Shown: piece by piece, positions 1-64,000 of the stretch
Numbering within the stretch: position 1 is the first letter of the stretch
Layout: the number at the start of each line of letters is the position of its first letter
Assembly (NCBI RefSeq): GCF_002161215.1
Contig: NZ_NFMB01000001.1
Location: 62,001-126,000, forward strand
Direction of reading: 5' to 3'
DNA length: 64,000 nt
DNA from: Flavonifractor sp. An10
GTDB lineage: Bacteria; Bacillota; Clostridia; Oscillospirales; Oscillospiraceae
The notes under the pieces: model-generated
What the model saw: the letters and a program-made list of their open reading frames with translations, nothing else
The model's database searches: none
What the model was told of the DNA's origin: nothing
Program-made: the position numbers and the translations under genes

Positions 1-162
1 AGGCTTTCTACTATTCAAAATGCGGAGCAAATTCTTGTCGTTGATAAGGGAAATATTATTGCCAGAGGAACACAGAAAGAATTACTGGAACAGTGTCCAC
101 TGTATCATCGAATGTGGCAGCAGTATGTCGGAGCATCAAATCTGGAAAAGAAGGAGGGATAG
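1..162 (+). CDS. ABC exporter ATP-binding/permease protein, C-terminal end (partial)
   Basis: The window opens inside this gene; 53 residues remain before a TAG at 160-162. They carry the RLSTIQNAEQ and DKGNIIARGT segments that follow the H-loop of an exporter-type nucleotide-binding domain (normally AHRLSTI..AD.I.V...G.I.E.GTH..L). The next gene, another complete exporter, starts 3 nt after the stop. The two are almost certainly the halves of a heterodimeric ABC exporter made from one operon. The substrate cannot be told from this fragment. Confidence 0.85.
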   Translation, partial: RLSTIQNAEQILVVDKGNIIARGTQKELLEQCPLYHRMWQQYVGASNLEKKEG

Positions 163-165
163 GCA

Positions 166-1896
166 ATGGTTGCTATGATTAAAAGAATACTCAATCTGGC
201 GGGAAAGCATAAATCAAAAATCTTGCTGGGCATCCTCTTTAATTTCCTGAAAAGCGTATGTATGGCAATGGTTTTATGGGCGGTTTATATTGTTGCCTCT
301 GATCTGGACAGCCTGACAATGGATGTAATCTGGAAAGCTTTTGCTGTCTTGTGTATCAGTGTGCTGGGCCGTTTCTTTTTTCAGTGGCTTATGGATATTT
401 CCATGAGTGCTAAAGGCTTTGATATATTCCGTGATTACAGACTTCATGTCGGCTCCCTCATGCGAAAAGCACCTATGGGATATTTTTCTGAGCAGCGTTT
501 GGGAAGTATTCAGAATGTACTTACAACGACAGTAACGGAGTTGGAACAATATTCCATGATGGCGGTCACTGATCTGACCAGCGGAGCGTTGATGGCGCTG
601 GTAATGATCGTTTTCTTTCTATTTTCCGTTCCTGTTTTTGCAGTAATCACCCTTGCAGGTTCCATTGTCGGCATCTTAATTCTTCATGCTATTGGACAAG
701 TTGCAAGGGAACACGCGCCGAAAGTATTGGCGGCGCAAGAAGATATGACGACTCAGGCGTTGGAATATATCCGGGGAATTGCGGTGCTTCGTGCCTTTTC
801 CCAAGCGGATGGTAGCGAAAATGCCGTTTATGCCTCTTTTCGCAAAAAGAAAGAAGCTGATCTTGCACAGGAACACGCTTCTATGGCTTTGATGAAATGG
901 TACTCTGCTGTTTACAAGATAACCGGCAGTGTTTTGATGTTAGCCGCCGTTCTTTTGTATCTGGCGGGAAGTTTATCGTTGCCGTGGTGCCTCATGGTGA
1001 TTGTCAGCGCCTTTATCATTTTTTCCGAAATGGAGCAGATGGGAAATGGTGCGTTTCTTTCCCGTGTCGTCACCGCTGGCTTAAACCGCCTTGAAGAAGT
1101 TACTAACATCCCGCAGATGGACACAACATCAAATAAACTTGTCCCGAAACGGTTTGATATTGAGCTTCGGGATGTATCTTTCGGATATGAAAAGTCCCGA
1201 AAAATAATCGACCATGTTTCTCTGCTTATCCCACAGGGAACTACCTGCGCGATTGTGGGGCCATCTGGATCAGGTAAAACAACCCTTTGCAACCTGATTG
1301 CCCGCTTTTGGGATGTTCAAGAAGGTCAGGTTCTTGTGGACGGGCAGGATGTAAAAAATTACACTGCTGATAGCCTTATGCAATATATCAGCATGGTCTT
1401 TCAAAGCGTCTACCTTTTCAATGATACCATTGAGAATAATATTCGCTTTGGCAATCCTGATGCAAGCCATGAGCAAATCGTGGAGGCAGCAAAAAAGGCT
1501 CAATGCCATGACTTTATCGTATCTTTGCCCGAAGGATATAACACAAAGGTGGGTGAAGGTGGCTCTACTTTGTCTGGCGGTGAAAAGCAGCGTATTTCCA
1601 TAGCGAGAGCCATTTTGAAAGATGCTCCAATCATTATCCTGGATGAAGCAACATCCAGCGTTGACCCGGAGAATGAACATGAACTGTTGGCAGCGATTGA
1701 ACAGCTTACAAAGGGAAAAACACTGATTTCCATTGCACATCGCTTATCAACAGTAAAAAATGCCGATCAGATTGTCGTTATATCGGATGGCAAAGTGGCG
1801 CAAAAAGGAACGCACGCAGAACTGATTTCTCAAGATGGAATTTATAGTCGTTTTTGGAAACAGCGTGAACTGGCAAGTGGCTGGAAACTAAAGTGA
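166..1896 (+). CDS. ABC exporter, fused membrane and ATP-binding domains
   Basis: This 576-residue protein is a complete type IV ABC exporter half. About six membrane helices fill residues 15-290 and the nucleotide-binding domain follows. Visible motifs are Walker A GPSGSGKTT (about 365-373), signature LSGGEKQR (from 469), Walker B IIILDEATSSVD and switch AHRLSTV. It starts 3 nt after the preceding exporter gene, so the pair probably forms a heterodimer. A second ATG at codon 4 is possible. A DtxR/MntR-type regulator follows about 50 nt later. Clostridial pairs with this layout are often annotated as siderophore or metal-linked exporters, but the substrate here is inferred from the neighbour only. 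Confidence 0.92.
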   Translation: MVAMIKRILNLAGKHKSKILLGILFNFLKSVCMAMVLWAVYIVASDLDSLTMDVIWKAFAVLCISVLGRFFFQWLMDISMSAKGFDIFRDYRLHVGSLMRKAPMGYFSEQRLGSIQNVLTTTVTELEQYSMMAVTDLTSGALMALVMIVFFLFSVPVFAVITLAGSIVGILILHAIGQVAREHAPKVLAAQEDMTTQALEYIRGIAVLRAFSQADGSENAVYASFRKKKEADLAQEHASMALMKWYSAVYKITGSVLMLAAVLLYLAGSLSLPWCLMVIVSAFIIFSEMEQMGNGAFLSRVVTAGLNRLEEVTNIPQMDTTSNKLVPKRFDIELRDVSFGYEKSRKIIDHVSLLIPQGTTCAIVGPSGSGKTTLCNLIARFWDVQEGQVLVDGQDVKNYTADSLMQYISMVFQSVYLFNDTIENNIRFGNPDASHEQIVEAAKKAQCHDFIVSLPEGYNTKVGEGGSTLSGGEKQRISIARAILKDAPIIILDEATSSVDPENEHELLAAIEQLTKGKTLISIAHRLSTVKNADQIVVISDGKVAQKGTHAELISQDGIYSRFWKQRELASGWKLK

Positions 1897-1949
1897 TTTC
1901 TTTTGCATAAACATCAGAACCTATTATTCTTGAAAGGGGGCGTGCCAAG

Positions 1950-2390
1950 GTGTTTTCTTTGATTATTCGTGAAGCATGGGAAGAATTGCAACAAAAACAG
2001 GCAAAGGAGCGCAAAGAGTTTATGAAGCCCGTAATAACTCCGTCCGGGGAGGACTACCTGGAAACCATCCTTGTTCTCCAAAAGAAACTCGGTATGGTAC
2101 GCTCCGTAGATGTGGCCCGGCACATGGGATTCACCAAACCGAGCATCACCCATGCCATTACAACGCTGCAGGCCGGCGGATTTGTTGAACGGGATGAGGA
2201 CGGCTTCATTCGTCTGACCGATGTGGGCCGCGAGGTGGCTGAGCGAACCTATGAGAAACACTGCTTTTTTACGGAAATGCTCATAGAAGCCGGCGTGGAT
2301 CAGGAGACAGCAGAGGCCGACGCCTGCCGGATGGAGCACGCCATCAGCGAGGACAGCTTTCAGCACTTGAAGGTCAAGCATCAGGGATAA
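1950..2390 (+). CDS. DtxR/MntR-family metal-dependent transcriptional regulator
   Basis: The 146-residue protein has the DtxR-family winged helix: SGEDYLETIL at the domain start, then VRSVDVARHMGFTKPSIT as the recognition region and a GFVERDEDGFIRLT wing. The second half (CFFTEMLIEAGV..ETAEADACRMEH) resembles the dimerisation/metal domain, whose conserved C..E..H pattern binds Fe(II) or Mn(II) in known members. The longest frame uses GTG at 1950 with AAAGGGGG about 8 nt upstream. An ATG at 2022 (MKPVIT) preceded by AAAGGAG would match shorter homologues and cannot be excluded. It probably represses the upstream ABC exporter operon when metal is replete; that link is inferred from position. 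Confidence 0.88.
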   Translation: MFSLIIREAWEELQQKQAKERKEFMKPVITPSGEDYLETILVLQKKLGMVRSVDVARHMGFTKPSITHAITTLQAGGFVERDEDGFIRLTDVGREVAERTYEKHCFFTEMLIEAGVDQETAEADACRMEHAISEDSFQHLKVKHQG

Positions 2391-2406
2391 ATCTTGTTTA
2401 GAAGGA

Positions 2407-2444
2407 GCGGGCAGAGAAAACAGATCTTTGCCCGCCCTTTTTCT
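2407..2444 (+). terminator. Rho-independent terminator after the regulator gene
   Basis: A 7-bp stem GCGGGCA/TGCCCGC (2407-2413 with 2429-2435) is followed by CCTTTTT. It closes the ABC/DtxR operon 16 nt after the stop codon. Confidence 0.8.
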
Positions 2445-2583
2445 CTGTGTTGAAGCTGCAAGATTTTGATGAAAATAACCGCCTGATGGGAAAAATTGTC
2501 GTTCAGTCAAAATCCAGCGATCTTTGACATTTACACTTAATATGGCGTTTTGAAACCATAAACAGATAGAAAGAACGGGAGGG

Positions 2584-2661
2584 ATGTCTATGAGACGGAG
2601 AAATCAAAACAGCAGAGGTAATTTCAAGTTACAACAGGCGGTCTTATTCCAGAGAGAATGA
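2584..2661 (+). CDS. Possible 25-residue basic peptide
   Basis: An ATG at 2584, preceded by GGGAGGG, opens a 25-codon frame starting MSMRRRNQNSRG and ending at TGA 2659-2661. It is short and basic, and no family is recognised. It lies in the 750-nt stretch between the DtxR-like gene and the sigma-like gene that otherwise shows only hairpins. The only support is the ribosome binding site, so this is a candidate rather than a firm gene. Confidence 0.2.
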   Translation: MSMRRRNQNSRGNFKLQQAVLFQRE

Positions 2662-3000
2662 GGCCGCCTTTTCTTATATATTCCGACAAAAAGCAACAAA
2701 GTTTTTGGAACAACACTGCACCTAAGATGATTGGCAGGTCCGCCGCCTGCTGGTAGCAGCGGCGGGCTCGTGTGCAAAGTATGGTCCAGATGGCAGGGAG
2801 CCAGAAGTGCATGATGGAAAGATGGATCATGCACATAAAGAGGTTCGTCCATCTGCTTACATTTCGACACACAGCTTACTTTACAATACGGTTCTTCCGC
2901 CGCCCTTTTCACGGGAGTAGGCGGGAACATCGCAAATCGAGCGATAAGCCTCCTCCTGCGGGCGCCGGAAGTCATGACGGACTTCTTTATGTGTATCACT

Positions 3001-3048
3001 CGGCCGGCAGCTCACCTTTGCGGTGTGCGGCCGGCCGCGTTTCTTTAT
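3001..3048 (+). terminator. Long GC-rich hairpin, probable terminator
   Basis: Arms 3001-3016 and 3022-3037 pair over 16 positions with two mismatches (CGGCCGGC at one end, GCCGGCCG at the other), and TTTCTTTATAT follows. The stretch 2662-3000 holds no gene I can support; it is noncoding DNA ahead of a sigma-like gene. Confidence 0.55.
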
Positions 3049-3096
3049 ATGGCAAGGCAAGACGCCCGTTAGTTCGGTGTCGGTCTCCGCCAAAGG

Positions 3097-3123
3097 TTCA
3101 AGAATTCCCTTAAAATTCTTGAA
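3097..3123. repeat. 10-bp inverted repeat directly upstream of the sigma-like gene
   Basis: TTCAAGAATT (3097-3106) and AATTCTTGAA (3114-3123) form a perfect palindrome with a 7-nt centre. It ends 7 nt before the GGAGG ribosome site of the gene at 3143. It may be an operator or a hairpin in the mRNA leader. A comparable hairpin stands just before another sigma-like gene at 61761-61792. Confidence 0.6.
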
Positions 3124-3142
3124 CTATTTGGAGGATAAGGCC

Positions 3143-3556
3143 ATGTGGCAACGAAATAATGGACGAGCAGAGGAAGAACTGCAAATCAAGTTTACAGGTT
3201 ACTTAATCCAGGCAGTCAGACGAACCCAGCGGGATTATCTGAAGGCCCTTTATGCGTACAGCAATCAGGAGACCTTGACGGATACGATCTTTGCCGTGAG
3301 CCAGACGCTGGAGCAGGAAGTGATGGAGCGGCTGCCCCTCTGGGAGAAAATTGAGAGCGGTGCGCTCCTGTATGCCTTGAAACAGCTGGACGAGCGGGAA
3401 CGGTATGTGTTCCTTGCCCGTGTGCTGGACAAGCGCCCATTCGATGTGATCGGCGTGCAGCTGGGATTGTCGTATAAGGGCGCGGCTGCGGTGTATTACC
3501 GGGCCATTCGGAAGTTGAAGAAGAGCATCGAGGGGGTGAACGGATATGACATTTGA
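3143..3556 (+). CDS. Sigma-70-like regulatory protein of a conjugative transposon
   Basis: The 137-residue protein has the size and pattern of the sigma-70 region-4-like proteins in Tn916/Tn1549-type elements. A helical N-terminus (residues 1-75) is followed by LDERERYVFLARVLDKRPFD and an HTH (VIGVQLGLSYKGAAAVYYRAIRKLKK). ATG 3143 is chosen because GGAGG sits 8 nt upstream; the open frame extends further upstream without a site. Its end overlaps the next gene by 11 nt, implying coupled translation. In known elements this pair lies just before excisionase and integrase, which are absent here, so this is probably the stub of a decayed element. Confidence 0.8.
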   Translation: MWQRNNGRAEEELQIKFTGYLIQAVRRTQRDYLKALYAYSNQETLTDTIFAVSQTLEQEVMERLPLWEKIESGALLYALKQLDERERYVFLARVLDKRPFDVIGVQLGLSYKGAAAVYYRAIRKLKKSIEGVNGYDI

Positions 3557-3728
3557 ACAGATGCTGCGGCGAGCCAAGGACGGTGACCATGAGGCCATCA
3601 CAAGCATTTTACTCATGTACCGGCCCCTGCTGCTCAAGTATGCCGTGATCAACGGCAGACTGGACGAGGATCTGTACCAGGAGCTGTGCATCACGCTGAT
3701 GCGGGCGATTGACCTGTTCCGGATTTAA
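3546..3728 (+). CDS. Small helix-turn-helix protein (HTH_16 type)
   Basis: This 60-residue protein starts MTFEQMLRRAKDGDHEAI and carries LLMYRPLLLKYAVINGRLDEDLYQEL, the pattern of the small HTH_16 proteins that follow the sigma-like gene in Tn916-family elements. It also resembles sigma region 2 (DEDLYQELCITLMRAID). It overlaps the upstream gene by 11 nt. A strong terminator begins 14 nt after its TAA, so the expected excisionase and integrase genes are missing. Confidence 0.8.
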   Translation: MTFEQMLRRAKDGDHEAITSILLMYRPLLLKYAVINGRLDEDLYQELCITLMRAIDLFRI

Positions 3729-3740
3729 GTCTATGAGAAA

Positions 3741-3772
3741 GGCCCTGAGATCGCTGTCTCAGGGTCTTTCCC
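3741..3772 (+). terminator. Rho-independent terminator after the sigma/HTH pair
   Basis: The perfect stem CCCTGAGA/TCTCAGGG (3743-3750 with 3757-3764, 6-nt loop) is extended by AAAG/CTTT and followed by TCTTTCCC. Confidence 0.85.
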
Positions 3773-3799
3773 GTGGGCTTAAAAATTGACTTGCCGCCC

Positions 3800-3828
3800 G
3801 GGAACACCTTGCGCTGCAAGCTGTTCCC
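3800..3828. repeat. Compact 13-bp palindrome
   Basis: GGGAACACCTTGC (3800-3812) pairs with GCAAGCTGTTCCC (3816-3828) around a 3-nt loop, with one mismatch. No T-run follows on either strand, so it is not an obvious terminator. It lies at the edge between transposon-type genes and the small membrane protein gene and could mark an element end or a protein-binding site. Confidence 0.45.
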
Positions 3829-3922
3829 GTTCAGCAAGTTTACAATTCATCTATTCCCAAAGGTAGCCGGTCATAGTATAATGAAGCCAACGACAAAGCT
3901 CAATTTAGGGGGATATAGCAAT

Positions 3923-4111
3923 ATGAAAAACAATAGATACTTAACTATTGGCTTATTAACAGGATTTATTGTCGGTGGTTGCATGGGTGTATTGGGATGG
4001 GCGTTTCTGCAAAATCTTTTTGCTATTCCTATTTGTGCGGGTATTGGAATGTTGATTGGAATTGTTATAGGTACATTGATTGATTATGGAAAAAATCATC
4101 AAGAGAAATAG
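3923..4111 (+). CDS. Small membrane protein with two helices
   Basis: The 62-residue protein starts MKNNRYLTIGLLTGF and has two hydrophobic segments (about 7-27 and 33-53) rich in glycine (GFIVGGCMGVLG, GIGMLIGIVIG), then a basic tail DYGKNHQEK. ATG 3923 is preceded by AGGGGG about 11 nt upstream. No family is recognised. It stands alone between transposon remnants and a toxin-antitoxin pair. A weak hairpin AAAAAGC/GCTTTTA at 4114-4131 may end its transcript. Confidence 0.55.
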   Translation: MKNNRYLTIGLLTGFIVGGCMGVLGWAFLQNLFAIPICAGIGMLIGIVIGTLIDYGKNHQEK

Positions 4112-4314
4112 CAAAAAAGCGTTATGCTTTTATACTCATCGAGCCACTCTGATCCAAACTTTCAAAATTGAGTACCAACCGTCCACCGGCGGCACCACCG
4201 AGCAGGAAACCATTGAGACCCGCTGCTAATTCAGCAAGATTTGCATTAGCCTGGCCTATTGGAAACAGGCCTGTTCTGTGTTATACTAAAATCAATGAAG
4301 GGGGTGAAGGCGCG

Positions 4315-4518
4315 ATGAGTCCATTGGAAAAGAAACGGATTGCAGCGGTCAAGACGGCCGACGCGATCAACGCCATTGAGGGCGCGCCGATTTCCAGCTA
4401 TGCACGGTCGCTGTCTGCCAGCTGGGCCCGCGGTGAGCTGACGGGCGAACAGATGAAGCAGGCTTTGCTGGCACATCATCGCCGGATCGCGGAGCAGGAG
4501 CGCCAGAGCCGTGTCTGA
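4315..4518 (+). CDS. VbhA-family antitoxin of a Fic toxin
   Basis: The 67-residue protein fits the VbhA antitoxin family: an N-terminal helix with AINAIEGAPIS, then SASWARGELTGEQMKQALLAHHR. In studied class I systems a helix motif (S/T)xxxE(G/N) puts a glutamate into the Fic ATP site and blocks AMPylation. Here E22-G23 is present, but the position four residues before it is Ile18, not Ser/Thr. ATG 4315 follows GGGGGTG. The gene overlaps the toxin start by 8 nt, the standard order. The role as antitoxin is inferred from family and arrangement. Confidence 0.85.
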   Translation: MSPLEKKRIAAVKTADAINAIEGAPISSYARSLSASWARGELTGEQMKQALLAHHRRIAEQERQSRV

Positions 4519-5227
4519 CCCGTACCTGTATGAAGATGTGCCTGTCTTGAAAAACAAGCTGGGCATCAAAAATGAGCAAACACTGGATCGCATCGAGGCT
4601 GAGCAATCCAGAGCCAATATGATGCTGTTATACGAACAGGGCTTTCAGGACTTTTCTCCAAATGGCCTGCGGGAGATCCATCGGACCCTATTTGGCGACA
4701 TTTACGAATGGGCCGGCCAGTACCGCATCATCAATATCGAGAAGCGGGAGAAGCTGCTGGCAGGCCGAAGCGTTTGGTACAGCAACGACGACAGGATAGA
4801 GGAAGATCTCGACGAGGCTTTTCGGCGGCTGGGAAATACTCGCTGGGATGGTATCAGCCGGGAACAATTTGTTCATCAGCTTACCAGCCTCTTTCCGCCA
4901 ATCTGGCAGGTGCATCCTTTCCGGGAGGGCAATACCCGAACGGTTATAATGATGATGACATTTTTTGTGGAGCATCATGGATACTTTATGGATCAGGAGC
5001 TGATGGCTGCCAGTGCCGGCTATGTCCGCGATTCCTTTGTGATGGCCTCTCTGGATCAGTTTTCAGAATTTGAGCATTTGGAGCGCATTTTGCTGGACGC
5101 TGTTTGTGATGAGCCGATTGATTACAGTGCGGAAAGCCTGGAGGAGCCTGCCGAAGTACCGGAAAAATATCGCAAATACCAGAAGGAGCCCTATGTGCCG
5201 GAGCCGCATTACCGGCGTGAGGAATAG
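4511..5227 (+). CDS. Fic-family protein (AMPylase toxin)
   Basis: This 238-residue protein has a full Fic core. The segment GLREIHRTLFGDIYEWAGQYR leads to the active-site loop HPFREGNTR at 135-143, with catalytic His135 and Glu139. Fic enzymes usually transfer AMP from ATP to a hydroxyl on a target protein such as a topoisomerase. Two changes from the canonical HxFx(D/E)GNGRxxR are visible: Thr142 for the second Gly and Ile146 for the last Arg. The tail after about 205 is acidic and unlike the core. It starts with GTG inside the antitoxin gene, so expression is coupled to it. A bidirectional terminator follows. Confidence 0.9.
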   Translation: MSDPYLYEDVPVLKNKLGIKNEQTLDRIEAEQSRANMMLLYEQGFQDFSPNGLREIHRTLFGDIYEWAGQYRIINIEKREKLLAGRSVWYSNDDRIEEDLDEAFRRLGNTRWDGISREQFVHQLTSLFPPIWQVHPFREGNTRTVIMMMTFFVEHHGYFMDQELMAASAGYVRDSFVMASLDQFSEFEHLERILLDAVCDEPIDYSAESLEEPAEVPEKYRKYQKEPYVPEPHYRREE

Positions 5228-5230
5228 AAG

Positions 5231-5264
5231 AAGCGCACAGCGGAAGAAGATCCGTTGTGCGCTT
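5231..5264. terminator. Bidirectional terminator, copy 1
   Basis: Arms 5231-5244 (AAGCGCACAGCGGA) and 5251-5264 pair over 14 bp with one G-T pair. It lies between the convergent Fic and winged-helix genes. A near-identical hairpin is at 13394-13427 next to a paralogous gene. Confidence 0.85.
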
Positions 5265-5556
5265 GTCTTATTTTGGTGAGGTGTCTGGGGCGACGAATTT
5301 GTAGCCGTGGCCCCGAACGGTTTCGATGATACCAGCCCCCAGCTTGCGGCGGAGCTTGTAGACCATGCTGGAGATACCCGTCCAGCTGGCATCGTAGGAG
5401 TCCGCGGCGACGGCTTCATAGATCTGGCGGGCAGTGAACACCTGCCCTGGCCGGCGGGCCAGCAGAAGCAGAATATCAAACTCCATCGGCGTCAGCTCCA
5501 CCGCCTGGCCGGACTTCCATACCAGCCTGCGATGCGGGTCGATTTGCAACGAGCCA
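5231..5556. repeat. Direct repeat copy 1 (terminator plus winged-helix coding part)
   Basis: This stretch and 13394-13719 match over about 325 nt at roughly 85 percent by eye, in the same orientation. The match covers the terminator and the conserved part of the winged-helix genes; their 5' ends differ. About 8 kb lies between the copies. Confidence 0.8.
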
Positions 5557-5702
5557 AAGAGCAGCAGTGCGTCTGCGGAGGCGGCCACTGTGGACAAGTC
5601 TGCGACTGAAGCAAAGGCCGATATTGCTTTGCTAAAAAGGGCTTCTTCATCGTCCCTAAACGATAGAATTATAAACTTCCCAAGCAGCTCACCTCCAGTC
5701 AT
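5268..5702 (-). CDS. Receiver-less OmpR-type winged-helix protein, copy 1
   Basis: The 144-residue protein ends with a complete OmpR/PhoB-type DNA-binding domain (residues about 50-140: LQIDPHRRLVWKSGQAVELT, then EFDILLLLARRPGQVFT and a recognition helix region DASWTGISSMVYKLRRKL, then GHGYKF). Residues 1-45 (KFIILSFRDDEEALF..) are too short for a receiver domain and hold no phosphorylatable Asp pocket. The start is uncertain: ATG 5702 has no clear site, while GGAGG lies just inside the frame. It is last in the ABC/peptidase operon. The copy at 13431 differs mainly in the N-terminus. It probably binds DNA without phosphorylation; its targets are unknown. Confidence 0.75.
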   Translation of the reverse strand: MTGGELLGKFIILSFRDDEEALFSKAISAFASVADLSTVAASADALLLFGSLQIDPHRRLVWKSGQAVELTPMEFDILLLLARRPGQVFTARQIYEAVAADSYDASWTGISSMVYKLRRKLGAGIIETVRGHGYKFVAPDTSPK

Positions 5703-5720
5703 TCAAACTTCGCCCGCTTA

Positions 5721-6431
5721 TTATCTTTTGGATCGTGCGGGGCGAACCATCAACAGGACGATGCCCGCGGCCAACAGTATGCACTGAACGATCAGAACTG
5801 CGGCCGGCATAAAGAAGGCGGGGTCCAAAGTACCAAGTGCTAGAGGGTACCTGCTGAAAAAATGTCCGTTCCAGATTCCCAGGGCGTCGGGCAACGGCAA
5901 GGCCATACACAGGAAGGGTACCGCCATCCACACATACACCAGCCAGGGCCGGATCTGCCCCAGTAGCCAGCCGCTCCCCAGTGCGAACACAAGGGCGGGC
6001 AGAAGGGTCGCCAGAGCCGGGAGCAGAAGACTCCCCCAGCCGTACCAGTGGAACATACGGCCGTAGAACACCGCCGCCTCGCCCATGCACAGCAGACTCA
6101 GCAACACGCCCCCCGTCAGGGCCGCGGCGCACCGGACCAAAGCATATTGCCTGGACGGCATCGGCGTAGCGTCCATGAGAACCGCCGCCCGCCGGGCCTT
6201 GGGCGAGGTATAAAAGGTCAGAAAGAACAGCATCCCGATCCACAGCAAAGGCAGCATGCGGGAGAGATAATCCCCAAAGCTCCAGGGGGAGAAGGGGGCG
6301 GTGTGGGATACCCCCAGGATGGTCACGGCATGGAGCACCAGCGCCCCGTAGAGAAGCAGCACAACCGCCAGCCCGATAAAAAACTTGTTCCACAGCAGCC
6401 TGCGGCATTCATATCGAAAAATCTTACGCAA
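5721..6431 (-). CDS. ABC-2-like permease of the peptidase transporter module
   Basis: The 236-residue protein has about six membrane helices (for example 15-33, 55-75, 95-115, 125-160, 170-190, 208-228) and the short basic opening RKIFRYECRRLLWNK typical of ABC-2 type permeases. It starts with TTG at 6431, supported by GGAGG 9 nt upstream, and overlaps the end of the permease/peptidase gene by 8 nt. It presumably pairs with that fused permease and the ATPase at 8604 to make one transporter. The substrate is unknown. Confidence 0.8.
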   Translation of the reverse strand: MRKIFRYECRRLLWNKFFIGLAVVLLLYGALVLHAVTILGVSHTAPFSPWSFGDYLSRMLPLLWIGMLFFLTFYTSPKARRAAVLMDATPMPSRQYALVRCAAALTGGVLLSLLCMGEAAVFYGRMFHWYGWGSLLLPALATLLPALVFALGSGWLLGQIRPWLVYVWMAVPFLCMALPLPDALGIWNGHFFSRYPLALGTLDPAFFMPAAVLIVQCILLAAGIVLLMVRPARSKR

Positions 6432-8607
6432 GGTTCAAATCCTCCTCCGTTAGCCCGCAGGCATCCAAAAATTCCTGGTAGGTCAGATAGGGATACATGG
6501 GGTCCAGCTCCCGGTTGAACAGGTCATGGAGGATCTGATCCATGGCCTCCTCGCCGTCCACCAACTGCTCCGCTTTCCAAATTTTCAGGGGCATCTCATT
6601 GTACTGCCGAACCTGAGACAGACTGTTGGAGATGGCAAGCTGCACCTGCTCCGGCAGCATCTCCAGATATTCAGGATTGCGCACATAGAAGTTCAGGTAG
6701 TAGTCATCTACCGCTTTCTGCCACTGATCCACATAATGCTCCTGGGCATAGTCCTCGCCGTATAGTTCCTTGACGATACGGTAGGTGGTGTAGACGGTCA
6801 GGCCCTCGGCGGACCAGGGGCTGGTGGGCTCGGAGGTATCAAACATATTGCCCAGGCCCCACCACTGATGGACCAGCTCGTGGATCATGACCTCACCGGC
6901 GCCGCCGCCCTTTTCGGCGTTCCCCAGGTTGGCGGCGGTAAAGTCCGCCTCATCCAGCAGGCTGGCCCCGGTGGTGGCGTAGCCGCCGCCGGCCACCCGG
7001 CTCTGGATGAGCTTCAGGGTCTCCCCGGTTCCGAAGGAGAGGGAGCCATAATGCTCGGTGCAGTAGTCAACTACTTCCTTCACCGCGTCCACGGCTTCGG
7101 CAGCCTCCATGACAGCCTGATGCTTGCGGCCGTAGTAGAACTCAATGGTCATGCCGCCGGCCTCGATGTCCTCCCGGATATAGTCCCCGGCGTAGAGAAT
7201 GCCGCCGGCGCCGTTGTGTTCATACCGCCATGTTCTGGTGCCGTCCTCGTGCTCCGCGACGACCTCCGCCTCGCTGGAGCCGAAGGGGATCGCCAGCATA
7301 TTTTCCGGCAGAGTGATCTCAATTTCAGCGGGATAGCCGGCATCACCGGGCATGACATTCATCACACGGGGCGAGAGGGCCGAGTTCTCCAGGCAGAGGT
7401 ATTCGTCACTCAGCTCCTTGCCCCCCTGCATGGTGGGCAGGCTCTCTTGGGGGAAGCCGCTGTACTCCATGGTCAGCTCCACTTCTTCCTCTGCGGGAAT
7501 GGTGACTTCCAGCAGAGCCTCGTTATACTCCTGGTAGTCGCTTACCGTGAAGGGAACATCAGCGCCGTTGGCTTTCACATTGGAGATGGCGTAGCCAGGG
7601 TTGATGCCGAAGGAGATGCTCTGCTCCTGGCCGGAGGTGTTCCGGAACTGGTAGGAGGCCCGGCCCGTCACGGTGCCGGCATCGGTGTCCGGAAACACCT
7701 GGGCGGTGCGGCGGACAAAGGTGACGCCCTCTGCATAGGGGATCTCATAGAAGGACATCACCGTTAAATCCGGGTTGCTGTGGTCGATAAAGGGCTGGGC
7801 GGCATAGGCGGCGCCGGAACAGATCAGCAGCGCCAGGGCGATCACCGGGCGGTAGAACCGCCGGGCGCTCCGGGCCAGGGAGCCGAACACGCCCTTCCCA
7901 TATTGCCGGATGCAGAGATAGGAGATTGTCCAGACCCCGGCCAGTGCAAGGAGCCAGGTGAAACGCATCCAGGCCACCGACCGGAACACACGGAGGTTGG
8001 AGAAATCATCGGACAAAGCCCACACGCAGGGGTTGAGCCAGCATAACTGCCATTCCGCTGCCCACACCGTCAGGCTCAGGGCGCAGAAGGCGATAAACAG
8101 GACGATGGACAGATCCGCCCGCCGGGTGAACTGGTAGGCTGCGGCCGCCGCCAGGATGCCCAGGGGCAGCGCCAGCCCCATAAACAGCAGATAGGCCAGC
8201 ACATAGTTTGCGCCGGTGAACACGGCGCCGATCAGCCCCGCGCTGATGGGCAGCCAGACCAGCATCGTGAGGCCCACTGTCAGCACCGCGGCCGTCAGCA
8301 GGGCCAGCAGTCGGGTCAGGGCTGTGGTCAGAGGGGACACCACCGCGTCGGTGAGAATGTCCACCCGGCTGCGGCAGGCCCGGTCCAGCTCAAAGATGGT
8401 CAGCAGGCCGAAGAGGATGGCGCCGGCCACACCGCCGGCAATCGCGGGGTTTGCCAGATACATGGAGAGCATGGTGGTGGATGTGGCGGGCTTGTAGAGT
8501 ACCAGCCCCAGCACCGGGGAGAGGACCGCCAAAGCCATCATCAGCCAGGTCAGGCGGCTTTGCAGCAGCCGCTTCAGTTCCAGGGGAAAGAGCCGCATTG
8601 TCTTCAT
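6424..8607 (-). CDS. ABC permease fused to an M1-type metallopeptidase domain
   Basis: The first 270 residues of this 727-residue protein are a polytopic ABC-2-like membrane domain. Residues about 280-727 resemble an M1 (gluzincin) aminopeptidase, with the zinc motif HELVH at 576-580 and a candidate third ligand Glu601 in the segment SAEGLTVY. Glu601 follows after 20 residues rather than the usual 18, and the GAMEN exopeptidase motif is not evident (AGGGYATTG nearby). The peptidase part probably faces outside. The gene overlaps the ATPase by 4 nt (ATGA) and the next permease by 8 nt. Such fusions are annotated as ABC permease/M1 aminopeptidase; no substrate is established that I can name. Confidence 0.88.
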   Translation of the reverse strand: MKTMRLFPLELKRLLQSRLTWLMMALAVLSPVLGLVLYKPATSTTMLSMYLANPAIAGGVAGAILFGLLTIFELDRACRSRVDILTDAVVSPLTTALTRLLALLTAAVLTVGLTMLVWLPISAGLIGAVFTGANYVLAYLLFMGLALPLGILAAAAAYQFTRRADLSIVLFIAFCALSLTVWAAEWQLCWLNPCVWALSDDFSNLRVFRSVAWMRFTWLLALAGVWTISYLCIRQYGKGVFGSLARSARRFYRPVIALALLICSGAAYAAQPFIDHSNPDLTVMSFYEIPYAEGVTFVRRTAQVFPDTDAGTVTGRASYQFRNTSGQEQSISFGINPGYAISNVKANGADVPFTVSDYQEYNEALLEVTIPAEEEVELTMEYSGFPQESLPTMQGGKELSDEYLCLENSALSPRVMNVMPGDAGYPAEIEITLPENMLAIPFGSSEAEVVAEHEDGTRTWRYEHNGAGGILYAGDYIREDIEAGGMTIEFYYGRKHQAVMEAAEAVDAVKEVVDYCTEHYGSLSFGTGETLKLIQSRVAGGGYATTGASLLDEADFTAANLGNAEKGGGAGEVMIHELVHQWWGLGNMFDTSEPTSPWSAEGLTVYTTYRIVKELYGEDYAQEHYVDQWQKAVDDYYLNFYVRNPEYLEMLPEQVQLAISNSLSQVRQYNEMPLKIWKAEQLVDGEEAMDQILHDLFNRELDPMYPYLTYQEFLDACGLTEEDLNLA

Positions 8608-9464
8608 TGTACCGCCTCCCTGGAGATCAGATAGAGGTAAGCATCCTCCAAAGAGGGCTCCTCCGCCTGGGCATAGGGCGGCAGCTTGTCCGCCACGGCC
8701 CGGCAGCGGATGCCCTGACTGGTGTTCACCCGGGCGGTGATGTGCAGCCCCTGCTCCAGCGTCTCATCCTTCTCCCAAAAGATGCCCACATGGCCGGCAG
8801 CCGACTGGATCAACTGCTCCGGCGTGCCGGTGAACAGGATGGTCCCGTGGTGGATGACCACGATCTGGTCGCACACCGACTGCACATCCTCGATGATGTG
8901 GGTAGAGAGAAGCACCAGATGCTCCTCGGCTGTGCGGGAGAACAGGTTGCGGAAGTGGATGCGCTCCTCCGGGTCCAGTCCCACGGTGGGCTCGTCAAAG
9001 ATCAGGAAGGGGGGATTCCCCAATAGGGCCTGGGCGATGCCTACCCGCTGGCGCTGGCCGCCGGAGAGGGTGCGGATCTTGGATTTTGCCTTTTCTTCCA
9101 GATTGACCGCCTGGATTGTCTTTTGGATCGCGGCCTTGGGATTCGCAATCCCCTTGAGTGCGGCCATGTAGTCTAAAAACTGGGTGACCGTCAATTCATC
9201 GAACAAACCGAAGTCCTGGGGGAGATAGCCGAGGCTGGCTTTCAGATGGCTCTCGACCTTGGCCAGCGGCACCCCGTTCAGCAGGATGTTCCCTCCGGTG
9301 GGCTGCAGGGCCGCCACCAGCAGCTTCATCAGGGTGGATTTGCCCGCCCCGTTGGGGCCCAGCAGCCCGATGAGGCTGGGGGATTTTAACTCCAGGTTCA
9401 GCCCCTTTAAGGCCTGCTTCCCACTGGGGTAGGTCATACTGACATTTTGAATCTTGATTTCCAT
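8604..9464 (-). CDS. ABC transporter ATP-binding protein
   Basis: This 286-residue ATPase has Walker A GPNGAGKST, a Q-loop in GYLPQDFGLF, signature LSGGQRQR, Walker B LIFDEPTVGLD and switch LSTHI. The C-terminal 80 residues (TGTPEQLIQ onwards) are the extension of drug/peptide-type ABC-2 ATPases. ATG 9464 is chosen because GAAAGGAA lies 8 nt upstream; the frame continues further without a site. It is coupled by ATGA overlap to the permease/M1 gene and energises that transporter. A terminator of the upstream hydrolase gene lies about 100 nt before it, so the ABC genes may have their own promoter. Confidence 0.9.
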   Translation of the reverse strand: MEIKIQNVSMTYPSGKQALKGLNLELKSPSLIGLLGPNGAGKSTLMKLLVAALQPTGGNILLNGVPLAKVESHLKASLGYLPQDFGLFDELTVTQFLDYMAALKGIANPKAAIQKTIQAVNLEEKAKSKIRTLSGGQRQRVGIAQALLGNPPFLIFDEPTVGLDPEERIHFRNLFSRTAEEHLVLLSTHIIEDVQSVCDQIVVIHHGTILFTGTPEQLIQSAAGHVGIFWEKDETLEQGLHITARVNTSQGIRCRAVADKLPPYAQAEEPSLEDAYLYLISREAVQ

Positions 9465-9562
9465 ATTGTTGGATTCCTTTCTGCTTGGGATGAGGAAAGA
9501 ATACCAGGGCAATATGGAGCGAAGATGGAGGGAATTTGTGATTTGTATGGAGAAAGGCAGAA

Positions 9563-9592
9563 AACAGGGCAGGCCACCGGCCTGCCCCGTTC
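9563..9592 (-). terminator. Terminator after the hydrolase gene
   Basis: The stem GGGCAGGCC/GGCCTGCCC with a 3-nt loop is followed by TTTT when read on the reverse strand. It lies just after the hydrolase stop at 9598. Confidence 0.8.
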
Positions 9593-9597
9593 TAACA

Positions 9598-10200
9598 CTA
9601 TAAAAGATGTTTTTTCACCCAGCTATCCAGTAAGGCCATCTGTTCCTCTGTGTGGAACCAGTGCTCACCGCCCTCCAGGACGGTGAGACCGGCGCCGTGC
9701 TCCGCCGCGAACTGCTCCACACTCTGACGGGACACCAGATGGTCGCCCCCGGCATAGAGGATTTCCGTGGGGACCTGCCAAGCGATGGGATGCTCCCGCA
9801 CATAGCACAGGTACGCCCAGGACAGGGTCTCCCCGAAGTCTGTGGGGACCTCTCCCCGTTCGCATAGCGCCTGCTCCGACACACCGGCCCAGGCCATCAT
9901 GTCCAGGATCAGCCGTTCCATGTCCAGCACCGGCGACACGAACAGCGCCCTGTCCGGCGCCTGATCCCCCAGGGCCAGCATGGTGAAATAGGCCCCGATG
10001 CTGTTGGCCAGGAGAATGATGTGCTCATACTGCCGGCGGGCCTCGTCATAGGCGGCCGCGATCTGGGGTGCCGCCTCCCAGGGAAGCTCCCCCCGGTAGT
10101 CCACCCCCAGCACGTCGAAACCGGGGCAGACGGCCCGGAAGCGGTCTGCCTCCCCGGCGCTGCCGCCTTTGCCGTGGACATATAAAATTGCGCGTTTCAA
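9598..10200 (-). CDS. Alpha/beta-hydrolase-fold esterase-like protein
   Basis: The 200-residue protein has the features of a small alpha/beta hydrolase: opening strand AILYVHGKGGSAGE with a possible oxyanion loop, nucleophile elbow ANSIGA with Ser67, acid candidate Asp153 in YAGGDHLV and His180 in GGEHWFH. It overlaps the upstream acetyltransferase gene by 4 nt (ATGA), so both are made together. The pairing of an O-acetyltransferase with an esterase hints at a small-molecule or envelope modification pathway, but no substrate can be read from the sequence. Confidence 0.8.
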   Translation of the reverse strand: MKRAILYVHGKGGSAGEADRFRAVCPGFDVLGVDYRGELPWEAAPQIAAAYDEARRQYEHIILLANSIGAYFTMLALGDQAPDRALFVSPVLDMERLILDMMAWAGVSEQALCERGEVPTDFGETLSWAYLCYVREHPIAWQVPTEILYAGGDHLVSRQSVEQFAAEHGAGLTVLEGGEHWFHTEEQMALLDSWVKKHLL

Positions 10201-10871
10201 ACCTGTTCACCTCCGTCCTCAGCCTGTGGACTGTCTGCGGCCATACGGTCCATCCGTTCCTGTACCTCGGTAAAGAACCGGGACAGGTGGAACCCGTCCG
10301 CCACCGCGTGGTGGATGTTCATGGTCAGCGGTATGACCAGCCTGCTGCCCTCCGCCTCGTACTTGCCCCAGGTGACCACCGGGGCCAGAAAGTCCCCCTG
10401 GTCAAACACATGGACATCGAAGTGGCGGTAGCGAACCCAGGGCAGACAGGACACATCGAAGTGATTCGTTGGCTGCCCTTCCACCACGCCCCGGAGTTCC
10501 CGGTACTTTTCCCGGTCCTCCAGAAAACGGGCGTGGAATGCCGGCAGGTCCTCCATGTAAGGCGTAACCAGCTTGGTGAAGTTCCCGTCCTCCGGGTGGA
10601 AGTGGGCATAACTGGGGGAAACAAAGTCCCAGCGGATCAGGTTTCCATCCTGGTCCCAGCCCAGTTTGAACTCCTCATGGGCGTTGATCACCCGGGATAC
10701 CACCCAGATCATGGCCGGATAGAACTTCATGCCGCGCTGCTTGACGAACCGGACTAGCGGCGTCACATCCATGTCCACCGTCAGGCTCATGACCACTCGC
10801 ATGTGGTCCATATAAAACTGAAACAGATCGCCTCTCGGCCAGGTGCTGAAATCAACCTTTTTGTAATTCAT
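10197..10871 (-). CDS. Chloramphenicol acetyltransferase-family protein
   Basis: The 224-residue protein matches type A CAT in length and motifs: FYPAMIWVVSRVINAHEEF, then DVSCLPWVRY, then NIHHAVADGFHLSRFF. Catalytic His188 and Asp192 (HxxxD) are present. Ser141 sits 47 residues before His188, as Ser148 does to His195 in CAT-III. Known members acetylate the 3-hydroxyl of chloramphenicol with acetyl-CoA in the cytoplasm. The Cys of HHAVCDG is Ala here, which is tolerated in the family. ATG 10871 has AAAGGAG 7 nt upstream. It lies next to a two-component system and a hydrolase gene rather than alone, so a different natural substrate is possible. Confidence 0.85.
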   Translation of the reverse strand: MNYKKVDFSTWPRGDLFQFYMDHMRVVMSLTVDMDVTPLVRFVKQRGMKFYPAMIWVVSRVINAHEEFKLGWDQDGNLIRWDFVSPSYAHFHPEDGNFTKLVTPYMEDLPAFHARFLEDREKYRELRGVVEGQPTNHFDVSCLPWVRYRHFDVHVFDQGDFLAPVVTWGKYEAEGSRLVIPLTMNIHHAVADGFHLSRFFTEVQERMDRMAADSPQAEDGGEQV

Positions 10872-10998
10872 CTCAATACTCCTTTGCATGATTGTTTTCC
10901 CGTTTCATCATGCAAGGCCATTGGGATGGGGTATTTCCGTTTGCTCCATACAAGCCATCCAGCTCAAGCCTTGCATGGAGCCGCATCAAGTCCGCGCT

Positions 10999-11139
10999 TC
11001 ATTCGTTCACCTCCTCAATGAACCGGGCGCAGGATGCCCTTTCCGGCAATCCAAAAATGAGATGTTTTTTCCAGATATCTGCCTTGTAGCCACAGGTGTG
11101 AATCAAAATCGTCTGTTCCGCAGGCACCCTCACTTTCAT
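10999..11139 (-). CDS. Possible 46-residue protein downstream of the kinase
   Basis: An ATG frame starts 15 nt after the histidine kinase stop and reads MKVRVPAEQTILIHTCGYK, then a Trp/Lys-rich centre and ARFIEEVNE before TGA at 10999. No ribosome site is clear and no family is recognised. It fills half of the 280-nt gap between the kinase and the acetyltransferase. The other half (10872-10998) shows no gene and probably holds the acetyltransferase promoter. Confidence 0.3.
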   Translation of the reverse strand: MKVRVPAEQTILIHTCGYKADIWKKHLIFGLPERASCARFIEEVNE

Positions 11140-11153
11140 TGGATCATCTATGC

Positions 11154-12674
11154 TTATCCTATCATATTCCCGGCGGCAAGTCCAGAAACAGCGTCCGTTT
11201 CAAACCGCACCGCAGCCCGCACCCCGTCCTCTGTATTTTCGATGGTACATTCCGCTCCATGCCGGGCCAAAATCATTTTCACCAGATACAGCCCCAGGCC
11301 GCTGCCACCTGTAGCCCGGTTCCGGGAGGTTTCTTCCCGGTAGAATGCCTCAAACAGATGAGGCAGGGCTTTTTCCGAGATGTGGGCCTCGGTGTTCTCC
11401 ACCGTCAGAGCTGGGCGGCCGTCCAGCAGGCCGCACCACACCCGCACCTCCGCCCCCTCCGGCGAGTAGAGGGATGCGTTAGAGAGCAGATTGCCTGCCA
11501 CCCGGCCCAGCAGAGAGGCGTCCCCGATGACAACGATCCCCGGCGTCAGATCCTTTACCAGCCGCTGGTTCCGCTGCTCCAGAAGAGGTGCGTCCAGGGC
11601 AAGCTGGCGCTCGATCAAGGCGGACAGCTCCACGGGCTCCCGCTTCACAGCCACAGAGCCGCTTTCCATACGGGAGATCGCCAGCATCTCCTGCACCAGA
11701 TTTTCCATCCGTCCCGTTACCCGGAGCGAGCGAAGCAGGTACTTGTCCCGGTCCTGATAGACGCCAACCCCCTCCAGCATGCCGGAGAGCTGCCCCTTCA
11801 GAATGGTCACCGGAGTTTTCAGCTCATGGGAGGCGGCGTTGAAGAAGGCCATCCGCTGGCGGTCCAGCTCCCGTTCCCGTTCCACCTCACCCCGGAGCGC
11901 CCGATTGGCGTTCTCCAGGTCGGTGAGAGCGGTGTCCAGCCGCCGGGCAAGCTGATCCAGACTGCGGCCCAGCTTGCCGATCTCGTCCTTGCGCTTTTCA
12001 CCGCATTCCCAGTGGAAGTCCAGCTCCGCCATTTTCCCGGCGATCCCGCTCATGCGCACGATAGGCCGGGTGATGTATCGGGAGTAAATCAAGGCGCACA
12101 GCAGAGAAAATACCAATAACACCATCAAAAGCCAGGGGGCTATCTGGATCAGCGCCCGCACCGCCAGATTTTCCACTTCGATCCGCGGGGTGACATAGAG
12201 GGTATAGCTCTCGTTCTGGCCTGCAAACACCACCTCGGCGGTAATGGTAGCCTGCTCCGACATGGTGACCGCTACCGTATCGCCTTCCCGGATGTCCTGG
12301 CTGTGATAACCGACGGTGCTTTCCTGCTCTGAGGTGGTGACAATCATGGTATCATCCTCATACACAGCCTGCACCGTCAGCTTGGCCCCTGTGTCCACCA
12401 GGCGCCCGTCCGGCCCCACCAGCATGGCGTTGGCCCCGGAGGTAAGCACAAAGTCATCCAGCAGCTCGCCACAGTCCGCAGGAGTCGTGTCCGCCAGTTT
12501 CCCCACCAGGGCATCCACCTGAGCGGTAAGGTCATCATTTACTACGGCGGTATAGGTGCTGGGGGAGGCCCAGGCGATAAAGCTGAAGGTGACCGCCCCG
12601 GCCGCGAGCAGGACGCCGGCGGTAATGAGAAAGATCCGGGCTGTCAGGCTTTCAGTGATCCTCTTTCGCAGCAC
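11154..12674 (-). CDS. Membrane sensor histidine kinase
   Basis: This 506-residue kinase has a helix at about 12-34, an extracellular sensor domain of about 145 residues, a second helix near 180-202, a HAMP segment (YITRPIVRMSGIAGKM), a phosphoacceptor box SHELKTPV, an N box NLLSNASLYS and G boxes GGSGLGLYL. It is the EnvZ/VanS-like type. It starts with GTG inside the end of the regulator gene (23-nt overlap), preceded by GGGGGT. Its partner is the regulator at 12652. The large extracytoplasmic domain suggests it senses an external ligand. The genes downstream, coding for acetyltransferase, hydrolase and ABC/peptidase proteins, are the likely output. Confidence 0.92.
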   Translation of the reverse strand: MLRKRITESLTARIFLITAGVLLAAGAVTFSFIAWASPSTYTAVVNDDLTAQVDALVGKLADTTPADCGELLDDFVLTSGANAMLVGPDGRLVDTGAKLTVQAVYEDDTMIVTTSEQESTVGYHSQDIREGDTVAVTMSEQATITAEVVFAGQNESYTLYVTPRIEVENLAVRALIQIAPWLLMVLLVFSLLCALIYSRYITRPIVRMSGIAGKMAELDFHWECGEKRKDEIGKLGRSLDQLARRLDTALTDLENANRALRGEVERERELDRQRMAFFNAASHELKTPVTILKGQLSGMLEGVGVYQDRDKYLLRSLRVTGRMENLVQEMLAISRMESGSVAVKREPVELSALIERQLALDAPLLEQRNQRLVKDLTPGIVVIGDASLLGRVAGNLLSNASLYSPEGAEVRVWCGLLDGRPALTVENTEAHISEKALPHLFEAFYREETSRNRATGGSGLGLYLVKMILARHGAECTIENTEDGVRAAVRFETDAVSGLAAGNMIG

Positions 12675-13320
12675 GGTAGCCCACCCCCCTTACAGTATCA
12701 ATATAGTTCCGCCCCAGTTTGTGGCGGAGGTTTTTGATGTGGCTGTCCACCACCCGTTCGTCCCCATAGAAGTCATAGCCCCATAGTTTTGCCAGTAGCA
12801 TCTCCCGGGTGAACACCCGGCCCGGCGCGGCCAGAAAGGTGTGGAGCAGTTCAAACTCCCGGGCGGTCAGGTCCAGGAGCCGGCCGTCCAGCAGGGCCTC
12901 CCGCGTGTCCAGATCCAAAGTCAGGTCCCGGTACCGCAGGCGGCTGTCCTCCCCGGCGGTTCCACGGCGGCGGAGGATGACCCGGATCTTTTCCAGCAGC
13001 ACCGGCATGGAGAAGGGCTTGGTCACATAGTCGTCGATGTCCATACCGAAACCCCGGAGCTGCGATTCTTCCCCATCCAGGGCGGTGAGCATCAAAATAG
13101 GGACCTGGGACTGCTGGCGGATCAGCTCGCAGACCCCAAAGCCGTCGATTTTCGGGAGCATCAGGTCCAATAGAACCAGGTCGAAGGTCTGCCCGCCAAA
13201 CAGAGCCAGGGCTGCCACGCCATCCCCAGCCACGGCAGTCTGGTAGCCGGCATCCTCCAGGTAGGCGCGCAGCAGCTCCTGAATATCCGGCTCGTCTTCC
13301 ACAATTAAAATGCGTTTCAT
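12652..13320 (-). CDS. OmpR-family response regulator
   Basis: The 222-residue protein has a full receiver (acidic pocket VEDEPD, phosphoacceptor Asp in LVLLDLMLPKIDG, Thr in MLTALDG, Lys in VTKPFSM) and an OmpR-type winged helix ending NYIDTVRGVGYR. A candidate -10 TATACT lies on the reverse strand at 13339-13344, about 20 nt upstream, and GTGATTAC occurs twice around it. It is the first gene of a module running to 5.2 kb and is coupled to the kinase by a 23-nt overlap. Confidence 0.93.
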   Translation of the reverse strand: MKRILIVEDEPDIQELLRAYLEDAGYQTAVAGDGVAALALFGGQTFDLVLLDLMLPKIDGFGVCELIRQQSQVPILMLTALDGEESQLRGFGMDIDDYVTKPFSMPVLLEKIRVILRRRGTAGEDSRLRYRDLTLDLDTREALLDGRLLDLTAREFELLHTFLAAPGRVFTREMLLAKLWGYDFYGDERVVDSHIKNLRHKLGRNYIDTVRGVGYRAAKEDH

Positions 13321-13393
13321 TTGTAATCACCCAATCGAAGTATATCATGGGATTGTGAATTTATCATGGAGAAAAGAAAGTAATCACAAAAAG

Positions 13394-13427
13394 AAGCGCA
13401 CAGCGGAGAAAAATCCGTTGTGCGCTT
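13394..13427 (-). terminator. Terminator, copy 2
   Basis: Arms 13394-13407 and 13414-13427 repeat the hairpin at 5231-5264 with the same arms and a different 6-nt loop. It ends the winged-helix gene at 13431, 3 nt after its stop. Confidence 0.85.
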
Positions 13428-13719
13428 GCTTCATTTTGGTGAGGTGCCTGGGACGATGAATTTGTAACCGTGTCCCCGCACTGTTTCTATGATGCCAGTC
13501 CCCAGCTTGCGCCGGAGCTTGTAGATCATGCTGGAGATCCCGGTCCAGCTGGCATCAAAAGAGTCCGTAGCGACAGCCTCATAGATTTGGCGGGCGGAGA
13601 ACACCTGCCCTGGCCGGCGGGCCAGCAGGAGCAGAATGTCAAACTCCATCGGGGTCAGGTCCACCGTCTGGTCGGACTGCCATACCAGCCTGCGTTGCGG
13701 GTCGATTTGTAGATTTCCA
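13394..13719. repeat. Direct repeat copy 2 (terminator plus winged-helix coding part)
   Basis: Second copy of the stretch at 5231-5556. Together the copies bracket the two-component/ABC/peptidase module and could recombine to lose or circularise about 8.2 kb. Confidence 0.8.
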
Positions 13720-13850
13720 GATAATAAAGTAAAAGCAGTGTTTTCTTGAACCTCAATATGTTCTGCCCGAAATGCTCGCACGAGCCGCTGGAGCAAAGCA
13801 TCTTGTGCCTTTGTTGGATTCGTTATTCGAATAATGATGGTCTTTTCCAT
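13431..13850 (-). CDS. Receiver-less OmpR-type winged-helix protein, copy 2
   Basis: The 139-residue protein is a close paralogue of the one at 5268. Its last 90 residues (LQIDPQRRLVWQSDQTVDLT to GHGYKF) are nearly the same, but the first 48 (MEKTIIIRITNPTKAQDALL..) differ. ATG 13850 follows a clear GGAGG on the reverse strand. No receiver domain or Asp pocket is present. It sits alone between two modules with terminators on both sides. The two proteins may compete for or share binding sites near the modules; this is inference. Confidence 0.8.
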   Translation of the reverse strand: MEKTIIIRITNPTKAQDALLQRLVRAFRAEHIEVQENTAFTLLSGNLQIDPQRRLVWQSDQTVDLTPMEFDILLLLARRPGQVFSARQIYEAVATDSFDASWTGISSMIYKLRRKLGTGIIETVRGHGYKFIVPGTSPK

Positions 13851-13901
13851 CCTGACGCCTCCTTATGAGCCGTCGTAGTGTATTAGGCGCAGGGGAAAAG
13901 A

Positions 13902-13946
13902 CTGCTGAACGACGGCTTTTTTTCTTTTGCCGTCGTCCGGCAGCAG
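13902..13946 (-). terminator. Terminator after the ABC permease gene
   Basis: CTGCTG and ACGACGGC arms (13902-13916 with 13929-13946) form a long hairpin directly after the permease TAA. A T-rich run follows on the reverse strand. Confidence 0.7.
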
Positions 13947-14702
13947 TTAATTTTCGATTTTTTTCTTATGGGAAAAGACAATCAATCCAACCAGAAACAT
14001 CACGATAAGGCAAAGTACAATGCTGATACATCCGCCGATGGTGGCCGGTACAGGGGCTTCATAGTAAGTAGATTTATCCGAGAAGAACATGGACACACGA
14101 TATGCGAAGCTGCCCGGAATGATAAAGCCACTTTCTGAACCGATAAACAGGCAGGATGCAAAGCCATATATAACCCCTACAACGCTTGTTACAATGATAT
14201 TGCGGCTCAAGTTGATAACGATTGCCCCTAAACAGGTAGTTATCAAAACGACAACACCAGCTTCAATTCCAAACCCGATTGCCAGATTGAGGAACAGGGA
14301 AATACCTCCGGGCAACCTGCCAGCTCCATTGAGTACCATCACAAGCAGGCCAAATGCGATAAATAAGACAGCCGCGAAGCCGATACCGATAACGATGCTG
14401 ACAGCGACTTTCGATAGAAAGAGCTTCTTCTTTGAAAAACCGTAGGTAATCCAGTTGATGTAAGTTTTGTTCTTGTATTCCTGATAAAACAGCGAACCAA
14501 TCAAAATGAAGATCACCATTGGGAAGAACATGGAAAACTGGTTATTCATAAAGAAGAACAGGTCAGCAAGCGATTTTGTGCTGTCGTTAAAAACTGCTCC
14601 TGCTCCGCCGGTAATGATGGGAAGAAGCGACAACAGCAGAAGAAATACCATAAACCATTCCCGCTTCAACTTGTAAAACTCGTTTTTAATCAACATTCCC
14701 AT
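13947..14702 (-). CDS. ABC-2 permease, lantibiotic/bacitracin-immunity type
   Basis: The 251-residue protein opens MGMLIKNEFYKLKREW and has about six membrane helices, with YQEYKNKTYINWITYGFSKKK between the second and third, a pattern typical of BcrB/LanE-G permeases. It overlaps the ATPase stop by 1 nt (TAATG). With that ATPase it should form an immunity-type exporter that removes a peptide from the membrane. The peptide is unknown. Base composition is more AT-rich than the module to the left, suggesting separate origin. Confidence 0.85.
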   Translation of the reverse strand: MGMLIKNEFYKLKREWFMVFLLLLSLLPIITGGAGAVFNDSTKSLADLFFFMNNQFSMFFPMVIFILIGSLFYQEYKNKTYINWITYGFSKKKLFLSKVAVSIVIGIGFAAVLFIAFGLLVMVLNGAGRLPGGISLFLNLAIGFGIEAGVVVLITTCLGAIVINLSRNIIVTSVVGVIYGFASCLFIGSESGFIIPGSFAYRVSMFFSDKSTYYEAPVPATIGGCISIVLCLIVMFLVGLIVFSHKKKIEN

Positions 14703-15391
14703 TATGCTTCCTCCCTCTGGCCGGAAGTCATAATATCCTCATACAGTGCTTCCAGTTCCTTTTCGTTATAATCGTTTTCTACAATCTTGATGATTTTTCC
14801 GCCACGAATGAAAATAAGAACATCCGTGACGGCGGCAATCTCCGTCAGATTATGGCTTGATACCAAAATACAGTGTTGGGGCGATTTCAGGCGTTCTTTC
14901 AGAAGCAGCCGGATTTCCTTTATCCCCATCGGATCAAGGCCATTGGTAGGTTCGTCCAGCAGCAAATATTGAACATTGCCTAAAAAGGCGCGGGCAATTC
15001 CCAGCCGTTGGCGCATCCCCAAAGAAAGTTGAGAGAACAGCTTTTTCCGGGCGTCCAGCAGGTTTACTTGTTTGAGCGCCGCTTCAATGTTTGGCTGTTT
15101 CAGACCTAAATACTGCGCGTGGAGCTTCAAATTTTCCTCTACGGTGAGCCGGGGGTAAAAAGCCGGGTATTCAATCAAACTTCCAAAACATCTGCTGGAA
15201 ACGGGTTGCCCATCTGAGAGGATTTCTCCCGAAAAGGCGGTCAGGCCCAGCATGGACTTAAACAGTGTTGTTTTACCGGCCCCGTTTGGCCCCAGAACAC
15301 CATAGATTTTTCCTTGCTCTAAAGTCAGGTTGATGTTGGACAGCAAGGCAGTATTTCCAACATTCAGATTTACATTTTTGATTTGCAGCAT
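14702..15391 (-). CDS. ABC ATPase, BcrA/LanF type
   Basis: This 229-residue ATPase has Walker A GPNGAGKTT, a LIEYPAFYPRLTVEENL segment in place of the usual Q-loop, which is characteristic of BcrA/LanF proteins, signature LSLGMRQR, Walker B LLLDEPTNGLDP and switch SSHNL. Family members work with ABC-2 permeases in self-protection against lantibiotics or bacitracin. It follows the 57-residue membrane protein gene by 13 nt with an AACGGAGG site, and precedes its permease. Confidence 0.9.
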   Translation of the reverse strand: MLQIKNVNLNVGNTALLSNINLTLEQGKIYGVLGPNGAGKTTLFKSMLGLTAFSGEILSDGQPVSSRCFGSLIEYPAFYPRLTVEENLKLHAQYLGLKQPNIEAALKQVNLLDARKKLFSQLSLGMRQRLGIARAFLGNVQYLLLDEPTNGLDPMGIKEIRLLLKERLKSPQHCILVSSHNLTEIAAVTDVLIFIRGGKIIKIVENDYNEKELEALYEDIMTSGQREEA

Positions 15392-15404
15392 GAAATTCCT
15401 CCGT

Positions 15405-15578
15405 TATTGAAAAAAGATGAAAAGTAAAAAGGCCACAGCATAAATCAAAAATGAAATCCCGATGGGCTTTGATCTCTGTTTTAGCCCTTTTAGGCCATCG
15501 CTCAATATGCCATTCAAGGCCATGAGCAGGCACACCGCAAAGGCGATGAGTGAAATTACTAAAGCTACTTTAACCATT
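15405..15578 (-). CDS. 57-residue membrane protein leading the ABC operon
   Basis: The frame starts ATG at 15578 with GGAGG 8 nt upstream and encodes MVKVALVISLIAFAVCLLM, a loop GILSDGLKGLKQRSKPIG and a second helix ISFLIYAVAFLLFIFF. Two helices with a short basic loop are clear. It is the first gene behind the promoter with tandem 11-bp repeats and lies 13 nt before the BcrA-like ATPase. I do not recognise a family. By position it may be a small accessory or sensor subunit of the transporter. Confidence 0.7.
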
Positions 15579-15600
15579 GTTTGTACCTCCTATGGCTCAT

Positions 15601-15655
15601 ACTTTACCAAAGAGGTTTAGGATTTGTTTGAGAAAAGTCTAAGGAAAGTCTAAGG
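15601..15655 (-). promoter_or_regulatory. Activated promoter with tandem 11-bp repeats
   Basis: AAAGTCTAAGG is repeated perfectly at 15634-15644 and 15645-15655 (plus-strand reading). On the reverse strand an extended -10 TGGTAAAGT lies at 15601-15609 with no good -35. Tandem repeats one helical turn apart upstream of a weak promoter are the usual binding site of an OmpR-type regulator, presumably the one at 18317. The transcript would cover the 57-residue protein and the BcrAB-like genes. Confidence 0.65.
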
Positions 15656-15656
15656 A

Positions 15657-15683
15657 TGAAAAAAGAGCTGCCGAAGCAGCCCT
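15657..15683 (-). terminator. Terminator after the second histidine kinase
   Basis: An 8-bp stem AGGGCTGC/GCAGCTCT around a TTCG loop, followed by TTTTT on the reverse strand, directly after the kinase TAA. Confidence 0.85.
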
Positions 15684-16586
15684 TTAGAAATTGACAATGG
15701 GAAACACGATTTGAATTGCAAAGATACCGTTTTGCAGAGAAGCCGAGATTTGCCCGCCCATACGGGTCACAAGTCTTTGAGCGATTGCCAGCCCCAGCCC
15801 GGTTGTCTTTTTTGTCCGTGACTGGTCGGTGGTGTAAAAACGGTCAAACAAATGGGGAATATCTTCCTGCTGAATACTGCTCGACGCATTTTTAACGGTT
15901 ATGACCGTTTGAGCTTCTTCTAACGCTGCGGTGATCTGATAATTTCCCTCCCCGTGAACAAGCGCATTATAAACCACATTTGAGAAAATCCGGGTCAAGG
16001 CATCTGGATCGCCCCAAATGATAGCCGGTGAATTTGGTATGACGATATGGGGGACGCATTTTTTCTGTTCAAAATCGCCATAGTATGAGGCGACAACATC
16101 CCGAAGTACACTGTGTATATCTGTATTCCTGCAATTCAATTTCAGCTCGTCGGCCTCAATCCTTGCAAATTCAAACAGTTGGTCGAGAAGCAGCTTTACA
16201 GCGGAAATTCTTTCTTCCGCAATCATTACATATTCTTTTTGATCCCCGGTTAAATCCTGTTCCTGTAAGAGCTGGATATAGCCGTTTGCTGTTGCCAGTG
16301 GTGTTCGCAAGTCGTGGGACAGACTGGTGATAGTATCCCGGAACAGGGTATCGCTCCGTTCGATTTCCTGACCCATGCTGCGATATTTTTTCAGAAGATG
16401 ATTGATACTTGTAGCCAGATCCTGTATTGGCCTATCCGTTTTTTCCACCATGATTTCTGTTTGCGTATCCCGGTCTGTCAAAAAATCAATCTGCTTTTTG
16501 ATTTTCCGAACCAGTTTCCGCTGATAAATCAGTTTCAGGAACAAAAACAGGGAAAGCATTGCCAGCAAGATACATAACACAATCAT
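15684..16586 (-). CDS. Sensor histidine kinase with minimal sensor domain
   Basis: The 300-residue kinase begins with one hydrophobic helix (residues 1-20), then KLVRKIKKQIDFLTDRDTQ, a phosphoacceptor box SHDLRTPLA, an N-type box FSNVVYNALVHG and a G box TGLGLAIAQ. No extracytoplasmic loop is visible, so it is an intramembrane or cytoplasmic sensor that may need the neighbouring transporter to detect its signal. It is last in the operon with the regulator (18317), ATPase and permease. Such a kinase/transporter layout is common in peptide-antibiotic sensing loci. Confidence 0.9.
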   Translation of the reverse strand: MIVLCILLAMLSLFLFLKLIYQRKLVRKIKKQIDFLTDRDTQTEIMVEKTDRPIQDLATSINHLLKKYRSMGQEIERSDTLFRDTITSLSHDLRTPLATANGYIQLLQEQDLTGDQKEYVMIAEERISAVKLLLDQLFEFARIEADELKLNCRNTDIHSVLRDVVASYYGDFEQKKCVPHIVIPNSPAIIWGDPDALTRIFSNVVYNALVHGEGNYQITAALEEAQTVITVKNASSSIQQEDIPHLFDRFYTTDQSRTKKTTGLGLAIAQRLVTRMGGQISASLQNGIFAIQIVFPIVNF

Positions 16587-16593
16587 GCGGCCA

Positions 16594-17367
16594 TCACCGC
16601 CTTTCCAAACCGCGCAAATCCAGCCTTTGAAACAAGGAGAACGAAACGGCTGTCGGTAAAAACAAATATACTACCAGCGTAATCAAAATGGGCATTAAAT
16701 TCTCCCCAAAGGTATTGATCTGCAAGCTATGGGAAAGCCCTACCACCCAATACTTGTAGAGCGAATAATCCATATCCAATGCTGTGCTTATCTTTGTGAG
16801 GTATAGATACAAAACCCCCAGCAGAAAAAATGCGGCAATCGTGACAATTAGCCGATGCCGGAGCAGGTAACTTAGCAGATTGAGAAATGCGGTGTACCCT
16901 AAAAAGCACAGACATTGAAGCAGAAGAAAGGCTCCGATTGCAGAAAACGAATAGTCTATGTCATACCGGGATGCTCCCATTATCAAAATGGACAAATATG
17001 CAACACCAAAACATACAAACAGAAAAAACAAAACGCCAATCCATGAGGCCAGTAGTTTTCCAAAAAATAGATGTACTCTGCTTGTTCCTTTAGAAAGTGC
17101 GATACTGTATGTGCCGGTATGAAAATCTTCTGTAAAGTACAGGCACAAAAAGAGCGTCAACGGAAAAATCAGGCTGTAATCTGAAAATAGAAACTCCGTG
17201 AACGAAACCAGTGATATAGCCGGAAGCATACCATTTACCGAATTATGATAAAATGTCAGGGCAAGCGCAAAGACAAAAAAAGCAGCCAGTGCGAGGCAGG
17301 CCCAAAACAGGCGATTTTTGCGGATACGGAATAACTCACTTTGTATCGTCTGGATCACTCTTTGCAC
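16594..17367 (-). CDS. ABC-2-like permease
   Basis: The 257-residue protein opens MQRVIQTIQSELFRIRKNR and has about six membrane helices (near 22-42, 62-80, 105-130, 140-162, 172-190, 228-248). Segment YFTEDFHTGTYSIALSKGTSR resembles the cytoplasmic loop of ABC-2 permeases. It overlaps the preceding ATPase gene by 32 nt and lies 7 nt before the kinase. It should be the membrane partner of the unusual ATPase at 17336. Confidence 0.8.
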   Translation of the reverse strand: MQRVIQTIQSELFRIRKNRLFWACLALAAFFVFALALTFYHNSVNGMLPAISLVSFTEFLFSDYSLIFPLTLFLCLYFTEDFHTGTYSIALSKGTSRVHLFFGKLLASWIGVLFFLFVCFGVAYLSILIMGASRYDIDYSFSAIGAFLLLQCLCFLGYTAFLNLLSYLLRHRLIVTIAAFFLLGVLYLYLTKISTALDMDYSLYKYWVVGLSHSLQINTFGENLMPILITLVVYLFLPTAVSFSLFQRLDLRGLERR

Positions 17368-18244
17368 CTCCTGTCATTTTCAAAAGATAGTCGGTCGGCT
17401 CCATACCGGCAAGCCAGATTTCCGATACCTCTATCCCGGAATGAACCAGCAGCGTATTGATTTCCCCGGATTGCTCATTGCAATGAAAAATTCTAATCAG
17501 GTCATGGCCCAACACTTCAAAATCTGGGAACCGCTGGCTTAAAATCGTAATAGCCCGTTCTAATTGCGGGGTTCTTATCTTTATGCACCGCTGGCAGCTC
17601 TCTTTCAATTCCCCAGCCGTAAGCTCACAAAGCAGCTTGCCATCTGCCATCACGCCATATTGGGATGCAAGCCGGGAAAGCAGCGTATAATCTTGTCCAG
17701 AGATTAGAAGCGTGGTATGGTTCATTTCATGCAGATAGGTCAGAACAGAAAGCAGGTGTTCACATTCTCCCTTATCCAGCCCGGAAAAAGGGTCGTCCAG
17801 AATTATCATATCTGGATTTCCCAAAAGGGCAACCGCTAAATTCACTAAACGCTGGGTCGATAATGGCAATCGCCGCACCGCCTTTTTTTCTTTCAGGTTC
17901 AGATGCAATATATCTAAAAAACGGCTTTCTGTACTTCCAAAAGCAGAAGAAAAATAGTGTAGCATATCAGCCGGTGGCAGAGAGCCGATTGTCACAGATT
18001 TTTGGGGTACAAATCCAATCCGGCGGCGCTCCTGCTGATAGTCTATATTGCCAAATAATTTGAGAGTACCAGATTGAGGTCGGAGTGTGCCAATAATGGC
18101 CTGCAACAGTACAGATTTTCCTGCGTTATGACCGCCATACAGTGCATAGATTTCTCCACGCATTACCTGAAATGTGATATTTTTAATCCCGTTTCCGTCC
18201 GGGAAAACATAGGTCAACCCGGATGTTTCCAAAGCAGCCCCCAA
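17336..18244 (-). CDS. Degenerate ABC ATP-binding protein
   Basis: The protein of about 302 residues keeps Walker A GGHNAGKS (37-44) and Gln81 of the Q-loop, but other motifs have drifted. The signature reads LPLSTQ (126-131) instead of LSGGQ, the catalytic Glu after Walker B is Asp151 (ILDDPFSGLD), and the switch His is replaced by Gln184 (LLISGQDY). ATP may bind yet hydrolyse poorly. A TTG start at 18244 has AAGGGG 8 nt upstream; an ATG at 18265 has no site. It lies between the regulator and its permease. A sensory rather than pumping role with the kinase is possible; that is inference. Confidence 0.8.
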   Translation of the reverse strand: MGAALETSGLTYVFPDGNGIKNITFQVMRGEIYALYGGHNAGKSVLLQAIIGTLRPQSGTLKLFGNIDYQQERRRIGFVPQKSVTIGSLPPADMLHYFSSAFGSTESRFLDILHLNLKEKKAVRRLPLSTQRLVNLAVALLGNPDMIILDDPFSGLDKGECEHLLSVLTYLHEMNHTTLLISGQDYTLLSRLASQYGVMADGKLLCELTAGELKESCQRCIKIRTPQLERAITILSQRFPDFEVLGHDLIRIFHCNEQSGEINTLLVHSGIEVSEIWLAGMEPTDYLLKMTGGAKSDPDDTK

Positions 18245-18316
18245 AAAATCATCCCCTTTCCACATCGTCTTATTGTAGCAGATCGGCGTGCAAATTTTAT
18301 AAGATTTCTCTAAGGA

Positions 18317-19009
18317 TTAGCCCTGCATTTTGAAACCGAGGCCCCAAACCGTCTGAATATACTTTTCCTCTGGATTGACTTTGGCAAACTTCTTGCGGAG
18401 ATTTCCAATGTGGACATTGATTGCGTTATCGTCCCCGATAAAATTTTCATTCCACACGCTTTCAAAGATATTGTTCTTTGTGAATACTTTTGAGGGTGCG
18501 GACATCAAAAGCTGTAAAATCAGATATTCATACCGTGTCAAAGCAATGGGGGTATTCCCGATTTTAGCCTCCATAGCTTCTGTATCAAGGGACAAGTCCT
18601 TAAAATGAAGCGTCTTGCCATTATTGAGGCCGGAGGATTTTTGAAAGCGCCGCAGCACCGCTTCAATCCGAACCAGCAGCTCTTGATTGTCGAATGGCTT
18701 TGTGATGTAATCATCTGCGCCGTTTCGTATGAGGTTCACTTTGCTGTCTATATCCGTTTTAGCGGACACACCGATAATCGGAATATCCATCGCACTTTTT
18801 ATCTTCTCCAATACTGTTTCTCCCGGTATGCCGGGCAGCATCAGATCAAGTAAAATTAAGTCAAAAGTGCCTTTCTCCATCAACAGAAGCGCCTCGCTCC
18901 CCGAGTAGGCAGAAGTTACATAATAGCCGTGTTGGGTGAGAAGTCGCTTTGTCATGTCGTTGAGTGGCACGTCATCTTCGATGATTAAAATACTAAAAAT
19001 TTTTTCCAT
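18317..19009 (-). CDS. OmpR-family response regulator
   Basis: The 230-residue protein has a receiver (IIEDDVPL acidic pair, Asp in LILLDLMLPGIPG, Lys in ITKPFDN) and an OmpR-type winged helix with NAINVHIGNLRKKF and a QTVWGLGFKM end. ATG 19009 is chosen for AAGGAG 7 nt upstream; upstream codons lack a site. It heads the operon with ATPase, permease and kinase. The tandem AAAGTCTAAGG repeats at 15634-15655 are its most likely target, and a related TCCTTAGA lies on the reverse strand near its own stop. Confidence 0.92.
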   Translation of the reverse strand: MEKIFSILIIEDDVPLNDMTKRLLTQHGYYVTSAYSGSEALLLMEKGTFDLILLDLMLPGIPGETVLEKIKSAMDIPIIGVSAKTDIDSKVNLIRNGADDYITKPFDNQELLVRIEAVLRRFQKSSGLNNGKTLHFKDLSLDTEAMEAKIGNTPIALTRYEYLILQLLMSAPSKVFTKNNIFESVWNENFIGDDNAINVHIGNLRKKFAKVNPEEKYIQTVWGLGFKMQG

Positions 19010-19205
19010 GTCTATGCTCCTTGCCAATCGGTTTTCCTTTCCGACATAATCTATAAATCAATTATCAGATGTCTCTATTATAATTCCTGGTCTGAAATAG
19101 GACAAGGGCGAACCTCCCCTCTGACGGGAAATAAAATATCACCTCATATCAAATTTCACTTCATTTTCATAATTCAACCCGAAATGTACAATGATATAGG
19201 GTGAT

Positions 19206-19856
19206 ATGAAAATGTACCAAGATGAAAGAAGGTTTGACTTTCATGGGCTCGGTCTGGCACTGAAACAGGCCAGAGAGGCAAAGGGCTGGACGCAAGCCTA
19301 TGTTGCGGAATTGGTCGGCAAGACTGACAAAACCATTATGAACATTGAGAACAAAGGCCAGCACCCCAGCTTCAACCTGTTTTTTAAGCTCGTCACGCTG
19401 TTCGATATATCCGTAGACCAGTTTTTCTATACGGAGGGCAACCGTGGCGGAGACAGTTGCCGGAAACACATTGATGTACTTTTAGACTCCATGAACGAAA
19501 AAGAGCTTGTTGTCATGGAGGCTACAGCGTATTATTTTTTCCTTTTCAAGAATACAAGGAATCACAAAAGAACTGAAAAGCCGCAGGCCGGGAAATCCCC
19601 AACCTGCGGCCTCACTGCGGCAAAATTACTCTGCCGCAATTTCCCATTCTTTCAAGTTGAACTCACTCAGCGGATAAATTTCAGAGGCAGATGCCTCAAA
19701 GCCAAGCGTGATGTCTCCGTTGCTATTGACGCCCTCCAGGACGCGCTCGATAGCGCCGCCATCATGGCGCAGCAGCATTCCGACTTGAATTTCTGCACCA
19801 TGCTTGTCGTAGTATCTCAGCCGCATTACTTACCTCCAACAGCCGCCTTATCGTAA
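19206..19856 (+). CDS. XRE-type regulator with foreign C-terminal end (disrupted)
   Basis: Residues 1-108 are an XRE/Cro-type protein: FDFHGLGLALKQAREAKGWT, AYVAELVGKTDKTIMNIENK and HPSFNLFFKLVTLFDISVDQFF. Related proteins end soon after a KELVVMEATA segment. Here that segment runs into AT-rich and then antisense sequence at about 19530, and the frame continues to 19856 across two reverse-strand genes. The last 105 residues are therefore not native. The break marks the junction where the long reverse-strand element begins. The functional state of the N-terminal domain is unknown. The second ATG (codon 3) is the likelier start. Confidence 0.6.
   Translation: MKMYQDERRFDFHGLGLALKQAREAKGWTQAYVAELVGKTDKTIMNIENKGQHPSFNLFFKLVTLFDISVDQFFYTEGNRGGDSCRKHIDVLLDSMNEKELVVMEATAYYFFLFKNTRNHKRTEKPQAGKSPTCGLTAAKLLCRNFPFFQVELTQRINFRGRCLKAKRDVSVAIDALQDALDSAAIMAQQHSDLNFCTMLVVVSQPHYLPPTAALS
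19575..19612 (-). terminator. Terminator at the left end of the long reverse-strand gene train
   Basis: GCCGCAGG (19580-19587) pairs with CCTGCGGC (19603-19610), with an inner GGG/CCC. On the reverse strand TTTTCAGTTCTTTT follows. It ends transcription of the gene at 19626. Confidence 0.8.
19626..19826 (-). CDS. Hypothetical 66-residue protein
   Basis: The protein reads MRLRYYDKHGAEIQVGMLL.. with EASASEIYPLSEFNLKEWE near the end. It looks like a compact beta-rich domain, but no family is recognised. Its ATG overlaps the preceding stop (TAATG) with GGAGG upstream, so it is translated with the zinc-ribbon protein before it. It is the last gene of the reverse-strand train. Confidence 0.65.
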   Translation of the reverse strand: MRLRYYDKHGAEIQVGMLLRHDGGAIERVLEGVNSNGDITLGFEASASEIYPLSEFNLKEWEIAAE

Positions 19857-20521
19857 TAGTGAACATAGACATTGTAATCCCGGAACCGGGTGATCATCCG
19901 AATCCAAATATACAAGTGATCTGTTTCGGAATAGAGGTTGAACTCCGTCGCCTCGCTGGTGGCCTGCGCGTACCTGCAGAACCGCCGCATAGTATTCAGC
20001 TTTTTGAAGGCAGGCAGCTTGAACAGGGCATTCTGGAAATCGTCGATCTCCTTCACCAGCTCCGGCGCTGCCTTTTTCCCAGGTCCATCGTGCCAAGTTG
20101 TCCACCACCGATGGCCGTCATAATCCGAGCGGGAGTAGGCGATCTCGCTGACGGGCCGGCCAGTAAGCTGCATAGGCGGTGTATCGGTGTGCCGGAATAC
20201 TTCCTCAAAGGTGCAGATGGTATCCAAATAGCATACGCGCCCTTTTTCAGAGGCCGGAAGTCTGCCGCGCTTCACCGCATCCCATTCTGTAAGGGGCAAA
20301 GGAGCATGGGCGGCATCCCGAAGGGCCTCGTCCATGCCGCAGGCTTCACAGATCTGCACATCCGCATAGCGGCTGAGGGCATTGACCATCAGGTGGGCTG
20401 CCAGAGGGGCGCCGCACCGCAGGCATTGGGGCGGCTTTACAGCATCGCCGTCTGCATACAGCTTTTTATCTTTACGCCAGGCAGTCTCCAACAGGTCTTT
20501 GGGATATAATTTGATTTTCAT
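19826..20521 (-). CDS. Hypothetical protein with a four-cysteine zinc-ribbon
   Basis: The 231-residue protein has two CxxC pairs (CLRCGAP near 33, CEACGM near 58) that could bind zinc, followed by HAPLPLTEWDAVKRGRLP and a Trp-rich centre (DGHRWWTTWHDG). No known family is recognised. It overlaps the upstream gene by 4 nt (ATGA) and is coupled to the next by TAATG. Its place in a mobile-element accessory block suggests a DNA- or protein-binding role, with no direct evidence. Confidence 0.7.
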   Translation of the reverse strand: MKIKLYPKDLLETAWRKDKKLYADGDAVKPPQCLRCGAPLAAHLMVNALSRYADVQICEACGMDEALRDAAHAPLPLTEWDAVKRGRLPASEKGRVCYLDTICTFEEVFRHTDTPPMQLTGRPVSEIAYSRSDYDGHRWWTTWHDGPGKKAAPELVKEIDDFQNALFKLPAFKKLNTMRRFCRYAQATSEATEFNLYSETDHLYIWIRMITRFRDYNVYVHYYDKAAVGGK

Positions 20522-21324
20522 GATTTTGTGCTCCTCCTTCTGGATTTCTTTATTGCTGCCCGCTGGCGGGCTTCGGCTGTTTCTTTGAATGTCTGAGCAA
20601 GAGGCGGGTCATGCCTTGCGTCGCTTTCTCTGCGGCGGGCTTCGGACCAGGGGATAGAAGCGGGCAGCTCGCCCTGAAACAACGCCAGCAGATCGGCGGC
20701 CATATCCTCCCGGCGGCGATACAAACTGCTCCGCGCAAGATTGGTGTCGCAGTCTGTGATCGTAGTCCGCAGGATAATTCCGCGCTGCTCAAAAGTGAAG
20801 CGCCGGTGATGTGACGGATCTTCGGCCTCGACCCGCAGTGGGGGCGCGCCAAGGGAATTTTGCAGCCCGCGCCACCCGCTGTAATCGGTGTAGTGGAAAT
20901 CCGGAATGTAGTTTGCCAGCCGCCGAAGCGCCTGATATAGCCGCTCATATCGCCGGCCGAGTTCTCCCTTCAAGCGCCGCTCGTAGTAGGTATAACCCTC
21001 TGGGTCCAGTTTTTTTAGTTTTTTGGCATTGAAGAGGTATTCCACATATTCTACGCCGTCCTCCAATCGAACCTGTCCGGTGCGTTCTCCCAGGCCATTA
21101 CGCTTGATCCAGGCGTAAAAGCGTTTGCCAGCGGACCTGATATTGATATATCCACAATCTTTGGGACATAGGCCGCCCAGATTGACCGTGAGGCTGTCCC
21201 AGAATACCAACTGGCCGAAGCTTTCCTGATAGAGTTTGATGGCGAGATTGCCCTCCGGATAGGTGGCAATCTTGATGGTCAGGGCATATTCCGTTCCTTT
21301 CATACTAAAGGATATTGGTTTCAT
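20518..21324 (-). CDS. Hypothetical arginine-rich protein
   Basis: The 268-residue protein starts MKPISFSMKGTEYALTIKI, runs through a beta-rich first half and an Arg/Tyr-rich helical centre (YERRLKGELGRRYERLYQAL), and ends in a very basic tail (RQRAAIKKSRRRSTKS). The start at 21324 is set by TTTGGAGG about 6 nt upstream; the frame is open 34 codons further without a site. It overlaps the next gene by 4 nt. No family is recognised. The basic tail would suit nucleic-acid binding. Confidence 0.7.
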   Translation of the reverse strand: MKPISFSMKGTEYALTIKIATYPEGNLAIKLYQESFGQLVFWDSLTVNLGGLCPKDCGYINIRSAGKRFYAWIKRNGLGERTGQVRLEDGVEYVEYLFNAKKLKKLDPEGYTYYERRLKGELGRRYERLYQALRRLANYIPDFHYTDYSGWRGLQNSLGAPPLRVEAEDPSHHRRFTFEQRGIILRTTITDCDTNLARSSLYRRREDMAADLLALFQGELPASIPWSEARRRESDARHDPPLAQTFKETAEARQRAAIKKSRRRSTKS

Positions 21325-21487
21325 GATTTCCTCCAAAAACAAGGGCCAGCAGACTGTAAAGCACAGCCTGCCGGTCCTCGTGATAGGCCTGCCGGTAAGG
21401 GCAGTGTGTAGGGGTGTCCAAAACACCCCCGTTTTCTTTGAAGTCTAAAATGGTATTGGGGCATTGCTTGCCCTTTTGATGCAATCA

Positions 21488-21580
21488 TCAGGCCGCATCA
21501 ACTGTGCTTTCAAAAAAGCGGAACCCCGGGACATCCATCCTTTGCTTTGCCAATGCGGCATAGATTTCTCTGTACTTCAT
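21488..21580 (-). CDS. Possible 30-residue protein coupled to the upstream gene
   Basis: ATG at 21580 overlaps the TGA of the 249-residue gene (ATGA), with GGGGAGG upstream. It reads MKYREIYAALAKQRMDVPG and ends at TGA 21488. It is short, but the ATGA coupling is the same as at many other boundaries in this train. The following 160 nt to the next gene show a GGGGTGT/ACACCCC hairpin (21411-21427) and no other gene. Confidence 0.4.
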   Translation of the reverse strand: MKYREIYAALAKQRMDVPGFRFFESTVDAA

Positions 21581-22326
21581 GCGCTGTGCCTCCCCGTTGC
21601 GAGAGGGCTGCCATCAGCAGCATCGTCTGTCAGGCCTAGTTTCCAGCACAGGGCAAGAACCTCGGAATCAGAAACACGATAGAGCTGCCGCTTGGCGTAC
21701 TTGGGACGGAAGCAGAAAATGCCATCATCAAACAGGAATTTCCCGTCCTTACTGCCATAGGTGCAGCTGCAGCCCGCCAGCAGACATTTCATTCGGTCAG
21801 CATCTTTTTCGATCTTCTCATGGTCGTACCAGATGCTGTACTGGACGGCAACATCCAGATTGCGGTTTTTCCGGCAGCGGTGTTCCAGAAATTGCAGCAG
21901 CCGCCAGCAGACCTCGGCACGCTTTTCCACGGTCTGATTCTCATTGAAACTCAATGTAAAGTAGGAGTAATCCCGTCCGGACAGGCCACAGCCGTGGAGC
22001 GTATTGCTGAAATCATTGCACCAGAAGAAGAGATCCCACTGACAGCTCCCGAAAGGCGCCGGCTCGGTATCCTCATACTGATAGCAGACGAAATTTTGGG
22101 CGATGGCGTCCATAACGGGCTCCATAATAGAATTTCGTACCTCAGCAGCCATAACCAGGGCTTGGCCCTCATCAGCCGCTGTATGCGCACGGCGGTTGGC
22201 TTTCTTCTGTTCTTCCGTATAGACAAATTGAAAGCGCACGGAATGAACATCGTACATAGCGTAGCCCCGTTCGACCCATTCCGGTCCTGAAGGCGAAATA
22301 TAGGACTTGTCATGCCATAAGTTCAT
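21577..22326 (-). CDS. Hypothetical cysteine- and tryptophan-rich protein
   Basis: The 249-residue protein starts MNLWHDKSYISPSGPEWVE with GGGAG upstream. It contains WDLFFWCNDFSNTLHGCGLSG, a conserved-looking AEVCWRLLQFLEHRCRK and CLLAGCSCTYGSKDGK. It has no signal peptide or membrane segment, so it is cytoplasmic. No family is recognised. It lies in a block of coupled small genes typical of clostridial integrative elements. Confidence 0.7.
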   Translation of the reverse strand: MNLWHDKSYISPSGPEWVERGYAMYDVHSVRFQFVYTEEQKKANRRAHTAADEGQALVMAAEVRNSIMEPVMDAIAQNFVCYQYEDTEPAPFGSCQWDLFFWCNDFSNTLHGCGLSGRDYSYFTLSFNENQTVEKRAEVCWRLLQFLEHRCRKNRNLDVAVQYSIWYDHEKIEKDADRMKCLLAGCSCTYGSKDGKFLFDDGIFCFRPKYAKRQLYRVSDSEVLALCWKLGLTDDAADGSPLATGRHSA

Positions 22327-22351
22327 ATTTATCTCTCCCTTGTGGTAATGG

Positions 22352-22582
22352 TTAAAATTCTCTCCATCCGGTTGTTTTTCCGGTCTTGTTGTGCCGTGCC
22401 ATGATCAGGCGGGTAGTCGGTGCTGAGGGCTGTACCACCAATTCCCCTTGCTTGTAGGCAGCTTCGGCTGTTTCCAGCGCATGGGAAAGGTCATAAGCCT
22501 CCACGGGAAACTCCTGAACGATCTGTTCTTCAATCGTTACGGTGTATTTCCTCAGCATTGGGTGAGATGGTTTTTTCTTCAT
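22352..22582 (-). CDS. DpnD/PcfM-family protein
   Basis: The 76-residue protein has the short DpnD/PcfM pattern: YTVTIEEQIVQEFPVEAYDL, then ALETAEAAYKQGELVVQPS. Members occur in conjugative plasmids (PcfM of pCF10) and the DpnII locus; their function is not established. ATG 22582 has GGAG 8 nt upstream. A hairpin at 22602-22645 separates it from the gene before. Confidence 0.75.
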   Translation of the reverse strand: MKKKPSHPMLRKYTVTIEEQIVQEFPVEAYDLSHALETAEAAYKQGELVVQPSAPTTRLIMARHNKTGKTTGWREF

Positions 22583-22601
22583 ATTCTACTCCTTTATAAA
22601 G

Positions 22602-22645
22602 AAAGGGACCGGCAGACCGTAGCGGTACGGTTTGCCGATCCCTTT
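22602..22645 (-). terminator. Intergenic hairpin, terminator or attenuator
   Basis: AAAGGGA..CGGCA..ACCGT pairs with ACGGT..TGCCG..TCCCTTT across 44 nt, and CTTTATAAAGG follows on the reverse strand. It sits between the coiled-coil protein gene and the DpnD/PcfM gene. Confidence 0.7.
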
Positions 22646-22696
22646 GTAATGATGGCCTCTGCCTATTTGGCAGAGCATTTGGCTGGCGCAGGAAAA

Positions 22697-23206
22697 CTAA
22701 GGATGTGAAGCCTCCAAATCCTCGGATTTGAGTACACGGCCCTGTTTCTCCCGCAGCTGGGCAATATGTGCCTTCCATTCCTTTCGGGCCTGTTCTGCGC
22801 GTTGCAGTTCCACGACCTGTTGCTCCGGTGTGAGAGCGGAAAACTCATATTCCCGTTTGTCTGATTCTAAATCACGAATGACCTTCCGCATAATGGCGAG
22901 CGCCATTTCAGAGATGGTGGGAGGATGGTTTTCTATTGCTTCTCTGCCACGGCGGAACAGATCTAAATAGGCATGATACTGTGCCTCAGTGATGAACTCC
23001 CAGCCGTAAGCATCCTGAATTTCCGCCTCGCTGTGGTACTGCATGGCGGCTTCAAAGTCAGCTTGCCTTGCGGCGGCCTCTTTATCGATTCGCCGCTGCA
23101 GTTTGGCGGATATGCGCTCCAGGTCTTTGAGGATCAGGGAGCAGGCCTCCGCCTCCTGTAAATAGCCGTGAGCCTCGCTGCTCAAGTATTTTTGCGGCCG
23201 CTTCAT
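22697..23206 (-). CDS. Hypothetical coiled-coil protein
   Basis: The 169-residue protein is mostly charged helix: SLILKDLERISAKLQRRIDK, EAAARQADFEAAMQYH and QQVVELQRAEQARKEWKAHI. There is no signal peptide or catalytic motif. It overlaps the preceding 185-residue gene by 4 nt (ATGA). No family is recognised; a structural or partner-binding role is the most one can infer. Confidence 0.7.
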   Translation of the reverse strand: MKRPQKYLSSEAHGYLQEAEACSLILKDLERISAKLQRRIDKEAAARQADFEAAMQYHSEAEIQDAYGWEFITEAQYHAYLDLFRRGREAIENHPPTISEMALAIMRKVIRDLESDKREYEFSALTPEQQVVELQRAEQARKEWKAHIAQLREKQGRVLKSEDLEASHP

Positions 23207-23760
23207 GCCGCTTCCTCAGACGGCGCAGGCACCTCATAAATAATCTGCACAGGAATCAGTTCTCCGGGGCGGATATGCTCCGCAAGCTGCCATTCCCCGT
23301 TCCGCAAGACCTGTGAAGTGACATCATTATAGATCTCCGGGGGAGTGTGGTAGTCATTCATACACTCCGTAGGAACATACAGGCAGAAAAGCGGCAGGCT
23401 GAACACATGCAGGCTCTGCAAAACTACTTCACGGAGCTGCCTTGCCAGTGCCGCGATCTCATCCATGTCCTGTCGCTCAAAGGCGGCCTCGGAGATCTTT
23501 TTCAGGTACGGAGTATCTTTGATTGCCTCATTTATGTATTTCACGGCCTCGTCGCCGTAGTGGCTCTTGACGCGGATACCACCGAGGGAAATGTACTGAG
23601 TGTATGCGGTGGCAGTCTTACAGATGTTATCTTTCAGGTCTTTGAATGGCTTTGCGTATTTCGCTTTCAGATCTTCCATCGAAACGACCTCCAGGTTGCG
23701 CCGGAGCGTATCCAGATGGAATTCCAGGTCTTCACGCAGTTTCTTTTCTTTTTCGTCCAT
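23203..23760 (-). CDS. Hypothetical helical protein
   Basis: The 185-residue protein starts MDEKEKKLREDLEFHLDTL behind a clean GGAGG and is helical to about 120 (AALARQLREVVLQSLHVFS). It ends in a proline-containing segment (HIRPGELIPVQIIYEVPAP). It is cytoplasmic with no recognised family. It is coupled by ATGA to the coiled-coil gene after it, so the two products may interact. Confidence 0.7.
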   Translation of the reverse strand: MDEKEKKLREDLEFHLDTLRRNLEVVSMEDLKAKYAKPFKDLKDNICKTATAYTQYISLGGIRVKSHYGDEAVKYINEAIKDTPYLKKISEAAFERQDMDEIAALARQLREVVLQSLHVFSLPLFCLYVPTECMNDYHTPPEIYNDVTSQVLRNGEWQLAEHIRPGELIPVQIIYEVPAPSEEAA

Positions 23761-23802
23761 GTAGTCAAACCTCCAATCTATTATGATTTATGTGTCACAG
23801 CG

Positions 23803-24684
23803 TCAGCAGGGGCTATGTCCTGCGGATTGCTGGCGCAACTCTTTCAGCAGAGTGCGTGCCACATCGGACACCGCCTGCCAGTAAGCCTCACCGTAGGCGC
23901 AGCTGTGTTCCAGCTGGTTGGCGATCCGCTGCGGCAAATTGGGGGAACGCAGTAGTGCTTCTTTCTGTGTGTCAGAGAGCTCTTGAAAATCGTCACAGTT
24001 CTCAATATGCTCCCTGAAATCATCCCGCAGGCATTCTGCGCGGTACAATTCTGCCGTGCTGCGGCAAAATGCAGGGGAAAGAGGCAGCGCCCGCTGTTCC
24101 AGCGCAATCGAAAAATGGTTCTCACAGTATTCGCCGTCCAGATAGCACTCATAGCTGTTGTCAGACTCTTCTTCGACGAATTGGCTGCTTTCTTTCCAGC
24201 GTGGAATGCTTCCAGCCAGAAATTCTTCCCGAAGATCATTGTGAAATTGATGTAGGGCATCGGTGCGCTCCGTGAAGATCGCTTCATAGGAACCATACTC
24301 CCCATCGGTAGCCCAGTGGACGGCGACTACATAGAGCGTCCCTGTGGGATATACCTGGGCAGGATGCTCAAGGGGAACAATCATTTCAGGCCCCATAATG
24401 ACCATATCCAGGCCAAGATCCTCGATGTGTTTCTGCTCACGGTAAAGCTGTGAAAAGGTCTGCTCCAGCGCAAGACGGTCCGCAGAGAGCACCGGCGCTT
24501 CAAACGCGCAGTAGATGTCCGGCGTGTCGTTGTCAGTCTCCCGGTCATCCTCGGTGCGGATTTCAAGGATATTTCCGAAGAGCCCTGCGTAATCGCTCGC
24601 TTCATTGGCAACAATGCGTCCGCCGACTTTGTAGCAGACACCCTCATGCCAAAATTCTTCTCCAGGCTGATGATAAATCATCAT
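23803..24684 (-). CDS. Hypothetical acidic protein
   Basis: The 293-residue protein starts at an ATGATG behind AAGGAGGGAGCA; upstream codons have no site. It opens MMIYHQPGEEFWHEGVCYKV, contains TGTLYVVAVHWATDGEYGSY, a DALHQFHNDLREEFL helix and FQELSDTQKEALL near the C-terminus. It is acidic and cytoplasmic. No family is recognised. Confidence 0.7.
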   Translation of the reverse strand: MMIYHQPGEEFWHEGVCYKVGGRIVANEASDYAGLFGNILEIRTEDDRETDNDTPDIYCAFEAPVLSADRLALEQTFSQLYREQKHIEDLGLDMVIMGPEMIVPLEHPAQVYPTGTLYVVAVHWATDGEYGSYEAIFTERTDALHQFHNDLREEFLAGSIPRWKESSQFVEEESDNSYECYLDGEYCENHFSIALEQRALPLSPAFCRSTAELYRAECLRDDFREHIENCDDFQELSDTQKEALLRSPNLPQRIANQLEHSCAYGEAYWQAVSDVARTLLKELRQQSAGHSPC

Positions 24685-24699
24685 TGCTCCCTCCTTTTT

Positions 24700-24735
24700 G
24701 TGGGGTGGGGCTGGGTACAATGCCCTAGCCCCGCA
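24700..24735 (-). terminator. Intergenic hairpin
   Basis: GGGGCT..GGG pairs with CCC..AGCCCC on the reverse strand, between the gene at 24878 and that at 24684. The rest of the gap (24736-24877) shows no gene. Confidence 0.5.
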
Positions 24736-24877
24736 GATCAAAAAATCGTTCAGTTATCCGCGACGAAAATGGCGGCACCGCTCATACACATGCAAATGAG
24801 TGGCAGCAAAAGAGCGGTAGGCTTGCAGCTTACCAGACTGGCGATCCCGATACCCGCTGGGGCGGGTCGTGTTGTGA

Positions 24878-25387
24878 TCAGTCGTCACTTTCCTGTTCGT
24901 CTTCGTCCTCTTCCCAGGGAGAGTCATCAACATCAGTATCTGCCTCCTTCATCTGCTCGGCGGGTTGCTTTGTCCGCTTGAAGGCCAGAACAAGAGCATC
25001 CTCACCAAAATCATCTTCCTTCTTCTTGCGTTTCTTTTTCCTGCGGCATTTTTCCATGGCAGCGTCATAGTCATAGCCGATGCCGGCCTGAAATTTGCCT
25101 GCAATTTCCCTCATTTTTTCCGCATGATACTCATAAAGGGCACGATGGAAACCAGTCAGGTCCCATTGCTCACAGGCCATCTCCAGCAGCCGTGCATAGT
25201 CCCGTAAGGCATTGACTGCTTTGCAGATATCGCCATAGCAGGTCTTGAACACATGGGAGCCGTCCAAATCATGAAAGCAAAGGGAGAGTTCCTGCCCCAG
25301 CAGGAAGTCTAACTCCATCGGCTGCCGGAGCACAGGCTCGTATAATCCTTTTGGCAATTCTAAAGCGTTGTGCTGCTGTTCATCCAT
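24878..25387 (-). CDS. Hypothetical protein with lysine cluster and acidic tail
   Basis: The 169-residue protein begins MDEQQHNALELPKGLYEPV, is helical with CEQWDLTGFHRALYEYHAEK in the middle, then has a lysine cluster (CRRKKKRKKKEDD) and a very acidic end (SPWEEDEDEQESDD). ATG 25387 overlaps the preceding gene by 8 nt. It has no recognised family. The basic-then-acidic layout suggests nucleic-acid contact or charge-based regulation, without further support. Confidence 0.65.
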   Translation of the reverse strand: MDEQQHNALELPKGLYEPVLRQPMELDFLLGQELSLCFHDLDGSHVFKTCYGDICKAVNALRDYARLLEMACEQWDLTGFHRALYEYHAEKMREIAGKFQAGIGYDYDAAMEKCRRKKKRKKKEDDFGEDALVLAFKRTKQPAEQMKEADTDVDDSPWEEDEDEQESDD

Positions 25388-25808
25388 TGGCGTGGTCCTC
25401 CGGCGGAGCAGATACCAGCCCAGCAAAAAGCATTTGCATGGCAGTACGGTATCCAGACTCAAAAGCCTGTTCAATCACAGCGCTGTTGCGCTCACCGGCG
25501 GCCGTTTGGTACACCTCGAAAGCTGCCAGAGCTGCAGGAGTTTTGGAGAGTTCCCCGCGTAGGGCGGTCTCAGCCGCAGATACTGTGTGGTTAAGTACCT
25601 GCTGCTTTTTGTCCTGCTCCTTAAAAACACTCGGTTCGTACTCGCCGTAATAGAGGTCATGCAGGAAATTGGGCTCAATAGTCATGCCATGCGGCAAAGA
25701 CATTTTTGGTTGGGTAAGGCCATCGGCAATGCGTTCCAGGGCCTTGGTGAGATGGGGCAGCTGGGCGTCAAAAAAGCGGCGGCCGCATATCGTTTCGTGA
25801 AAATTCAA
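25380..25808 (-). CDS. Hypothetical protein, possibly DUF6809-like
   Basis: The 142-residue protein contains FLHDLYYGEYEPSV and ends FESGYRTAMQMLFAGL, a pattern that resembles the DUF6809 proteins of clostridial elements (LFYGN at the start, AFE.GFR.GA.LM at the end). A TTG start at 25808 lies 8 nt after AGGAGG; a GTG three codons earlier overlaps the site itself. It is coupled to the following gene. The family call is from memory of the pattern only. Confidence 0.55.
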   Translation of the reverse strand: MNFHETICGRRFFDAQLPHLTKALERIADGLTQPKMSLPHGMTIEPNFLHDLYYGEYEPSVFKEQDKKQQVLNHTVSAAETALRGELSKTPAALAAFEVYQTAAGERNSAVIEQAFESGYRTAMQMLFAGLVSAPPEDHANG

Positions 25809-25903
25809 AGATTGCACCTCCTGTCAATGAAAAGCCCGCCGGCGGCATATGAGCTGCGGCGGCTGTTGATTCGGACCCCGGTGGGGCATGGTTTCTTTCT
25901 GGG

Positions 25904-26347
25904 TCAGTCGAAACAATCGTGCTGCATAGCCTTTTCACAGGCCAGAGCCAGGCCATCCAGCAGTTGCGGAACAGCCTCCATATACTGGGCCGTAATGCCC
26001 AAAGCATCAAGAGTTTCCTGCACATCGCCGGTATAACTGTACTCATGGTTCTCCAACTCCTGGAGGAACATATCACAGATAAAACCTTGCCCGGTTTTGT
26101 CGCCGGCAATGGCATCTTCCAGCTCTTTTCGGTGTAGGGTGAACATTTCATTCAGTTTTGCGACATCGCTTTTACGGCAGTAGCCGCCTCCAAAAATGCT
26201 GCATACCTGGCGGGTGTCCGAGGGGGACAAGCCCAGCTTGCGCATTCCTTCAGCAAACTGCTGTTTATTAAAAGCAAAGAACATGGGAAATGCGTTTACT
26301 TCCGCCTGCTGGCGGTTGCGCATCTCTTGGTATTGGTTGGTACTCAT
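25904..26347 (-). CDS. DUF7659-like hypothetical protein
   Basis: The 147-residue protein starts MSTNQYQEMRNRQQAEVNAF and includes GGGYCRKSDVAKLNEMFTLH, DKTGQGFICDMFLQELENHE and YSYTGDVQETLDALGI. This conserved pattern recurs in clostridial mobile-element proteins, which I associate with DUF7659, with low certainty on the number. Start 26347 is fixed by an ATGA overlap with the upstream gene. Function unknown; cytoplasmic. Confidence 0.65.
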   Translation of the reverse strand: MSTNQYQEMRNRQQAEVNAFPMFFAFNKQQFAEGMRKLGLSPSDTRQVCSIFGGGYCRKSDVAKLNEMFTLHRKELEDAIAGDKTGQGFICDMFLQELENHEYSYTGDVQETLDALGITAQYMEAVPQLLDGLALACEKAMQHDCFD

Positions 26348-26532
26348 GCGGCACTCCTTTCTTCTGGTACGCCTGCTGCCAGAGAAATTACCCGCCATTC
26401 CTCCGGCCGGCGCTGGTTTTGGCAGACCTTTTCTAAAATTTCATATTTTCCGCAGATAGCGTACTGTATCCAGCATCGACATGGGCGGCCGCCGGTTCCC
26501 TGCGCTGAAAAGTGTTCCAGTGCGTACATCAT
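26344..26532 (-). CDS. Hypothetical 62-residue protein
   Basis: The frame begins with a double ATG at 26532, 11 nt after the YkgJ-like gene, and reads MMYALEHFSAQGTGG, a Cys-containing centre (RCWIQYAICGKYEIL) and a tail RRPEEWRVISLAAG. Its stop overlaps the next start (ATGA), the coupling seen through this train. The ribosome site is weak. No family is recognised. Confidence 0.55.
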   Translation of the reverse strand: MMYALEHFSAQGTGGRPCRCWIQYAICGKYEILEKVCQNQRRPEEWRVISLAAGVPEERSAA

Positions 26533-26542
26533 AGGCGCCGCC

Positions 26543-27226
26543 TCAGTCCAGAAGCGCCAGCTGACGAAGATCATGCAGCAGGCTGCGGTTGTTCTGTTCA
26601 TACTGGGGCAGGAACGGCTGATCCAGGTCGAAGTTGTAATAGTGATAGAACAAGATCTTGAACACAGATGCCCGGCGCAGTTCCTCTGGTATGCGGCGCA
26701 TCAGCTTGCCGATTTCCGGGATGGCCCGGTACTGCTGTTTCAGGAATTCCTTATCTTCCCGGGGAAAGTTTCGGTACAGCCAGTCCTTGACAAGCACCTT
26801 CCCGCCGCTGAAGTGATACTGTTGGTTATCATCAAAACAGAGGCAGTATTCAAAATCCCGGCCGCGCTCACCGGGCCCCGCCGAAAACGGGTAAAGGCGG
26901 CAGGTTCGAGGGCGGGCGGCATAGATACTGCACTGGTTGCCCTGCAGAAAAACACAGGATGCTTCTGCTCCAACCGTTTTGAGTGTGTAAATGGGATACC
27001 CTTCATCGGTGAGCGGTGTGGGCTCGCAGTATTGGAGAAGCACATCATCCGTACTGCGGACACCGCAATGCTGCTCTCGAAGGTGTTTTGCCATCCGGTA
27101 GGCGTCCAGGCTTTCCACCATGACACAGCCCTCAATGCGGCGGCAGCAATGGCCGCATTGGCTGCACTGGTATGTGACAAACTCCTTGGCGCTTACGGAA
27201 ACAGCAAGGGTTTTGGATTGTTCCAT
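26543..27226 (-). CDS. YkgJ-family cysteine-cluster protein
   Basis: The 227-residue protein has the cysteine cluster of the YkgJ/CxxCxxCC family: CSQCGHCCRRIEGC near residue 20, then CVFLQGNQCSIYAARPRTCRLYPF. The cysteines probably bind zinc or an iron-sulfur cluster; enzymatic function in the family is not settled. ATG 27226 is chosen for GGAGG 6 nt upstream; an in-frame ATG four codons earlier is possible. It is the first gene after a terminator hairpin. Confidence 0.8.
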   Translation of the reverse strand: MEQSKTLAVSVSAKEFVTYQCSQCGHCCRRIEGCVMVESLDAYRMAKHLREQHCGVRSTDDVLLQYCEPTPLTDEGYPIYTLKTVGAEASCVFLQGNQCSIYAARPRTCRLYPFSAGPGERGRDFEYCLCFDDNQQYHFSGGKVLVKDWLYRNFPREDKEFLKQQYRAIPEIGKLMRRIPEELRRASVFKILFYHYYNFDLDQPFLPQYEQNNRSLLHDLRQLALLD

Positions 27227-27239
27227 ACATTCCTCCATA

Positions 27240-27276
27240 AAAAAGGCCGCGGCAGACAAGTGTGCCTGCCACGGCC
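27240..27276 (-). terminator. Terminator before the YkgJ-like gene
   Basis: GGCCG.GGCAG pairs with CTGCC.CGGCC, with TTTTTT after it on the reverse strand. It ends the transcript of the gene at 27316 just ahead of the YkgJ-like ribosome site. Confidence 0.85.
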
Positions 27277-27315
27277 GGGACCTATGGGGCATTACCCCTT
27301 ATTGTTTTGACTTCT

Positions 27316-27561
27316 CTACGCGCACGCGGCCAGAACCGTCGGGAGCGGGCTGGCGGCCGCCAGCGGGAAAGGATCCATCGAAAGGAAGTAGTTGGAGTTG
27401 AGCGTTTCGAAATGCACCAGATCCCCGGACTGCTGATGGATCGCCACAACGGGCGAGGTCCGGTAGTCGGAGCCGTTGGCACGCAGGAAGGCGCAGTGGC
27501 CGAGAACCAGCGGGCACAAAAGCATTCCGTGCATTACAATGGACTTTTTCGATTTCGTCAT
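27316..27561 (-). CDS. Hypothetical 81-residue protein
   Basis: ATG 27561 has GGAGG 9 nt upstream. The protein reads MTKSKKSIVMHGMLLCPLVL.., then DYRTSPVVAIHQQSGDLVHF and a hydrophobic Ala/Pro-rich end. The last half might be a beta-rich domain. No family is recognised. It is followed by a clear terminator. Confidence 0.6.
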   Translation of the reverse strand: MTKSKKSIVMHGMLLCPLVLGHCAFLRANGSDYRTSPVVAIHQQSGDLVHFETLNSNYFLSMDPFPLAAASPLPTVLAACA

Positions 27562-27614
27562 AATAATCAGCCTCCATTCAATTTTAACTTTGACCTGCCA
27601 GGGACGACAGGCAT

Positions 27615-28154
27615 CTACTCATAGCACAACTCCAGGAACACCGCGCGAACCTCTTCCAGAAGCTCCTTGATACGTTTCATGGGGAGTTTTTCGTGGCTGG
27701 CGATCTCACGGATGCCGTAGCCGCAGCCCTTCATACGGACGATGTTCATTTGCTGTCTGGAGACACGGCCAGCCAGGTCGTGAAGCAGCTGCTTCATCTC
27801 AAATTCCTGCATCAGATCATCCTGCGCCGGCAGCAGTTCCTCCAGGGGCACTCCGTCCGGGTACAGGCCAATGTGAATGCTGAGGATTTCAGCGTTGCGC
27901 TTGCGGCGTTCTTGACTACGGAAATAGTCATAGAGGCGAAACCTCATTTGCCTTATGGCGATTGTGCTGAAAGAATACTCTTGGGCAGATGTGCTATCGC
28001 AGTAATCCCGTACTGCCTTCAGGTAAGGGAAAATGACGACATCATAAAACTCGTCTTCCGGCAGGTGGTTGTCGTTCAAAAATTTGTAGACCAAGCCGTG
28101 ATGTTCAGCGGCAAACTCCTGTTGCTCCTTCGTTAACGGTACTTCACATAACAT
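27615..28154 (-). CDS. Sigma-70-like protein of the mobile element
   Basis: The 179-residue protein has a sigma region 2-like part (EFYDVVIFPYLKAVRDYCDS, then FSTIAIRQMRFRLYDYFRSQ) and a region 4-like HTH (LAGRVSRQQMNIVRMKGCGY, GIREIASHEKLPMKRIKELL). ATG 28154 lies behind GGAGGAAATATAT. It resembles the sigma-like regulators carried by clostridial integrative elements, which are thought to direct transcription of element genes. Its promoters cannot be identified here. Confidence 0.75.
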   Translation of the reverse strand: MLCEVPLTKEQQEFAAEHHGLVYKFLNDNHLPEDEFYDVVIFPYLKAVRDYCDSTSAQEYSFSTIAIRQMRFRLYDYFRSQERRKRNAEILSIHIGLYPDGVPLEELLPAQDDLMQEFEMKQLLHDLAGRVSRQQMNIVRMKGCGYGIREIASHEKLPMKRIKELLEEVRAVFLELCYE

Positions 28155-28177
28155 ATATATTTCCTCCAGTCTAAAGC

Positions 28178-28218
28178 AAAAAAGGGATACCCCCGGCGAG
28201 AGCCGAAGGTATCCCTTG
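28178..28218 (-). terminator. Terminator before the sigma-like gene
   Basis: AAGGGATACC pairs with GGTATCCCTT around inner GGC/GCC, and TTTTTTGC follows on the reverse strand. It ends the transcript of the gene at 28256. Confidence 0.85.
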
Positions 28219-28255
28219 ATGACATGTCATGCAGCTGAGGCCGCAACAAAACTCA

Positions 28256-29101
28256 TTACGCAGGCAGCTTCTCGTAGCTGCCGTTGATCTCGCCGACCAC
28301 ATAGCTCCCATCGGGGCTGCCGGGCGCCGTAGCGGACTCCGGGATTACATAGTCGCAGTCGTTGGCACGCTGCTCCTCGTTGATCAGGGCCCGCTGGATG
28401 TTGATAGCCTTAATCTGCTCCTTAAAGCCATTGGCATAGGCGCGGATCTGAGCCAGTTCCTCGCCCTGGAAGTCGCGCACAAGGCGGAAAGTGGCAACGC
28501 TGTAGTCGTTGCTGCCATTGTTCTCCTTCTTGAGCCCAATCTGGATCAGGCTGCCATAGGTGGCGCGCCGGCGGTAGACAAAGGCCCGGTTCAGGAACTC
28601 CTTGAACGGCTTGATGCTGGTAGGCGGCAGAGAAATCAGCAGAGGCATATACTCGCCGCTGCGCAGCAGGTAGATGTCCCGCATATTCTTGCAGGCCTTG
28701 CCGCGGCCGCCGTCTCTGGCCGAACCGTATGCGTTCATCGGGCAGGTGGCGCAGGCGCCGCCCGGTTCCCCGATGCCGGTCTTGCCGTCCACAGAAGAGC
28801 AGAGAGGCTTGGTGTCCTCGTCATACTCGCTGCCTTCCGACCACAGGGTATAGGCAGAATGATTGTAGAGAATGACTCCTTCCAGGGTCCGGGCATAATC
28901 CGGATTGTCGGGGTCTTCCGTGGGGATCTCGAACTGCAGGGCGCCGCCGGCGGGAATTTTCACCCGCTGGAAACTCATCATCTGCAGGCCGTCCGCATCC
29001 TCCGCGATCTCATCGCTGCTGAAATCACCCTCCACCATCGCAGGGAGCAGGAAAGTGTTCCGCTCAGGAGTGTTCATCATAGAAGTGTTCTGTTCGTACA
29101 T
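28256..29101 (-). CDS. Hypothetical protein with a conserved cysteine loop, next to DUF932
   Basis: The 281-residue protein starts MYEQNTSMMNTPERNTFLL behind AAGGAGG. It contains a cysteine-rich loop (LCSSVDGKTGIG, then GGACATCPMNAYGSA and CKNMRDIYLL) that could hold a metal, followed by LLISLPPTSIKPFKEFLNRA. Similar loops occur in phage and plasmid proteins of unknown role. It follows DUF932 by about 40 nt and lies near an SSB gene, so a part in element replication or recombination is plausible. Confidence 0.7.
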   Translation of the reverse strand: MYEQNTSMMNTPERNTFLLPAMVEGDFSSDEIAEDADGLQMMSFQRVKIPAGGALQFEIPTEDPDNPDYARTLEGVILYNHSAYTLWSEGSEYDEDTKPLCSSVDGKTGIGEPGGACATCPMNAYGSARDGGRGKACKNMRDIYLLRSGEYMPLLISLPPTSIKPFKEFLNRAFVYRRRATYGSLIQIGLKKENNGSNDYSVATFRLVRDFQGEELAQIRAYANGFKEQIKAINIQRALINEEQRANDCDYVIPESATAPGSPDGSYVVGEINGSYEKLPA

Positions 29102-29139
29102 AGTTCGTTCCTCCTTAAAATTGGATGGTTGGCAGCCAC

Positions 29140-30213
29140 TCAGGCGGCCAGCTGGTTGATACGGCTCCACTGCCTTGCCGGCATGGAGAGAATGTTGTAA
29201 CCGATGCCCTCCAGTGCAGTCGCCCGGTCATAGTCCGGGACATCCTGGCTGTGGCGGGTCACCGCATTGGATAAACCATAGAGCGTCAGGTCGTTGCCCT
29301 CGATCAGCCGCTGCAGCACACCGGAGCTTTCCTCATCAGTGATATGGAAGTCCCTGCTGACCAGCTTGACAATGCCGGGGACATCGGTGGTATTCATGCG
29401 AGCCTCCTTGGCCTCCCGCATCATGTTGACTACACGGGTAAAGCGCACCTCGTCTACCACGGCCCGCACCGTGTCCTGGATCTTCATGGCAAAGGCTTTG
29501 TCGTCGGCCTCCAGCGTCTTTTCCGAATACAGCTGATAGTTCTCCGAAGCCTCGTTGACGCGGCCCACATGGTTGCGGCGCGTCTGGGCATCGTTGACTA
29601 CCATACCGTTACTGCATACCAGCCGGTAGACCAGCGGCTGGATGTTCACCGAACCGAGTCCCACCTCGCTGTTGCTGATGATGATGCCGGACTGAACGAT
29701 GTCGCCAGGCACGACCTCGGCCTCCAGGCGGGTGTTGACTACCTTGATATACATGCGGCTTTCCGTGAGCTGGCAGCTCTCAAAGTGCATTCCCTCCATA
29801 TCCTGAAGGACGGGAAGGACGATACTCGCAATATCAAGGTTGTCAATGCGCCGGTAGCGGTTGCTTAAAAATGCCCGTGCCGTACCCTCAATGGTGCGGA
29901 TCATACGGACAGAGGGCTCCCGCTGGAACCAGGCGTTCACATTCTGCGCCAGCAGCTGGGGATATTCCTCCATCATCTTGTCATAGTAGGCTGCCGGGAT
30001 CTTCAGGTGTGTGCCGATCTGCCGGTGGGCAATGGAATTAACCTCCAGCGGTTCAAGCGCCGGGACACCGGACTGGTCATAGGCGTTGAGGTACAGCTTC
30101 GAGTCAAAAGGCTCCAGACGAAGGCTGCGGGTGTCCAGCATATAGTCGGCTTTCAAATCAGCCTGGCGCTGGATCTCCTTTGCCATGTCTACAAGACTGA
30201 TCCCTGATTTCAT
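29140..30213 (-). CDS. DUF932 family protein
   Basis: The 357-residue protein fits the DUF932 (phage/plasmid-like) pattern: HRQIGTHLKIPAAYYDKMME, RTIEGTARAFLSNRYRRIDN, then VQSGIIISNSEVGLGSVNIQ and LVCSNGMVVNDAQTRRNHVG. Members occur on phages and integrative elements; their biochemical role is not established. ATG 30213 follows GAGGGGAG. It is grouped with the cysteine-loop protein downstream and with the membrane protein and SSB upstream. Confidence 0.8.
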   Translation of the reverse strand: MKSGISLVDMAKEIQRQADLKADYMLDTRSLRLEPFDSKLYLNAYDQSGVPALEPLEVNSIAHRQIGTHLKIPAAYYDKMMEEYPQLLAQNVNAWFQREPSVRMIRTIEGTARAFLSNRYRRIDNLDIASIVLPVLQDMEGMHFESCQLTESRMYIKVVNTRLEAEVVPGDIVQSGIIISNSEVGLGSVNIQPLVYRLVCSNGMVVNDAQTRRNHVGRVNEASENYQLYSEKTLEADDKAFAMKIQDTVRAVVDEVRFTRVVNMMREAKEARMNTTDVPGIVKLVSRDFHITDEESSGVLQRLIEGNDLTLYGLSNAVTRHSQDVPDYDRATALEGIGYNILSMPARQWSRINQLAA

Positions 30214-30246
30214 TGTGATTTCACTCCCCTCTCTGGGTGATGGCGG

Positions 30247-31062
30247 TCACCAGGAGACCTGGATGCCCTGCGCCGTGGTTTCAGCCGACAGGCCCTTGCT
30301 TTCAAACACTTCCACCAAGCGGGGCCAGTAGACCTTCGCGGGAAAGTTCGCAAGATGTTCCTGCGGCACCAGTTCATCGTCCTGCTGGATGCAGATGTCG
30401 CCGTTTTCCCGCAATGTGAGCTTGCTGTGTCCACGGGAATTCAGGTCGGCGATCAGTGTTTCCATGACTTCGCGCCCACAGTTTTCGTACCAGATGCGCG
30501 GGTCAATGGGCTGCTTGTTGGGTGGGATATTGGCCTCATCGCCCTGTTCTGTGCCAGCCTTGGACAGAGGCACGATTTTGAGCAGGTCACACTTGATAGT
30601 CGCGTCCTGGCCGAATGTGATGTCTGCATGGTCGAATCCATCTACATTATGAAGCCGGATACGCCCAGTTCCGTTGGTGCGGATCAGCTCTGCCGGCCGT
30701 TTTTCACACCACTCAAAGCAGGCGTCAGCATACGACGAGCGCAGATAGGCCAGAATCCGATGGTTGGCATAACGGAGCAGCAGGTCGTCTGAAACAGGTT
30801 CCTCCAGTTCCGGGACCTGGAATGTGCTCTGGGAAATGCCTTCAGCGTGCAGCCGGCGCTCTCTCTGCTGGCGCTGCCGGCGGCGTTTGGCCTGCTGCAT
30901 ATACGGGAGCAGGAGGATCAGAACGACCCAAAGCCCCCAAAGGGTGAATACCCCAATCAGCAGCCACGCCTGCCACGGCCCGCGCACCAGAGCCATGATG
31001 GCAATGACAGCACCGATCAAAATGGTGATGCTGCCGCTCAAAAGTCCTTTGTCATTACTCAT
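30247..31062 (-). CDS. Hypothetical membrane-anchored protein
   Basis: The 271-residue protein has two N-terminal helices (about 8-25 and 32-53), then an Arg-rich stretch (QQAKRRRQRQQRERRL) marking the cytoplasmic side, and about 190 residues of soluble domain with ADACFEWCEKRPAELIRTNG and DNG-type beta strands. No family is recognised. It follows the SSB terminator and precedes DUF932. Confidence 0.7.
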   Translation of the reverse strand: MSNDKGLLSGSITILIGAVIAIMALVRGPWQAWLLIGVFTLWGLWVVLILLLPYMQQAKRRRQRQQRERRLHAEGISQSTFQVPELEEPVSDDLLLRYANHRILAYLRSSYADACFEWCEKRPAELIRTNGTGRIRLHNVDGFDHADITFGQDATIKCDLLKIVPLSKAGTEQGDEANIPPNKQPIDPRIWYENCGREVMETLIADLNSRGHSKLTLRENGDICIQQDDELVPQEHLANFPAKVYWPRLVEVFESKGLSAETTAQGIQVSW

Positions 31063-31103
31063 TTCTTTACCGTCCTTCCTTTAGAATTTTGCCTGAAAAC
31101 AAA

Positions 31104-31160
31104 AAAAGAGGGACCGCACCAAGCTTCAGATCATTCTGAAAACTTGATACGGTCCCTCTT
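31104..31160 (-). terminator. Strong terminator after the SSB gene
   Basis: AGAGGGACCG pairs with CGGTCCCTCT, with inner CAAG/CTTG and TTCAGA/TCTGAA arms. Seven T follow on the reverse strand. It ends the SSB transcript 13 nt after the stop. Confidence 0.9.
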
Positions 31161-31172
31161 GGATGCCGGGAG

Positions 31173-31580
31173 CTATTCCGGCAGGGGTTCACGGTCGCCG
31201 TTCATCACCTCGGGAGGTGACGGAACAGGCGCCGCGTCGTCAGGGTCATGCTGTCCACTTTCGGATTTTGCTTTGGAGGACTGCCCGGGGAGAAATCCAA
31301 AGTCCGTCAGCCATATTTTCAGCTTCTTGACTGTGGTTCCGTCCTTTTGGCGAACATCCACCAGTTTTTGCGATCCGGTGAGCCAGATCATGCTTCCCTT
31401 TTTGACCTTGAGCCGCATGAGCCGGGTAACATCGTCACCGCGGGCCCATACCTGGTAGTAGTCCGGCGGGGTGTTGCCGGAACGCTCCATCAGGTCGAAA
31501 CAGACATATTGCTGTTTTGACTGGCCCTCTTTCGGGACAAGCTCGTGCATGACTCGGCCAAATACAACGATTTGTGCCAT
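31173..31580 (-). CDS. Single-stranded DNA-binding protein (SSB-like)
   Basis: The 135-residue protein has an OB-fold SSB pattern: MAQIVVFGRVMHELVPKEG, QYVCFDLMERSG, then YYQVWARGDDVTRLMRLKVK and GSMIWLTGSQKLVDV. A Pro/Asp/Glu-rich tail (after 105) ends EPLPE, recalling the acidic tip of SSB. ATG 31580 has GAAGGAA upstream. It would coat single strands during element transfer or replication. A 200-nt leader with a promoter and an early hairpin precedes it. Confidence 0.85.
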   Translation of the reverse strand: MAQIVVFGRVMHELVPKEGQSKQQYVCFDLMERSGNTPPDYYQVWARGDDVTRLMRLKVKKGSMIWLTGSQKLVDVRQKDGTTVKKLKIWLTDFGFLPGQSSKAKSESGQHDPDDAAPVPSPPEVMNGDREPLPE

Positions 31581-31624
31581 AACACTTCCTTTCTTCGCCT
31601 CTGGCGTTAATATCTATATATAAA

Positions 31625-31676
31625 AAGTGCCAGCGGATACCAGCCCCGAAAGGGCGCGGCAATACCACTGACACTT
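31625..31676 (-). terminator. Attenuator-like hairpin in the SSB leader
   Basis: AAGTGCCAGCGGATACC pairs with the stretch ending TGACACTT, with an inner GCCC/GGGC stem. The reverse strand reads TTTTTATATATA just after it. It stands between the promoter at 31787 and the SSB start, so it can stop the SSB transcript early. A second small hairpin GCAGAT/ATCTGC lies further upstream (about 31707-31723). Confidence 0.7.
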
Positions 31677-31786
31677 GATACAGCATACAACCTTGACTGC
31701 GTGTGCAATGCAGATTTTTAATCTGCGGTACAGAAGCTAAGTCTGTATCCCACAAGGGGAAACGCACAAAAATCAATTACAGGATA

Positions 31787-31815
31787 AGTGTAGCACTATA
31801 TCTTGTGTTTGTCAA
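31787..31815 (-). promoter_or_regulatory. Sigma-A-type promoter for the SSB gene
   Basis: Reverse-strand -35 TTGACA (31810-31815) and -10 TACACT (31787-31792) are separated by 17 nt. It opens a leader of about 200 nt before the SSB gene. The remaining 40 nt up to 31854 show nothing else. Confidence 0.8.
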
Positions 31816-31854
31816 GTGGTATTATACTATATATAGATATTTAAGCGAGGCGAA

Positions 31855-32460
31855 TCACAATATATGGTTCATGTCGCGGTAGTAATCATCCAGCAGATAG
31901 AATTTGAGTGCTCGGGCTGCCGGCGTCCCGTAGCTGAATATCAGACGATAGAGATTGCCTGTCCCATCCACGCCGAAGGGACCGAGCCAGTGGGAGATGG
32001 TGTTGCCATCGAGATACCAGAGCTGAATATCCCGGTAATCATCTTCACTGACAAGCCCGGAAGAAGCCAGACGATAGGCGTCTTCCTCGTCGATCATGGG
32101 GTGGGAAAGAAAATGGCGGTAGAGCTCCTCCGACAGCCCAAGGGCCTGCTGGTAGGTCAGGGGATTGGGGTGGTCCAGCCACCAGCGGGTAATATCTTCA
32201 AAAGTACGCAGACGCGGTTTGGGATTGAGGGCCCGGAAGCGCCGGATGAAATCTTTGATTTTTTCCAGGTCGGCCGGCGGAGGGAGCGGGATCTCACGCA
32301 CTTCGTCATCTAAAAAGCCGAAAGCAAGCTGCTCGCCGGTTTCATCCTCCAGCAAGAGCGAGGTGCGGGACAGCGGTGAGACCAGGAAATGCTCCATTGC
32401 AAAGGTGTCGTCCAGAAAACGCTGGATTTTGTATTGCTCAATGGTGTGGGGCTTATACAT
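31855..32460 (-). CDS. Hypothetical protein
   Basis: The 201-residue protein begins MYKPHTIEQYKIQRFLDDTF behind GGAGG (7 nt). It includes ETGEQLAFGFLDDEVREIPL and TFEDITRWWLDHPNPLTYQQ. The C-terminal half is acidic and aromatic (YLDGNTISHWLGPFGVDGTG). It is cytoplasmic, and no family is recognised. It ends about 40 nt before the SSB promoter and has no clear terminator of its own. Confidence 0.65.
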   Translation of the reverse strand: MYKPHTIEQYKIQRFLDDTFAMEHFLVSPLSRTSLLLEDETGEQLAFGFLDDEVREIPLPPPADLEKIKDFIRRFRALNPKPRLRTFEDITRWWLDHPNPLTYQQALGLSEELYRHFLSHPMIDEEDAYRLASSGLVSEDDYRDIQLWYLDGNTISHWLGPFGVDGTGNLYRLIFSYGTPAARALKFYLLDDYYRDMNHIL

Positions 32461-32553
32461 TGGGATGGACCTCCTTTTAAGTATTCCGCCTATTAAATAG
32501 GAAAAAGAAATCAATTTTCTGCAAGATCATTTGCTTTTTTATAAGACTGTCAA

Positions 32554-32605
32554 AAATAGAGGGATACGGCACTGAAGCTATGGCTTTGGTGCCGTATCCC
32601 TATTT
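32554..32605 (-). terminator. Terminator after the two-helix membrane protein gene
   Basis: ATAGGGATACGGCAC pairs with GTGCCGTATCCCTAT around inner AAGC/GCTT; TATTTTTG follows on the reverse strand. Confidence 0.85.
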
Positions 32606-32606
32606 C

Positions 32607-33110
32607 TTACTCATGGGGTGTTTGCTCCCTGCTTTCCAGCTCTTCATCACAGGATGCTGCGTTCTCCAGTACCTCGTATCCAAGAAAACTATTGGTGGAG
32701 AGGGCAGCGTCCAGATAGTCGTTTCCGACGGCAGGCCGGCTCCCTTTTTGAAAATAAAAGCGGTAGCGGACGCCAATCTGGAACTTGGCAGTTTTGCTCA
32801 ACAGCAAGGTGCGTTCCGCACCCTGTTCATCAATCAGCTGGATCTTGCGGTAACGACGCAACATAGGGGTGCTGACGCCGGCGCAGATTCCTTCCACCAC
32901 TTCGTACCGGCCCCGGGCGGCGGTGCGCCACAGGCTGCTGCCCAGCACCAGAGAAGCGGCAAAAATGAATCCACCCAGCACCAGAAGGATGCGGTCTGCG
33001 GCGACAGTGAAGATAACAAGGCTGACTGCGATGCTGGCGACTCCGGCCAGAAATGTCAGCAGGATCTTGCGGCGCAGGACAAAGGGAAATTGACTCCATT
33101 GGTTTTTCAT
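32607..33110 (-). CDS. Hypothetical two-helix membrane protein
   Basis: The 167-residue protein has helices at about 16-36 and 40-61 (FLAGVASIAVSLVIF, LLVLGGFIFAASLVLG), then a soluble C-terminal domain of about 100 residues (LIDEQGAERTLLLSKTAKFQ, RYRFYFQKG). It overlaps the preceding gene by 4 nt (ATGA). No family is recognised. Confidence 0.7.
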   Translation of the reverse strand: MKNQWSQFPFVLRRKILLTFLAGVASIAVSLVIFTVAADRILLVLGGFIFAASLVLGSSLWRTAARGRYEVVEGICAGVSTPMLRRYRKIQLIDEQGAERTLLLSKTAKFQIGVRYRFYFQKGSRPAVGNDYLDAALSTNSFLGYEVLENAASCDEELESREQTPHE

Positions 33111-33808
33111 GTGCTGATCCTTTCAAAAATGATTTGCTGGCGCAGATACAGGTTGGCAACGGCCAGCGTTACAGCCTGGCTGCTCCGGCTGTTCTTCATC
33201 AGGCTGGCGATATTCTGGCAGGTGGTCTCGCTGTCGCCATACACCTTCTCCATCAGGACCCGCTCACTGGGGAGGGAGAAGACATCCTGCTCCACACATT
33301 TGATGATTTCAGCAGTGGAAAGCAGGGCCTGCCGGGAAAGCCGCATGACGCGGGATTCATAGTCGGTCCGGCGGTCTTTGCGAAACAGCTTCAGCGCCTG
33401 CCCGACTGAAACCCGACGGCTGAATACCAGCTTCATAAACGATACGCCGCGCACCAGGGCAGAGCCGCTGGTAGGAATGATGCCCAGGGAACTCAATAGA
33501 TCATACAGCGCATCGTATTCGGTCTCCCCGCAGCCGGAAACCAGCAGGCCGCGGGTAAGCAGGCGGTTCACGCAGTCATCCCAGGGCCGGCTGACAGCAC
33601 CGCCCATAGATGAGGCCAGCTTATCGCACTGAAAAGAAATATCCTCCCACTTGGAGATCCGCCAATTCAGGGCAGTCCAAACAACCAGCTCCTGCATATC
33701 CACCATGTAGGGCTGACCGCCAAGGCGGATGACCGGGCAGGACCGGCCGCAGCCATTGGTTTCCCGCTCCAGACGGCCGATAGCAGTATATAAGGTTTTC
33801 TGTTCCAT
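33107..33808 (-). CDS. Hypothetical helical protein
   Basis: The 233-residue protein starts MEQKTLYTAIGRLERETNGC behind AAGGAGG. It contains MVDMQELVVWTALNWRISKW and KLASSMGGAVSRPWDDCVNR, then a mostly helical C-terminal half with ALLSTAEIIKCVEQDVFSLP. The N-terminal 100 residues could be a winged helix, but I cannot name a family. It is coupled by ATGA to the membrane protein after it. Confidence 0.65.
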   Translation of the reverse strand: MEQKTLYTAIGRLERETNGCGRSCPVIRLGGQPYMVDMQELVVWTALNWRISKWEDISFQCDKLASSMGGAVSRPWDDCVNRLLTRGLLVSGCGETEYDALYDLLSSLGIIPTSGSALVRGVSFMKLVFSRRVSVGQALKLFRKDRRTDYESRVMRLSRQALLSTAEIIKCVEQDVFSLPSERVLMEKVYGDSETTCQNIASLMKNSRSSQAVTLAVANLYLRQQIIFERIST

Positions 33809-33867
33809 TGATCAATGCCTCCTTTTATATATCCTTTACTGCGGGAAGGCCGTGGTTTTCAACAGAT

Positions 33868-34443
33868 TCAAAGCAGGCTTGCCAGAAAGCGGGGGTCGCT
33901 GCGCAGTTTGGCGACCGAGCGCGAGATCCATGCACCCACATGAGAGGGCGGAACCTGGTAGAGTTCCGCAATATCCGTGACCCGCATCCCCTGGAGCTTG
34001 AGCGCCAGAGCCTCAATCCCAAGCCGGGCCACACCGTCATAGTCCTGCTTGCTGGTCTCCAGAAGCGACAGCGTTTCCATCAGGGACACTTGGGCGTCAA
34101 AAGCGTCGGACTGCGGCTCCAGGGCCTCACCGTCGGCGGCCAGTTCCCCATGCTCCCCAATAATGAGCCGGCTGAACATCTTGCCCCTGTTGCAGATCGT
34201 CCGGCAATAGGACAGAAGCCCGTTTTTTACGACCGTTTTGGCGTAGGTGGCAAACTGTGCCCGCCCATCGTCCTTATAGGTGGCCGCGGCTTTGCAGAGC
34301 CAGACGCACCCCTCCTGGAACAGATCGCTGTACTCCAGGCCGCAGATAGTCGGATTCACATGGATATAGTCGCAGATCACCCAATGCACCACTGGCAGGT
34401 TTTGAGCAACGAGTTCCTGCTGCTGTTTTGTCAGGCTGGTCAT
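33868..34443 (-). CDS. Sigma-70-like protein
   Basis: The 191-residue protein has sigma region 2 features (YSDLFQEGCVWLCKAAATYK, then RAQFATYAKTVVKNGLLSYC) and a region 4 HTH (LALKLQGMRVTDIAELYQVP, then SHVGAWISRSVAKLRSD). ATG 34443 has GAGGTG upstream. It is the second sigma-like protein in this train; a third type occurs at 3143 and four more at 61804-63781. It is likely to control element promoters. Confidence 0.8.
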   Translation of the reverse strand: MTSLTKQQQELVAQNLPVVHWVICDYIHVNPTICGLEYSDLFQEGCVWLCKAAATYKDDGRAQFATYAKTVVKNGLLSYCRTICNRGKMFSRLIIGEHGELAADGEALEPQSDAFDAQVSLMETLSLLETSKQDYDGVARLGIEALALKLQGMRVTDIAELYQVPPSHVGAWISRSVAKLRSDPRFLASLL

Positions 34444-34457
34444 TTGCTCACCTCCCG

Positions 34458-34874
34458 TCAGGCTGCCGCCTGTCCGGCGGCGGGAGGAGCTGAGGCCTGC
34501 CTACAGAGGCGGACGACCTCATCGCACATCCATTCGGAAAACTGGCCGATATGGGCCTGCCGTTCATCCAGCCCCAGCTTTGCCTGGAGCCAGATGTAGA
34601 CCTCCCATTTTTCCATGTGCCGGCTCTGCTGCAGCTGCTCCAATGCCCGGTGCGCCAAAATGCGCTTGTGTCGGAGATCTCCATTTGCCAAAGTTCCCAT
34701 AGGCCGGTGCGTCCTGTCATGGGCGCTCACATAGGCATCGCAGGCGGGCCAGCGGTCGCAGAGATAGAGAAATTTCCCCTGGGACCGGCGGTTCAAGCCG
34801 TAAACCACGCTGGCAGGGCGGAGAGAGGCATTGGCATGGCAATAAGGACATTTGATCTGTTTTTGCTTCATCAT
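34458..34874 (-). CDS. Zinc-finger protein (DUF3268-like)
   Basis: The 138-residue protein opens with CPYCHANASLRPASVVYG and, after 25 residues, has LYLCDRWPACDAYVSAH, the split zinc-finger pattern of the DUF3268 group. A helical part follows (LANGDLRHKRILAHRALEQL, AHIGQFSEWMCDEVVRLC). ATG 34874 lies behind GGAGGTGATGATTTT. Family members are small DNA-associated proteins of phages and elements, with no proven role. Confidence 0.75.
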   Translation of the reverse strand: MMKQKQIKCPYCHANASLRPASVVYGLNRRSQGKFLYLCDRWPACDAYVSAHDRTHRPMGTLANGDLRHKRILAHRALEQLQQSRHMEKWEVYIWLQAKLGLDERQAHIGQFSEWMCDEVVRLCRQASAPPAAGQAAA

Positions 34875-34889
34875 AAAATCATCACCTCC

Positions 34890-34923
34890 AAAGACGCGCC
34901 AAAGGCGGCGCGATGGCGTCTTT
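34890..34923 (-). terminator. Terminator before the zinc-finger gene
   Basis: AAAGACGC pairs with GCGTCTTT with an inner GCGCC/GGCGC; it lies 12 nt after the stop of the 115-residue gene. Confidence 0.65.
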
Positions 34924-34934
34924 CTGTGTAAAAA

Positions 34935-35282
34935 TCAGCTGTTCTGGCTGCAGCTGGGGTCCAGACAAAGCTGCCTGAGCGTACATGCGGAAGAGTTCGG
35001 CGCATGCCATTCGATGTACTTGGAAAAAGCGGCGTCAAAAGAGCGGTGCGACAGGACATCGCTACACTCGGTGGGCTCTACTTCCTCACCGGTCAGCTCA
35101 TGTACGGTTTCCGCAGGCAGAAGCATGACCTGCCCACACTCATCCACTGTCAGCAGGAATCCGGAACAGGGCTTCTCCCGGCCATACATACAGGCATCGC
35201 AGCCACAGCTGACAAAGATGGCATTGCGCCAGTTCCCACGGACGGCCCGCAGAAAGGAATAAAATTTGCAGGATGTTTTCAT
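34935..35282 (-). CDS. Hypothetical cysteine-containing protein
   Basis: The 115-residue protein has a cysteine group (FVSCGCDACMYGREKPCSGF), a beta-like centre and a C-terminal CTLRQLCLDPSCSQNS. Eight or more cysteines suggest metal binding, since no signal peptide is present. It starts at ATG 35282 behind GGAGG. No family is recognised. Confidence 0.65.
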   Translation of the reverse strand: MKTSCKFYSFLRAVRGNWRNAIFVSCGCDACMYGREKPCSGFLLTVDECGQVMLLPAETVHELTGEEVEPTECSDVLSHRSFDAAFSKYIEWHAPNSSACTLRQLCLDPSCSQNS

Positions 35283-35315
35283 CCTCTACCTCCGTTATTC
35301 GTTTTTTGAGAAAAT

Positions 35316-35361
35316 AAAAAAGCGGGGACCAGCTGTGGATGTCCACAAGCTGATCCCCGCT
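35316..35361 (-). terminator. Terminator at the end of the pilus locus
   Basis: AGCGGGGA..AGCT pairs with AGCT..TCCCCGCT over 41 nt, and TTTTTTATTTT follows on the reverse strand. It closes the Tad operon after the DUF6133 gene. Confidence 0.85.
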
Positions 35362-35385
35362 GACGGCATTTAAGCGAACAAGCCC

Positions 35386-35616
35386 TTAGTTGGCCGCGCC
35401 GAACAGGCCCTCGATCTCCTGCGTGATCCGGGGGATGACCGTATCGTTGAAGATGAGGGTCAGGGCCGCCAGCAGCAGGGCGCCCAGCACAACGGCGATG
35501 ATGATTTTGACCGCATCAGAGATGTAGAAATCGCCGCGCTGGTTGGAGAGCGCCATACGGGCCCGAAGCGCGAGGCCGTTCGCTTTGCTGCAGATGCAGC
35601 TGGTAAACTTCTTCAT
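35386..35616 (-). CDS. DUF6133-type small pilin-like protein
   Basis: The 76-residue protein has a basic N-terminus, the segment NQRGDFYISDAVKIIIAVVL and one long hydrophobic helix ending near residue 58, then IPRITQEIEGLFGAAN. That layout, a short leader followed by a hydrophobic helix next to TadB/TadC genes, fits the small Flp-like pilin candidates of clostridial elements (DUF6133). The exact cleavage site is unclear, since the usual G/xxxxE(Y/F) is only approximated by RGDFY. It would be the pilus subunit processed by the peptidase at 42449; this is inference. Confidence 0.75.
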   Translation of the reverse strand: MKKFTSCICSKANGLALRARMALSNQRGDFYISDAVKIIIAVVLGALLLAALTLIFNDTVIPRITQEIEGLFGAAN

Positions 35617-35667
35617 GGAAATACCTCCTGTAAATGTGATATTGGATTTGGGTATGGTTATGGCCGG

Positions 35668-35814
35668 TCAGGACCGGCGGATAGGCTTGAGCAGGCTGTT
35701 TTTGTTGGAGCGGGGCCTGTCCGGATACGCTTTCGGCTTCTGGCGCAAAAGCCACCGGAACCGGCGCCGCCGCACATCTTCGCCGTCAGGCGGAATATAT
35801 TTTTTCTTCGACAT
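35668..35814 (-). CDS. Small very basic protein
   Basis: The 48-residue protein starts MSKKKYIPPDGEDVRRRRFR behind AGGAGAAATCC and stays arginine/lysine rich to the end (SNKNSLLKPIRRS). The frame is open upstream without a site. It sits between TadC and the DUF6133 pilin gene. No family is recognised. The 200 nt between it and TadC show no further gene. Confidence 0.5.
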   Translation of the reverse strand: MSKKKYIPPDGEDVRRRRFRWLLRQKPKAYPDRPRSNKNSLLKPIRRS

Positions 35815-36012
35815 GGATTTCTCCTGTTCAGACGATAGGTTCAGGACCGGCCTGAGAGCAGGTCGGCCCTGGGGAAATGGATGGAAGGCAGCCGGCATAG
35901 CGGCTGCTATGGGAACCCACTGCGGTACAAAACATCACCTCCATCGTAGATTCGCCCCCGGATGGGAGCGGGTATATGGAAAGCCCACACCAGAGGCGTG
36001 GGCGGATACCTG

Positions 36013-36891
36013 TCAGCCGAAGAAAGCGCCCAGGGAACTCATGACCTCGGTGCAGAGGACCACCAGATAGATGATCATAATGCAAATGAGCATCATCATG
36101 GAGTAACGCTGGATCTTCTTGGGGCGCTTGGCCGCTTCCTTTTTCAGATTGTTCTGCTCGATCTGCCTCATGTCAAAGCAGATCATCTTGAAGTACATCC
36201 GCTGGTCGTCGCCGCGAAGCACGCCGATCAGGCCGCGGATTACATCGGACAGCATGGGGCTGCCAATGCGGGTTTCAAAACGGATCAGGGCATTCTCATA
36301 GTTGCCGGTTTTCATGTCGGCAATGGTCTGGTCCAGCTCCGCGCCGAAGTCCTTGCCCGCTACCCGGCGGTAAGAGGTAAGGATCTTCAGCACATCCCGG
36401 TCGTTCTCCAGGTTCTGCCCAATAGTCAGGGCGAACCGGGGGATCTCGCTTTCAATGAGCTTGCGGCGCTTCTTAACGAAATCGAAGACGCTGTAATAGG
36501 TCGAGAACCACAGCGCCACCGCAAGCCCGATCAGCACGGGAACCATCAGCGGCACCAGAAACACCATCAGGATAGAGCTGAGGCCGACGGCGCCTGCCGT
36601 GACCCAAGCCCGGGCTGTGTAGACCTCCGGCGTCAGTTCCAGACCGGCAATATCCAGCGCCCGCTGCAGCTTGTTCCGTTTGAGTTTATCCAGTTTCAGG
36701 TACGGGGCGATCAGTCCGGCGATTTTGGTGATGTAGACATCCAGCAGTTTCTCGGACTTTACGCCCTGCTGCTTGCGGGCCAGCATCATCATGCGGGAGG
36801 TCTTCTTTGTGGGAATATCCACAAAGGCGCAGGTCAGGTTGTAGGTGGCAAAACCAAAGAAGATGATCGCCACAAGTGCCAAAAGGGTCAT
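36013..36891 (-). CDS. tadC: TadC-like inner-membrane platform protein
   Basis: The 292-residue protein has the type II secretion F-domain layout: an N-terminal helix, a helix pair at about 92-135, a cytoplasmic domain with LIESEIPRFALTIGQNLEND and RFETRIGSPMLSDVIRGLIG, and a C-terminal helix. ATG 36891 has GGAGG 9 nt upstream and overlaps TadB by 4 nt. With TadB it should form the membrane base on which the TadA ATPase drives pilin assembly. Confidence 0.85.
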   Translation of the reverse strand: MTLLALVAIIFFGFATYNLTCAFVDIPTKKTSRMMMLARKQQGVKSEKLLDVYITKIAGLIAPYLKLDKLKRNKLQRALDIAGLELTPEVYTARAWVTAGAVGLSSILMVFLVPLMVPVLIGLAVALWFSTYYSVFDFVKKRRKLIESEIPRFALTIGQNLENDRDVLKILTSYRRVAGKDFGAELDQTIADMKTGNYENALIRFETRIGSPMLSDVIRGLIGVLRGDDQRMYFKMICFDMRQIEQNNLKKEAAKRPKKIQRYSMMMLICIMIIYLVVLCTEVMSSLGAFFG

Positions 36892-37820
36892 GCGCCGTCA
36901 CCTCCGTATTCAATGGGCTTGCTCAGCTTCATGATCTGCGTCAGGGCAAAGAGAATGATGGCTGCGCAGATCGCCAGGGCAATTTTGCCGGGTGTGGTGA
37001 AGATGAGCGTATGGAACCAGTCTTCATTGAGGAAGTAAAGCAGCGGCACATTGGCGACCACCAGGAACATCATCGTGATGGCCTCACGGCGCGGGCCCTG
37101 CATCATGGCCTCCAGTTCAGACTGCACCACTCGCACATCGCTGAACTTCTGGGCGATGGTGGGCAGTGTGTTTTTCATGGAGCGGTCAGACTGGCACTGA
37201 ATGAGGATGTTGCACCACTCATGAAATACCCGGTTGGGGACCTTCATCTTCAGCGAGTTGATGGCGCTGGTCAGGTTGGCGTTGATCAGTTCCGCCTCGT
37301 ACACAAATGCCTCGAAGTTGGCCTTCACCGGCTCATTGATGTAGGGCAGGTTTTCCTTGACCGCCCGTATCAGGTCCTCTGTTCGCAGGTAGGAGGTGGT
37401 GATGATGGAGATAGCGGTCTCCAGTTCCTCGTTCAGATGCTTCTTGTAGCTGGCGGCTGTGCTGCGCAGATACCAGATGGGGGCCAGCGAAAAGCCAATG
37501 CCCAGGATCGGCACCATATACACATTGTTGATGAGCAGCGCCAGCACAGCGCCCACCGCAAACAGGATCAGCGACAGCCGCTTGACCGCCTCATAGCGGT
37601 CGGAGCGGCCGGTGCCTTTCAAAATCTGTTTCAGCTCATAGTCCTGGTTGAAGAAGCCCTTGGCGGGCGTACCCATCAGGACATTGAGTTCGTCAGACAA
37701 GGTAGCTGCCTTGCGCTGGGAGCGGAACAGGGCGTCGATAAAATCCCCCGGCCGCACACCGAACAGGGCCAGGAGGCCCGCGCTGATCAGCGCAAAGCAA
37801 ATGATGTAGATCCACTGCAA
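36888..37820 (-). CDS. tadB: TadB-like inner-membrane platform protein
   Basis: The 310-residue protein begins with a helix, has a pair near 92-125, the F-domain segment NEELETAISIITTSYLRTED with NLPYINEPVKANFEAFVYEA, and helices near the C-terminus (LLYFLNEDWF, KIALAICAAIILFALTQIM). Its start is TTG 37820, with AAGGAGG about 11 nt upstream, right after the TadA stop. It overlaps TadC by ATGA. Confidence 0.85.
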   Translation of the reverse strand: MQWIYIICFALISAGLLALFGVRPGDFIDALFRSQRKAATLSDELNVLMGTPAKGFFNQDYELKQILKGTGRSDRYEAVKRLSLILFAVGAVLALLINNVYMVPILGIGFSLAPIWYLRSTAASYKKHLNEELETAISIITTSYLRTEDLIRAVKENLPYINEPVKANFEAFVYEAELINANLTSAINSLKMKVPNRVFHEWCNILIQCQSDRSMKNTLPTIAQKFSDVRVVQSELEAMMQGPRREAITMMFLVVANVPLLYFLNEDWFHTLIFTTPGKIALAICAAIILFALTQIMKLSKPIEYGGDGA

Positions 37821-37823
37821 CCT

Positions 37824-39200
37824 TTAATCCACCTCCTTCGGGGCGTCCATGAACTCCGCCAGCTCCTTATTGGAGATGCCGTTGTCAAGGAGCCGTTTTT
37901 TCAAAGTATCCGAGATCAGGCCCACCTTCCGGTGATGGCCCACCACATGGATCTCTCCTTTTTCATCGGTCACATTGTCCTCCACCTCAAATTTGTAGAG
38001 CGTGTGGGAAATGAGCTGTCCGTCCCGGTAGTCCTCGCCCTCCAGAATCTCCATGATCTTACGGGAACGGTCTTCCAGCTGCTTGGTAAATACCACGATG
38101 GGATAGGCCTCCACCATGATCTCCATGAGCACGGCGTCGTCCATGCTGTATTTGCGCTTGGCGAGGGTCATCATCCTGCGGTAAGTGCTGTTGCAGGAGT
38201 TGGAGTGGATGGTGGTGCAGACGGTATGGCCGGTGCGGGAGCTCTCGGCGGCCGACAGGCTCTCTGCGGCGGACCGCATCTCGCCGACGCCGATGACATT
38301 GGGGTGTTTGCGCAGCACCCGCTCCAAAAGGAAGTCCTGGTTGATGTTCAGCGCCGGATTTTCGCTGGGCCGGGTCAGAAGGTGGATGACGGAGTTCAAG
38401 ATATTTCCGTTTTCATCCCGCTTGACCAGATCAAACTCGCGGCTACCTTCCTCAATGGTGATAAGGCGCTGGTTGTTGGGAACATTGGAGAGCAGCCATG
38501 CCATGATGGTGGTCTTGCCGGAGCCGGTGGAGCCCGCGATACACACGCTGACGCCATACCGGATGCAGGCCATCAGGAAGTGGAGCATCTCGGCGGTGGC
38601 GCTGCCGGAATCCAGCAGCTTCTGCTCGGAGACTGTCTGCTGGTTGACGATACGGATGGAGGCGTTGATCCCTACATCCGGGTCCACAATGGGCGTCTTG
38701 TCCACAGAGATACGGATATTTTTGTCCAGAAATCCCACCACACTGGGCATGGTGTCGTCAATGACCATGCCGCAGGCGTTGAGCATACGGCGCACCACAT
38801 CAATGGCGTGCTGCGGGGAGGAAAACTTGTCCGGGATCTTGATGCTGCGCCCGCCGGCCTCGATCACCTCGATGTCGTTGTAGGCGTTGATGTTGACTTC
38901 CTCAATGCCGGGCTTGTAGATCCATTTCTTGAGGAAGGAGTAACCGGCCATATCCTCGTAGAGTTTTTCACACAGTTCCTCGGTGGTCAGCCCTTCAATG
39001 GCGTATTTCCGCTTGACGATGTACTGTACCATCAGCTCTTTGAGCAGTGTGGTGGCCCGCTCGGCGTTTCCCTCGCCGGCCTCGGCAATGGTGGAGGCGT
39101 GATTTTCAGCAAAATACCGCTGCACATCCTCCAGCACCTGGTCATAGGTCAGGTCCTGGTTGGCCGCCGGCGTGAAGAATATGTCGTTGAGATTATTCAT
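37824..39200 (-). CDS. tadA: TadA/CpaF-type pilus assembly ATPase
   Basis: The 458-residue ATPase shows an N-terminal domain (GIEEVNINAYNDIEVIEAGG), then VDPDVGINASIRIVNQQTVS, Walker A GSTGSGKTT near 222, an Asp/Glu box LITIEEGSREF, a Walker B-like VIGVGEMRS and a His box TTIHSNSCNSTYRRM. These match CpaF/TadA secretion ATPases that power type IVc pilus assembly at the inner membrane. ATG 39200 follows GGAGG and overlaps the TadZ-like gene by 8 nt. A much longer frame upstream is spurious. Confidence 0.92.
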   Translation of the reverse strand: MNNLNDIFFTPAANQDLTYDQVLEDVQRYFAENHASTIAEAGEGNAERATTLLKELMVQYIVKRKYAIEGLTTEELCEKLYEDMAGYSFLKKWIYKPGIEEVNINAYNDIEVIEAGGRSIKIPDKFSSPQHAIDVVRRMLNACGMVIDDTMPSVVGFLDKNIRISVDKTPIVDPDVGINASIRIVNQQTVSEQKLLDSGSATAEMLHFLMACIRYGVSVCIAGSTGSGKTTIMAWLLSNVPNNQRLITIEEGSREFDLVKRDENGNILNSVIHLLTRPSENPALNINQDFLLERVLRKHPNVIGVGEMRSAAESLSAAESSRTGHTVCTTIHSNSCNSTYRRMMTLAKRKYSMDDAVLMEIMVEAYPIVVFTKQLEDRSRKIMEILEGEDYRDGQLISHTLYKFEVEDNVTDEKGEIHVVGHHRKVGLISDTLKKRLLDNGISNKELAEFMDAPKEVD

Positions 39201-39996
39201 CGGCGTCATCCTCCTCGAACTCGTCCTCGTCGTCCGCATCCTCTGCCGCCTGCTCGGCCAGCTCCATCTGCTCCAGGGCGTCCAGCACCTTGTTAAGTGA
39301 GGCGGTGTACTTGGGATTGCAGTATTTGATGGCCTGGAACATCCCGCCCTCGGTGGCGCAGCGGTCGATCTCCTTACCATAGGGCAGAAGGCCGTCAAAG
39401 CCGCCAATGATATAGCCCATTTCATCCAGAGCGTGGAAGGGGCGGGCCATGCCGGCAAAAGTTATGTGCCGGTCATAATGGAACCGGCCATCTACCAGCA
39501 GGGGCTGATGGGCCTTCAGATAGTTGACGCCCTTTAAGTCGGGGGTAAGCAGGCGGATGACCAGATCACCGGACTCGATTGCTGCCGGAGTGAACACATT
39601 GGTCATGCTGGAACTGCAGTCCAGAATGACGAAATCCACCAGCTTTGCGGCAGCGTTGACCAGCTGGAGTACCATAGCATATTTGACTTCCGGATAGCTC
39701 AGCGGATTCTCACCGGCGGAATAGCCCATCAGGCCGATGAAAGGATAGCTTTTGAGCACCGTAACATGGCTTGCCACCAGTGTGGTGTCGATCTCCACGC
39801 TGCTCAGGACCTGCCCCACCGAGGCGTTGGTCTGGATGATCTGCTCCGGCAGCCAGACCGGGAGCATGGGGACGCTGATCTCCGCGTTGATGATGATGGC
39901 TTTCCGCTTGTCGCGGGTCAGGGCTTTTGCCAGGATGCAGGAAAACATGCTTTTCCCGCTCCCCGGGCTGCCCCAGACAGTAATGACTTTTCCCAT
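39193..39996 (-). CDS. TadZ/CpaE-like ParA-type ATPase
   Basis: The 267-residue protein starts MGKVITVWGSPGSGKS, a P-loop at residues 9-16, followed by AIIINAEISVPMLPVWLP and a second strand AKLVDFVILDCSSSMTNVF typical of MinD/ParA-like ATPases. TadZ/CpaE proteins place the pilus machine at a site in the cell. The C-terminus is a long acidic tail (AEDADDEDEFEEDDADE). ATG 39996 has AAAGGAG upstream. It is followed directly by TadA. Confidence 0.82.
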   Translation of the reverse strand: MGKVITVWGSPGSGKSMFSCILAKALTRDKRKAIIINAEISVPMLPVWLPEQIIQTNASVGQVLSSVEIDTTLVASHVTVLKSYPFIGLMGYSAGENPLSYPEVKYAMVLQLVNAAAKLVDFVILDCSSSMTNVFTPAAIESGDLVIRLLTPDLKGVNYLKAHQPLLVDGRFHYDRHITFAGMARPFHALDEMGYIIGGFDGLLPYGKEIDRCATEGGMFQAIKYCNPKYTASLNKVLDALEQMELAEQAAEDADDEDEFEEDDADE

Positions 39997-40027
39997 AGGA
40001 AACTCCTTTCCCAAGGGTGGAATGCCC

Positions 40028-40055
40028 TTGACTTTTTGCAAAACAAATGTATAAT
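40028..40055 (+). promoter_or_regulatory. Sigma-A-type promoter for the AAA ATPase gene
   Basis: -35 TTGACT (40028-40033) and -10 TATAAT (40050-40055) with a 16-nt spacer, forward strand. It lies upstream of the divergent TadZ-like gene and gives the ATPase gene its own transcript. Confidence 0.8.
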
Positions 40056-40065
40056 ATAAGATAGA

Positions 40066-40089
40066 TTATCATAAAATGAATTATGATAA
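40066..40089. promoter_or_regulatory. 9-bp palindrome between promoter and start of the AAA ATPase gene
   Basis: TTATCATAA (40066-40074) and TTATGATAA (40081-40089) are perfect inverted repeats with a 6-nt centre, running into the AAAGGAGG ribosome site. It could be an operator just downstream of the -10 or a hairpin masking the site. Confidence 0.65.
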
Positions 40090-40102
40090 AGGAGGCGTTA
40101 AC

Positions 40103-41527
40103 ATGAAGTTTATCGGCAGACAACGAGAACTGGAGTCTCTTGAAAGGGAATACCAAAAAGACAGCAGCTTTGTTGTGATTTACGGCAGGCGGCGTGTAGG
40201 AAAAACAACACTAATTAAAGAATTTATCAAGAGTAAGCTGGCATTCTACTTTCTCGCAACGGAGGAAGTGGAATCACAAAGCATAAAACGGCTGTCTGGT
40301 GTTGTGTCCCGGGTAACACGGAATCCGTTGCTGCAGCGTGCAGCCTTTTCCGACTGGCTGGATTTGTTCCATATCATTGCGGAATTCCGGCCGGAGGAAA
40401 AGAAAGTCCTGGTTATTGATGAATTTCCCTATCTGGTTAAGTCCAATCCGGCGTTCCCGTCTATTCTGCAAAACGCATGGGACGAAGTTCTCAAGGACAG
40501 CAATGTGATGCTGATTCTTTGCGGCTCCTTGATTGGAATGATGCAAAAACACGCGCTGTCTTATGACAGCCCCCTGTATGGCCGCCGGACTGCACAGATC
40601 CGGTTGGCGCCTTTGTCGTTCCCGGATGTGTATGCCGCTCAGCATCTTTCTTTTGAGCGTGCGGTGGAGCAATATGCGATTACCGGCGGCGTACCCAAAT
40701 ATCTGGAGTTTTTCAACGATCAGGAAGGACTGCTGGAACAGGTGGAGTCTGCGGTTCTCTCGAAGAACGGTTTTCTGTATGAAGAACCAAACTTTCTGCT
40801 GAAAGATGAAGTGGTATCCGCTGTCAACTATTTTTCCATTATCCGCGTGATGGCGGATGGAAACCACAAGCTGGGGAAAATTGCGGGAGCTCTGGGGACA
40901 GAAACTTCCGCGCTGACGCCATATCTTTCCACGCTCAGCGACCTTGGCTTTGTCGTGAAGGAAACGCCGGTTACGGAGAAAAATCCGGAGAAGTCCCGTA
41001 AAGGCCTTTATTTCATCTCTGATAACTTTGTGCGTTTCTGGTTCCGGTATGTCTATCCATATAAAGGGGAACTGGAACTGGACAATACGCAGATTGTTCT
41101 GGATGAAATCCGAAAAGACTTCGTACAGAAGTTTGTGGCCTTCGCCTATGAAGATGTCTGCAGATCCATTTTTGCAGACCTTTGCAGGGAAGGTGCCATT
41201 GACTTTGTTCCCTCGCGGATCGGAGCTTACTGGCTGAATGATTTGGACAGCGATACGGAAATTGATGTGATGGCGGTGGACCATCAAAACAAGCGATTCT
41301 TTGCCGGCGAGTGCAAATACCACAATAAGCCGGTGGATGCGCCTGTCTTTTTTGCTCTCCGCGATAAGGTGCAGGCTTCTGGCGAAATCCAAAAGGTATG
41401 GAAAGGCTATCAGCCTATTTTTGGGATATTTTCTAAAAGCGGTTTTACCCAGCGTCTTGTTGACTTGGGCAAAGAAAATCCACAGCTTTTCCTGATTAAC
41501 GAGGATCATCTTTCTACCCAGCAGTGA
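40103..41527 (+). CDS. ATPase_2/DUF234-type AAA ATPase
   Basis: The 474-residue protein has an N-terminal STAND-like ATPase (Walker A GRRRVGKTT at 28-36, Walker B VLVIDEFPYL, sensor LCGSLIGMM), a winged-helix part (LGKIAGALGTETSALTPYLS) and a C-terminal DUF234 domain with DVMAVDHQNKRFFAGECKYH, whose D..ECK pattern resembles a PD-(D/E)xK nuclease core. Such proteins are common in archaea and gut anaerobes; function is not established. ATG 40103 follows AAAGGAGG. It is the only forward gene inside the reverse-strand pilus locus and carries its own promoter, palindrome and terminator. Confidence 0.88.
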   Translation: MKFIGRQRELESLEREYQKDSSFVVIYGRRRVGKTTLIKEFIKSKLAFYFLATEEVESQSIKRLSGVVSRVTRNPLLQRAAFSDWLDLFHIIAEFRPEEKKVLVIDEFPYLVKSNPAFPSILQNAWDEVLKDSNVMLILCGSLIGMMQKHALSYDSPLYGRRTAQIRLAPLSFPDVYAAQHLSFERAVEQYAITGGVPKYLEFFNDQEGLLEQVESAVLSKNGFLYEEPNFLLKDEVVSAVNYFSIIRVMADGNHKLGKIAGALGTETSALTPYLSTLSDLGFVVKETPVTEKNPEKSRKGLYFISDNFVRFWFRYVYPYKGELELDNTQIVLDEIRKDFVQKFVAFAYEDVCRSIFADLCREGAIDFVPSRIGAYWLNDLDSDTEIDVMAVDHQNKRFFAGECKYHNKPVDAPVFFALRDKVQASGEIQKVWKGYQPIFGIFSKSGFTQRLVDLGKENPQLFLINEDHLSTQQ

Positions 41528-41533
41528 GGAATC

Positions 41534-41562
41534 GGGCGGTGAATCTGTTCACCGCCCATTTT
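41534..41562 (+). terminator. Terminator of the AAA ATPase gene
   Basis: Perfect 10-bp stem GGGCGGTGAA/TTCACCGCCC with a TCTG loop, followed by ATTTTTATT, where it meets the stop of the CpaB-like gene on the other strand. Confidence 0.9.
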
Positions 41563-42434
41563 TATTCGCCGTCTTCCGGGATGCTGTCCGCAGGAGTTGT
41601 TTCCACACCGCCTTCCGTATTTTCGGTGCCCGCTTCGCCTGTGGACTCGCTATCTGCGGCGCCTTCAGCAGTTTCTCCGCCATCCTGGCTTTCAGCATTT
41701 TCTTCAACCAGTGTTTCGGGGAAGTAGATCTCCTGAAGCGTCTTGTCCTGCTCAGCCAGCAGTTCCTCGGCCAGCTGGTCGTTGTTGCGGGAGATCAGCG
41801 CCACATGGGCCACGCCGTCATTTTCCATCTCGGTAATGATACGGGCCTGCTCCGGGCTTGCCAGCACAGTGATGGTGGCAGACTGCTGCGGCTCTTCGTC
41901 CTCGGTAGGCTCCTTGGTGTTGTCCACATTGATACCGTCAGAGTCGGTGACCGACAGCACCTTGACAAAGCGCAGTTCCGGCACCTCTTCCGCCGTCTCC
42001 AGGAAGTGATAAATGCGGATGATGTCGCCCGGCTGCAGCTTATCCGACAGGCCGGAGGCCAGCGTTTTTACAGTCAGCGAGATGGCGACCTTGCCGGAGG
42101 GAATATCGTTGAGCGCCACATCCGAGGAAACAGGTACGGTGCTGACCTTGCTGGTGAGGATATAGTCGCCTGCGGCCAGGTCGGCTGTTACATACAGGCC
42201 CTCCACATCCTCCATGCTGTGGGCCACATTGGACGGGAGATTGTACCCGCCCACTTCTACGACTTCGGCATTGTCGCTGGTGATCTTTTCGCCTTTCAGC
42301 ACCGGCTGGGTGATGCGGACGATCTCCGTCTTGCCGTTGGTCTGCCGGGCAATGGTGGGCAGTGCCACAAATGCGATGACCGCCGCCAGAACCAGGGACA
42401 GAATGCCGAAGATAAATCGGTTGTTGAGTTTCAT
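41562..42434 (-). CDS. CpaB/RcpC-like pilus protein (SAF domain)
   Basis: The 290-residue protein has an N-terminal membrane anchor (residues 8-28), then a SAF-type beta-clip region (PVLKGEKITSDNAEVVEVGG, AAGDYILTSKVST), SLTVKTLASGLSDKLQPGDI and an acidic Ser/Glu-rich C-terminus after about 235. CpaB/RcpC proteins act in Tad pilus assembly at the cell envelope. ATG 42434 is chosen for AGGAG 9 nt upstream. The acidic low-complexity end may span the cell wall. Confidence 0.82.
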   Translation of the reverse strand: MKLNNRFIFGILSLVLAAVIAFVALPTIARQTNGKTEIVRITQPVLKGEKITSDNAEVVEVGGYNLPSNVAHSMEDVEGLYVTADLAAGDYILTSKVSTVPVSSDVALNDIPSGKVAISLTVKTLASGLSDKLQPGDIIRIYHFLETAEEVPELRFVKVLSVTDSDGINVDNTKEPTEDEEPQQSATITVLASPEQARIITEMENDGVAHVALISRNNDQLAEELLAEQDKTLQEIYFPETLVEENAESQDGGETAEGAADSESTGEAGTENTEGGVETTPADSIPEDGE

Positions 42435-42448
42435 AAGCATCTCTCCTG

Positions 42449-42958
42449 TCATAAAAATAGTTCAGCCAGCGTCGCCACAGAGCAGCCGCAGGCCAGAAAA
42501 GGTAAAAACGGGATCGCGGTGGGCTGTTTGTCCCGCAAGAGCCGCCGATACAGCAGCACCACCGGCATGGCGAAGCCGGCGGCTACCAAAAATACCAGGG
42601 CCATGCCGGAGGGGCCATAGACCAGACCCAGTACCCCGCAGAATTTGATATCCCCGCCTCCCATACCGCTGCCGCCGGTCGCCATAGCAGCGGCCAGCGG
42701 AATGCAGAAGCCCAGCAGCGCACCCACCAGAGCCTCGGCCACAACGGGCCAGATAAAAATAGGCGTCCGGTCATACTCCAGAATGAAGCAGACCTGGATC
42801 AGCGGGGCCAGCGCGGCCAGGGGGATAAAAAAGACGAGCGCCCGGTCGGGCACCCGCCTGTATAGGATGTCATAGACGGCAAAGCCCGTCACCACCAGAA
42901 AAACAGTGAGCAGGTAGGCCATCCACACATTACTCTCGATTGGTGTACCAGTCATCAT
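42449..42958 (-). CDS. Prepilin peptidase (A24, TadV/CpaA-like)
   Basis: The 169-residue membrane protein has about six helices and both aspartates of the A24 family: Asp30 in VYDILYRRVPD and Asp103 in the GGGDIK motif. It would cleave the leader of the small pilin and pseudopilins on the cytoplasmic side. The start is one of two adjacent ATGs at 42958/42955 behind GGGAG, inside the end of the surface protein gene (29-nt overlap), so the two are coupled. It lacks the N-terminal methylase domain of larger prepilin peptidases, as usual for TadV. Confidence 0.88.
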   Translation of the reverse strand: MMTGTPIESNVWMAYLLTVFLVVTGFAVYDILYRRVPDRALVFFIPLAALAPLIQVCFILEYDRTPIFIWPVVAEALVGALLGFCIPLAAAMATGGSGMGGGDIKFCGVLGLVYGPSGMALVFLVAAGFAMPVVLLYRRLLRDKQPTAIPFLPFLACGCSVATLAELFL

Positions 42959-44630
42959 AGAGGCTCCCGTCAATGGAAACATAGTCATTCAGGTTGATAC
43001 TCAGCATCCCGTCCGGCGTCCAGGTATCCCAGACCTGGGTGAAGACGGTGTAGTTCGTCGCATCCGGGAACCAGATGGGGGTAAAGTGCACTTCCCGGCT
43101 GTAAGTAGAGAACTCATTGGGCTGGAAAGTGAATTTGGCGCTCCGGCCGCAGGACACTCGCTGCAGCAGGCGGAGATAGGTTTCATACTGGAACTCCGGG
43201 AACACCGAAAAGGCCGTCTGCGGATGGGTGATGTGGCTGGTGGGCGCGTCGGTGGAGAGCGTGGCGGTCACATCCTGCTTGACGCCGTACCCGCTCTTCA
43301 TGGACTTTCCGGAGGCCGTCGGCACAATATCGTCCGGCATCAGGGACATGACGCCGCTGATGGAGGCGGAATAGCCGGTGTACTCATATTCCCAGTAGCC
43401 TTCATCCACCCAATGCCCACCGTCTTCCCCGTGATCGCACCACACCCATACCGGCACCCAGTAGCAGCTCCAGACGCCCCAGTTGGCCGTGAGTTTCTGC
43501 GTTTCATTGGGCAGGGACGGCACAGTATAGGAGGGATTGGTGTCTGTGGCTACCGGGTCGGGCGGGATATGTTCGTTCAGGTCCACGATCTTTGCCACAA
43601 AGGTATCCTGGGCAGTATAGGCGCCGCTGACGGATACCGTGATGGTGACTGTCTGCGGTGTAGTGGGGGTATGCCACTTGACCCAGACTACCTGGCTATC
43701 GCCAGCGGGGATTACGATATCGTTGACGCGATAGGTGGTGCCGAGGATATGGAAGGTCACCGAAGCGGGATTATCCGGCGTCAGGTCGGTATCCGTCCGC
43801 AGGGTGACAGAGGTGATGACATCGGTATCCACCCGGTACTCCACATCAGGGGCCTCGATCTCACCCTCGGGCGGGGCTTCATCAAACCAGACGATGCCGA
43901 CGCCAAGTGTATTGATGATGTCGGAATTGTTTTGCGTCCCGGTGGTGTTGCCGGTCCAGGCGGAAATGCCAAGATCGCTGAACTCCAGAAACATGGACAG
44001 CGGCAGGTTCTTATGGGTCAGCGAGGTCATGGTTCGGCGCAGGTTGCCGCCGGACATCTGATCGTAAAGGCCAGCCTCAGTGGCTGTCATGCAGTAATAC
44101 TGGCCGTTGTGGGTAAAGTAGGCGATGGGCTCGATCAGCAGCTTATATTCGCCGGCGATCATCCGCTCGTAGTCCACGCCCGCAGCCTGGGCAACCATCA
44201 TGCAGGCGTACTCCGAGCAGAAGTACCGCTTGATGGCGTCAATGTTGCTCTGGCCTTTGCTGCTGACGATGGTGGGCATTGACTGCGCGGGCTTGATGCA
44301 GGAATAGGCCACCCCGGACTGGAGGGAGAGGCCGGAGCCGCTCAGGTACTGCAGCTTGTTGACCTTGCCGAAATGGAGGATACTGCTTTTCTGTGTCCGG
44401 TTGGAAAAGTCCAGCGGTGAGGACACGGCAGCGCCGCTTTCCGCATCCACAACCGTGATGCGCACGCCATCGTTGCCGGGATTCCAGAAGTTTGAGGATG
44501 TGCCTTGCCCCATCCCGCCGCCGCCACCGTCAATGTTCCCGTTGCCTCCCGATGCAAATGCCGTGGAGGGAACGAGGCAGAACACCAGGGCGAGGCTGCA
44601 TAAGAGGGCGAGAAGTCGTTTCAAATACAT
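42930..44630 (-). CDS. Large secreted protein of the pilus locus
   Basis: The 566-residue protein has a clear signal peptide (MYLKRLLALLCSLALVFCLV, cleavage near ASA/FASGG) and a Gly-rich start of the mature part. It then has a segment with a YFCSEYACMMVAQAAGVDYE stretch and an Ig-like beta domain (ASVTFHILGTTYRVNDIVIP). The C-terminal half is Trp/Tyr rich. No LPXTG motif or membrane tail is seen. It lies between DUF6550 and the prepilin peptidase, so it is probably exported with or displayed on the pilus, perhaps as an adhesin. I do not recognise its family. Confidence 0.75.
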   Translation of the reverse strand: MYLKRLLALLCSLALVFCLVPSTAFASGGNGNIDGGGGGMGQGTSSNFWNPGNDGVRITVVDAESGAAVSSPLDFSNRTQKSSILHFGKVNKLQYLSGSGLSLQSGVAYSCIKPAQSMPTIVSSKGQSNIDAIKRYFCSEYACMMVAQAAGVDYERMIAGEYKLLIEPIAYFTHNGQYYCMTATEAGLYDQMSGGNLRRTMTSLTHKNLPLSMFLEFSDLGISAWTGNTTGTQNNSDIINTLGVGIVWFDEAPPEGEIEAPDVEYRVDTDVITSVTLRTDTDLTPDNPASVTFHILGTTYRVNDIVIPAGDSQVVWVKWHTPTTPQTVTITVSVSGAYTAQDTFVAKIVDLNEHIPPDPVATDTNPSYTVPSLPNETQKLTANWGVWSCYWVPVWVWCDHGEDGGHWVDEGYWEYEYTGYSASISGVMSLMPDDIVPTASGKSMKSGYGVKQDVTATLSTDAPTSHITHPQTAFSVFPEFQYETYLRLLQRVSCGRSAKFTFQPNEFSTYSREVHFTPIWFPDATNYTVFTQVWDTWTPDGMLSINLNDYVSIDGSLYDDWYTNRE

Positions 44631-44656
44631 CACGCTCCGTTCTTTTTGAAAATAAG

Positions 44657-44684
44657 AAGGCCGCCACAATCCTGTGACGGCCTT
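44657..44684 (-). terminator. Hairpin between DUF6550 and the secreted protein gene
   Basis: AAGGCCGCCACA pairs with TGTGACGGCCTT (one mismatch, 4-nt loop), followed by CTTATTTTC on the reverse strand. As an internal terminator it would reduce expression of the downstream pilus genes. Confidence 0.75.
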
Positions 44685-44710
44685 TCAAGTCCATATTCAG
44701 TTGTAGGTGG

Positions 44711-45286
44711 TCAGCCGCCCATGTTGCCGACCTGCTTATTCAGATCACCGTCGCTGTCGCCGGTAGACTGCTGCACATCGCCGGGGACTACCCAGCCAAA
44801 CACCGGATCATAAACAGCGCCGCTGCCATTGCTGGAGCCGGGGGCCGGCTCATTGCTGGAAGTGGATTCCTCTTCAGGAGGGGCAGTGACTTCCGGTACT
44901 GCCGGGTCGGGATTGACCTCATGCTCTTCGCCGGGATCTTCGATCTCCGTCTTGCCTTCCGGCACAGGGGGCGGTGTTTCATCCGGCTTCTCCGTATCGG
45001 TAAAGTCGATTTCAACCTCGCCCTCAGATTCTGAGGTCACCTTGGGATATTCCTCTTCGGCGTTGGAAGACTGGCCGGGTGCATAGGCGTCTGCGCCCCC
45101 GCTCCCGTCGCCAGACTGTGCGCCGCCATCCGACCAGTCGCTGCTGGTGCTGCTGGGAGGAGATTCATCCGGCTGGAATTCTTCCGTGCGGTCCCGGCTC
45201 ACAAACCAGCAGACGCCCAGAATGGCAACGCAGAGGACGGCCAGGATTGAAACAATAAAGCCTTTGGATTGGAAAAACTTCTTCAT
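44711..45286 (-). CDS. DUF6550-like membrane-anchored protein
   Basis: The 191-residue protein has one N-terminal helix (residues 9-28, GFIVSILAVLCVAILGVCWF), then a long Ser/Glu/Pro-rich extracytoplasmic stretch, and a conserved-looking C-terminal GAVYDPVFGWVVPG. This fits the DUF6550 proteins that accompany such pilus loci in clostridial elements. ATG 45286 is the first ATG after AAAGGAG. The disordered linker may bridge the cell wall. Confidence 0.75.
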   Translation of the reverse strand: MKKFFQSKGFIVSILAVLCVAILGVCWFVSRDRTEEFQPDESPPSSTSSDWSDGGAQSGDGSGGADAYAPGQSSNAEEEYPKVTSESEGEVEIDFTDTEKPDETPPPVPEGKTEIEDPGEEHEVNPDPAVPEVTAPPEEESTSSNEPAPGSSNGSGAVYDPVFGWVVPGDVQQSTGDSDGDLNKQVGNMGG

Positions 45287-45358
45287 GTGTGTCCACACTC
45301 CTTTTTGCTGTTATATAAAGCCTATACTGCGGAGCTGACTGGAATTTCAACAGCGCCG

Positions 45359-45859
45359 CTAAAATTTGGTGTTGTGGTAGCCGGTCAGCTCCACCCGCTG
45401 GGTGATGGTGGGGTAACTGTGCCCGAACATGCGCACATAGAACTCCACATCACAATAGAAGATATACTCCACCCGGTCGCCCACCACATTGAACTCCAGG
45501 CTGATGTCGGATACCTCATAGTCCTCTGTGGAAAGCGGGATCTTTTCTGCCAGGCCGCCGGCGACAGTGGCCTCCAGCATTTCCGTATAGTCATTGCTGG
45601 AATAGAGGGTGCGCAGGTACTCCTCGAAGTTGGTCTCCCGCTGGGAGCGGTAGGTGTCCGCATAGATGGTGGCGCTCAGGTTGTTCAGCTCCATTTTGGC
45701 GCCGTTGCGGATGTTGATGCAGGTGATCCGCACCGAGGCGTACAGAAGCAGGAAAGAGATGAGCATGACGACCCCGACTACAAAGAAGCAGGCAAAGAAA
45801 GTAATCTCGCCCCGCTCGTTGCGAAGCGGCCGGCGCAGCCATGAAAGAAAACGCTTCAT
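45359..45859 (-). CDS. TadE/TadF-like pseudopilin
   Basis: The 166-residue protein has a basic start (MKRFLSWLRRPLRNERGEIT), one hydrophobic helix directly after an RGE segment (about 21-43), and a soluble domain with AKMELNNLSATIYADTYRSQ and LEFNVVGDRVEYIFYCDVEF. That is the layout of TadE/F minor pilins. ATG 45859 follows GAGGTGG. It starts 8 nt after the DUF4320 gene ends. Confidence 0.78.
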   Translation of the reverse strand: MKRFLSWLRRPLRNERGEITFFACFFVVGVVMLISFLLLYASVRITCINIRNGAKMELNNLSATIYADTYRSQRETNFEEYLRTLYSSNDYTEMLEATVAGGLAEKIPLSTEDYEVSDISLEFNVVGDRVEYIFYCDVEFYVRMFGHSYPTITQRVELTGYHNTKF

Positions 45860-45867
45860 AGGCCACC

Positions 45868-46335
45868 TCACTTCCAATAGTGCTCGCTGACGCCGGAGCC
45901 GCGGGCCACCACCGTGATGTTGACCAGATCCAGGTTCCAGAAGCCGCCCAGTTTGGCCTCGCCCTCAATGGTGATATAGAAGGGCGTCCCAAGCTGGATG
46001 GCCCGGGACATCCCGGACGGCGTAGGCGTCTTGTATGTGGCATCGATGGAGTATGTGATATTCTCCGCCCCCTCGATCTCCGAGCACAGAAAGTCAAAGA
46101 GCGAGTCGGTCTCGCTGTTGATGCCGCCGGACAGCTGGATCTGTTTGACCATCTGATCTGCCGCATGGTCTAACTCCTGTTTTGTGGAGATGATGCCGAA
46201 CAGGTCAATGATAAAGGCCAGCAGGATGACGGCGATGAAGATGAACACCACCGTGGAGAAATAGTTGGCCTCGCCCCGTTCGCTCTTCAATGTCCTGCGG
46301 ACTTTTTGCAGGAAAGTATGAATGTGAACCACCAC
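45868..46335 (-). CDS. DUF4320/TadG-like pseudopilin
   Basis: The 155-residue protein has the same layout as its neighbour: LKSERGEANYFSTVVF, one helix (about 27-48), then HAADQMVKQIQLSGGINSET and a beta-rich end (YITIEGEAKLGGFWN). It matches the DUF4320 group next to Tad genes. GTG 46335 is taken as start behind AAAGG; two further GTG/GTT codons make the exact start uncertain. It is the first gene of the pilus locus. Confidence 0.75.
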   Translation of the reverse strand: MVVHIHTFLQKVRRTLKSERGEANYFSTVVFIFIAVILLAFIIDLFGIISTKQELDHAADQMVKQIQLSGGINSETDSLFDFLCSEIEGAENITYSIDATYKTPTPSGMSRAIQLGTPFYITIEGEAKLGGFWNLDLVNITVVARGSGVSEHYWK

Positions 46336-46350
46336 CTTTACTTACAAATG

Positions 46351-46379
46351 AAAAACAGCCGTCCCGACCGGAACGGCTG
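46351..46379 (-). terminator. Leader hairpin ahead of the pilus locus
   Basis: CAGCCGT (46356-46362) pairs with ACGGCTG (46373-46379) with an inner CCG/CGG. On the reverse strand TTTTT follows. It lies between a candidate promoter and the first pilus gene, so it may act as an attenuator. Confidence 0.7.
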
Positions 46380-46403
46380 CATTACAAAGTTTTGACTGTA
46401 CCA

Positions 46404-46412
46404 AGTATAGCA
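46404..46412 (-). promoter_or_regulatory. Extended -10 promoter candidate for the pilus locus
   Basis: The reverse strand reads TGCTATACT (TGn plus -10 TATACT at 46404-46409), with no convincing -35. Transcription would begin about 20 nt before the leader hairpin at 46351-46379. Confidence 0.5.
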
Positions 46413-46487
46413 GATTTGGATTTACGGCGAAAGGGCAGGACTGCGCCAATGTATGGGCAATCCTGTGCCAATTCTTTTTAGCGATGG

Positions 46488-46530
46488 CGATTATACAAAT
46501 CCAAAATGAAATTCTAGATTTGTGTAATCG
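46488..46530. repeat. 14-bp inverted repeat in the divergent region
   Basis: CGATTATACAAATC (46488-46501) and GATTTGTGTAATCG (46517-46530) match in inverted orientation at 13 of 14 positions around a 15-nt centre. It lies where gene direction switches from reverse to forward. No T-run supports a terminator. It may be an operator, an origin of transfer or an element-end site. Confidence 0.6.
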
Positions 46531-46591
46531 AAGTCTGATAGTCAAGGGCCGAAACCACTCGAAAATGCCACTATTGAGTAATAGGAGAACA

Positions 46592-46710
46592 GAAAGGAGT
46601 TCGGCATTGAGAAAGGCCGCTTCTCTTTCCGCCTAACTGCCCCATACAGTGAGGAACGGCGGGAAGCAGCGCGGCAGTGTGCCAGAGATAACAATGCCGC
46701 TGACAGGCTG
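46592..46710 (+). pseudogene. Possible gene remnant in the intergenic region
   Basis: A forward frame without a usable start reads KEFGIEKGRFSFRLTAPYSE, then ERREAARQCARDNNAADRLK, before TGA at 46708-46710. Its regular amphipathic pattern looks like the end of a real small protein, with in-frame stops just upstream. The rest of the 560-nt gap (46336-46896) holds only the promoters, hairpin and inverted repeat listed separately. Confidence 0.3.
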
Positions 46711-46739
46711 AAATGATGTAGATTTGTTCATGAGCCCTT

Positions 46740-46748
46740 TGGTATAAT
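46740..46748 (+). promoter_or_regulatory. Extended -10 promoter candidate for the XRE-membrane gene
   Basis: TGGTATAAT on the forward strand (-10 TATAAT at 46743-46748), with a poor -35. It would give a leader of about 140 nt before the gene at 46897. Confidence 0.5.
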
Positions 46749-46896
46749 AAACTTAATCCTAAAATGCTCAAAAACATATCCGTCAGAGGGTTAAAGTGAT
46801 AAATTGATGCGAATTTTGGAATGCAACCGATAGTTGCTAAATAGTTGGTAGAATGAGAGTGCCGCTTTCGCTACAATATAGGTGGAGGTGAAGAAT

Positions 46897-47691
46897 ATGT
46901 CATTAGGCGAAAGGATTAAGGAGCAACGAAAAAGCTCTGGATTATCACAAGAAAAAGTGGCTGAGTTTGTCGGTGTAAGCCGACAAGCAGTAACAAAGTG
47001 GGAAACAGGTCAATCCGCCCCAAGCACAGAGAATCTTTTCAAGCTGGCAGAGATATTCGGCACGACAGTAGATATACTGTTAGCTTCCGATGAAGAAGAA
47101 AAGGACACACCGGCGGAACAGATTTACTATCTTTACAAAATGGAGCAAGAAAAGAAACGTGAAGAACGCCGTAAAAAAATAAAAAAGAATATATTTTTTA
47201 CACTGGTTGTTGCCGTTGGGTATGTCATTGTCTATCTTGTTGGACGCATTTTCGGTACAACTGGGCAGCAAACAAGTGTAATAGGGTGGCTATTTGGAGA
47301 TGATCCAGCACAGTTAAGCTATTTATATGGTTGGCTGCTACATCAAAATATATTTTGGATTGCTATGGCGGTATCCGTAATCCCTGCATTGTTTGGGAAA
47401 AAGTATTTTTCATTTACAACACTGGCAGGATTTGCGCTTGGACTACTTATTGGTGAATTAGGGGGCCAAAACCCCGCAGGAGCAGCATACGGTTACGGTC
47501 ATTACGGTTGGGCTATTTGGGGCGGTATCTTTACATTCTCCATTGTAATGGGTATTATCTTTGAAAAAATCACCAAAAGCACGATTGACTGGAAATCCAA
47601 AAAGTTATGGGTTTGGTCAGCAGTTTTCGCTATTGGTATTTTATCTATTCTGATAATTATTAGAATGAGTATGCCTACGAGCTTTGGCTAA
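46897..47691 (+). CDS. XRE-family regulator with membrane domain
   Basis: The 264-residue protein has an N-terminal XRE HTH (MSLGERIKEQRKSSGLSQEK, then FVGVSRQAVTKWETGQSAPS), a charged linker (MEQEKKREERRKKIKKN) and about five membrane helices from residue 93 to the end. Such membrane-tethered XRE proteins are common in clostridia, and their signals are mostly unknown. ATG 46897 has GGAGG 9 nt upstream. It stands alone between two element segments, in AT-rich DNA. Confidence 0.85.
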   Translation: MSLGERIKEQRKSSGLSQEKVAEFVGVSRQAVTKWETGQSAPSTENLFKLAEIFGTTVDILLASDEEEKDTPAEQIYYLYKMEQEKKREERRKKIKKNIFFTLVVAVGYVIVYLVGRIFGTTGQQTSVIGWLFGDDPAQLSYLYGWLLHQNIFWIAMAVSVIPALFGKKYFSFTTLAGFALGLLIGELGGQNPAGAAYGYGHYGWAIWGGIFTFSIVMGIIFEKITKSTIDWKSKKLWVWSAVFAIGILSILIIIRMSMPTSFG

Positions 47692-47823
47692 TTCTATATC
47701 AAAATATTCTACTTTGAATGATGTGCAATAAATATTGGAGTACTGATGATATTTGTTGCGTATAGGATCACAAAGCCGTATTTGCATTCACAATTATTTT
47801 CAACAACTCTGATTATCTCGAAA

Positions 47824-47886
47824 AAGCCTGTAAATACAAGGCTTTGATAAGGATGGTAGCAAGAAACCAGTAAAATCAAGGCTTTG
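47824..47886. repeat. Imperfect 23-nt direct repeat
   Basis: AAGCCTGTAAATACAAGG plus CTTTG at 47824-47846 recurs at 47864-47886 with four differences, 40 nt apart. It lies near the left end of the Tn1549-like gene run, where attachment sites or integrase arm sites would be expected. The remaining gap, 47692-47937, holds no gene. Confidence 0.45.
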
Positions 47887-47937
47887 TGGACAGCAACAGG
47901 CAATGCGACAATTAAAACTGAATAAGTTTACAGAGCA

Positions 47938-47969
47938 GGGATACCGTTTTCGTCAATGGTATCCCTTTT
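47938..47969 (+). terminator. First of two tandem terminators
   Basis: GGGATACC/GGTATCCC stem (47938-47945 with 47958-47965) followed by TTTT. Confidence 0.7.
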
Positions 47970-47985
47970 CTGTTGCTCCACACTG

Positions 47986-48019
47986 ACGCCATAGGTACAA
48001 AAACCTGTGGCGTTTTTTT
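47986..48019 (+). terminator. Second of two tandem terminators
   Basis: ACGCCATAGGT pairs with ACCTGTGGCGT around an AAAA loop, followed by TTTTTT. Two terminators in 80 nt shield the downstream element genes from upstream transcription. Confidence 0.85.
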
Positions 48020-48048
48020 GTGCCCATTTTTGGAAAGGAGCCGGATAG

Positions 48049-48570
48049 ATGAAACTGAATGAAGCAGAAATGAGGATGGCGTACCAGATCGAGAGTACAG
48101 ACCCGAACGCTGTCCTGAATGAAATTTATATGACCTGGCGCCTGTCAAGGAACCAGGCCACCAGGGATACGGCGGAAAGCCTCATGGCGAAGCTGCGCAC
48201 CCTGTCAAACAGCGAGTGCATGGATTTGATCCGGGAGGTCCAGGCAAATTACCGTCTGCCGGGGAAGCCCCAGACCATCGGGGAAATGCTGGCGGAGGCC
48301 AGACAGAAGTCCGGGGCACAGAAGCTGGCCGGACACGATATCATGGCCCTGGAACGGTTTGACCCGGACACCCGGCACATGATCGTCTTTGACGTCCTCT
48401 CCCATGAGTCCCCTATGGGATGGAAAGGAGAAAAAATGCGTCTGTTCCTAACCGAAGCCGGTTATGGCAAAGCCCTGGAGAACCAGGAGAAGGGATTTAT
48501 CAAGATCAGGAACCATGCGAAGGTGTGCGGGGGCGATCTGCTCTATGACCGGCGTGACCGTGAGCTGTAG
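48049..48570 (+). CDS. Conserved Tn1549-like element protein
   Basis: The 173-residue protein starts MKLNEAEMRMAYQIESTDPN behind AAAGGAG (8 nt). It has a helical first half (ATRDTAESLMAKLRTLSNSE) and a domain with RFDPDTRHMIVFDVLSHESP and GFIKIRNHAKVCGGDLLYDR. It is cytoplasmic. It occupies the position of the first gene before the replication initiator in Tn1549-type elements. No biochemical role is known to me. Confidence 0.7.
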   Translation: MKLNEAEMRMAYQIESTDPNAVLNEIYMTWRLSRNQATRDTAESLMAKLRTLSNSECMDLIREVQANYRLPGKPQTIGEMLAEARQKSGAQKLAGHDIMALERFDPDTRHMIVFDVLSHESPMGWKGEKMRLFLTEAGYGKALENQEKGFIKIRNHAKVCGGDLLYDRRDREL

Positions 48571-48741
48571 GGCTTAAAAAATGTGTCAAAAGGGGTGGAA
48601 AATCCTCTGTTTTTCCTTCTGTGGGCGGCGGTATGAAAGCCGCCCATATTCTTTCCCCTGATGGACAGGGCGGCAGATTACAGAGGGTATTTTCCGCGAA
48701 AATCAACACTTTTTCAATCCATGAGGAAGGAGGTAAACGGC

Positions 48742-49659
48742 ATGGCGGTTTTCCGTATCGAAAAGACCCGTGATTACACGGTCATGTCAAACCACCATCT
48801 GCGGAACACGGCGCTGTCCCTGAAAGCGAAAGGGCTTTTATCCCTCATGCTCTCCCTGCCGGAAGGATGGGACTATACCACAAAGGGCCTTGCCCGTATC
48901 TGCAAAGATGGCGTGGACAGTATCTGCGCCGGGGTGCGGGAGCTGGAGGAACAGGGCTATGTGATCCGGGAGCGTGTCCGGAACGCCAACGGGCAGCTTG
49001 GGGCTATCGAATACACCATCCTGGAGCAGCCCAGGCAGCCGGAACCTGAACGGGAAAAACCTGGACGGGAAAATCCAGTTCAGGCAAATCCAGTCTTGGA
49101 TAACCCTGTATTGGGAAAACCTGAACAGGGAAACCCCGCACAATTAAATACGAAAGAATCAAGTAACTATGGATCAATAACTGATTTATCAAATACGGAG
49201 CTATCAAATCCTATCCAATCAAATCCCCAGCCCCTTATGGGGCATCCCCCAGCAGGGACAGGGATGGGAACGGATGGGATGGGAGCCAGAGAGGTCTATC
49301 GTGAAATTATCCTGGACAACATCGAGTATGAGTATCTGATCCAGGATAACCACATCGACCGGGAGCAGCTGGACGAGATCGCGGAGCTGATCGTGGATAC
49401 GGTATGCTCCGCGCGAAAGACGATCCGCATTGCCGGGGATGATTACCCGGCGGAGGTGGTCAAATCCCGCTTTATGAAGCTGGACAGTTCCCATGTACGG
49501 TATGTCATGGACTGTATGCGGGACAACACCACTTATGTCCGCAACATCAAGAAGTATCTGCTGGCGGCCCTGTATAACGCTCCGTCCACCATCAGCAATT
49601 ACTATTCCTCCCTGGTACAGCATGACATGTACGGGGACGGTAAGCGAGGGAGGGGTTAA
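48742..49659 (+). CDS. Replication initiator-like protein (RepA-type N-terminus, DUF6017-like)
   Basis: The 305-residue protein opens MAVFRIEKTRDYTVMSNHHL and carries the winged-helix pattern of RepA-type initiators (LSLKAKGLLSLMLSLPEGWD, then GLARICKDGVDSICAGVREL). A Pro/Asn-rich linker with repeated NPV/GNP units (residues about 110-175) leads to a C-terminal DUF6017-like domain (YEYLIQDNHIDREQLDEIAE, SSHVRYVMDCMRDNTTYVRN). ATG 48742 has GGAGG 8 nt upstream. It probably starts replication of the excised element. PcfB follows directly. Confidence 0.85.
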   Translation: MAVFRIEKTRDYTVMSNHHLRNTALSLKAKGLLSLMLSLPEGWDYTTKGLARICKDGVDSICAGVRELEEQGYVIRERVRNANGQLGAIEYTILEQPRQPEPEREKPGRENPVQANPVLDNPVLGKPEQGNPAQLNTKESSNYGSITDLSNTELSNPIQSNPQPLMGHPPAGTGMGTDGMGAREVYREIILDNIEYEYLIQDNHIDREQLDEIAELIVDTVCSARKTIRIAGDDYPAEVVKSRFMKLDSSHVRYVMDCMRDNTTYVRNIKKYLLAALYNAPSTISNYYSSLVQHDMYGDGKRGRG

Positions 49660-50151
49660 ATGCAGGAAGAAGTAACCGGCAAAACCGTGACCCTAATCGT
49701 CAACGGGGCCAAAATGAGCGAGCAGGTGTTTGAAAAGGCGGTAAAGAAGTTCCTGGAGGAAATCCAGAAAAGCAGGCAGCCGAAAATATACCGGGGAAAG
49801 CAGACCCTCAAACAGCTGGCCTCCCAGAACGCCGGGCTTGCCAATATCGAGATCAGCGACAAGAATATCAAGGCCTTTACCCATGTGGCGAAGAAATACC
49901 ATGTGGATTTTGCCTTGAAGAAAGACACCGCCGCCGAGCAGCCCCGCTACCTGGTCTTTTTCAAGAGCCGGGACGCGGACGCCATCACGGCGGCCTTCCA
50001 GGAGTTTGCCGGCCGCAGGATGGGCCGGGAGGAAAAACCCGCCATCCGGGACCGGCTGGAGCAGGCGAAGGAACAGGCGGAGCGGAAACCGGAGCACCGG
50101 ACACTGGACCGGGAGAAAGTCAAAACCAGGGATCGGAGCGTGCAGCGATGA
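49660..50151 (+). CDS. pcfB: PcfB-family conjugation protein (DUF3801)
   Basis: The 163-residue protein matches PcfB/DUF3801: VTLIVNGAKMSEQVFEKAVK, then VDFALKKDTAAEQPRYLVFF with KSRDADAITAAFQEF, and a basic C-terminus. PcfB of pCF10 helps bring the relaxosome to the coupling protein. Its ATG follows the initiator stop directly, with GGGAGGGG as site, and its stop overlaps the VirD4 start (ATGA). Confidence 0.88.
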   Translation: MQEEVTGKTVTLIVNGAKMSEQVFEKAVKKFLEEIQKSRQPKIYRGKQTLKQLASQNAGLANIEISDKNIKAFTHVAKKYHVDFALKKDTAAEQPRYLVFFKSRDADAITAAFQEFAGRRMGREEKPAIRDRLEQAKEQAERKPEHRTLDREKVKTRDRSVQR

Positions 50152-50447
50152 ACATGAAAAAACTGATCCTGGCAAATCTCCCCTATCTGCTCTTTGTCTA
50201 TCTCTTTGACAAGATAGGCGCAGCAATACGCCTTACCCCCGGCGCAGACGCAAGCGAAAAACTCTTGCAGCTTGGTACAGGCTTTGCCGCTGCCTTTTCC
50301 AGTATCGCGCCGAGCCTGCACCCCGCCGATCTGCTTATCGGCGTTGCGGGGGCGGTCATTATCCGGCTTGCCGTTTACATGAAAGGCAAAAACGCGAAGA
50401 AATACCGAAAAGGCATGGAATACGGTTCCGCGCGTTGGAGTGCATAA
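50148..50447 (+). pseudogene. VirD4/TraG coupling protein, truncated after the membrane part
   Basis: Only the first 98 or so residues remain: MNMKKLILANLPYLLFVYLF, a second helix (HPADLLIGVAGAVIIRLAVY) and GKNAKKYRKGMEYGSARW, which in intact VirD4-type ATPases leads on to the Walker A domain. Here the frame ends two codons later at TAA 50445-50447, and a recombinase gene begins. The ATPase domain is not found anywhere in the window. Conjugation by this element cannot rely on this copy. Confidence 0.85.
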
Positions 50448-50494
50448 TCTTAAGTGTAAAGGAACTCTACATGGACGCACAGGAGGATATGCAC

Positions 50495-52468
50495 ATGAAT
50501 GATTACAACAAAATCACAGCCCTTTACTCCCGTCTTTCCGTAGGGGACGAGGACAGGGACGGCGGCGAGAGCAACAGCATACAGAACCAGAAAATCTTTT
50601 TGGAGAACTACGCCAGAGGGCAGCGGCTGACGAATATCCGGCACTACATCGACGACGATGAAAGCGGCAGATTTTTTGACCGTTCTGCCTACTCCCGCAT
50701 GATGGAGGACGTTGAAAACGGGAAAATCGGCGTTTGCATTATGAAAGACCTTACCCGCTGGGGGCGCGACTATCTCCAAGTCGGCAACGCTATGGAGATA
50801 TTCAGACGGAACAACGTGCGTTTTATCGCGGTCAACAACGGCATTGACAGCGAGAAGCCCGACACATTGGAGTTTGCGCCCTTTATCAACATCATGTCGG
50901 AGTGGTACGCAAAGGACATCAGCAAGAAAGTGAAAACGGGCATTAAGACCAAAGGCATGAGCGGAAAGCCGATTGCCACCGAAGCCCCCTACGGCTATGT
51001 CAAAGACCCGGACAACAAGGATTTTTGGATAATCGACGAGGAAGCCGCCGAGGTTGTGCGCCTTATTTTCCGTTTGTTTATCGGCGGGAAGAACCGCAAC
51101 CAAATCGCCGTATATCTGAAAAACGAGCAAATGCCGCCCCATGCCCCGCCCTCTTTCTCTGACCGCGCTACCCTATGGAACAGTGTGGAGCTTTACGAGA
51201 AAACCGGGAACGCCCAGCTTGCCAGAGAGATTGACGCAGCACTCCCCATAGAATTATCCAGAGAGGAACAGATCCGGCTTGTCCGGGAATACTGTTCCTC
51301 TCAATTTGTTTCCAGAGGAATGTGCGTTGATTTTGCCATTCACGACACCGACAGCGGCAACCCCCATTGTCATATCATGCTTACTATGCGCCCCCTTGAC
51401 GAGCGCGGCGCATGGGCGGCGAAGTCCAAAAAGGAATATGACATTGACGAGAACGGCGAGCGCATACGCTTACCAAGCGGCAGATACAAGACACACAAAG
51501 TTGACCTCACAGGCTGGAACGACAAGGGCAACGCGCTTTTATGGCGCAAGGCATGGGCGGATATTTCAAATGCCTACCTTGAACGCGCCGGACGCCCGGA
51601 GCGTATCGACCACCGCAGTAACGCCGAGCGCGGCATTGACGAGCTGCCTACCGTCCACATGGGCGTAGCGGCTTGTCAAATGGAGAAGAAAGGCATAGCC
51701 ACCGAGAAAGGCGAGCTGAACCGGAATATCCAAAAGGCAAACCGCCTTATCCGGGAAATCCGGGCGCAGATTGGAAAGCTCAAAGAATGGATTGGCGAAC
51801 TGTTCAAGGCGCGGGAAAACGCCCCGGAGCAGCCCCCGCAATCCCCCGGCCTTGCAAATCTGCTGATGAAGTATTTAAGCGTTCAGAGAGAAAAGAGCCG
51901 GAAGTATTCGCAAAGTTGGCAAAGGCAGCACGCCGCCGATGAACTGAAAACCGTTGCAAAGGCAGTAGGCTATCTTTCCGAGCATGGCATTTCCACCCTT
52001 GCGGAGCTGGACGCTACCCTTTCCTCTGTCAGCGACCAAGCCGACGCTATCCGGGCGGGCATGAAAACCGCCGAGAAGCGCATGAAAGAATTACAAAAGC
52101 TGATTGAATACGGGAAGAACTACACCGAGTACAAGCCCATTCACGACGAGCTGAAAAAGCTGAAAAATGGCTGGACGAGCAAGCGCGACAAGTACGAGGA
52201 AGCCCACCGCGCCGAGCTTACGCTATGGAACGCAGCGAGCCGCTATCTCCATGCAAATCTGCCGAAAGGGACAAAGAGCTTGCCTATCGCTGAATGGGAA
52301 AAAGAGTACGCCACCCTCAGCGGGCAGAGAACAGCGGAATATACCAAGCTGAAAGAAACCCGCGCCGAGGTTGCCGAGCTGCACAATATCCGCAAGTGCG
52401 TTGATATTGCGCTGAAAGCCGACCAGCCGGAGCAGACCCGCACCAAGCAGCACGACTTAGAACGATGA
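50495..52468 (+). CDS. Chimera: serine recombinase N-terminus fused to MobA/MobL relaxase
   Basis: The 657-residue frame has two parts. Residues 1-212 are a large serine recombinase: catalytic Ser15 in YSRLSVGDED, MKDLTRWGRDYLQVGN, and the start of the recombinase domain (APYGYVKDPDNKDFWIIDEE). From Met213 (MPPHAPPSFSDRATLWN) to the end it is a MobA/MobL (MobQ) relaxase with the metal-binding HDTDSGNPHCH at 283-293 and a long coiled C-terminus. The relaxase lacks its usual N-terminal 60-80 residues with the nicking Tyr, and the recombinase lacks its zinc ribbon and coiled coil. ATG 50495 follows AGGAGG. No stop or shift marks the joint. Confidence 0.88.
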   Translation: MNDYNKITALYSRLSVGDEDRDGGESNSIQNQKIFLENYARGQRLTNIRHYIDDDESGRFFDRSAYSRMMEDVENGKIGVCIMKDLTRWGRDYLQVGNAMEIFRRNNVRFIAVNNGIDSEKPDTLEFAPFINIMSEWYAKDISKKVKTGIKTKGMSGKPIATEAPYGYVKDPDNKDFWIIDEEAAEVVRLIFRLFIGGKNRNQIAVYLKNEQMPPHAPPSFSDRATLWNSVELYEKTGNAQLAREIDAALPIELSREEQIRLVREYCSSQFVSRGMCVDFAIHDTDSGNPHCHIMLTMRPLDERGAWAAKSKKEYDIDENGERIRLPSGRYKTHKVDLTGWNDKGNALLWRKAWADISNAYLERAGRPERIDHRSNAERGIDELPTVHMGVAACQMEKKGIATEKGELNRNIQKANRLIREIRAQIGKLKEWIGELFKARENAPEQPPQSPGLANLLMKYLSVQREKSRKYSQSWQRQHAADELKTVAKAVGYLSEHGISTLAELDATLSSVSDQADAIRAGMKTAEKRMKELQKLIEYGKNYTEYKPIHDELKKLKNGWTSKRDKYEEAHRAELTLWNAASRYLHANLPKGTKSLPIAEWEKEYATLSGQRTAEYTKLKETRAEVAELHNIRKCVDIALKADQPEQTRTKQHDLER

Positions 52469-52483
52469 AAGGAGTTGAGATTT

Positions 52484-54370
52484 TTGTACTACACCCAAGA
52501 ACAGATAGACCGGGCGAACCAAGCCGACCTTGTTTCTTTCCTGCAATCACAGGGCGAGCAGCTTACCCGCGCCGGGAATGAATACCGCTGGAAACGGCAC
52601 GACAGCCTGACCGTCCGGGGAAACAAATGGTACAGGCACAGCCAGAGCAAGGGCGGCGGCCCCGTTGATTTTGTCATGGAGTTTTTCGGCAAGAGCTTCA
52701 CCGAAGCCGTGGAACTTCTCACAGGAGAAAAGGGAGCCGCACCGCCGCCGGACAGACCTTGCCACGCGTCCCTTTCCGACTTCCGGCTACCGCCCCCAAA
52801 CAACGACAACAGAATAGCGAGGAACTACCTCACAGCAGCCCGCCGCATTGATGATGATGTGACGGGCTTTTTCTTTGCCCGCGGCGATATTTACGAGGAC
52901 GCAGCCCACCACAACGCCGTATTTGTGGGGCGGGACGAGGACGGAATACCGCGCTACGCCCACAGCAAGGGAACGGCGGGAAACTTCCGGTTTGATGTGA
53001 AAGGCAGCGACAAAGCCTTTAATTTCTGCTACCGAGGCGAGGGTGACAGGCTTTTTGTCTTTGAAGCCCCCGTTGACCTGCTCTCTTTCCTCTGCCTGTT
53101 CAAAAAGGCGTGGCAGAAGCAGAGCTATTTGTCATTGGGCGGCGTGGGAGAAAAAGCCCTGTTGCGTTTCCTCTCTGACCGCCCGAACATCAAGACCGTT
53201 TACCTCTGCCTTGACAGCGACCAAGCCGGAAACGACGCTTGCAGCCGCCTTGCGGAGCTTGTGCCGGAGGGCTTGACCGTCCACCGCCTTGTGCCGCTTC
53301 ACAAGGACTGGAACGAGGTATTGCAGCACCGGGCGGAAATCACAGACGGGAAGTATATCCGGGAAGCGGTCTACGGCTTGAAAGAGCCGCCGCAGGAAGA
53401 AACCGTCGAGATTATCCGCATGAGTGAGGTGGACACACAGACCGTTGAATGGCTATGGGAGCCGTATATCCCCTTTGGGAAAGTAACCATTGTGCAAGGC
53501 AACCCCGGCGAGGGCAAGACCACCTTTGCCCTACGCCTTGCCGCCGCCTGCACCACCGGGGGAACGCTGCCGGGAATGAAGCCCTTGCCGCCATTCCCAG
53601 TGATTTACCAGACCGCCGAGGACGGGCTGGGCGATACCGTCAAGCCCCGCTTGATAGAAGCCGAAGCCGACCTTGACCGCGTGCTTGTGATTGATGAAGC
53701 CAAGCGGGAGCTTACCCTCTCCGACGAGCGCATAGAAAAGGCAATCACGCAGAACGGGGCGCGGCTGATTATCCTTGACCCCATACAGGCGTACATGGGC
53801 GAAAAGACCGACATGAACCGGGCAAACGAAGTGCGCCCCATGTTCCGCCGCCTTGCCGATGTTGCCGAGCGTACCGGGTGCGCCGTTATCCTTATCGGGC
53901 ACTTGAACAAAGCCGCCGGAGGGCAGAGCGCATACCGGGGCTTAGGTTCTATTGACTTCCGCGCCGCAGCAAGGAGCGTCCTGCTGATCGGGCGCGTGAA
54001 GCGGGAGCCAAATGTGCGCGTTATCGTCCATGACAAATCTTCCCTTGCGCCGGAGGGCAAGCCCGTTGCCTTTTGCCTTGACCCGGAAACAGGCTTTTCA
54101 TGGATAGGCGAATACGACATAACCGCCGACGAGCTGCTATCCGGCGCGGGCGGGAACACCGCCACCAAGACCGAGCAAGCCGAGAAACTGATACTTGAGC
54201 GGCAAGCACTTGACCGGCACCGTTATCTACGGCTACCTGTGGGACGAAAAGCGGGAACACTGGCTTGTGGACGAAGAAGCCGCCGAAGTGGTACGCCGTA
54301 TCTTTTCCCTGACGATGGAGGGCTACGGCCCCTATCAAATCTCAAAGCTGCTGTCCGAGGCAAAGGTTGA
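52484..54370 (+). CDS. DUF3991/toprim primase-like protein with AAA (RepA-like) domain, C-terminus replaced
   Basis: The 628-residue protein has DUF3991 at the N-terminus (YYTQEQIDRANQADLVSFLQ, KGGGPVDFVMEFFG), a toprim domain (VFEAPVDLLSF, YLCLDSDQAG) and a RepA-type AAA ATPase with Walker A GNPGEGKTT at 339-347, LIILDPIQAYMG and VILIGHLNKA. It is likely a primase-helicase for element replication. TTG 52484 is taken as start with AAAGGAG 9 nt upstream. From about residue 571 (after TEQAEKLILE) the frame enters a recombinase gene in another phase, so the last 58 residues are foreign and the native C-terminus is lost. Confidence 0.82.
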   Translation: MYYTQEQIDRANQADLVSFLQSQGEQLTRAGNEYRWKRHDSLTVRGNKWYRHSQSKGGGPVDFVMEFFGKSFTEAVELLTGEKGAAPPPDRPCHASLSDFRLPPPNNDNRIARNYLTAARRIDDDVTGFFFARGDIYEDAAHHNAVFVGRDEDGIPRYAHSKGTAGNFRFDVKGSDKAFNFCYRGEGDRLFVFEAPVDLLSFLCLFKKAWQKQSYLSLGGVGEKALLRFLSDRPNIKTVYLCLDSDQAGNDACSRLAELVPEGLTVHRLVPLHKDWNEVLQHRAEITDGKYIREAVYGLKEPPQEETVEIIRMSEVDTQTVEWLWEPYIPFGKVTIVQGNPGEGKTTFALRLAAACTTGGTLPGMKPLPPFPVIYQTAEDGLGDTVKPRLIEAEADLDRVLVIDEAKRELTLSDERIEKAITQNGARLIILDPIQAYMGEKTDMNRANEVRPMFRRLADVAERTGCAVILIGHLNKAAGGQSAYRGLGSIDFRAAARSVLLIGRVKREPNVRVIVHDKSSLAPEGKPVAFCLDPETGFSWIGEYDITADELLSGAGGNTATKTEQAEKLILERQALDRHRYLRLPVGRKAGTLACGRRSRRSGTPYLFPDDGGLRPLSNLKAAVRGKG

Positions 54371-55625
54371 AATCCCCGCTGTCCATCTGGCACGCTTTCA
54401 AGAGGGAGTAAACAGGACGAAGCCGGTCAAAGACCCCTACGGCTGGGGATCGTCCACCATTGTGAACATCCTGAAAAAGCGGGAATACCTGGGCCACACC
54501 ATCAATTTCAAGACCCGCAAGCACTTCAAGGACAAGAAAAGCCACTATGTTGACGAAAGCGAGTGGACGATTTTCGAGAATACCCATGAGGCCATCATCG
54601 ACCAGGAAACCTTTGACAATGTGCAGCGTATCCGGGCAAATGTCAGGCGTTACCCGGACGGCTGGGGCGATGCCCACCCTCTGACCGGCCTGATGTACTG
54701 CGCCGACTGCGGCGGCAAGATGTATGTCCATCGCGTCAATAACGGCAAGCGTGACCCACAGTTTACTTGCAGCCAGTACAGCAAAATCCCATGCGGGACG
54801 CTCTGCGGTACACAGCACCGTATCCGGGCCGAAGCTGTCCTGACCTTGATAACCGATATGCTCCGGGCCATCGCGGAGTATTCCAAGAATGACCGGGCCG
54901 AGTTTATCCGCACCGTCCAGGAAACGCAGGCCGCCCAGCAGGCCGCCGACATATCCAAGAAGCGGAAACGGCTGGCCGCCGCCCAAAAGCGGGCCGGGGA
55001 ACTGGAAAAGCTGATTTGCAAAATCTATGAGGACAACGCCCTGGGCAAGCTGCCGGACGCCCGGTATGAGGCCCTGGACGCACAGTATGCCAAAGAGCAG
55101 GACGCTCTCAATGCGGAAATCACGGAACTGGAAAAGGCCGTTATCGGCTATGAGCAGAGCCGGAAATCTGCGGAGAAGTTTATTGCCTTGATTGACAAGT
55201 ATGAGAATTTCGACACGCTGACAAATACCATGCTCAACGAGTTTGTAGAGAAAATTCTTGTCCATGAACGCGCCCGCAAAGGCAGCCAGGACACCACTCA
55301 GGAGGTTGAAATCTACTTCAATTTTGTGGGCCGGTATATCCCACCCGCCTTGCAGCCGGTTCCCCTGACCCCGGAGGAACAGGAAGAACTGCGGAAGAAG
55401 GAGGAACGCAAGGACAGGCTTCACCAGAACTACTTGCGCCGCAAGGCAAATGGCAAGCAGAAGGAATGGGAAGAACGCTACAACGCCAGGCGCAAGGCAA
55501 AAATGGATGCGGCAAAGGCCGCGATCCGGGCCGAGGACATGGAGAAGGGCATTTTTACCACCGTTAGCCAGTTACCCAGGCAGGAGCCGCGCAAGGCCAC
55601 CGTATCGGCTAGCGCCGCAATTTAA
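54195..55625 (+). pseudogene. Large serine recombinase, C-terminal part only
   Basis: The 476-residue frame contains the recombinase domain (GTVIYGYLWDEKREHWLVDE, then WGSSTIVNILKKREYLGHTI), a zinc ribbon (CADCGGKMYVHR.. and CSQYSKIPCGTLC), a coiled coil (KRKRLAAAQKRAGELEKLI) and a DUF4368-like end (VEIYFNFVGRYIPP). The catalytic N-terminal domain is missing and no ribosome site is seen. Its YGYLWDEKREHW segment overlaps in function with YGYVKDPDNKDFW of the chimera upstream but differs in sequence. The two fragments therefore come from different recombinases, not one split gene. Confidence 0.85.
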
Positions 55626-55651
55626 CCATCACAGTGCAAAGGAGAATGAAC

Positions 55652-56005
55652 ATGAGCGAATTGACTTATACCCGTTGCGGAGATTACTACATCCCCGATC
55701 TGAAACTGTCCGAGCAGCCGGAGGCCCCCATCGGCAAGTATGGCCGTATGCGGCGGCGCTACCTGAAGGAACACCGCCCCGGCCTTTACACCAGCCTGAT
55801 TTTGTGCGAAAAGCTGTATCCGCACCTGTTGGAGATTGACCGGGCGGCGCGGGAGCGCATGGACGTCATGCTGCCCCGCATGATGGAGGCGGCGGGCGTG
55901 ACCGAGGATTTGAAGGCCCGTGACCCCATGCGCTGGGTGGGGCTGATAAACACATTGAAAGCGCAGGCGGAGGAAATAATTATTACAGAAATCATTATGG
56001 AGTGA
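55652..56005 (+). CDS. tnpV: TnpV-family transposon protein
   Basis: The 117-residue protein has the TnpV pattern: YTRCGDYYIPDLKLSEQPEA, IGKYGRMRRRYLKEHRPGLY and DPMRWVGLINTLKAQAEEII. TnpV follows large serine recombinases in Tn4451-like and related elements; its role in transposition is not clear. ATG 55652 has AAAGGAG 9 nt upstream, 27 nt after the recombinase fragment. Confidence 0.85.
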   Translation: MSELTYTRCGDYYIPDLKLSEQPEAPIGKYGRMRRRYLKEHRPGLYTSLILCEKLYPHLLEIDRAARERMDVMLPRMMEAAGVTEDLKARDPMRWVGLINTLKAQAEEIIITEIIME

Positions 56006-56010
56006 TGAAG

Positions 56011-56038
56011 GGTGCGGGGAATATTCTCCGCACCTTTT
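56011..56038 (+). terminator. Terminator after tnpV
   Basis: GGTGCGGGGAA pairs with TTCTCCGCACC with a 2-nt loop and one mismatch, then TTTT. Confidence 0.85.
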
Positions 56039-56103
56039 ATCAAATCGTGCTGCTTGTTGTCATTCCTGATATGCGGTAAAATATTTTTTGGGAACTTGTT
56101 TTT

Positions 56104-56136
56104 TGCGAGGTTTCTGTGACATTTGGGTGATACTCT
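56104..56136 (+). promoter_or_regulatory. Promoter with tandem 11-bp box ahead of the response regulator
   Basis: TGCGAGGTTTC (56104-56114) and TGTGACATTTG (56115-56125) stand in tandem, 5 nt before a -10-like TACTCT (56131-56136). The same spacing recurs at 57926 and 61389, which suggests that the regulator binds here and controls its own gene. Confidence 0.65.
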
Positions 56137-56158
56137 ACAAAGAAAAGGATGTGAGCGC

Positions 56159-56842
56159 ATGAGAATTTTAGTGGTCGAGGATGACCGCCTTTTGAATAAT
56201 ACCCTTTGCTATAACCTGTCTGCCGCAGACTATGAGGTCGCTGCTGCTTTGACAAAAAGTGCTGCGGAACGTCTGTGTAAAAAACAGGAATATGATTTGA
56301 TTGTCCTTGACATCAATCTGCCGGACGGAAACGGATTTGATTTTTGCCGGGATATAAAAGAACGGCACCCGGACACAGCGGTCATTTTCCTCACGGCTAA
56401 CGATATGGAAAGCGATATGCTGAAAGGGTACGAGCTGGGGGCGGATGATTATGTGACAAAGCCCTTTCCCATGAGCGTATTCCAGAAAAAGGTGTCCGCT
56501 TTGCTGGCCCGTATCCGAAAACAGTCTGGCGGAGACTGCTACAATGACGGCGATCTGTTTATCAATTTTACGGAAATGACCGCCCTACTTCACGGGGAAA
56601 GCATCGCCTTTACCCCGATGGAGTACCGTCTTTTGAAGGTGCTGACGAAAAATCCGCAGATCGTTTTGACCCGGCAGGTGCTATTGGAAAAGCTGTGGGA
56701 TATTGACGGAAACTTTGTGGATGAACACGCCCTGACTTCAACCATCAGCCGGGTACGAACAAAAATCGAAACAGAAGGCCGCCAGTACATCAAGACAGTG
56801 TACGGCATGGGCTACATGTGGATTGGAGGCTGGAACAAATGA
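56159..56842 (+). CDS. OmpR-family response regulator (BceR/VanR-like)
   Basis: The 227-residue protein has a receiver (VVEDDRLL acidic pair, Asp in LIVLDINLPDGNG, Lys in VTKPFPM) and a winged helix with EHALTSTISRVRTKIETEG ending TVYGMGYMW. ATG 56159 is used; AAAAGGA is about 10 nt upstream and a GTG lies at 56151. Its stop overlaps the kinase start (ATGA). With kinase and ABC genes downstream it forms a peptide-antibiotic response module of the Bce type. Confidence 0.92.
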   Translation: MRILVVEDDRLLNNTLCYNLSAADYEVAAALTKSAAERLCKKQEYDLIVLDINLPDGNGFDFCRDIKERHPDTAVIFLTANDMESDMLKGYELGADDYVTKPFPMSVFQKKVSALLARIRKQSGGDCYNDGDLFINFTEMTALLHGESIAFTPMEYRLLKVLTKNPQIVLTRQVLLEKLWDIDGNFVDEHALTSTISRVRTKIETEGRQYIKTVYGMGYMWIGGWNK

Positions 56843-57870
56843 AAACAGTAAAGTTATCAGTAAATAAGGCTTGTGTTGCCATCTGCGCGGTACTTGTTTT
56901 GCTTTCGTTGTTTTTACTGTCTGTCGTGTATTATTTGACGCAAAACACATTTGCACTGGTTTGTGTACTGCTCTATGTGGCCAGTGTTATCGGATGTATG
57001 GCCATATTTCTGACCTTTATACGCCGTAAACTAACCTTGTTTTCAGATGCCTTGTGCAAGCTGCTTGACGATATGATGTCAGCAGATCAGGCCCCGCCAC
57101 AGTACACCGAGGAAGAAAACCTGTTTTATAAAATCCAGCACCGCCTTTCCCGTCTCTATGAAGTGCTGCGGGAAAGCAAAAGCAGCATTGCAAAGGAACG
57201 GGCCGACTTGCAGGAATTGATTTCGGATATATCCCATCAAGTCAAAACGCCGATTGCAAACCTGAAAATGTTGGACGCGACGCTGCTGGATCAGACGGTG
57301 ACGCCGGAAAAGCAGAGAGAATTTCTTGTTGCTATGGACAGCCAGCTCGACAAGCTGGATTTTCTCATGCAGGCGCTGATTAAAACTTCCCGTCTTGAAA
57401 CCGGCGTGATTTCTTTGGAGCCGCAGCCGCAGGCCATTTATGATACCCTTGCCGCGGCGCTGGGCGGTATTCTGTTGCACGCCGAGCAGAAAAAGATTGC
57501 AGTCACAGTGGATTGCCCGGAAACGGTCACTGCGGCCCATGACCGGAAATGGACAACCGAAGCCCTGTTCAACATTCTGGATAACGCGGTAAAGTACACG
57601 CCAGAGGGCGGGAAAATCCATGTGGCTGTCGTGAGTTTGGAAATGTATGTGAAGATTGATATTTCTGATACAGGCATTGGTATTCCCGAACAGCATCAAG
57701 GGACGATTTTCAAGCGGTTCTATCGTGAAAGCAGCGTACATGACGCCCCCGGTATTGGGATTGGTCTGTATCTGGCCCGTGAAATTATCACCCGGCAAGG
57801 CGGCTTTATCCGCGTATCTTCGGAACTCGGCACCGGCTCCACTTTTTCAGTTTTCCTGCCCCATTCTTGA
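56839..57870 (+). CDS. Sensor histidine kinase (BceS/VanS-like)
   Basis: The 343-residue kinase has two helices close together (about 12-32 and 38-60) with almost no outside loop, then a phosphoacceptor segment SDISHQVKTPIANL, N box FNILDNAVKYTPEGG and G boxes SDTGIGIPEQ and GIGIGLYLAREI. This is the intramembrane-sensing type that depends on its BceAB-like transporter to detect peptides. ATG 56839 has GGAGG 9 nt upstream. Confidence 0.92.
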   Translation: MKTVKLSVNKACVAICAVLVLLSLFLLSVVYYLTQNTFALVCVLLYVASVIGCMAIFLTFIRRKLTLFSDALCKLLDDMMSADQAPPQYTEEENLFYKIQHRLSRLYEVLRESKSSIAKERADLQELISDISHQVKTPIANLKMLDATLLDQTVTPEKQREFLVAMDSQLDKLDFLMQALIKTSRLETGVISLEPQPQAIYDTLAAALGGILLHAEQKKIAVTVDCPETVTAAHDRKWTTEALFNILDNAVKYTPEGGKIHVAVVSLEMYVKIDISDTGIGIPEQHQGTIFKRFYRESSVHDAPGIGIGLYLAREIITRQGGFIRVSSELGTGSTFSVFLPHS

Positions 57871-57897
57871 AATGTCACAGGATTGTGACATTTCAAG
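57866..57897. repeat. Perfect 14-bp palindrome at the kinase stop codon
   Basis: CTTGAAATGTCACA (57866-57879) and TGTGACATTTCAAG (57884-57897) are perfect inverted repeats around GGAT and overlap the kinase TGA. One arm contains TGTGACATTTC, identical to the first box at 57926-57936. It may be a further regulator site or a hairpin separating the kinase and ABC transcripts. Confidence 0.75.
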
Positions 57898-57925
57898 GCG
57901 TTTTCAAGGGAAATTCAAGAACCGT

Positions 57926-57958
57926 TGTGACATTTCTGTGAGGATTGCATTTTACAAT
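57926..57958 (+). promoter_or_regulatory. Promoter with tandem 11-bp box ahead of the BceAB-like genes
   Basis: TGTGACATTTC (57926-57936) and TGTGAGGATTG (57937-57947) are in tandem, followed after 5 nt by -10 TACAAT (57953-57958). No independent -35 is visible. The layout suits activation by the OmpR-type regulator at 56159. Confidence 0.75.
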
Positions 57959-57989
57959 GGAACCATCAAAAAGAAAGGTGGTAGCACTT

Positions 57990-58655
57990 ATGCCTATTTT
58001 ACAAACAACAGATTTGAAAAAATACTATGGTGAAGAGCCAAACATTACGAAGGCTTTGGATGGCGTTTCCCTTTCGGTAGAACAGGGAGAATTTGTCGCC
58101 ATTGTCGGTACATCCGGCAGCGGCAAGTCCACACTTCTGAACATGATCGGCGGATTGGATGTCCCTACTTCCGGCAAGGTCATTGTGGACGGCAGGGACT
58201 TGTCCACCCTGAAAGACGAGCAGCTTACCATTTTCCGAAGGCGGAAAATGGGCTTCATCTTTCAGAATTATAATCTTGTCCCCGTCCTCAATGTCTATGA
58301 AAACATTGTTCTGCCGGTGGAATTGGACGGCGATCAGGTGGACAATAACTATATGCAGGAAGTTGTTCGGATGTTGGGCCTGGAAGATAGGCTGAACAAT
58401 ATGCCGAATAATCTCTCTGGCGGCCAGCAGCAGCGCGTGGCGATTGCACGCGCTCTGGTATCGAAACCGGCGATTGTTTTAGCGGACGAGCCGACGGGCA
58501 ACCTCGACAGCCGGACGAGTAATGATGTTCTTGGCCTGCTGAAAGTAAGCAGCCAGAAATTTCACCAGACCCTTGTAATGATTACCCATAACAACGAGAT
58601 CGCCCAGCTTGCAGATCGGATTATCCGTATTGAGGATGGGAAAATTTCTGAATGA
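57990..58655 (+). CDS. BceA-like ABC ATP-binding protein
   Basis: The 221-residue ATPase opens [20 protein letters not shown] and has Walker [11 protein letters not shown]-loop [10 protein letters not shown], signature LSGGQQQR, Walker [12 protein letters not shown] and switch MITHNN, the MacB/LolD/BceA type. ATG 57990 has AAAGGTGG 8 nt upstream. It is followed by its large permease within 15 nt. BceAB-type transporters protect against bacitracin and other cell-wall peptides and relay the signal to their kinase. Confidence 0.92.
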
Positions 58656-58669
58656 TGGGGGTGTTGAAA

Positions 58670-61243
58670 ATGAACGATATTTTATTTGGCAACAATAACA
58701 GACCCATTATTAAGAAATTGTCCAGGCGGTACTTTAAGGCCAGCAAAAGCAGGAATATCATTGCTATTGTTGCCATTATTCTTACAACCGTCTTGTTCAC
58801 AACGATCTTCACACTGGGTTCCGGTTTAATTGATACGGTGCAAGACCAAAATATCCGAAAGATGGGCGGGGACGGTCAAGCTGTTCTCAACTACATTAGT
58901 GACGAAGTTTTTGATGATGTAAAGGGCAACGAATTGATTGACCGAATTGCCTATACAAAGGCAGTTTCTTACCATCTTAACAATCCGGGGCTTGCGAAAT
59001 GGCGTTCTGATATGTGGTATATGGATGATACCGCATTGGAATTTGCCAGATACGAGCCGACAACAGGACACCGCCCCGAAGCTGAAAATGAGATCATAGC
59101 CGACACAAAGACATTAGAGGCATTGGGGGTTCCGGCTGAAATCGGCGCGACAGTCACCCTTGATTATGAAATCAAGGGCAAGAAGTACACAACTGATTTT
59201 ACACTGTGCGGCTTTTGGGAAACAGACAGCCTAAGTAATATCGGACGTATTATCATATCGAAAGCCTTTATAGATAGCCATGCCGACTTACTCACCTATA
59301 CCTATCCTGTGGACAATGATTATTCTGGCATTGTGACGGCGTATATCATGTTCCGTGGCAGCGGCTCCGTAGAAGAAAAATTGCAGCAGCTCCTTACAGA
59401 AACCGGCTACACCTGTGACACGCTTGGAGGACAGCCCACAGACGAAAACTATATTGTCGCCCGTGTCAGTCCCGCTTATCAAAGCAGCCCTATCAGTGAA
59501 AATTCCGCCCTGTTTATTGCCGGTATTGTGGGAATACTCGCGATTATGGCAACAGGCTATTTGATTATCTACAATATTTTTCAAATCTCTGTTATTCAAG
59601 ATATTCAGTCTTACGGGCAGCTTAAAACATTGGGAACCACGAGGCGGCAGATCAAAAAGATTATCAACAAACAGGCCCTGCTTCTGTCTGCGGTAGGTAT
59701 CCCCATTGGCCTGATTATCGGCTTTTTCATTGGCCGCGCTTTAGTTCCGGCTCTGATGAACGGCACAACTTATACTTCCGACGCTGGCGTTGTGGTGACA
59801 GTAAATCCGCTGATATTCATTGGCTCGGCTATCTTTGCTTTTGTTACTGTTTCTATCAGTGTGCGAAAACCAGCTAAAATAGCGGGAGCGATCTCACCGA
59901 TTGAGGCTATCCGCTACACAGAAAATGACGCAGGCGCATTTCAAACAAAGAAGCGTCTGGCTGTAAAAAAATCAACCAGCGGCGCAAAAATTCATCGGAT
60001 GGCCTTGGCAAATTTGGGGAGAAATCGAAAACGAACAATCCTTGTAATCGTGTCTATGACATTGAGCTTGGTACTGTTTAACACCGTATTTACTCTATCC
60101 AGTGGTTTTGATATTGATAAGTATGTTGAGAAGTTCTTAAACAAGGATTTTATCATTTCTTCCGCGGACTATTTCAACTATAACTTCGCCCGCAGTGAAA
60201 CATACTTGTCCGAAACCTTTATCAGTGCAGTCCAACAACAGGACGCCTACGAGGATGGCGGCAGACTATATTCCAGCAAGGTGACAGAAGAAAGATTTTC
60301 CGCTGAAACAGACGCCGTAACAAATTACAACAAGGACGAATATGGAAATCCTCTTATTGCTCTGTATGGGGCAGACGATTTTCTTCTAAACTCGATGGAT
60401 GTAGTCGAGGGCGAAATTGATTGGGACGCTCTTAAAACGGGAAAATACACGCTGTACGCGCTTACAATGGATGACAATGGGAATATAATTGACAATCCAT
60501 CTATCCATGTTGGAGATACGATCACCTTTCATCACTGGAAGATGAACGGGTTAGCCGGTACACTGGATAACAGCTTTGACCTTACCGTTATGGCAAAAGT
60601 TCTTATCAATGAAAATACCGATACAGAGCGAAACACGGGCGCGGCACGTTTTTATTTGCCCACAGAACAGTTCAAGCCGCTCTGCCTCAATCTCCTTTTG
60701 GTAAGTTTTCCGTTCAATGTTAAGGACGGGACGGACAGCGATATGAACAGCTTTTTAAGCAACTATGTGGAAAATATTGAGCCAAGTATGGACTATGAAT
60801 CGAAAGAAACCTATGTTCAGTCTTTTAATAGCATGACATCCCTTATTATTACAATCGGCGGTGCTTTAAGTGTTATTATTGGTCTGATCGGTATAGTTAA
60901 TTTCATCAACTCGGTATTGACAAGCATTATTACGCGGCAAAAAGAATTTGCTATGCTCCAAAGTATTGGCATGACAGGCAGACAGCTCAAACGGATGTTG
61001 TCCTATGAGGGCTTGTATTATGCTGTGGGAACAATTATAGCCTCGTTGATCGTTGGGGTGCTGTTCTCTCTAATCATTGTGCAGGCGATAGCAAGTAGTT
61101 TCTGGTTCTTCACTTATCACTTTGTAATTTGGCCGATGTTGATTGTTTATCCGTTTCTTATCTGCTTGACAGTAATTATTCCCACAATTCTTTACCGACA
61201 ATTTGCCAAAAGCAGCATTATTGAAAGGCTTCATCAAAATTGA
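58670..61243 (+). CDS. BceB-like FtsX-type permease
   Basis: The 857-residue membrane protein has a helix at about 30-50, an extracellular domain (65-275), helices with GVGVI-type glycine patterns near 285-400 (INKQALLLSAVGIPIGLIIG), a second long extracellular part (about 470-690) and a final helix group ending NFINSVLTSIITRQKEFAML and LLYRQFAKSSIIERLHQN-like residues. The repeated FtsX arrangement with large external loops fits BceB/antimicrobial-peptide permeases, though the loops are larger than the roughly 650-residue Bacillus BceB. ATG 58670 follows GGGGGTG. The ligand is unknown. Confidence 0.88.
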   Translation: MNDILFGNNNRPIIKKLSRRYFKASKSRNIIAIVAIILTTVLFTTIFTLGSGLIDTVQDQNIRKMGGDGQAVLNYISDEVFDDVKGNELIDRIAYTKAVSYHLNNPGLAKWRSDMWYMDDTALEFARYEPTTGHRPEAENEIIADTKTLEALGVPAEIGATVTLDYEIKGKKYTTDFTLCGFWETDSLSNIGRIIISKAFIDSHADLLTYTYPVDNDYSGIVTAYIMFRGSGSVEEKLQQLLTETGYTCDTLGGQPTDENYIVARVSPAYQSSPISENSALFIAGIVGILAIMATGYLIIYNIFQISVIQDIQSYGQLKTLGTTRRQIKKIINKQALLLSAVGIPIGLIIGFFIGRALVPALMNGTTYTSDAGVVVTVNPLIFIGSAIFAFVTVSISVRKPAKIAGAISPIEAIRYTENDAGAFQTKKRLAVKKSTSGAKIHRMALANLGRNRKRTILVIVSMTLSLVLFNTVFTLSSGFDIDKYVEKFLNKDFIISSADYFNYNFARSETYLSETFISAVQQQDAYEDGGRLYSSKVTEERFSAETDAVTNYNKDEYGNPLIALYGADDFLLNSMDVVEGEIDWDALKTGKYTLYALTMDDNGNIIDNPSIHVGDTITFHHWKMNGLAGTLDNSFDLTVMAKVLINENTDTERNTGAARFYLPTEQFKPLCLNLLLVSFPFNVKDGTDSDMNSFLSNYVENIEPSMDYESKETYVQSFNSMTSLIITIGGALSVIIGLIGIVNFINSVLTSIITRQKEFAMLQSIGMTGRQLKRMLSYEGLYYAVGTIIASLIVGVLFSLIIVQAIASSFWFFTYHFVIWPMLIVYPFLICLTVIIPTILYRQFAKSSIIERLHQN

Positions 61244-61297
61244 GTTTGTCCGGCATAGGTAGCTGAATAAGGACATCTAAATAAGCGACTGAATCCA

Positions 61298-61334
61298 TTA
61301 GAAAACCGGGGGCATTCTGCCTTCGGTTTTCTAA
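61298..61334. terminator. Terminator after the BceB-like gene
   Basis: A perfect 11-bp stem TTAGAAAACCG/CGGTTTTCTAA with a 15-nt loop (61298-61308 with 61324-61334). Confidence 0.75.
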
Positions 61335-61388
61335 TTGTCACAAACTTGCGAGATTTCAGCGTGTTATTATGTCGAAACGCTGTTATGC

Positions 61389-61421
61389 TGTGAGGATTTT
61401 GTGAGGATTATAGGCTAAGAT
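61389..61421 (+). promoter_or_regulatory. Third promoter with the tandem 11-bp box
   Basis: TGTGAGGATTT (61389-61399) and TGTGAGGATTA (61400-61410) are in tandem, and a -10-like TAAGAT lies 5 nt further (61416-61421). The spacing equals that at 57926 and 56104. It lies after the terminator of the ABC genes and points to a 41-codon frame and then to the sigma-like genes. Confidence 0.65.
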
Positions 61422-61440
61422 ATAAGAAATTGAGGAAAGA

Positions 61441-61566
61441 ATGTACTGCCCGGCGGCAGAAAAGAAAAAACCGCCGAAGGGCAGGCTGCTTAACACGCCC
61501 ATAATGTCTGGAACGGCGGTATCATGGAGGTATCGCCGTGTTTCTTTGCATCGTTCATCCGCCTAA
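61441..61566 (+). CDS. Possible 41-residue protein behind the third box promoter
   Basis: ATG 61441 is preceded by GAGGAAAG and 20 nt downstream of the -10. It reads MYCPAAEKKKPPKGRLLNTP, then IMSGTAVSWRYRRVSLHRSS and stops at TAA 61566. It is basic, with no recognised family. The DNA also contains inverted repeats (CTGCCC/GGGCAG and ACGGCG/CGCCGT), so the stretch might instead be a structured leader or transfer origin. The gap from here to 61804 holds no other gene. Confidence 0.3.
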   Translation: MYCPAAEKKKPPKGRLLNTPIMSGTAVSWRYRRVSLHRSSA

Positions 61567-61760
61567 TTTGTTAAAAAAAGCCCAGCCACCGAACCTGCCC
61601 CGTCTGGCAGCCAGTGCGAAAATTGTCACAATGTAACTGAATACCGTGTTTTTTGCGCTCGAATAGCTTCATGCTGTCCGGGCGCTTTTTCATACCTGTG
61701 GGGCCGGAACATCGGGCCAACATGGCCCGAACCTTGCCCCCGGTGTCGTTCCCCGCCGCC

Positions 61761-61792
61761 CCGTTCAGATTTTCCCGCAAAAATCTGAACGG
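61761..61792. repeat. 13-bp inverted repeat before the first sigma-like gene
   Basis: CCGTTCAGATTTT (61761-61773) and AAAATCTGAACGG (61780-61792) are perfect inverted repeats; the second arm joins the GGAGG ribosome site of the gene at 61804. A further GGGCC/GGCCC hairpin lies just upstream. The leader could mask translation, or the region could be part of a transfer origin. Confidence 0.65.
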
Positions 61793-61803
61793 AGGAAAGG
61801 CAG

Positions 61804-62217
61804 ATGGAAGTCACCATCAATTATAACGGACAAGCTGTGGCCGTGGAGGTCACACTGGAAGTCTATGAATTTCTTGACCGGGCCGACCACAAAGCCGAGA
61901 ACCTGTCCCATGAGCAGCGGCGGCATTGGGATGGCCGGGAGTTTGACGAATACATAGTTGCCACCGAGGGCGTGGGTATCTACGGCGAAACGCCGGAGGA
62001 ATACCTTTGCCGCATGGAAACGCTGGGTGAGCTGATGGCCGTCCTGGACACCTGCACCGAGGCCCAGCGCCGCCGGTTCCTGCTCTATGCCCTGGACGGG
62101 CTGACTCTTGCGGAGATCGGGGCGGTGTGCGGCTGCTCCAAAGTGGCCGTGTATCAGAGTGTGGAGGCAGTCAGAAAAAAATTTATAAATTTCTTTGAAA
62201 ACAGGCTTAACGAATGA
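61804..62217 (+). CDS. Sigma-70 region-4-like protein
   Basis: The 137-residue protein has a beta-like start (MEVTINYNGQAVAVEVTLEV), a helical middle (LSHEQRRHWDGREFDEYIVA) and a region 4 HTH (RRRFLLYALDGLTLAEIGAV, then CGCSKVAVYQSVEAVRKKF). ATG 61804 follows GGAGGAAAGGCAG. Such proteins open the mobilisation region of Tn1549-like elements and are thought to control element genes. Confidence 0.8.
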   Translation: MEVTINYNGQAVAVEVTLEVYEFLDRADHKAENLSHEQRRHWDGREFDEYIVATEGVGIYGETPEEYLCRMETLGELMAVLDTCTEAQRRRFLLYALDGLTLAEIGAVCGCSKVAVYQSVEAVRKKFINFFENRLNE

Positions 62218-62265
62218 CCTGTTTTCGGGCTACCAAGTGAAAGGGATTGTTTCCCTTATCCCAGC

Positions 62266-62301
62266 GGGAGGCGGACAGCGGACAAGCTGCCCGCCTCTCC
62301 C
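62266..62301 (+). terminator. Leader hairpin between the first two sigma-like genes
   Basis: GGGAGGCGG (62266-62274) pairs with CCGCCTC.CCC (62291-62301), followed by ATTTTC and then the AGGAGG site of the next gene. It may be an attenuator. Confidence 0.55.
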
Positions 62302-62320
62302 ATTTTCAGGAGGTAAGCCT

Positions 62321-62773
62321 ATGAAAACAATCAATCTGCGGTGGATTTATCCCCACTACCGGCACGACGAGTTTGTAGAGGTCAGCGACGAGGTCTGGGA
62401 GGCCATGCGGCAGGCCCAGCGCGAGATGAACAACTATGAGCGCCGGAAGGTCTACCACCGCGCCTGGTACTCCCTGGACGCATATAGCTGGGCGGAGAAC
62501 TATGCGCTGGAACACGGCAGATCGCCGGAGGAAATCTTTTTGGAGCGCGAGGAACGGGCCGCCCATCTGCGTCTGCTGGCCGCCTTGCCGGAGGCCCTGG
62601 CCCATGCCACCCCCACACAGGCCCGCCGCGTCCGGGCCTACTACATCGTCGGTATCAACCAGCCGGAAATTGCCCGGATGGAGGGCGTACACAGCAGCAA
62701 GGTCAGCGTTGCCATCCGGCGGGGCCTGCGGAATATGCGCCGTTGCTATGACGGCCTTTTTCCGTCAGAGTGA
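62321..62773 (+). CDS. Sigma-like paralogue 1
   Basis: The 150-residue protein opens MKTINLRWIYPHYRHDEFVE with VSDEVWEAMRQAQRE and ends with a region 4-like HTH (ATPTQARRVRAYYIVGINQP, then EIARMEGVHSSKVSVAIRRG). ATG 62321 has AGGAGG 7 nt upstream. The N-terminal signature recurs in the next two genes, so this is one of three tandem paralogues. Confidence 0.82.
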   Translation: MKTINLRWIYPHYRHDEFVEVSDEVWEAMRQAQREMNNYERRKVYHRAWYSLDAYSWAENYALEHGRSPEEIFLEREERAAHLRLLAALPEALAHATPTQARRVRAYYIVGINQPEIARMEGVHSSKVSVAIRRGLRNMRRCYDGLFPSE

Positions 62774-62783
62774 GGGCGGGCCT

Positions 62784-63245
62784 ATGCAGACGATCAACCT
62801 CAAGCAATATTACCCGTTCTGTACCGAGGACACCTTTGTGGAGGTGTCGGATGAAATCGTTGAAGCGTTCCTGCTGGACAAGCGGGCCGAGGCCGCCAGG
62901 GAGCGCAAGATGTACCGCTACAAGGCGTTTTACTCCCTTGACTGCGACGATGGGATTGAGAACGCCGCCATCGGCTGGGCGCAGCCATCGCCGGAGGATT
63001 GCCTGATGGAAAAGGAGGCGCAGGCCGAATATGCCGAACTGCTCCGGCGGCTCTATGAGGCCATTTCCTCTCTGCCCCCAACGCAGGCCCGCCGCGTCCA
63101 TGCCCGGTATATGCTGGGGATGAAAGTGAAGGACATTGCTGCGATGGAGGGTATTACCCCATCCCAGGCGGGGAAGTCCATCCATGCGGCGCTCCGGCGG
63201 CTGCGCCGGTACTTCATACGCCGGAAATGGACAAGCGGCCTATGA
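62784..63245 (+). CDS. Sigma-like paralogue 2
   Basis: The 153-residue protein opens MQTINLKQYYPFCTEDTFVE with VSDEIVEAFLLDKRAEA, and its HTH reads PPTQARRVHARYMLGMKVKD then IAAMEGITPSQAGKSIHAAL. It begins 10 nt after paralogue 1 and overlaps paralogue 3 by 4 nt (ATGA). The shared opening with paralogue 1 indicates gene duplication with moderate divergence. The upstream part of the open frame is a shadow of paralogue 1. Confidence 0.82.
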   Translation: MQTINLKQYYPFCTEDTFVEVSDEIVEAFLLDKRAEAARERKMYRYKAFYSLDCDDGIENAAIGWAQPSPEDCLMEKEAQAEYAELLRRLYEAISSLPPTQARRVHARYMLGMKVKDIAAMEGITPSQAGKSIHAALRRLRRYFIRRKWTSGL

Positions 63246-63781
63246 AAACCCTCAACCTGAAAAAATACTACTACCCGATTTGCAAGAAGGACACTTTTGT
63301 GGAAGTGCCGGACGAGGTTGCAGACGCCATTGTGGAGGAAAGCCGCGCAGAGAACGCAAATGACGCCAAGCAGCACTATCACTGTTATTCTCTGGACGCT
63401 TCCCCCGGCATAGAACACCATTTCCCGGAACAGGTCATCTCCCCGGAAGATATTCTGATGGAGAAAGAAACGGAACGGGAACAGGAGGCCGCCCATGCCC
63501 TGATGATGGAACGGCTCCGGGAGGCCCTTGCCACCCTGACGCCCCGGCAGGCGAGCTGCCTTCATGCCCGGTTTTGGGAGGGCAAGCAGTTTAAGGAGAT
63601 TGCCAAGGCCGAAGGCTTTACGACATCAGCGGCCATCGTCACGGTTCGCAACGCCATTATCAAGTTGCAGAAATATTATATCAAGCGCGGCTGGATGGAG
63701 CCGCTGAAGGAGGACGCGATATGCACAAAGAAATCACCACCCAAGCGAAACAGAAAAAAGACGGGCGCGAAGAAGTCCTGA
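63242..63781 (+). CDS. Sigma-like paralogue 3 with basic tail
   Basis: The 179-residue protein opens MKTLNLKKYYYPICKKDTFV with EVPDEVADAIVEESRAE, has an HTH (LTPRQASCLHARFWEGKQFK, then EIAKAEGFTTSAAIVTVRNA) and ends in a lysine-rich tail (TKKSPPKRNRKKTGAKKS) the others lack. Its ATG overlaps paralogue 2. The DUF3847 gene starts inside its last 60 nt. Confidence 0.82.
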   Translation: MKTLNLKKYYYPICKKDTFVEVPDEVADAIVEESRAENANDAKQHYHCYSLDASPGIEHHFPEQVISPEDILMEKETEREQEAAHALMMERLREALATLTPRQASCLHARFWEGKQFKEIAKAEGFTTSAAIVTVRNAIIKLQKYYIKRGWMEPLKEDAICTKKSPPKRNRKKTGAKKS

Positions 63782-64000
63782 AGGAAATCCGTCAGCTTGA
63801 GAATCGCCAGAAGATTTTGGAGAACAAGCAGCGCAACGAGGAACGCAAGGCCCGCACCCGCCGCCTGATTGAACGCGGGGCTATTTTGGAGGGCATTTTC
63901 CCTCTGGCCCCCGACCTTCCCGGCGTAGAGGTCAAGGCGTTCCTGATTGCCCTGTCCCATCTTCCGGGGGCGGCGGAACTGGCCGCAAAACTGCCGAAAT
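63721..64000 (+). CDS. DUF3847 family protein (partial, runs off the window)
   Basis: At least 93 residues are encoded: MHKEITTQAKQKKDGREEVL, a coiled helix (LENRQKILENKQRNEERKAR) and RLIERGAILEGIFPLAPDLP, the DUF3847 pattern. ATG 63721 has GGAGG 7 nt upstream and overlaps the sigma-like gene by 61 nt. DUF3847 genes stand just before MobA/MobL relaxase genes in Tn1549-like elements, so an intact relaxase may lie beyond the window. Confidence 0.8.
   Translation, partial: MHKEITTQAKQKKDGREEVLKEIRQLENRQKILENKQRNEERKARTRRLIERGAILEGIFPLAPDLPGVEVKAFLIALSHLPGAAELAAKLPK

Follow-up and report, generated by a model that had tools for sequence, protein, structure and literature searches.

A 657-residue open reading frame in the genome of Flavonifractor sp. 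An10 joins the start of a serine recombinase to the end of a MobQ-type relaxase, raising the question of whether it encodes a new two-domain enzyme that can cut DNA in two ways or is the scar of an illegitimate recombination. We analysed it within a stretch of 64,000 nucleotides (contig NZ_NFMB01000001.1, positions 62,001 to 126,000), referred to below as the window and used as the coordinate system unless a contig or locus is named. The fusion is almost certainly a recent, accidental in-frame join of two broken genes after a 3.8-kb deletion in a small integrative and mobilizable element, here called IME1.

The frame runs from 50495 to 52468 on the forward strand, and the translation bears out the original prediction that it passes through the joint without a stop; further in-frame starts lie upstream (TTG at 50435 and ATG at 50471). 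Pfam places Resolvase (PF00239) at residues 9-158 and Recombinase (PF07508) at 182-215, the latter covering only the first third of its profile (positions 1-34 of 102), and Ser15, in the motif YSRLS, belongs to a resolvase-type catalytic domain. MobA_MobL occupies residues 206-399 (profile 32-224 of 224) and scores 254.8 bits against a Pfam gathering threshold of 26.7, a family assignment that covers profile positions 32-224 only; the NCBIfam MobQ equivalog model gives 180.7 bits, below its cut-off of 200. The acidic residues of relaxase motif II (REIDAALP, 244-251) and the motif III histidines (His283, His291 and His293 in HDTDSGNPHCH) are kept. Domain matches and motif checks thus agree with the proposed division into a serine recombinase with Ser15 (residues 1-212) and a MobQ relaxase with HDTDSGNPHCH (residues 213-657), the codon at residue 213 being a hybrid ATG formed at the joint.

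The losses described for both partners are equally real when the fusion is set against intact copies. The relaxase half begins about 53 residues into the intact relaxase, and the nicking Tyr25, which we located by aligning the intact relaxase with 4HT4 and 2NS6, falls in deleted DNA. The recombinase C-terminus is gone: DUF4368, the Zn ribbon and all but the first third of the Recombinase domain are missing, and a Pfam search of the fusion found neither the Zn ribbon (PF13408) nor a complete Recombinase domain. Among solved MobQ relaxases, NES (4HT4) aligns with fusion residues 213-312 and, weakly, with 339-372 (E 1.9e-18 for the whole protein), and MobA of R1162 (2NS6) aligns with 216-366; relative to both, the fusion keeps motifs II and III, whereas motif I with Tyr25 is missing from it and present in the intact IME1 relaxase. 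For MobA and MOBQ4 relaxases the nicking tyrosine is given as Y25, together with the roles of the motif residues, in the relevant part of PMC6856555. Because the nicking tyrosine and most of the DNA-binding region of the recombinase are missing, the fusion product would be expected, from knowledge of the two families, to be inactive both as a nickase and as an integrase.

Table 1. Features of the window copy of IME1 and its surroundings.
Feature	Position	Strand	Basis or remark
virD4/traG, 5' fragment of the coupling-protein gene of an integrative conjugative element (ICE)	50148..50447	+	ORF of 99 aa; no Pfam match of its own
attL, left junction of IME1, TGG	50436..50438	.	Same virD4 position as intact second copy
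LSR1 (large serine recombinase of IME1) 5' part, residues 1-212: catalytic domain with Ser15 and start of Recombinase domain	50495..51132	+	ORF, Pfam, intact copy
Joint 1	51132..51135	.	3.76 kb of intact second copy missing; frame kept
MobQ relaxase 3' part, from after nicking Tyr25	51132..52468	+	Pfam; identical to G163 gene
IME1 primase/helicase-like gene (DUF3991, Toprim, AAA_25), 3' end lost	52475..54198	+	ORF, Pfam, intact copy
Joint 2	54196..54198	.	1.48 kb missing; 3-bp overlap TGA; out of frame
LSR2 (second large serine recombinase), C-terminal part lacking the catalytic domain	54195..55625	+	Pfam Recombinase, Zn ribbon, DUF4368
tnpV, part of LSR2 cassette	55634..56005	+	PF14198 TnpV, E 5.9e-43

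The parent arrangement is present in the same genome. A search of An10 with window 50100-55900 gave 15 matches, including three collinear minus-strand blocks on the same contig, about 24 kb from the window copy. This locus (L009) carries, in order, LSR1 (624 aa), small genes, a methyltransferase-like gene (277 aa), a 98-aa gene in the position of MobC, the relaxase and the primase, the methyltransferase-like and MobC-position genes being named by eye; the primase-like protein (636 aa) is followed by the central portion of virD4 and by a complete LSR2 (626 aa) with TnpV. Complete 626-aa LSR2 copies are found both here and at locus L010. Recombinase and full-length MobQ relaxase, with Tyr25, are separate complete genes in L009. 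Against its reverse complement the window aligns in blocks 4612-5330, 9090-12156 and 13638-15423 (91.9, 94.1 and 93.7% identity), and the DNA between the blocks, 3.76 kb and, 3 kb further on, 1.48 kb, is missing from the window. MobA_MobL occurs three times in the An10 genome, complete in L009 and on contig 2 and cut to profile 32-224 in the fusion.

The boundaries of IME1 come from a second genome, Pseudoflavonifractor sp. An85, in which the virD4 site of the second copy is uninterrupted. Relative to that site the second copy is a precise 7,805-bp insertion in virD4 (a 7.8-kb element) beside a PF02534 match; TGG occurs at the empty site as well as at each end of the insertion. IME1 is a real unit, with both a filled and an empty site; the pair shows only that IME1 moved or was lost, and mobilisation of the element is putative. 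The window copy broke its virD4 fragment after ...EYGSARW, and we name that fragment virD4 because, at this site, the gene continues into the PF02534 match both in An85 and in the second copy. The left end of the window copy is present at 50436 and the right end lies inside deletion 2, so the copy should be unable to excise; the remnant is probably inert and immobile.

Both joints are sharp. At joint 1 the recombinase and relaxase sides strictly share a single base, the T at 51132 (four columns in the BLAST alignments), and in seven intact loci the relaxase-side match always begins at 51132 and the LSR1-side match ends at 51132-51140. A few bases just 5' of the joint (the codons of KNEQ) differ from most LSR1 copies and recur only in G083; we had considered filler DNA at the joint and dropped it, since these odd codons also occur in the G083 LSR1. 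Deletion 2 took the end of the primase gene, the right end of IME1, the middle of virD4 and the start of LSR2. Joint 2 is out of frame because the primase frame starts at 52475 and the LSR2 frame at 54195, and the primase frame continues past it, out of frame, to 54370.

A third broken LSR1, on contig 220 of genome G004, departs from the gene at the position corresponding to window 50991 and meets a stop about nine codons on. This break (locus L043) is a separate case of decay in such an element; one of the three breaks seen in elements of this kind thus keeps the frame, as chance predicts, though the number is small. Near position 9158 of L043 the cut IME1 recombinase gene is fused to unrelated DNA, with what looks by eye like the frame of a CsoR-like repressor behind it.

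We then asked where else the joint occurs. A 158-aa junction peptide, with the joint at position 64, had matches in 274 of 400 genomes of the family; among the matches listed, the joint was spanned (residues 1-158) only in An10 itself and in G219, which is An85, and the others were one-sided, crossing the joint by at most 12 residues. G219 and the second entry for An85 (G020, locus L033) agree over the 2,001 bases compared, the fusion region of An85 is identical to window 43232-51231 at 8,000 of 8,000 bases, and the fusion frame has no difference between An10 and An85. A codon-degenerate junction pattern gave 10 hits in genome_contigs, one of which is the fusion (An85, L033), while the other nine, read by eye in the frame of the pattern, contained neither half; viral_contigs gave no hits to the same pattern. 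Searching plasmids and phages by blastn with 501 bp over the joint yielded one partial hit each, none spanning it, and a search of the genus, in which 9 of 20 genomes matched, found the joint crossed only in An10. Recombinase and relaxase, the latter with the Tyr pattern, are separate open frames in An10, G163, G085, G253, G050 and G005, and the two matches likewise lie apart in G083, the one exception to the Tyr pattern among the seven intact loci (6/7); the halves are thus separate in six further genomes read besides An10. A literature search on recombinase-relaxase fusions or nested elements showed no such fusion among the papers listed, judged by title or opening of the abstract.

An10 and An85 are assigned to different genera of one family, and they share one long block that is nearly unchanged (An10 contig 1 55,792-175,337, 119.5 kb containing the whole window; An85 94,561-206,298, about 112 kb). 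Its collinear part (62,190 bp) has 80 differences, 79 in the LSR2/TnpV cassettes, one elsewhere and none in the fusion; its inverted part (23,168 bp) has 126, of which 86 are in cassettes, 38 are clustered at 62365-63170 and two lie elsewhere; and a further 26,970 bp has three. Outside the cassettes and the cluster, the whole block differs at six single positions. An inversion of about 20 kb between the genomes (An10 contig 1 116,196-139,363, from window 54196 onward; An85 contig 1 154,965-178,132) lies between inverted LSR2/TnpV cassettes, so that DNA to the right of about 55981 is in the opposite orientation in An85. By comparison, one 6-kb stretch searched from a different An10 contig matched An85 well across just 27% of its length, with 87% identity. 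Recent inter-genus transfer of an ICE-rich block is the simplest reading of this pattern. Laboratory contamination seems less likely, because the genomes differ by the LSR2-LSR2 inversion and by the second IME1.

The cluster of 38 differences lies in a stretch with a nearby inverted copy, which may explain it; the copy of 61570-64121 would lie some 3 kb further on, at about 92-93% identity. Window 62195-63781 holds three adjacent open frames with similar starts that look by eye like sigma-70 region-4 type paralogues.

The age of the fusion can be gauged from its parents. The relaxase part is identical at 1337 of 1337 bases to the intact gene of G163, which is assigned to another genus, and the intact G163 element matches exactly window 51132-54198 at 99.4%, its 19 differences all lying in the primase gene. 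With no change in 1337 bp, the open frame is no evidence on selection, and the fused frame has had no measurable time either for decay or for maintenance by selection. No intact parent as close as this exists for the LSR1 part among the sequences compared: its closest matches reach at best 92% up to the joint, or 95% over window 50418-50991 in G004, and it is 86% identical to G163 and 84% overall to G083. As the G163 LSR1 is only 86% like that of the window, the remnant as a whole does not descend directly from G163.

That the fusion is a maintained two-domain enzyme, cutting DNA by serine recombinase and by relaxase, would fit the open 657-residue frame with Ser15 and the motif III histidines and its presence in genomes of two genera, yet we consider it extremely improbable: the nicking tyrosine is gone, as are DUF4368, the Zn ribbon and all but the first third of the Recombinase domain; the relaxase part has had no time for visible selection; both genera carry one recently moved block; and the matches listed from the 400 genomes include no further fused homologue. 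The original prediction had proposed recurrence of the joint in unrelated genomes as a test of maintenance. The joint does recur, in An85, but only through recent transfer of the whole block, and so counts as such recurrence in form alone; the new-enzyme half of the prediction is not supported, as the only two genomes spanning the joint among the matches listed share that ~112-kb block. An assembly artefact is also very unlikely. Related IME1 copies about 24 kb apart can mislead short-read assemblers, but a misjoin of the two An10 copies, to which we give next to no weight, would have had to form between sequences just 92-94% alike at a joint sharing 1 bp, far below a k-mer, and the separate An85 assembly has the identical joint. 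An85, a chicken-caecum isolate reported as sequenced on Illumina NextSeq (PMC6069880), is almost without the DNA deleted at joint 1 (matches are limited to 136, 118 and 47 bp, at 85, 71 and 81% respectively), and therefore holds no parent for an assembler chimera. About 4 kb upstream of the remnant, at window 46596-46731, lies a 136-bp relic that is 85% identical to an inner part of IME1.

There is a slim chance that the fusion acts as a dominant negative, the catalytic and dimerisation part of its LSR1 pairing with the undamaged LSR1 that the second IME1 encodes and poisoning excision; a decayed element would then accidentally restrain its intact sibling in trans, an immunity-like effect. An10 does hold an intact IME1 whose LSR1 is related, and the fusion keeps the LSR1 start region, but the event is too recent for visible selection, and in An85, which has the fusion without an intact IME1, such an effect cannot explain its persistence. 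With the frame unbroken and the start region of LSR1 retained, a fusion protein could be made, which counts against reading the locus as a mere scar. The scar half of the original prediction nevertheless holds up on the intact parent genes, the sharp 1-bp and 3-bp joints, the second scar next to the first and the absence of any change in 1337 bases.

The recent deletion scar would have arisen in an element carrying a serine integrase (LSR1), a MobC-like gene, a MobQ relaxase and a primase. IME1 would first have inserted into virD4 of an ICE, with a second cassette (LSR2/TnpV) further downstream in the same virD4, in the order seen in the second copy. One illegitimate deletion with a 1-bp overlap would then have removed 3.76 kb between LSR1 and the relaxase, keeping the frame by chance (one in three) and giving the 657-aa fusion, and another with a 3-bp overlap would have removed 1.48 kb between the primase and LSR2, out of frame. 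We infer the order of events, and slippage or end joining as their cause, from the arrangement of the copies. The finding keeps an accidental open frame from being annotated as a new enzyme, and offers a base-resolution snapshot of nested IME decay in an ICE, in which a doubly deleted copy can be set beside its intact relative and an empty site, along with a recent transfer between genera.

The best solved-structure relative of the LSR1 catalytic domain is TnpX (2mhc, E 2.9e-28). Tn4451 differs from IME1 in its target gene and its content. IME1 resembles Tn4451-type mobilizable transposons, as far as these are covered in PMC5704250, in its TnpX-like catalytic domain and in recombination at very short identical cores, and the TnpV gene beside LSR2 is a further likeness (PMC5704250). 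Parallels in content and site are found among the serine-integrase IMEs in traG (VirD4), maff2 or snf2 of Tn5252-superfamily ICEs described by Coluzzi et al. (2017; PMC5357655), where the relevant section counts 16 such IMEs, 12 of them with MobQ relaxases and 12 in traG, maff2 or snf2. Likened by gene content and site, IME1 shares with those IMEs, described in streptococci (PMC5357655), a serine integrase, a MobQ relaxase and disruption of an ICE virD4; it differs in occurring among Pseudoflavonifractor relatives, and its window copy differs in being a remnant with two deletions. Judged on these genes, intact IME1 resembles this described kind, and the window copy would be a decayed member of it. 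Going by its description, the gut-bacterial IME_Rho_tet likewise has a serine recombinase, mobC, a relaxase and a SAM-dependent methyltransferase, but it differs in its maff2 sites (116 of 256 matched sites) and its tet genes (PMC12904643).

With one end of the remnant gone, excision should no longer be able to restore its virD4, a point relevant to a hypothesis in PMC5357655 on the excision of IMEs from ICE genes such as traG. The shared block contains a further virD4 match (An10 contig 1 161,992-163,209, profile 47-449 of 468), so the block could have been transferred without relying on the broken one. Two more virD4 genes in An10 (PF02534) are in two pieces each, at contig 1 206,304-210,348 and contig 9 348,439-350,737, which suggests that coupling-protein genes have been repeatedly interrupted in this genome.
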